Below are positions 1 to 24,455 of a DNA stretch of 24,455 bases, piece after piece. Location of the stretch: positions 1-24,455 of the forward strand of contig NW_003130001.1 of NCBI RefSeq assembly GCF_000003605.2, in the 5' to 3' direction. Under the pieces are notes generated by a model, which was given only the letters and a program-made list of their open reading frames with translations, did not search any database and was not told the origin of the DNA. Position numbers and translations under genes: made by a program. Source of the stretch: Saccoglossus kowalevskii (lineage: Eukaryota; Hemichordata; Enteropneusta; Harrimaniidae). Positions within the stretch are counted from its first letter, which is position 1, and every line of letters begins with the position of its first letter.

Positions 1-886
1 CAACCACCTATGTGGTATGGAACATACATGTATTGACAACAATTTGTCGATAGGTGACATTTAATAATTAGCAGACAATTTTAAAATATGGAAATCATAA
101 TTGTGGTGGAACTGCTCTTTTTGCTAGCAGACACTAATTAAATCACTAATTACAGTAAAAATATTGAGTGTGCACCTTAACCACCTATGTGGTATGAAAC
201 ATACATGTATGGACTACAATTTGTGATAGGTGACATTTAATAATTAGCAGACAATTTTAAAATATGGAAATCATAATTGTGGTGGAACTGCTCTTTTTGC
301 TAGCAGACACTAATTAAGTCACTAATTACAGTAAAAATATTGAGTGTGCACCTTAACCACTTATGTTATATGAAACATACATGTATTGACTACCATTTGT
401 GATAGGTGACATTTAATAATTAGCAGAAAATTTTAAAATATGGAAATCATAATTATGGTAGAACTGCCCTATCTATTTGCTAGCAGACACTAATTAAGTC
501 ACAAATTACAGTAAAAATATTGAGTGTGCACCTTAACCACTTATGTGGTATGAAACATACATGTATTGACTACCATTTGTAATAGGTGACATTTAATAAA
601 TAGCAGACAATTTTAAAATATGGAAATCATAATTGTGGTGGAACTGCCCTTTTTGCTAGCAGACACTAATTAAGTCACAAATTACAGTTAAAATATTGAG
701 TGTGCACTTTAACCACCTATGTGGTATGAAACATACATGTATGGACTACAATTTGTGATAGGTGACATTTAATAATTAGCAGACAATTTTAAAATATGGA
801 AATCATAATTGTGGTGGAACTGCCCTTTTTGCTAGCAGACACTAATTAAGTCACAAATTACAGTTAAAATATTGAGTGTGCACTTT

Positions 887-1958
887 AACCACCTATGTGG
901 TATGAAACATACATGTATGGACTACAATTTGTGATAGGTGACATTTAATAATTAGCAGACAATTTTAAAATATGGAAATCATAATTGTGGTGGAACTGCC
1001 CTATCTATATGCTAGCAGACACTAATTAAGTCACTAATTACAGTAAAAATATTGAGTGTGCACCTTAACCACTTATGTGGTATGAAACATACATGTATTG
1101 ACTACAATTTGTAATAGGTGACATTTAATAATTAGCAGACAATTTTAAAATATGGAAATCATAATTATGGTAGAACTGCCCTATCTATTTGCTAGCAGAC
1201 ACTAATTAAGTCACAAATTACAGTAAAAATATTGAGTGTGCACTTTAACCACTTATGTGGTATGAAACATACATGTATTGACTACAATTTGTGATAGGTG
1301 ACATTTAATAATTAGCAGACAATTTTAAAATATGGAAATCATAATTGTGGTGGAACTGCCCTTTTTGCTAGCAGACACTAATTAAGTCACAAATTACAGT
1401 TAAAATATTGAGTGTGCACTTTAACCACCTATGTGGTATGAAACATACATGTATGGACTACAATTTGTGATAGGTGACATTTAATAATTAGCAGACAATT
1501 TTAAAATATGGAAATCATAATTGTGGTGGAACTGCCCTATCTATATGCTAGCAGACACTAATTAAGTCACTAATTACAGTAAAAATATTGAGTGTGCACC
1601 TTAACCACTTATGTGGTATGAAACATACATGTATTGACTACAATTTGTAATAGGTGACATTTAATAATTAGCAGACAATTTTAAAATATGGAAATCATAA
1701 TTATGGTAGAACTGCCCTATCTATTTGCTAGCAGACACTAATTAAGTCACAAATTACAGTAAAAATATTGAGTGTGCACTTTAACCACTTATGTGGTATG
1801 AAACATACATGTATTGACTACAATTTGTGATAGGTGACATTTAATAATTAGCAGACAATTTTAAAATATGGAAATCATAATTGTGGTGGAACTGCCCTAT
1901 CTATATGCTAGCAGACACTAATTAAGTCACTAATTACAGTAAAAATATTGAGTGTGCA
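887..1958 (+). repeat. Three-unit higher-order repeat (~536 bp period) in left arm
   Basis: Units starting at 887 and 1067 recur at 1423 and 1603 with the same private variants (GTATGGACT then GTATTGACT, CTATCTATATG then CTATCTATTTG, GTGGTGG then ATGGTAG). By eye the two 360-bp stretches are identical. The third unit of each trio, at 1247 and 1783, differs by the CTTTTTG/CTATCTATATG length variant. This is what unequal crossing-over or replication slippage over a three-unit block leaves behind. Confidence 0.75.
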
Positions 1959-2820
1959 CCTTAACCACTTATGTTATATGAAACATACATGTATTGACAA
2001 CAATTTGTAATAGGTGACATTTAATAATTAGCAGACAATTTTAAAATATGGAAATCATAATTGTGGTGGAACTGCCCTATCTATATGCTAGCAGACACTA
2101 ATTAGTCACTAATTACAGTAAAAATATTGAGTGTGCACCTTAACCACTTATGTTATATGAAACATACATGTATTGACTACAATTTGTGATAGGTGACATT
2201 TAATAATTAGCAGACAATTTTAAAATATGGAAATTATAAATGTTTTGGAACTGCTCTTTTTGCTAGCAGACACTAATTAAGTCACAAATTACAGTTAAAA
2301 TATTGAGTGTGCACCTTAACCACCTATGTGGTATGAAACATACATGTATTGACTACAATTTGTGATAGGTGACATTTAATAATTAGCAGACAATTTTAAA
2401 ATATGGAAATCATAATTGTGGTAGAACTGCCCTATCTATTTGCTAGCAGACACTAATTAAGTCACTAATTACAGTAAAAATAATGAGTGTGCACCTTAAC
2501 CACTTATGTGGCATGAAACATACATGTATTGACTACAATTTGTGATAGGTGACATTTAATAATTAGCAGACAATTTTAAAATATGGAAATCATAATTGTG
2601 GTGGAACTGCCCTATCTATATAATGCTAGCCAGACACTAATTTAAGTCACAAATTACAGTTAAAATAATTGAGTGTGCACCTTAACCACCTATGTGGTAT
2701 GAAACATACATGTATTGACTACCATTTGTGATAGGTGACATTTAATAATTAGCAGACAATTTTAAAATATGGAAATCATAATTATGGTAGAACTGCCCTA
2801 TCTATTTGCTAGCAGACACT

Positions 2821-3960
2821 AATTAAGTCACAAATTACAGTAAAAATATTGAGTGTGCACCTTAACCACCTATGTGGTATGAAACATACATGTATGGACT
2901 ACAATTTGTAATAGGTGACATTTAATAATTAGCAGACAATTTTAAAATATGGAAATCATAATTATGGTAGAACTGCCCTATCTATTTGCTAGCAGACACT
3001 AATTAAGTCACAAATTACAGTAAAAATATTGAGTGTGCACCTTAACCACCTATGTGGTATGAAACATACATGTATGGACTACAATTTGTAATAGGTGACA
3101 TTTAATAATTAGCAGACAATTTTAAAATATCGAAATCATAATTATGGTAGAACTGCCCTATCTATTTGCTAGCAGACACTAATTAAGTCACAAATTACAG
3201 TAAAAATATTGAGTGTGCACTTTAACCACTTATGTGGTATGAAACATACATGTATTGACTACAATTTGTGATAGGTGACATTTAATAATTAGCAGACAAT
3301 TTTAAAATATGGAAATCATAATTGTGGTAGAACTGCCCTATCTATTTGCTAGCAGACACCAATTAAGTCACCAATTACAGTTAAAATATTGAGTGTGCAC
3401 CTTAACCACTTATCTGGTTTGAAACATACATGTATTGACAACAATTTGTAATAGGTGACATTTAATAATTAGCAGACAATTTTAAAATATGCAAATCATA
3501 ATTGTGGTATAACTGCCCTATCTATATGCTAGCAGACACTAATTAAGTCACTAATTACAGTAAAAATATTGAGTGTGCACCTTAACCACCTATGTGGTTT
3601 GAAACATACATGTATTGACTACAATTTGTGATAGGTGACATTTAATAATTAGCAGACAATTTTAAAATATGGAAATCATAATTGTGGTATAACTGCCCTA
3701 TCTATATGCTAGCAGACACTAATTAAGTCACTAATTACAGTAAAAATATTGAGTGTGCACCTTAACCACCTATGTGGTATGAAACATACATGTATGGACT
3801 ACAATTTGTGATAGGTGACATTTAATAATTAGCAGACAATTTTAAAATATGGAAATCATAATTGTGGTATAACTGCCCTATCTATATGCTAGCAGACACT
3901 AATTAAGTCACTAATTACAGTAAAAATATTGAGTGTGCACCTTAACCACCTATGTGGTAT
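2821..3960 (+). repeat. Runs of nearly identical neighbouring units in left arm
   Basis: The 180-bp units covering 2821-3000 and 3001-3180 differ at one base by eye (GGAAATC versus CGAAATC at 3131). The units from 3541, 3721 and 3901 are likewise almost identical. Neighbour identity above the array average indicates recent local single-unit duplication. Confidence 0.7.
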
Positions 3961-5191
3961 GAAACATACATGTATGGACTACAATTTGTGATAGGTGACA
4001 TTTAATAATCAGCAGACAATTTTAAAATATGGAAATCATAATTATGGTAGAACTGCTCTTTTTGCTAGCAGACACTAATTAAATCACAAATTACAGTTAA
4101 AATATTGAGTGTGCACCTTAACCACCTATGTGGTATGGAACATACATGTATTGACAACAATTTGTGATAGGTGACATTTAATAATTAGCAGACAATTTTA
4201 AAATATGGAAATCATAATTGTGGTGGAACTGCTCTTTTTGCTAGCAGACACTAATTAAGTCACTAATTACAGTAAAAATATTGAGTGTGCACCTTAACCA
4301 CCTATGTGGTATGAAACATACATGTATTGACTACAATTTGTGATAGGTGACATTTAATAATTAGCAGACAATTTTAAAATATGGAAATCATAATTGTGGT
4401 GGAACTGCCCTTTTTGCTAGCAGACACTAATTAAGTCACAAATTACAGTAAAAATATTGAGTGTGCACTTTAACCACTTATGTGGTATGAAACATACATG
4501 TATTGACTACAATTTGTGATAGGTGACATTTAATAATTAGCAGACAATTTTAAAATATGGAAATCATAATTGTGGTAGAACTGCCCTATCTATTTGCTAG
4601 CAGACACTAATTAAGTCACTAATTACAGTAAAAATATTGAGTGTGCACCTTAACCACCTATGTGGTATGAAACATACATGTATGGACTACAATTTGTGAT
4701 AGGTGACATTTAATAATTAGCAGACAATTTTAAAATATGGAAATCATAATTGTGGTGGAACTGCCCTATCTATTTGCTAGCAGACACTAATTAAGTCACT
4801 AATTACAGTTAAAATATTGAGTGTGCACCTTAACCACCTATGTGGTATGAAACATACATGTATTGACTACAATTTGTGATAGGTGACATTTAATAATTAG
4901 CAGACAATTTTAAAATATGGAAATCATAATTGTGGTGGAACTGCCCTATCTATTTGCTAGCAGACACTAATTAAGTCACTAATTACAGTTAAAATATTGA
5001 GTGTGCACCTTAACCACCTATGTGGTATGAAACATACATGTATTGACTACAATTTGTGATAGGTGACATTTAATAATTAGCAGACAATTTTAAAATATGG
5101 AAATCATAATTGTGGTAGAACTGCCCATCTATGCAATTTAAATCACCAATTTAATTAAAAATATCGGGTGTGCACTGTCATTTAGCTTCCA

Positions 5192-5218
5192 CTCATTAAT
5201 TATCACTATATTAATGAG
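5192..5218. other. Perfect 9-bp hairpin at inner edge of left arm
   Basis: CTCATTAAT (5192-5200) and ATTAATGAG (5210-5218) are perfect reverse complements around a 9-base loop. The hairpin lies about 15 bases inside the last degenerate repeat unit. It is AT-rich and could be chance. It is listed because another short perfect hairpin marks the outer edge of the right arm. Confidence 0.5.
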
Positions 5219-5329
5219 ATTATCGCAATCTATATGCACTCTAGCATTACGGTAACTTATCAACCTCTGCTACACTTCTGTCGATATGATCACCATACTG
5301 CTGTTGTGTATACTTCGTGTTATTCTTGT

Positions 5330-5706
5330 AATAACCTCATAATATTATTATACATCTGTCACCGTAATGCCAGAAGTTACAGCATGCCGTAATTGTGCGG
5401 TATTTTATGGGGTATTTTCATCCTACCATATAAGGAAATGCAAATTCCAAATATGGAATGATTACATGCATAAGCGTCCTCTAATGATAAAAACAAACAT
5501 GGCTGCCGCTAGACTTTGAATTGACTCCACACAAAGAAGTTCGCTGATTCTGTTCTAAACATTTTGGACCTCAGCTTTCCCATTATGTACCTTTGGAAGG
5601 AAAAGATGTATAATAGTAAGGTTATTCTGAGGATATCTCAAAATATGCACTCAGACGGTATGCCGTTGCATCAACCTCATAATAACCTCATAATATTATT
5701 ATACAT
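5330..5706 (+). repeat. 26-bp direct repeat, copies 351 bp apart
   Basis: The stretch beginning AATAACCTCATAATATT and ending TTATACAT occurs at 5330-5355 and again at 5681-5706 with no mismatch seen. The second copy is preceded by an extra CCTCAT, giving a short local tandem. It is outside the arm repeats and unrelated to their unit. It may flank an old insertion of about 325 bp or be a local duplication. Confidence 0.65.
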
Positions 5707-7137
5707 TTTTTCCCTGCTTTTAATAATAATTAATGAAACTATAACACAAAATCGCAATAAAGAATCTTTAGCATTATGCAATATTTAATAGTGTTCTTGT
5801 GTCTGAAGTGAACAAAAGAATGTGACGTTAAAGTGACACATAATTTTCTAAATAAGGAAGACATACAAATGCATCAATAACATTTTTGAACACATCTGTA
5901 TGTGACATTTCAAAGATTGGTGAATTGTATTCGGTCTCAGAAATATAATAAAGGTGCTGTTGTTTGAGGTGTACTTGTGGTATTATATGTGGGGGTGAAA
6001 GTGCGTATATATGAATCATTGCTTTCACTCATAATGTCACAATCGTCATACGGTTCACATTCAAATTTTAAATAAAAAATGTATTTTACGTAAGTTGTAC
6101 GCATGGGACTCATCTATGACACAACATGTTATGACGACTGTGACAATGACACTGGTAACAGTTATAATAATGGAATGCAACACATTTCATTGAAGTTCAA
6201 ACGAGTTTATTTAAAAGTTTTCTGTAAAAACATTAAAAAAAATTCATTTCCAAAAATGATTTGTCGAAACAAATTTCATTGTGGTAAACAATGACAATAG
6301 ATTTTCCTAATTGAATTTAAAAAAAACAAACATATTCACTAACCAAATATAAACTGTGATTATTTGTGTGTGATAATTATTGACAGGTCAAAAAAATTCA
6401 AAGCTCAGTGATAATTGTGCCAAAATTTTAATGAGCTTTTCAGGTTGTCTTTTCAAAATTTTTTGTTAATTCCCTAAAATAAGTAATTTTTACTGATGAC
6501 TTATCACAAAAAATCCTATGCTATGATATTTCCTGTACTGGGAGTGCATACATTTTCCCTGATAATTAGATCAAGAATATATGATGAATGCAGTAAGGCA
6601 CAAAATATCTGCAAGATATAAAATTGTAATGTTAAAAAAAACAAAATTTAAAAGCAGGTCCAATTTACTGTGGGTAAGTTTCAGATGATGTGATCTCACC
6701 CGAAACATTTATGCTTATGGACTACTGTCATGTCCTATTTGTCTTAACAGTGTCTGATGCCATAGCAGATACCCACAAAGCTGTACATTGTGTGATACCT
6801 GCAGCCCAGGAAAGGATGGATGGGGTGATGACATGATTACCATGGTTTTAAATTCTGAAAAGAAAGAATTCTGAAATAAGAAATCTTTGAAATCAGACTT
6901 CTACCAAAGGTAATTCTGGGATTTATGGACGGCCTAAAGTTTGTGGCTGTTTTTCAACAGCTACAAATTTTAGTACTGGTTACTTAGGGATGCTTGCATC
7001 CCTAGGCTGCTGGTTTTTCCAGCGCTCTCAGATGCTTGTATTTCAAACTTGGAGCTTTTGGATAGTAAAGCCGATCAAGTTTTAATCAAGCCGATCACGT
7101 TATAGGTAGGCATGACTGAACATTGTAAAACTAAGCT

Positions 7138-7153
7138 ATTTATTTATTTATTT
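7138..7153 (-). promoter_or_regulatory. Candidate polyadenylation signal cluster
   Basis: On the minus strand the tract AATAAATAAATAAATA overlaps and directly follows the TAA stop of the Ulp1-ParB frame (stop at 7150-7148). It holds overlapping AATAAA hexamers at 7139-7144 and 7143-7148. It is the first dense AATAAA cluster seen after the coding tract, which fits transcript end formation downstream of this module. A simple TTTA-type microsatellite is the alternative. Confidence 0.4.
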
Positions 7154-8401
7154 GTCTAATGGACAAGTGGCAGAAGCATCAAATCCAAGATCGGAAGGTG
7201 TAATTGGCAATTGCTGTATCTGGATCAGACACCCTTTCCATGATGGAACTTTTTGCCATTCATTTCCATGAATATCTGTTAAGTCATTAAGAAATACTGT
7301 TGAAATCACTATTGGTATCCATTTTATATTTAATTCTTTCGCAATACGTATTCGATGATTGCCATCATATAAGTATGCATGTCCAGTGTCAAGTTTAACT
7401 GAGAGTGTAAGTGGTTCTGAAATTTTGAAATTTTCACGGATAATTTTTGGTTTTATAAATCCATCAAGGAAGTCACTTCTCTTGCTTGGATTTTTAATTA
7501 CTCTTCTATCTACCTCCCGATATCTCCAAATTACAGATGTTTCTACCCATTCGACTGACCGTTTATATAGTTTAGGTATATTAACTTTTTGTTTATCAAG
7601 TGAAAATCTTCTATCTTGCAATTTTGTTTGCTCTATTTTACCTGTTGTTTGAATGGTTTTAATATTGGTTTCACTTGTAATTTGCTTTCTAACTAGGATA
7701 TTCTGTGTAATTAGTTCATATGCCATGGTAACTCTCATGCTGTTTAGCATCTCTAAACTTGTGTCTACTGACAATGGTGCATCAAGCAATATGCACTTGG
7801 CATATGCACAAATTAACAACCCACAGTTTTGTGTATCATTCTGCTTTATGAATAATTTATTTTGAGACAAGACTTTTACAGTCCATTGGGTTAAATGATT
7901 TTTATTTCCATATCTTAATAGATGTATAAATTGTATGTATTTAAATAGCTGTTCTAAAAGGTGTTCGCCATTACTATCAAGTGGGCCATAAGGATCAATT
8001 ACATAAATTTCCTGTAGTTTAATTTTGACTATAAATATAATCCAGTGTGATCCCCTTAAATTTGAAGGTATATAGATATATTCATAATTGAACCAATTTG
8101 TTTGTCTATAGGGCATTGGTAACCCAGCATTTAATGAACTTGACAGTTTTTGGAGTGCCCAACAAGCATCTTGGACTAAAATTGTATTCTGTTTATTATT
8201 GCCTTCAACAAGAAGTCTTATGTATGATGTAATCAAACAGTCATCTAGCCAATGTCCATTTATTAAATCAAAGATACATTGTTTTTGTATATTTATCCCT
8301 ACCACTAAAATATCATCAATATCTCGCATATCCTCCAACATTTTCCCATACGTTTTCTTTCCAATTGATATTACAATTTTATTTTTACCACAACTATTCA
8401 T
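7148..8401 (-). CDS. Ulp1/SENP-type (C48) cysteine protease with ParB/Srx-like C-terminus
   Basis: The 417-residue frame is intact. Residues ~45-205 match an Ulp1 peptidase: WLDD (51-54), catalytic His in GSHW (H119), Asp in YVIDPYG (D136), oxyanion Gln (Q187) and Cys in QNCGLLIC (C193), so the triad is complete. Ulp1 enzymes cleave SUMO or related modifiers from targets or mature precursors. Residues ~315-370 look ParB-like: IREN, a short beta segment, then YLYDGNHRIRIAKEL (DGNHR at 346-350) and WIPIVIS, the signature shared by ParB N-domains and sulfiredoxins. The frame is open for about 19 codons upstream of the chosen ATG (to a stop near 8459), consistent with an ancestral fusion to the USP module. 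The ParB call rests on one motif and is less sure than the protease. Confidence 0.8.
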   Translation of the reverse strand: MNSCGKNKIVISIGKKTYGKMLEDMRDIDDILVVGINIQKQCIFDLINGHWLDDCLITSYIRLLVEGNNKQNTILVQDACWALQKLSSSLNAGLPMPYRQTNWFNYEYIYIPSNLRGSHWIIFIVKIKLQEIYVIDPYGPLDSNGEHLLEQLFKYIQFIHLLRYGNKNHLTQWTVKVLSQNKLFIKQNDTQNCGLLICAYAKCILLDAPLSVDTSLEMLNSMRVTMAYELITQNILVRKQITSETNIKTIQTTGKIEQTKLQDRRFSLDKQKVNIPKLYKRSVEWVETSVIWRYREVDRRVIKNPSKRSDFLDGFIKPKIIRENFKISEPLTLSVKLDTGHAYLYDGNHRIRIAKELNIKWIPIVISTVFLNDLTDIHGNEWQKVPSWKGCLIQIQQLPITPSDLGFDASATCPLDK

Positions 8402-8447
8402 ATCATTATCAGAGCTATGTTTGAATTTAATATCGGATGATGAATAT

Positions 8448-9431
8448 TTACTCTTGAGTTATTCTGTCATAAAATGCTATGCATTCCTCTGCCTCAAAAC
8501 AGTCAGTGTGAAGTTTACTAAATGTACAAAATGATTTATTCTGTGGGCTGGACATAGATGTGAGTTCCCACTTCCCAACATTTTTAATATAAGTATTGTA
8601 TTGTACGTTTCCAGAACTAACAGATTTACAAACAACAATGGTCTTCATTGAAAATACAGTCCTTTTACTTATAAAAGTTGGGAATTCATCAACAACCGCG
8701 GAAAGATCAAGATTTGCTGTTAGTTGGAAGTCAGTTGATGTTTTTTTTGTATAAAGTATTATTGTTTGTCCTACTTGAAAAATGTAAGGTTCTGCACTGG
8801 GCTTAAAACTTCTAAATTTATCTGGCTTTGTACATGTGTTAGAATTACATTTTGGATTCATAGGCTTTAATCTTATTTCATTTATTGCATTTTTAACAGA
8901 GTCTTTTGTGAAATTGTTGACAGGCAGGGATGTAATTTCTTTAATACCACTTGTTGACACAGTTTGACAGTGCAGACAATTAAAATGTTGTAATAGTTTA
9001 ATAACAAATTTCTTTTTACTTTGTGATGTTAGCATGTCTCCTAAAACATGATTTATAAACTTTATTGTAGATACATCTGCAAGTGGTTCACCTAGGTTCA
9101 TTGAAACTTTTTTCAGTATATTAAAATCTCCATGAATTATTTTTTTCATGGTATCATCTTTGTGTGTTTTTTGGCTTATTTCTGCTGCTATATTTTTAAC
9201 TGCCAAACAATTTTGCATTGCTGATAATAAAGTGTTTTGCCAGTGAGGTATGGGTGAAATTTTTTCTTTTATATCTTTTTCAAAAAATATTATGTACTCA
9301 TGATAATTTGGAGGAATTTGTGTAATGTGATAAGTGTCAGTATCATCACACATGATTGGAAGATTATCTTTCAGAATATAATGTTGAGACATAGTGACCA
9401 CAACTGGCTGTAGGGCCAGCATGAGATACAC
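8448..9431 (-). CDS. End of first USP plus second, degenerate USP-like domain
   Basis: The first codons (to about residue 14) overlap the previous frame and are probably not used. Residues ~20-52 complete the first USP catalytic fold: MCDDTDTYHI supplies the usual D-rich strand after the His box and YHEYIIFFEK the closing aYiLfY strand. Residues ~60-325 look like a second USP: Cys-box-like PHWQNTLLSAMQNC with Thr where the nucleophile is expected, a Q-box-like KKKFVIKLL, zinc ribbon CLHC (152-155) with CNSNTC (195-200), and a closing CIAFYDR. The GHY motif is replaced by VQYNTY. Both catalytic Cys and His therefore seem lost, suggesting a scaffold or ubiquitin-binding role. The frame ends 46 bp before the Ulp1 ATG. 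Confidence 0.6.
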   Translation of the reverse strand: MYLMLALQPVVVTMSQHYILKDNLPIMCDDTDTYHITQIPPNYHEYIIFFEKDIKEKISPIPHWQNTLLSAMQNCLAVKNIAAEISQKTHKDDTMKKIIHGDFNILKKVSMNLGEPLADVSTIKFINHVLGDMLTSQSKKKFVIKLLQHFNCLHCQTVSTSGIKEITSLPVNNFTKDSVKNAINEIRLKPMNPKCNSNTCTKPDKFRSFKPSAEPYIFQVGQTIILYTKKTSTDFQLTANLDLSAVVDEFPTFISKRTVFSMKTIVVCKSVSSGNVQYNTYIKNVGKWELTSMSSPQNKSFCTFSKLHTDCFEAEECIAFYDRITQE

Positions 9432-9987
9432 TTGACTTTATTATGTAGTTATTTTCACTAATAGGGTTTTTCATTAAAGGAGAAAGATAAATTTTGTTCT
9501 CCAGTTCAATTTCATTTTTGATTTTAGATAACCGTTTTGTTCTTTTATTCCAGCTGTGACTGGTCAATAATATGACAAGAATATTAGATATTGATTTAAT
9601 GAAGACTTGTGACGTGATTATTCGATTTTCATTTTTACATTGCAAACTCTCACAGTCTACGTGAATTTCCTCTCTTTCAAATAAACGCTGTAAAATATCT
9701 TGCAGTGTAAAACTATCTTGTTTTCGGTTAGTTGGGCAGTTTAGTTGTATGTAACTTAATATTTCATCTGTTCTTGTTTTATGCCCACATGTGTTGCAAG
9801 TTCTTTCTCGTGTTCTTATCATTTCTGTCTGTATGCCCCTGTACTTGAGGAATTTATCAAGGAAGTTAATATAAAATTCATGTGCATCATGTTGCTTCCT
9901 TAATTGTAATCTCGCTATTTGACTGCTAGACCTAAGTGTATTGGCCATATCTGTTTTTGTTAGAGACATTTTGGAAGTTGTTAACAT
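9364..9987 (-). CDS. USP deubiquitinase, middle and His-box part
   Basis: This 207-residue frame carries the core of a ubiquitin-specific protease (C19): QHDAHEFYINFL (32-43, the Q/DAHEF box), zinc ribbon CNTC (64-67) and CESLQC (112-117), a hydrophobic ILVILL strand (136-141) and the His box SHAGPTASCGHYVS (188-201) with catalytic H198. USPs remove ubiquitin from proteins. The catalytic Cys box lies in the preceding frame and the last strands in the next, so the domain is split over three frames by two frameshifts near 9998 and 9378. The annotated ATG is only the first in this frame. Reading upstream (ASVINK) matches the expected continuation, so the true start is not here. Confidence 0.75.
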   Translation of the reverse strand: MLTTSKMSLTKTDMANTLRSSSQIARLQLRKQHDAHEFYINFLDKFLKYRGIQTEMIRTRERTCNTCGHKTRTDEILSYIQLNCPTNRKQDSFTLQDILQRLFEREEIHVDCESLQCKNENRIITSQVFIKSISNILVILLTSHSWNKRTKRLSKIKNEIELENKIYLSPLMKNPISENNYIIKSSVSHAGPTASCGHYVSTLYSER

Positions 9988-9992
9988 CTTGT

Positions 9993-10538
9993 TTATAACT
10001 GATGCAAGTTGTCAAACGAAAATCGTTCATTTTGTGATACTTCTATGAAATCCCTGAGTGTTGATTGACTTTTCATCAGGGAATTCTTTACTGATTCACA
10101 GTGTAGAATACTTTGAACAACAGCATTAAACCAACAATTATTAGAAAAGTTTTCTAATCCAACAACAACATTACTATTTTCCGAAATCGTTTGAATTGAA
10201 TGATTTGGATCTGGTGTTGAAGGTGAGAAATGATTTAGTTCATCTTTTATTAAATCGGGTGTATTATGCCACTGTTGGCCAAGTTCTCTGTTGAAACGAT
10301 GTAAATCGTTTGGTCCTGAACATTGTTTTGTATTGCTAATAAATTTCTTGAATGTATCTGTTGACGTAGTACTTTTAATTTGTCTTAATTTTTGCGAAAA
10401 AACCTTTACTGACTTTGGTGGTGTGGCTTGATAAGAAAATGTTCTTTGTTTTTTTTCTTTTTTTGCTATCCCATTGTTCTCTAATTGTTGTTTGCATTTT
10501 GAGTTTCTTACCAACGAGAAGATTGCTAGTAAATGCAT
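9993..10538 (-). CDS. USP deubiquitinase, N-terminal Cys-box part
   Basis: The frame has 181 codons. Residues 127-148 are the USP Cys box, GLENFSNNCWFNAVVQSIL, matching the family pattern GLxNxGNxCYxNxxLQ, with nucleophile C135. The 120 residues before it are basic and Ser/Thr/Asn-rich with no fold recognised, and probably form the linker to the transposase. The first ~25 codons overlap the transposase C-terminal frame, so the ATG at 10538 is doubtful; entry by frameshift in the adjacent A-runs near 10455 is equally possible. It ends at TAA 9995-9993, where the following frame picks up the same domain, pointing to a one-base loss. Confidence 0.7.
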   Translation of the reverse strand: MHLLAIFSLVRNSKCKQQLENNGIAKKEKKQRTFSYQATPPKSVKVFSQKLRQIKSTTSTDTFKKFISNTKQCSGPNDLHRFNRELGQQWHNTPDLIKDELNHFSPSTPDPNHSIQTISENSNVVVGLENFSNNCWFNAVVQSILHCESVKNSLMKSQSTLRDFIEVSQNERFSFDNLHQL

Positions 10539-10697
10539 TTTGTTGACCTTTTATATCCCCATATACATCAGAAATAAATTCATCCAATCTGAGTGTTTTA
10601 CCGCCAAGTTGAATATTCTTTAAAATCCCCATTCTACGTTCACTATGACCTACTGTCCTTGCATTTCCCCTGTCAATGAAATTATAGTTTTTATTAG
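10375..10697 (-). pseudogene. Transposase C-terminal segment with putative catalytic Glu
   Basis: This frame is open from about 10698. It reads through RTVGHSERRMGILKN and then DEFISDVYGDIKGQ, the layout that ends the RNase-H-like core of Foldback/NOF MULE transposases, where a Glu in an xxE..f..lK context is the third catalytic acid. The SERR Glu is therefore the candidate. The segment continues the previous frame after a shift near 10700. An ATG at 10632 exists but lies after this Glu and is not a credible start. The last ~25 codons before the stop at 10375 are probably out of the ancestral frame, since the USP linker resumes in another frame after the A7/A8 runs near 10455. Confidence 0.55.
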
Positions 10698-11329
10698 TTA
10701 ATTTGTCTGTTCATGACGTATCAGATCTCCCAACAATAACCCAGACCAAAAAGGACATGTTGGTAAGTAATATTTGCACATAAAATCTGCTAATTTGGGT
10801 GAATAATATGCATTTGTCTTGATCATTTCTGTATGTTGTTGATTTTCAGCTTAAATTTTTGCCTTTTCTTTGATCTCATTGAAATGTTGTTTGAAATTTG
10901 AATTGAATGTTGTAGGAAAATCCTCTTCAGTTTGTTGGGCTAAAACAGTTTTTGTCTTTTCTTTTGAAAGATTATCTGGTTTTTCAATGCAATATTTAAT
11001 TGTGACCCCATCTAAATTATCAATGTTCCTGACTTTTGACTCCAAATGTTTGCATGCCTGTTCTAATGTTGGTGATTGTTGTTTACTGTGCAAAAGCACC
11101 ATTATTTTATACAAAGTTTCATCAAAATCATCTAAGTTTGGAGAATTTAAAAGAAGAATCATGCAATACATGATGCTCAGATTTGCTGATTTTTCACTAA
11201 TGAATGTTTTGAGTGAACGTTTAACCTTTTTCATGAAATGACTTGCATATGCATGAGGAATTGTTTTTTGCAAGTCATCCTTGCTTGATTGGCCATTGAC
11301 TATACGCCAGGCTCTTTGTAGAAAAGCTT
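10698..11329 (-). pseudogene. Transposase middle segment (CxxH-like and PFWSGLLLGDL regions)
   Basis: This frame opens just past the frameshift near 11335 with EAFLQRAWRIVNG, then IPHAYASHFMKKVKR, which sits where MULE transposases carry a C/H-x-x-H motif between the second Asp and the Glu; the Cys position seems to be Tyr here. A helical region follows (residues on to KEKAKI), then a TAA at 10853-10851. The same frame continues past that stop with TNAYYSPKLADFMCKYYLP and PFWSGLLLGDLIRH, which is strongly protein-like and fits the family, so the TAA is a nonsense mutation rather than the gene end. It closes at TAA 10700-10698. Confidence 0.6.
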
Positions 11330-12283
11330 CTAATATATTGTTTCCTGATTAAAAACTTCTAAAGTTGCCAAAAGAAAAACCCAGCTTTCATCACTGTTAA
11401 TTTGTAATGGTTGTGATATTTCATGAAATCCAAATATTGTTTTTTCTGCATGACGAAAACACTGCATCCAGAATGATATGTATGGTAAGCTGTGTGCTTC
11501 AGTGATCATAAAGGAAAGTGGGAGATCTGGCCCTTGACCAACTGGATTTGCAACTGTTAGTTCATAGTAAAACAAACGCCCAGATGATAATGTTGATTTA
11601 AGACATCCACCAGTAGCATCCCAGAAAGCCACAAACTTTTTACTCAAATCATGCCAAAACCGGACACCTGCTTCAGTAAAACAAACAACAAAAAGTGGTG
11701 AGACACTAAAATGTTGTATAAACCCTTTAACTTTACAATTTTGTTGGTTAGATGCCATTTCATCTTTCATTGTCAGAATACTTTGTATTTCATCATTATG
11801 TAGTCTTTTACTGGTTCTGGCTTCACTTGAAATTTTCTGAAATACACTTTGAGTTTTACCAGTTGTATTTCTGTTGCCTGAAAGAATCTGTTTTCCATCT
11901 AAATTTTCCATTTCTGTTATATAGTGTTTAAATGGCTTTGTACCAGCTGCAAATTTGTTTTCTAACTCACGTCTTCTCTCGCCACGAATGGGTCGAGCTA
12001 TATTTTCTGTTGGATCATGCTTCATTTTTCCTTCATAATATATTTCACATTTGTATAATTTTTTCATTTTTATTGTCACTGTCACACAACAGTGTTGCGA
12101 CTGACAATGACCTCGTGCTTGGAAAAAGCAGCCCTTTGGATTTGGGGAATTTGTTGTTGTGACTTTGTGATAATTAAACATTATAGCACAGTATGGATTT
12201 GACTGTGCAATACCCTTTTCAATTGTTGACTGCCATTCACCTTTTGGAAATAGTCTCCCAGTTTGATGTTTTCGAAGATGTTC
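11330..12283 (-). pseudogene. Transposase catalytic segment with DDE Asp-1 and Asp-2
   Basis: Counting from the ATG at 12181: a small Cys-rich region CFFQARGHCQSQHC (18-31), a basic linker with RPIRGERRREL, then FVAFWDATGG with candidate first Asp D188, PLSFMITEAHSLPYISFW (221-238), and INSDESWVFLLA with candidate second Asp D264. This order is what I know from Foldback/NOF-like MULE transposases, which cut and join DNA through a DDE RNase-H fold. The frame is open without break from the TGA at 12286-12284, and the 34 codons between (from EHLRKH on) look coding, so this is a continuation of the PHD segment and not a separate gene. It ends at TAG 11332-11330, created by an apparent extra TA. 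Confidence 0.65.
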
Positions 12284-13804
12284 TCATGTATTTGGGGGGA
12301 AAATGAAAGAGGATGATTTTGGTATATCATTCTCTACAAATCCAGAAGGCATGTCACAGCCAGACACATGTCTCATTGTATTAGGAGATATAAATTCTCT
12401 AATTAGTAATTTATTGGCTGGTTCATGTGAAGGAGAATAAATTTTCTTCTCCTGCTCATGTTGGTTAATTTCATTTTCACTATCACTAGATTCTGTGTCA
12501 TACTTGACACTACTGTCATTTAATTCTGTATTTGGTATTTCTCCAAGCTTTGCATTATAACTACCACTTTCCTTTTCTTGGTCATCACTGATGTTATTTT
12601 CAATTTCATATTTTGTATTATTGTTATTGTTACTATTTATAAAGTGACCAACCTTGCTTGACATTTGTTTTTGTACTTGTGTATCTATAATTATATTTTC
12701 CTGGCTATTACATAATTGAGACTGGTCATTATTTACAAATAGAACTAAATCTCTGGTTGAATCTGTTGAGTTTATTGCATTTAGTATTGGTGATTTATCT
12801 TCTATTGTTTTCCTAATATTTTCTTTTATTTCACTAGTTGGCATTTTTGTTCCATTAATCTCAAATACTGTACTACTATCGTTACATTTTTCTAAACCAC
12901 ACACAAATGTAATCCCTTTTCCAGATTTAAAACCAGAATTCAATTGCAAACAATCATAATGATACCATTCATTACACATTTGACATTTGATGTATTGTTT
13001 TTTTTTATCATATTTTGTTTTACAGACACAATATAACTTTTCACTTTTGTTTGAATTTTTTTCAGTACTTAACCATGATTGACGGCGAAACTTTTCTGGT
13101 AGCTTAGCATTTCGTTTTGGTCTGGCCTGTTTTTCTTTTTTCTCATTCGAAAGCTTGGGTGATTTATCAAATGAAGATTTATTGTTAAGATTAATCTTTT
13201 TATGTTTGTTATTTAGGCCTGTTTCCTTGTTATCCACTGTATTGACTAAGGATGATAGAAGATGTTGGATATTCCCTCTGTTTGCTCTCCATATCTCCTG
13301 TAAATATTTCACTGTTTTTTTGTTTGTAGGCCATGCAGCAGTTTTAGCTACTCTAGTCCAAAATGTTTTGTCTGTTATGTCCGGATATTCACTATCTAAA
13401 GGAAGTTGTACCCATATAGCTTCTGCTAAACAATTGTAGTCTCTAATTTTTCTATTGTTCACAAAACGTGATTGTTTTGATTCAGGGGCACCACCCAATA
13501 AACCGTCATGAATGTCAATTACCCTTTTAACTCTACAAGTACTGTTTTTGCATTTGTACTTCAAATCATGCAATTTGTACAAAGAGCTGCACCTGGGTGG
13601 CTTGATTGCAGCTGAGAACCCATTTCCTATGTCAGTCTTAAAATATCTTGAAAGAAAAAGTTGACTACAAGACATAGGAGTAGAGGTTCCTGTATTTGGA
13701 CGTTGGAGAGCAGAGGAACAAGTGTTGGAAGGTCTAACTGACCTTCTAGCACTCGAACAAGGCGGAGGGGAGGGACGAGTGCTGGAAATAATTATGATTT
13801 CCAT
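12284..13804 (-). CDS. Transposase N-terminal segment with PHD finger
   Basis: The frame has 506 codons. Residues 81-100 hold a Cys-pair stretch (C85, C90) vaguely like a FLYWCH-type zinc site. Residues 146-185 carry KTFWTRVAKTAAWP and YLQEIWRANRGNI, of unknown fold. A basic stretch at 222-241 is a probable nuclear localisation signal. Residues 257-308 are a PHD finger in the C4HC3 pattern: C259, C261, C274, C277, H282, C285, C302, C307, with W280 before the His. PHD fingers commonly read histone H3 tails. Residues 310-460 are acidic and Asn/Ser-rich linker. The TGA ending it is followed in the same frame by the transposase core. The first five codons are repeat-arm DNA; Met44 is an alternative start, because residues 7-43 have odd Ser/Pro/Arg composition. 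Confidence 0.75.
   Translation of the reverse strand: MEIIIISSTRPSPPPCSSARRSVRPSNTCSSALQRPNTGTSTPMSCSQLFLSRYFKTDIGNGFSAAIKPPRCSSLYKLHDLKYKCKNSTCRVKRVIDIHDGLLGGAPESKQSRFVNNRKIRDYNCLAEAIWVQLPLDSEYPDITDKTFWTRVAKTAAWPTNKKTVKYLQEIWRANRGNIQHLLSSLVNTVDNKETGLNNKHKKINLNNKSSFDKSPKLSNEKKEKQARPKRNAKLPEKFRRQSWLSTEKNSNKSEKLYCVCKTKYDKKKQYIKCQMCNEWYHYDCLQLNSGFKSGKGITFVCGLEKCNDSSTVFEINGTKMPTSEIKENIRKTIEDKSPILNAINSTDSTRDLVLFVNNDQSQLCNSQENIIIDTQVQKQMSSKVGHFINSNNNNNTKYEIENNISDDQEKESGSYNAKLGEIPNTELNDSSVKYDTESSDSENEINQHEQEKKIYSPSHEPANKLLIREFISPNTMRHVSGCDMPSGFVENDIPKSSSFIFPPNT
13748..13783. other. 8-bp inverted repeat beside inner edge of right arm
   Basis: AGCACTCG (13748-13755) and CGAGTGCT (13776-13783) are perfect reverse complements around a 20-base purine-rich, GC-rich spacer. 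Next to it GAAGGTC and GACCTTC (about 13728-13746) form a second small hairpin. The spot is the GC-richest part of the window and lies within the first codons of the N-terminal frame, or in its 5' leader if Met44 is the start. Confidence 0.45.
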
Positions 13805-16800
13805 ATTTTAAAATTTTCTGCTAATTATTAAATGTCACCTATCACAAATGGTAGTCAATACATGTATGTTTCATATACATAAGTGGTTAAAGTGCACACT
13901 CAATATTTTACTGTAATTAGTGACTTAATTAGTGTCTGCTAGCAAAAAGAGCAGTTCCACCACAATTATGATTTCCATATTTTAAAATTGTCTGCTAATT
14001 ATTAAATGTCACCTATCACAAATTGTAGTAAATACATGTATGTTTCATACCACAATAGTGGTTAAAGTGCACACTCAATATTTTTACTGTAATTTGTGAC
14101 TTAATTAGTGTCTGCTAGCAAAAAGGGCAGTTCCACCACAATTATGATTTGCATATTTTAAAATTGTCTGCTAATTATTAAATGTCACCTATTACAAATT
14201 GTAGTCATTACATGTATGTTTCATACCAGATAAGTGGTTAAGGTGCACACTCAATATTTTTACTGTAATTTGTGACTTAATTAGTGTCTGCTAGCAAATA
14301 GATAGGGCAGTTCTACCATAATTATGATTTCCATATTTTAAAATTGTCTGCTAATTATTAAATGTCACCTATTACAAATTGTAGTCCATACATGTATGTT
14401 TCATATAACATAAGTGGTTAAGGTGCACACTCAATATTTTTACTGTAATTTGTGACTTAATTAGTGTCTGCTAGCAAATAGATAGGGCAGTTCTACCATA
14501 ATTATGATTTCCATATTTTAAAATTTTCTGCTAATTATTAAATGTCACCTATCACAAATGGTAGTCAATACATGTATGTTTCATATAACATAAGTGGTTA
14601 AAGTGCAAACTCAATATTTTTACTGTAATTAGTGACTTAATTAGTGTCTGCTAGCAAAAGAGCAGTTCCACCACAATTATGATTTCCATATTTTAAAATT
14701 GTCTGCTAATTATTAAATGTCACCTATCACAAATTGTAGTCAATACATGTATGTTTCATACCACATAGGTGGTTAAGGTGCACACTCAATATTTTTACTG
14801 TAATTAGTGACTTAATTAGTGTCTGCTAGCATATAGATAGGGCAGTTCTACCATAATTATGATTTCCATATTTTAAAATTGTCTGCTAATTATTAAATGT
14901 CACCTATTACAAATTGTTGTCAATACATGTATGTTTCATACCAGATAAGTGGTTAAGGTGCACACTCAATATTTTTACTGTAATTTGTGACTTAATTAGT
15001 GTCTGCTAGCAAATAGATAGGGCAGTTCTACCAAAATTATGATTTCCATATTTTAAAATTTTCTGCTAATTATTAAATGTCATCTATCACAAATGGTAGT
15101 CAATACATGTATGTTTCATATAACATAAGTGGTTAAGGTGCACACTCAATATTTTTACTGTAATTAGTGACTTAATTAGTGTCTGCTAGCAAAAAGAGCA
15201 GTTCCACCACAATTATGATTTCCATATTTTAAATTTGTCTGCTAATTATTAAATGTCACCTATCACAAATTGTAGTCCATACATGTATGTTTCATACCAC
15301 ATAGGTGGTTAAAGTGCACACTCAATATTTTAACTGTAATTTGTGATTTAATTAGTGTCTGCTAGCAAAAAGAGCAGTTCTACCATAATTATGATTTCCA
15401 TATTTTAAAATTGTCTGCTAATTATAAATGTCACCTATCAAAAATTGTAGTCAATACATGTATGTTTCATGCCACATAAGTGGTTAAGGTGCACACTCAA
15501 TATTTTAACTGTAATTTGTGACTTAATTATGTGTCTGCTAGCAAAAAGAGCAGTTCCACCACAATTATGATTTCCGTATTTTAAAATTGTCTGCTAATTA
15601 TTAAATGTCACCTATCACAAATTGTAGTCAAGACATGTATGTTTCATGCCACATAAGTGGTTAAGGTGCACACTCAATATTTTTACTGTAATTAGTGACT
15701 TAATTAGTGTCTGCTAGCAAATAGATAGGGCAGTTCTACCACAATTATGATTTCCATATTTTAAAATTGTCTGCTAATTATTAAATGTCACCTATCACAA
15801 ATTGTAGTCAATACGTGTATGTTTCATATAACATAAGTGGTTAAGGTGCACACTCAATATTTTAACTGTAATTTGTGACTTAATTAGTGTCTGCTAGCAA
15901 AAAGAGCAGTTCCACCACAATTATGATTTCCATATTTTAAAATTGTCTGCTAATTATTAAATGTCACCTATCACAAATTGTAGTCAATACATGTATGTTT
16001 CATACCACATAAGTGGTTAAGGTGCACACTCAATATTGTTACTGTAATTAGTGTCTTAATTAGTGTCTGCTAGCAAATAGATAGGGCAGTTCTACCACAA
16101 TTATGATTTTCATATTTTAAAATTGTCTGCTAATTATTAAATGTCACCTATCACAAATTGTAGTCAATACATGTATGTTTCATATAACATAAGTGGTTAA
16201 GGTGCACACTCAATATTTTAACTGTAATTTGTGACTTAATTAGTGTCTGCTAGCAAAAAGAGCAGTTCCACCACAATTATGATTTCCATATTTTAAAATT
16301 GTCTGCTAATTATTAAATGTCACCTATCACAAATTGTAGTCAATACATGTATGTTTCATACCACATAAGTGGTTAAGGTGCACACTCAATATTTTTACTG
16401 TAATTTGTGACTTAATTAGTGTCTGCTAGCAAATAGATAGGGCAGTTCTACCACAATTATGATTTCTATATTTTAAAAATGTCTGCTAATTATTAAATAT
16501 CACCTATCACAAATTGTAGTCAATACATGTATGTTTCATGCCACATAAGTGGTTAAGGTGCACACTCAATATTTTAACTGTAATTGGTGACTTAATTAGT
16601 GTCTGCTAGCAAATAGATAGGGCAGTTCCACCACAATTATGATTTCCATATTTTAAAATTGTCTGCTAATTATTAAATGTCACCTATCACAAATTGTTGT
16701 CAATACATGTATGTTTCATACCACATAGGTGGTTAAGGTGCACACTCAATATTTTAACTGTAATTTGTGATTTAATTAGTGTCTGCTAGCAAAAAGAGCA

Positions 16801-17940
16801 GTTCTACCATAATTATGATTTCCATATTTTAAAATTGTCTGCTAATTATTAAATGTCACCTATTACAAATTGTAGTCAATACATGTATGTTTCATACCAC
16901 ATAGGTGGTTAAGGTGCACACTCAATATTTTTACTGTAATTAGTGACTTAATTAGTGTCTGCTAGCAAATAGATAGGGCAGTTCTACCACAATTATGATT
17001 TCCATATTTTAAAATTATCTGCTAATTATTAAATGTCACCTATCACAAATTGTAGTCAATACATGTATGTTTCATACCACATAAGTGGTTAAAGTGCACA
17101 CTCAATATTTTTACTGTAATTAGTGACTTAATTAGTGTCTGCTAGCAAAAAGGGCAGTTCCACCACAATTATGATTTGCATATTTTAAAATTGTCTGCTA
17201 ATTATTAAATGTCACCTATTACAAATTGTAGTCAATACATGTATGTTTCATACCACATAAGTGGTTAAGGTGCACACTCAATATTTTTACTGTAATTAGT
17301 GACTTAATTAGTGTCTGCTAGCAAATAGATAGGGCAGTTCCACCACAATTATGATTTCCATATTTTAAAATTGTCTGCTAATTATTAAATGTCACCTATC
17401 ACAAATTGTAGTCAATACATGTATGTTTCATACCACATAGGTGGTTAAGGTGCACACTCACTATTTTTACTGTAATTAGTGACTTAATTAGTGTCTGCTA
17501 GCAAATAGATAGGGCAGTTCTACCACAATTATGATTTGCATATTTTAAAATTGTCTGCTAATTATTAAATGTCACCTATCACAAATTGTTGTCAATACAT
17601 GTATGTTCCATACCACATAGGTGGTTAAGGTGCACACTCAATATTTTTACTGTAATTAGTGACTTAATTAGTGTCTGCTAGCAAATAGATAGGGCAGTTC
17701 CACCACAATTATGATTTCCATATTTTAAAATTGTCTGCTAATTATTAAATGTCACCTATTACAAATTGTAGTCAATACATGTATGTTTCATACCACATAG
17801 GTGGTTAAGGTGCACACTCAATATTTTTACTGTAATTAGTGACTTAATTAGTGTCTGCTAGCAAATAGATAGGGCAGTTCCACCACAATTATGATTTCCA
17901 TATTTTAAAATTGTCTGCTAATTATTAAATGTCACCTATT

Positions 17941-20900
17941 GCAAATTGTTGTCAGTACATGTATGTTTCATACCACATAAGTGGTTAAGGTGCACACTCA
18001 ATATTTTTACTGTAATTAGTGACTTAATTAGTGTCTGCTAGCAAATAGATAGGGCAGTTCTACCACAATTATGATTTCCATATTTTAAAATTTTCTGCTA
18101 ATTATTAAATGTCACCTATCACAAATGGTAGTCAATACATGTATGTTTCATATAACATAGGTGGTTAAGGTGCACACTCAATATTTTTACTGTAATTAGT
18201 GACTTAATTAGTGTCTGCTAGCAAATAGATAGGGCAGTTCTACCACAATTATGATTTCCATATTTTAAAATTGTCTGCTAATTATTAAATGTCACCTATC
18301 AAAAATGGTAGTCAATACATGTATGTTGCATACCACATAGGTGGTTAAGGTGCACACTCAATATTTTTACTGTAATTCGTGACTTAATTAGTGTCTGCTA
18401 GCAAAAAGAGCAGTTCCACCACAATTATGATTTCCATATTTTAAAATTGTCTGCTAATTATTAAATGTCACCTATCACAAATTGTAGTCAATACATGTAT
18501 GTTTCATATAACATAAGTGGTTAAAGTGCACACTCAATATTTTTACTGTAATTTGTGACTTAATTAGTGTCTGCTAGCAAATAGATAGGGCAGTTCTACC
18601 ATAATTATGATTTCCATATTTTAAAATTGTCTGCTAATTATTAAATGTCACCTATTACAAATTGTAGTCAATACATGTATGTTTCAAACCAGATAAGTGG
18701 TTAAGGTGCACACTCAATATTTTTACTGTAATTAGTGACTTAATTAGTGTCTGCTAGCAAAAAGGGCAGTTATACCACAATTATGATTTCCATATTTTAA
18801 AATTGTCTGCTAATTATTAAATGTCACCTATCACAAATGGTAGTCAATACATGTATGTTTCATACCACATAAGTGGTTAAGGTGCACACTCAATATTTTT
18901 ACTGTAATTAGTGACTTAATTAGTGTCTGCTAGCATATAGATAGGGCAGTTCTACCACAATTATGATTTCCATATTTTAAAATTGTCTGCTAATTATTAA
19001 ATGTCACCTATCACAAATTGTAGTCAATACATGTATGTTTCATACCACATAGGTGATTAATGTGCACACTCAATATTTTTACTGTAATTAGTGACTTAAT
19101 TAGTGTCTGCTAGCATATAGATAGGGCAGTTCTACCATAATTATGATTTCCATATTTTAAAATTGTCTGCTAATTATTAAATGTTACCTATCACAAATTG
19201 TTGTCAATACATGTATGTTTCAAACCAGATAAGTGGTTAAGGTGCACACTCAATATTTTAACTGTAATTAGTGACTTAATTAGTGTCTGCTAGCATATAG
19301 ATAGGGCAGTTATACCACAATTATGATTTCCATATTTTAAAATTGTCTGCTAATTATTAAATGTCACCTATCACAAATGGTAGTCAATACATGTATGTTT
19401 CATATAACATAAGTGGTTAAGGTGCACACTCAATATTTTAACTGTAATTGGTGACTTAATTGGTGTCTGCTAGCAAATAGATAGGGCAGTTCTACCACAA
19501 TTATGATTTCCATATTTTAAAATTGTCTGCTAATTATTAAATGTCACCTATCACAAATTGTAGTCAATACATGTATGTTTCATACCACATAAGTGGTTAA
19601 AGTGCACACTCAATATTTTTACTGTAATTTGTGACTTAATTAGTGTCTGCTAGCAAAAAGGGCAGTTCCACCACAATTATGATTTCCATATTTTAAAATT
19701 GTCTGCTAATTATTAAATGTCACCTATCACAAATTGTAGTCAATACATGTATGTTTCATACCAGATAAGTGGTTAAGGTGCACACTCAATATTTTTACTG
19801 TAATTTGTGACTTAATTAGTGTCTGCTAGCAAAAAGAGCAGTTCCACCACAATTATGATTTCCATATTTTAAAATTGTCTGCTAATTATTAAATGTCACC
19901 TATCACAAATTGTAGTCAATACATGTATGTTTCATACCACATAAGTGGTTAAGGTGCACACTCAATATTTTTACTGTAATTAGTGACTTAATTAGTGTCT
20001 GCTAGCATATAGATAGGGCAGTTCTACCACAATTATGATTTCCATATTTTAAAATTTTCTGCTAATTATTAAATGTCACCTATCACAAATGGTAGTCAAT
20101 ACATGTATGTTTCATATAACATAAGTGGTTAAAGGTGCACACTCAATATTTTTACTGTAATTGGTGACTTAATTGGTGTCTGCTAGCAAATAGATAGGGC
20201 AGTTCTACCACAATTATGATTTCCATATTTAAAATTGTCTGCTAATTATTAAATGTCACCTATCACAAATTGTAGTCAATACATGTATGTTTCATACCAC
20301 ATAGGTGGTTAAGGTGCACACTCAATATTTTTACTGTAATTAGTGACTTAATTAGTGTCTGCTAGCAAATAGATAGGGCAGTTCTACCATAATTATGATT
20401 TCCATATTTTAAAATTTTCTGCTAATTATTAAATGTCACCTATCACAAATTGTAGTCCATACATGTATGTTTCATACCACATAGGTGGTTAAGGTGCACA
20501 CTCAATATTTTTACTGTAATTAGTGACTTAATTAGTGTCTGCTAGCATATAGATAGGGCAGTTCTAGCATAATTATGATTTCCATATTTTAAAATTGTCT
20601 GCTAATTATTAAATGTCACCTATCACAAATTGTAGTCAATACATGTATGTTTCATACCACATAAGTAGTTAAAGTGCACACTCAATATTTTTACTGTAAT
20701 TAGTGACTTAATTAGTGTCTGCTAGCATATAGATAGGGCAGTTCAACCACAATTATGATTTCCATATTTTAAAATTGTCTGCTAATTATTAAATGTCACC
20801 TATCACAAATGGTAGTCAATACATGTATGTTTCATACCACATAGGTGGTTAAGGTGCACACTCAATATTTTTACTGTAATTAGTGACTTAATTAGTGTCT

Positions 20901-21520
20901 GCTAGCATATAGATAGGGCAGTTCAACCACAATTATGATTTCCATATTTTAAAATTGTCTGCTAATTATTAAATGTCACCTATCACAAATGGTAGTCAAT
21001 ACATGTATGTTTCATACCACATAGGTGGTTAAGGTGCACACTCAATATTTTAACTGTAATTTGTGACTTAATTAGTGTCTGCTAGCAAAACAAGCAGTTC
21101 TACCATAATTATGATTTCCATATTTTAAAATTGTCTGCTAATTATTAAATGTCACCTATTGCAAATTGTTGTCAGTACATGTATGTTTCATACCACATAA
21201 GTGGTTAAGGTGCACACTCAATATTTTTACTGTAATTAGTGACTTAATTAGTGTCTGCTAGCAAATAGATAGGGCAGTTCTACCACAATTATGATTTCCA
21301 TATTTTAAAATTTTCTGCTAATTATTAAATGTCACCTATCACAAATGGTAGTCAATACATGTATGTTTCATATAACATAGGTGGTTAAGGTGCACACTCA
21401 ATATTTTTACTGTAATTAGTGACTTAATTAGTGTCTGCTAGCAAATAGATAGGGCAGTTCTACCACAATTATGATTTCCATATTTTAAAATTGTCTGCTA
21501 ATTATTAAATTTCACCTATC
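17941..21520 (-). repeat. Two-unit block duplicated 3,220 bp apart in right arm
   Basis: The rare variant GCAAATTGTTGTCAGTACAT occurs at 17941 and 21161. The following ~360 bp match by eye at both places, including the TTTTCTGC and TATAACATAGG variants, before the copies diverge (AAAAATGG versus ACAAATTG). The offset equals 18 repeat units. This indicates long-range duplication or gene conversion within the arm. Confidence 0.7.
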
Positions 21521-23462
21521 ACAAATTGTTGTCAATACATGTATGTTCCATACCACATAGGTGGTTAAGGTGCACACTCAATATTTTAACTGTAATTTGT
21601 GATTTAATTAGTGTCTGCTAGCAAAAAGAGCAGTTCTACCATAATTATGATTTCCATATTTTAAAATTGTCTGCTAATTATTAAATGTCACCTATCACAA
21701 ATTGTAGTCCATACATGTATGTTTCATACCACATAGGTGGTTAAGGTGCACACTCAATATTTTTACTGTAATTAGTGACTTAATTAGTGTCTGCTAGCAT
21801 ATAGATAGGGCAGTTCTACCATAATTATGATTTCCATATTTTAAAATTGTCTGCTAATTATTAAATGTCACCTATCACAAATTGTAGTCAATACATGTAT
21901 GTTTCATACCACATAGGTGGTTAAGGTGCACACTCAATATTTTTACTGTAATTAGTGACTTAATTAGTGTCTGCTAGCATATAGATAGGGCAGTTCAACC
22001 ACAATTATGATTTCCATATTTTAAAATTGTCTGCTAATTATTAAATGTCACCTATCACAAATTGTTGTCAATACATGTATGTTTCATACCAGATAAGTGG
22101 TTAAGGTGCACACTCAATATTTTTACTGTAATTTGTGACTTAATTAGTGTCTGCTAGCAAATAGATAGGGCAGTTCTACCATAATTATGATTTCCATATT
22201 TTAAAATTGTCTGCTAATTATTAAATGTCACCTATCACAAATTGTTGTCAATACATGTATGTTCCATACCACATAGGTGGTTAAGATGCACACTCAATAT
22301 TTTAACTGTAATTTGTGATTTAATTAGTGTCTGCTAGCAAAAAGAGCAGTTCTACCATAATTATGATTTCCATATTTTAAAATTGTCTGCTAATTATTAA
22401 ATGTCACCTATCACAAATTGTAGTCCATACATGTATGTTTCATACCACATAGGTGGTTAAGGTGCACACTCAATATTTTTACTGTAATTGGTGACTTAAT
22501 TGGTGTCTGCTAGCAAATAGATAGGGCAGTTCTACCACAATTATGATTTCCATATTTTAAAATTGTCTGCTAATTATTAAATGTCACCTATCACAAATTG
22601 TAGTCAATACATGTATGTTTCATACCACATAAGTGGTTAAAGTGCACACTCAATATTTTTACTGTAATTTGTGACTTAATTAGTGTCTGCTAGCTTAAAA
22701 AAAGGGCAGTTCCACCACAATTATGATTTGCATATTTTAAAATTGTCTGCTAATTATTAAATGTCACCTATTACAAATTGTAGTCAATACATGTATGTTT
22801 CATACCAGATAAGTGGTTAAGGTGCACACTCAATATTTTTACTGTAATTTGTGACTTAATTAGTGTCTGCTAGCAAATAGATAGGGCAGTTCTACCATAA
22901 TTATGATTTCCATATTTTAAAATTTTCTGCTAATTATTAAATGTCACCTATCACAAATAGTAGTCAATACATGTATGTTTCATACCACATAGGTGGTTAA
23001 GGTGCACACTCAATATTTTTACTGTAATTTGTGACTTAATTAGTGTCTGCTAGCAAATAGATAGGGCAGTTCTACCATAATTATGATTTCCATATTTTAA
23101 AATTTTCTGCTAATTATTAAATGTCACCTATCACAAATAGTAGTCAATACATGTATGTTTCATATAACATAAGTGGTTAAGGTGCACACTCAATATTTTT
23201 ACTGTAATTAGTGACTTAATTAGTGTCTGCTAGCAAAAAGAGCAGTTCCACCACAATTATGATTTCCATATTTTAAAATTGTCTGCTAATTATTAAATGT
23301 CACCTATCACAAATTGTAGTCAATACATGTATGTTTCATACCACATAGGTGGTTAAGGTGCACACTCAATATTTTAACTGTAATTAGTGACTTAATTAGT
23401 GTCTGCTAGCAAATAGATAGGGCAGTTCTACCACAATTATGATTTCCATATTTTAAAATTGT

Positions 23463-24170
23463 CTGCTAATTATTAAATGTCACCTATCACAAATTGTTGT
23501 CAATACATGTATGTTCCATACCACATAGGTGGTTAAGGTGCACACTCAATATTTTAACTGTAATTTGTGATTTAATTAGTGTCTGCTAGCAAAAAGAGCA
23601 GTTCTACCATAATTATGATTTCCATATTTTAAAATTGTCTGCTAATTATTAAATGTCACCTATCACAAATTGTAGTCCATACATGTATGTTTCATACCAC
23701 ATAGGTGGTTAAGGTGCACACTCAATATTTTTACTGTAATTAGTGATTTAATTAGTGTCTGCTAGCAAAAAGAGCAGTTCCACCACAATTATGATTTCCA
23801 TATTTTAAAATTGTCTGCTAATTATTAAATGTCACCTATCACAAATTGTTGTCAATACATGTATGTTCCATACCACATAGGTGGTTAAGGTGCACACTCA
23901 ATATTTTAACTGTAATTTGTGATTTAATTAGTGTCTGCTAGCAAAAAGAGCAGTTCTACCATAATTATGATTTCCATATTTTAAAATTGTCTGCTAATTA
24001 TTAAATGTCACCTATCACAAATTGTAGTCCATACATGTATGTTTCATACCACATAGGTGGTTAAGGTGCACACTCAATATTTTAACTGTAATTTGTGATT
24101 TAATTAGTGTCTGCTAGCAAAAAGAGCAGTTCTACCATAATTATGATTTCCATATTTTAAAATTGTCTGC
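23463..24170 (-). repeat. Two-unit higher-order repeat near outer end of right arm
   Basis: The combination ATGTTCCATACC followed by TTTTAACTGTAATTTGTGAT and AAAAAGAGCAGTTCTACC occurs at 23511 and 23863, exactly 352 bp (two 176-bp units) apart. Earlier relatives sit near 21545 and 22262. Nearly pure 176-bp units cluster here, so recent expansion is plausible. Confidence 0.6.
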
Positions 24171-24255
24171 TAATTATTAATGTCGCCTATCACAAATTGT
24201 AATCAATACATGTATGTTTCATACCATATAAGTCGATAAGGTGCACACTCAATAT

Positions 24256-24275
24256 TTCCCAAAAAATATTGGGAA
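24256..24275. other. Perfect 7-bp hairpin at outer break of right arm
   Basis: TTCCCAA (24256-24262) and TTGGGAA (24269-24275) are perfect reverse complements with a 6-base loop AAAATA. The hairpin sits exactly where the array stops matching its unit, so it may be part of the element terminus or of the insertion site. Confidence 0.55.
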
Positions 24276-24455
24276 TCGTGTTTATATACACGCACATAGA
24301 GATACACTTTCAGGGGAGTGAGTACATTTGTTAGAATTTCTCTGTTTAAATGAATATTAGCCATTTACATTAATATATTGATGTCAAACTGTGATTACGT
24401 GATGCAAAAGATGTGATAAACCTTGATTCAATGCATTATTATGCCTGATAGACTG
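24276..24455. other. Probable flanking DNA, nothing recognised
   Basis: 180 bases of AT-rich sequence with no match to the arm unit, no reading frame worth calling and no RNA gene seen. It is either host flank or a non-repeated outermost piece of the element; the left outer end needed to decide is outside the window. Confidence 0.5.

Follow-up and report, generated by a model that had tools for sequence, protein, structure and literature searches.

Drosophila FB, a Foldback-type element, carries tandem repeats in long inverted termini. Rehavkus, a relative of the Mutator-like elements (MULEs), is described in the available excerpts with two traits that recur in the locus analysed here, a PHD finger accompanying the transposase and inverted termini that contain tandem repeats of satellite type, in Rehavkus-1_TC with a unit of 164 bp (PMC6446971; PMC10218199). 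Table 1 of one of these sources gives it a single ORF, a PHD finger and a minisatellite and lists no protease, and the word protease is absent from the paper's text (PMC6446971). Ulp1 proteases are known in DNA transposons, as the earlier note on this DNA had stated, namely in Ginger1, in VANDAL/KIU and in hydra and lancelet Mutators (PMC2836005, PMC13317346, both in excerpt). Ulp1 or OTU domains occur fused to transposases, a role of ubiquitin and SUMO in transposition was suggested, and because these domains recur across unrelated transposons, removal of ubiquitin or SUMO was proposed for eukaryotic transposition (PMC2836005, in the part seen).

The window, i.e. the whole stretch of 24,455 nucleotides from Saccoglossus kowalevskii that was analysed, contains a coding core between two repeat arrays. 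Its features are as follows, with the ORF pieces in coding order.

2..5132, minus strand: left array, about 28.7 units of a 176/180-bp repeat (TRF), extending past the left edge of the window, so that the left end of the element and a target-site duplication (9 bp expected for Rehavkus/MULE) would lie beyond the view
13790..24257, plus strand: right array, the 176/180-bp repeat again, in about 58.7 units (TRF)
5133..7147, no strand assigned: inner stretch from the left array to where the coding tract ends, apparently non-coding, with a single ORF of at least 80 aa (87 aa)
12287..13804, minus strand: ORF piece 1, N-terminal region and PHD finger; start codon inside repeat-derived sequence, followed by an in-frame stop at 12284-12286
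12899..13033, minus strand: PHD finger (PF00628, E 4.4e-6)
11333..12283, minus strand: ORF piece 2, probable transposase by position and a motif seen by eye; candidate catalytic Asp codons 11618-11620 and 11390-11392
10854..11348, minus strand: ORF piece 3, which carries the probable transposase on in another frame; it meets an in-frame stop at 10851-10853, after which this frame stays open to 10701
10378..10710, minus strand: ORF piece 4, probable C-terminal end of the candidate transposase, with 10639-10641 as candidate codon of the catalytic Glu; its frame has the top coding score in windows starting at 10640-10496
9996..10550, minus strand: ORF piece 5, Cys box of the USP, with the catalytic Cys encoded at 10134-10136; UCH profile 1-34, E 1.5e-5
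9367..10011, minus strand: ORF piece 6, middle part of the USP with its His box, the catalytic His being encoded at 9394-9396; UCH profile 50-220, E 5.7e-13
8451..9437, minus strand: ORF piece 7, USP end (Asp codon 9345-9347; joined UCH match), then about 286 further residues
7151..8458, minus strand: ORF piece 8, SENP/Ulp1 protease and ParB-like domain; stop at 7148-7150
7694..8299, minus strand: Ulp1/SENP domain; His 8045-8047, Asp 7994-7996, Gln 7841-7843 and Cys 7823-7825 by alignment with SENP2
7301..7375, minus strand: region of the ParB-like GNHR motif (phrog_1033, ORF residues 339-387)

The two arrays are mutually inverted, the 25 longest inverted pairs shown being 96-98% complementary. 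Repeat units are 95.4% identical within the right array, 96.1% within the left array and 95.7% between the arms, figures drawn from 62 of the 74 intervals. Satellite-like repeats in inverted termini, a trait of Rehavkus, are present here, and an Rfam scan of the whole window gave no match. Because the core sits between inverted arrays of the 176/180-bp repeat, arrays and core together look like a transposon of more than 24 kb. The repeats may double as a promoter or leader, since the start codon of the first ORF piece falls in repeat-derived sequence.

On the minus strand from 13804 to 7148 the coding signal is almost unbroken for about 2,180 codons; in-frame stops interrupt it twice, and the frame changes six times. 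Seven stop-to-stop ORFs of at least 150 codons lie on this strand of the tract (2,153 codons in total), whereas 200 dinucleotide shuffles of the tract yielded none, the longest reaching 145 codons. Codon scoring, with a model trained on the ORFs of the tract itself so that the scores are not independent of it, gave one leading frame along nearly the entire tract; weak 99-nt windows start at 11385, 10890, 10791, 8514 and 7227, two of them consecutive (10890-10700) and the others single. The ORF lengths and framewise codon scores bear out, on the minus strand, the single tract that the earlier note had proposed. Its further claim, that recognisable domain halves continue across every stop and frame change, holds for the two frame changes inside the USP domain, and elsewhere continuity is suggested by the coding signal. 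Introns were ruled out as the source of the frame changes, since the open frames overlap or abut at all six and the coding signal moves from frame to frame. AATAAA occurs 19 times on the minus strand of the tract against 17.7 expected from base composition and is uninformative as a marker of gene boundaries.

The PHD finger was confirmed by PF00628, which, against a cutoff of 24 bits, scores 27.1 bits for a piece of 80 residues and 23.1 bits, slightly short of it, for the whole ORF. It lies upstream of the probable transposase in the same frame, with one stop between them. The middle of the tract is probably a DDE transposase with an RNase H fold, as its position and the D, D and E candidates picked out by eye suggest. 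Against this assignment, which had been made before, stands the lack of a transposase profile match in Pfam (all pieces joined) and in NCBIfam and PHROGs (two transposase pieces); the 636-residue transposase read-through also had no Pfam match up to E 10, an outcome that a diverged protein could also give. The only match below 0.001 in the transposase pieces, ribonuclease Y in ORF piece 3 (NCBIfam, E 3.5e-4), was rejected, as its 19.3 bits are far below the cutoff of 937 and it is probably due to a charged helical stretch.

The next three ORF pieces encode one USP (peptidase C19) domain. Read together, they match the UCH profile at E 3.8e-21 over positions 1-239 of 254; the Cys, His and Asp boxes are all present with their residues located, and the Cys box can be aligned to those of USP8, FAF-X and USP25. 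Of the two USP domains first claimed, this one stands and the second was rejected as unsupported. The 286 residues following the USP matched nothing in a Pfam scan. Compared with the first USP they gave a BLASTP E of 0.07, local alignment scores equalled by 115 and 89 of 500 shuffles, an HMM score equalled in 182 of 1,916 reported shuffles (2,000 run) and, in hhalign of the two single sequences, a probability of 0.5%. A PDB search with these residues returned nothing credible (best E 0.36), and the single-sequence structure prediction of ORF piece 7 was a poor model (mean pLDDT 38.5). By eye, a Cys-box-like helix, a CxxC and the stretch GNVQYNTYI follow one another in USP order in the 286 residues, where the catalytic Cys and His are substituted; this order was noticed post hoc and is a lead only.

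The Ulp1 protease was likewise upheld. ORF piece 8 matches Peptidase_C48 at E 9.4e-11 and the SENP2 chain 1tgz at E 3.2e-14, and it retains the His, Asp, Gln and Cys of the SENP2 alignment, which we take to be the catalytic residues. The ParB-like domain proposed at its end is matched by phrog_1033 (E 3.6e-5 on the full ORF piece), over 49 residues, but not by any Pfam profile even at E 10. The best PDB hit of this end, at E 0.28, was not credible, and its single-sequence structure model was poor (mean pLDDT 36.0).

On balance, we read the locus as the broken copy of a Rehavkus-like cut-and-paste transposon, related to MULEs, that was once autonomous and whose core probably encoded one PHD-transposase-USP-Ulp1-ParB-like protein of about 2,180 residues. 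The earlier note had left the choice between a polyprotein and a tight gene set; a single fused protein is favoured, with a better case for transposase-USP than for USP-Ulp1. The transposase-USP fusion is favoured because the coding score is highest in the transposase frame as far down as the windows that start near 10496 and in the USP frame from 10484 on, and because the USP frame offers a single ATG (10538) upstream of the Cys box, at a place where its own score is negative; from about 10436 to 10376 neither of the two frames stands out. That ATG is also an argument against the less likely reading in which PHD-transposase(-USP) and Ulp1-ParB are distinct ORFs, two or three in number and closely packed, that have starts of their own. 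A stop closes the USP frame at 8448-8450, and at 8401 an ATG stands in the Ulp1 frame, so that Ulp1-ParB is possibly a separate ORF, and additional ORFs are reported in several MULEs (PMC6446971, in excerpt). However, just 46 bases separate this stop from the ATG, and the Ulp1 frame is weakly positive in coding score upstream of it.

A reading about as likely as that of separate ORFs is that a transposon of another superfamily, a Foldback/NOF-type MULE or an undescribed group, independently acquired the repeat arrays and the PHD finger. In the excerpted sources, Tetris and Galileo also have tandem repeats within long inverted termini (PMC4079207) and one Ginger1 element combines PHD and Ulp1 (PMC2836005), but Rehavkus as described there unites both features, a PHD transposase and inverted termini whose satellite-like units are of similar length, and the Pfam matches include no integrase family, the Gypsy-like integrase core being a Ginger1 trait. 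Judged by published descriptions only, Rehavkus rather than Foldback, to which the element had first been assigned, would be the closest family, because the PHD finger and the satellite-like inverted termini match its description.

Capture of the USP and Ulp1 by this copy as host gene fragments, in Pack-MULE style and with no function in transposition, is improbable. A single copy was seen and MULEs are prone to acquiring host gene fragments (PMC6446971, in excerpt), but both domains lie on the same strand in abutting frames and lack visible introns, both enzymes retain their catalytic residues, and the capture would have had to include a ParB-like domain as well as the two enzymes. Three protein database searches (E 0.001 twice, E 1; 5,891, 3,302 and 2,331 candidates) gave no homologue, and viral contigs (protein searches, repeat pattern) and prokaryote genome contigs gave no relative; these results say little, because the contig collections are viral or prokaryotic and the eukaryote content of the protein database is unstated. 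The suggestion that the two proteases process the polyprotein has nothing but the order of the modules in its favour and is very improbable, since USP and Ulp1/SENP enzymes cleave after the C-termini of ubiquitin or SUMO and no ubiquitin-like domain is among the Pfam matches in the pieces scanned.

The preferred reading, a Rehavkus-like element whose modules would once have formed one protein, includes a working model. The transposase complex would bind the repeated ends, with the PHD finger tethering it to histones that carry modifications. The USP and Ulp1 fused to the transposase could strip both tags, ubiquitin and SUMO, either from the transposase itself or from proteins of host silencing and repair at the site of the cut, leaving a stable transposase and a repaired cut. 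The evidence fits a transposon carrying both a deubiquitinase and a deSUMOylase, and the pair suggests that the element acted on the protein-tagging systems of its host. More tentatively, there could be a eukaryotic transposon family whose giant transposase, with a histone-reading finger, deubiquitinase, deSUMOylase and ParB-like domain, is a kit for removing ubiquitin and SUMO at its own sites. A USP and an Ulp1 beside one transposase would suggest that transposition meets ubiquitin and SUMO as separate obstacles or uses them as separate tools, their role would become testable by inactivating single active sites in an intact relative, and the Rehavkus kind would extend to much larger elements.

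The comparison with known systems draws on portions of the cited papers. A USP and an Ulp1 within one element were not found in the literature searched, outside which the Repbase reports lie; the earlier statement that the pair is undescribed agrees with this, but one protein joining a USP to a transposase is reported (PMC2836005). In this Trichomonas vaginalis Transposase_11-Peptidase C19 protein a transposase is joined to a USP-type deubiquitinase as here, but its core is Transposase_11 (IS5-like) and the portion seen mentions no Ulp1 (PMC2836005). Plant VANDAL/KIU and hydra and lancelet Mutators are Mutator-like elements that share an Ulp1 domain with this locus, itself probably a MULE relative; unlike here, no USP is reported for Ulp1-bearing MULEs in these portions, and in VANDALs the Ulp1 belongs to a VANC-type gene, one of three genes (PMC13317346, PMC2836005). 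Ginger1 shares a transposase with a C-terminal Ulp1 or OTU protease, in one case with a PHD finger too, but has a Gypsy-type integrase core, TIRs of 44-270 bp, an OTU where this locus has a USP and, in Table 1, at most one protease per element, in contrast to the USP and Ulp1 found here (PMC2836005). Tetris and Galileo resemble the locus in having tandem repeats, of about 220 bp in Tetris, inside long inverted termini, but Tetris copies are without conserved ORFs and the Galileo transposase has a THAP domain (PMC4079207). Rehavkus itself measures 9.5 kb against more than 24 kb here and mostly has five and eight repeat units where this locus has about 29, in the array cut by the window, and about 59; the excerpts make no mention of USP, Ulp1 or ParB-like modules for it, all of which are found in the present locus, the ParB-like one by weaker matches (PMC6446971; PMC10218199).

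The minus strand from 13804 to 7148 carries a coding tract with seven ORFs of at least 150 codons (sum, 2,153 codons); no ORF of this length was found in dinucleotide shuffles (n = 200; longest, 145). Scoring by codon frequency identified a single leading frame across almost the entire tract, with frequencies learned from its own long ORFs, so that the score is circular there and less so at the frame changes.

Interruptions and weak stretches of the coding tract.
12284-12286, minus strand: in-frame stop
10851-10853, minus strand: in-frame stop
Near 11340, 10705, 10480, 10000, 9400 and 8455, minus strand: six frame changes
Starts 11385, 10890, 10791, 8514 and 7227: 99-nt windows with weak coding score (codon frequency)

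At every frame change the open frames abut or overlap, which argues for small insertions or deletions and against introns; the change near 10480 adjoins runs of A. The breaks, seen in a single copy, reflect either decay or assembly error.

The earlier note read this tract as a PHD finger, a DDE transposase, two USP domains, an Ulp1 protease and a ParB-like domain. The PHD finger was recovered above cutoff in an 80-residue piece (PF00628, E 4.4e-6), yet scored 23.1 bits on the full ORF, below the cutoff of 24. The Ulp1 protease was confirmed by matches to Peptidase_C48 (E 9.4e-11) and SENP2 (E 3.2e-14), and its His, Asp, Gln and Cys, which we take to be the catalytic residues, align with those of SENP2. 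The ParB-like domain is probable, as its region matches phrog_1033 (E 3.6e-5) and, more weakly, other ParB-like families, with no match in Pfam. The DDE transposase remains a candidate. No transposase family was found in Pfam for the separate or joined ORF pieces; NCBIfam and PHROGs, run on pieces 2 and 3 of the probable transposase, gave none either. Candidate catalytic residues are a D at 11618-11620, a second D 76 codons on and an E within an ERRMGILK stretch; they follow the MULE pattern, a likeness that carries no weight as a test.

Only one of the two USP domains was borne out. Positions 1-34 of UCH, the 254-position Pfam profile of the USP domain, matched one ORF (E 1.5e-5) and positions 50-220 the next (E 5.7e-13). 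When the beginning of the third ORF was added and the pieces were read jointly, one match covered positions 1-239 (E 3.8e-21); the pieces therefore form a single domain. Its Cys, His and Asp codons are all in place. Among solved structures its best relative is USP8 (E 2e-5), and its Cys box aligns with those of USP8, FAF-X and USP25. The following 286 residues, about as long as this USP, have no UCH match in Pfam. BLASTP against the first USP aligned 29 residues (E 0.07), and pairwise scores under four settings were matched by 269, 115, 129 and 89 of 500 shuffles. With an HMM that combines the first USP with parts of three USPs of solved structure, the score was 2.1 bits; of 2,000 shuffles 1,916 were reported, and 182 of these scored at least as high. 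If a USP, this region is without the catalytic Cys and His.

Both frames are open over 173 bases at the transposase/USP boundary. Among 45-nt windows, those with starts down to 10496 favour the transposase frame and those with starts 10484 to 10448 the USP frame. Starts 10436 to 10376 show no clear leader, and at 10364 the USP frame is narrowly ahead again. The sole USP-frame ATG before the Cys box (10538) lies in a negatively scoring stretch of that frame. A transposase-USP fusion is favoured by this pattern, on frame scores that carry no computed significance. The USP and Ulp1 frames abut at ~8455, and a USP-Ulp1 fusion is likely since the Ulp1 frame scores weakly positive upstream of its first ATG (8401). 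That ATG would also serve an Ulp1-ParB ORF separate from the USP, a possible arrangement; a single fused protein is favoured, more clearly at the transposase/USP junction than at the USP/Ulp1 one.

USP and Ulp1 enzymes work at ubiquitin or SUMO, and processing of the polyprotein by its own proteases, as had been suggested, is therefore unlikely. Most likely, judging from module content and a published proposal of a part for the ubiquitin and SUMO pathways in transposition (PMC2836005, available portion), the fused enzymes would strip ubiquitin and SUMO off the transposase, or off host silencing or repair factors at the element.

The core of the element lies between two mutually inverted arrays, whose longest inverted pair spans 1,456 nt with 96% complementarity.

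Arrays and core.
2-5132: left array of the 176/180-bp repeat, ~28.7 units
5133-13789: core
13790-24257: right array of the 176/180-bp repeat, ~58.7 units

The left array continues past the left edge of the window, leaving the element's left end and target-site duplication outside it; the element therefore exceeds 24 kb. Its domains point to a eukaryote. Unit identity is 95.7% between arms, 95.4% within the right and 96.1% within the left, over 62 of 74 intervals (the other 12 are about double length, the anchor seemingly having missed a unit). As units are equally alike between and within arms, we infer that the arms recently exchanged sequence or expanded from one source. The 176- and 180-bp lengths are intermixed in both arms and differ, by eye, by four bases near CTAGCAAA. 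The right array stops abruptly. It gives way to what looks by eye like a palindrome, CCCAAAAAATATTGGG (24258-24281), too imperfect to be listed by the computed repeat search, and then to unique sequence; the element may end here, or this may be an outer terminal domain. The inner stretch holds an exact 27-base direct repeat (5329-5355 and 5680-5706, spacing 351 bases).

The first ATG of the tract, at 13804, is inside repeat-derived sequence (13790-13804), within the innermost unit, and dozens of units share its context. Its 18-base box has 52 exact copies in the right arm (minus strand), itself included, and 26 in the left (plus strand). The arrays may thus double as a leader or promoter of the tract.

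No relatives of this broken copy were found in the protein database or in viral and prokaryote contigs, and a literature search found no element with both USP and Ulp1 among the minority of its matches that were read. Proteases inside transposons are already known. In the available portions of the sources, Ginger1 elements carry Ulp1 or OTU, Mutators of hydra, lancelet and plants carry Ulp1, and a Trichomonas protein joins Transposase_11 to Peptidase C19 (PMC2836005); plant VANDALs carry Ulp1 (PMC13317346) and oomycete Cryptons Ulp1-type peptidases (PMC3212892). Repeat-filled termini are common to the present element and to Foldback elements such as Tetris, as far as the accessible text of PMC4079207 describes them. 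Rehavkus, in the accessible part of its description, is set beside MULEs by a PHD finger and a minisatellite ahead of the 3' TIR, and has 9-bp duplications, one ORF and arthropod and annelid hosts (PMC6446971). Compared by description, both of its testable features, the PHD finger and satellite-like termini, are present here.
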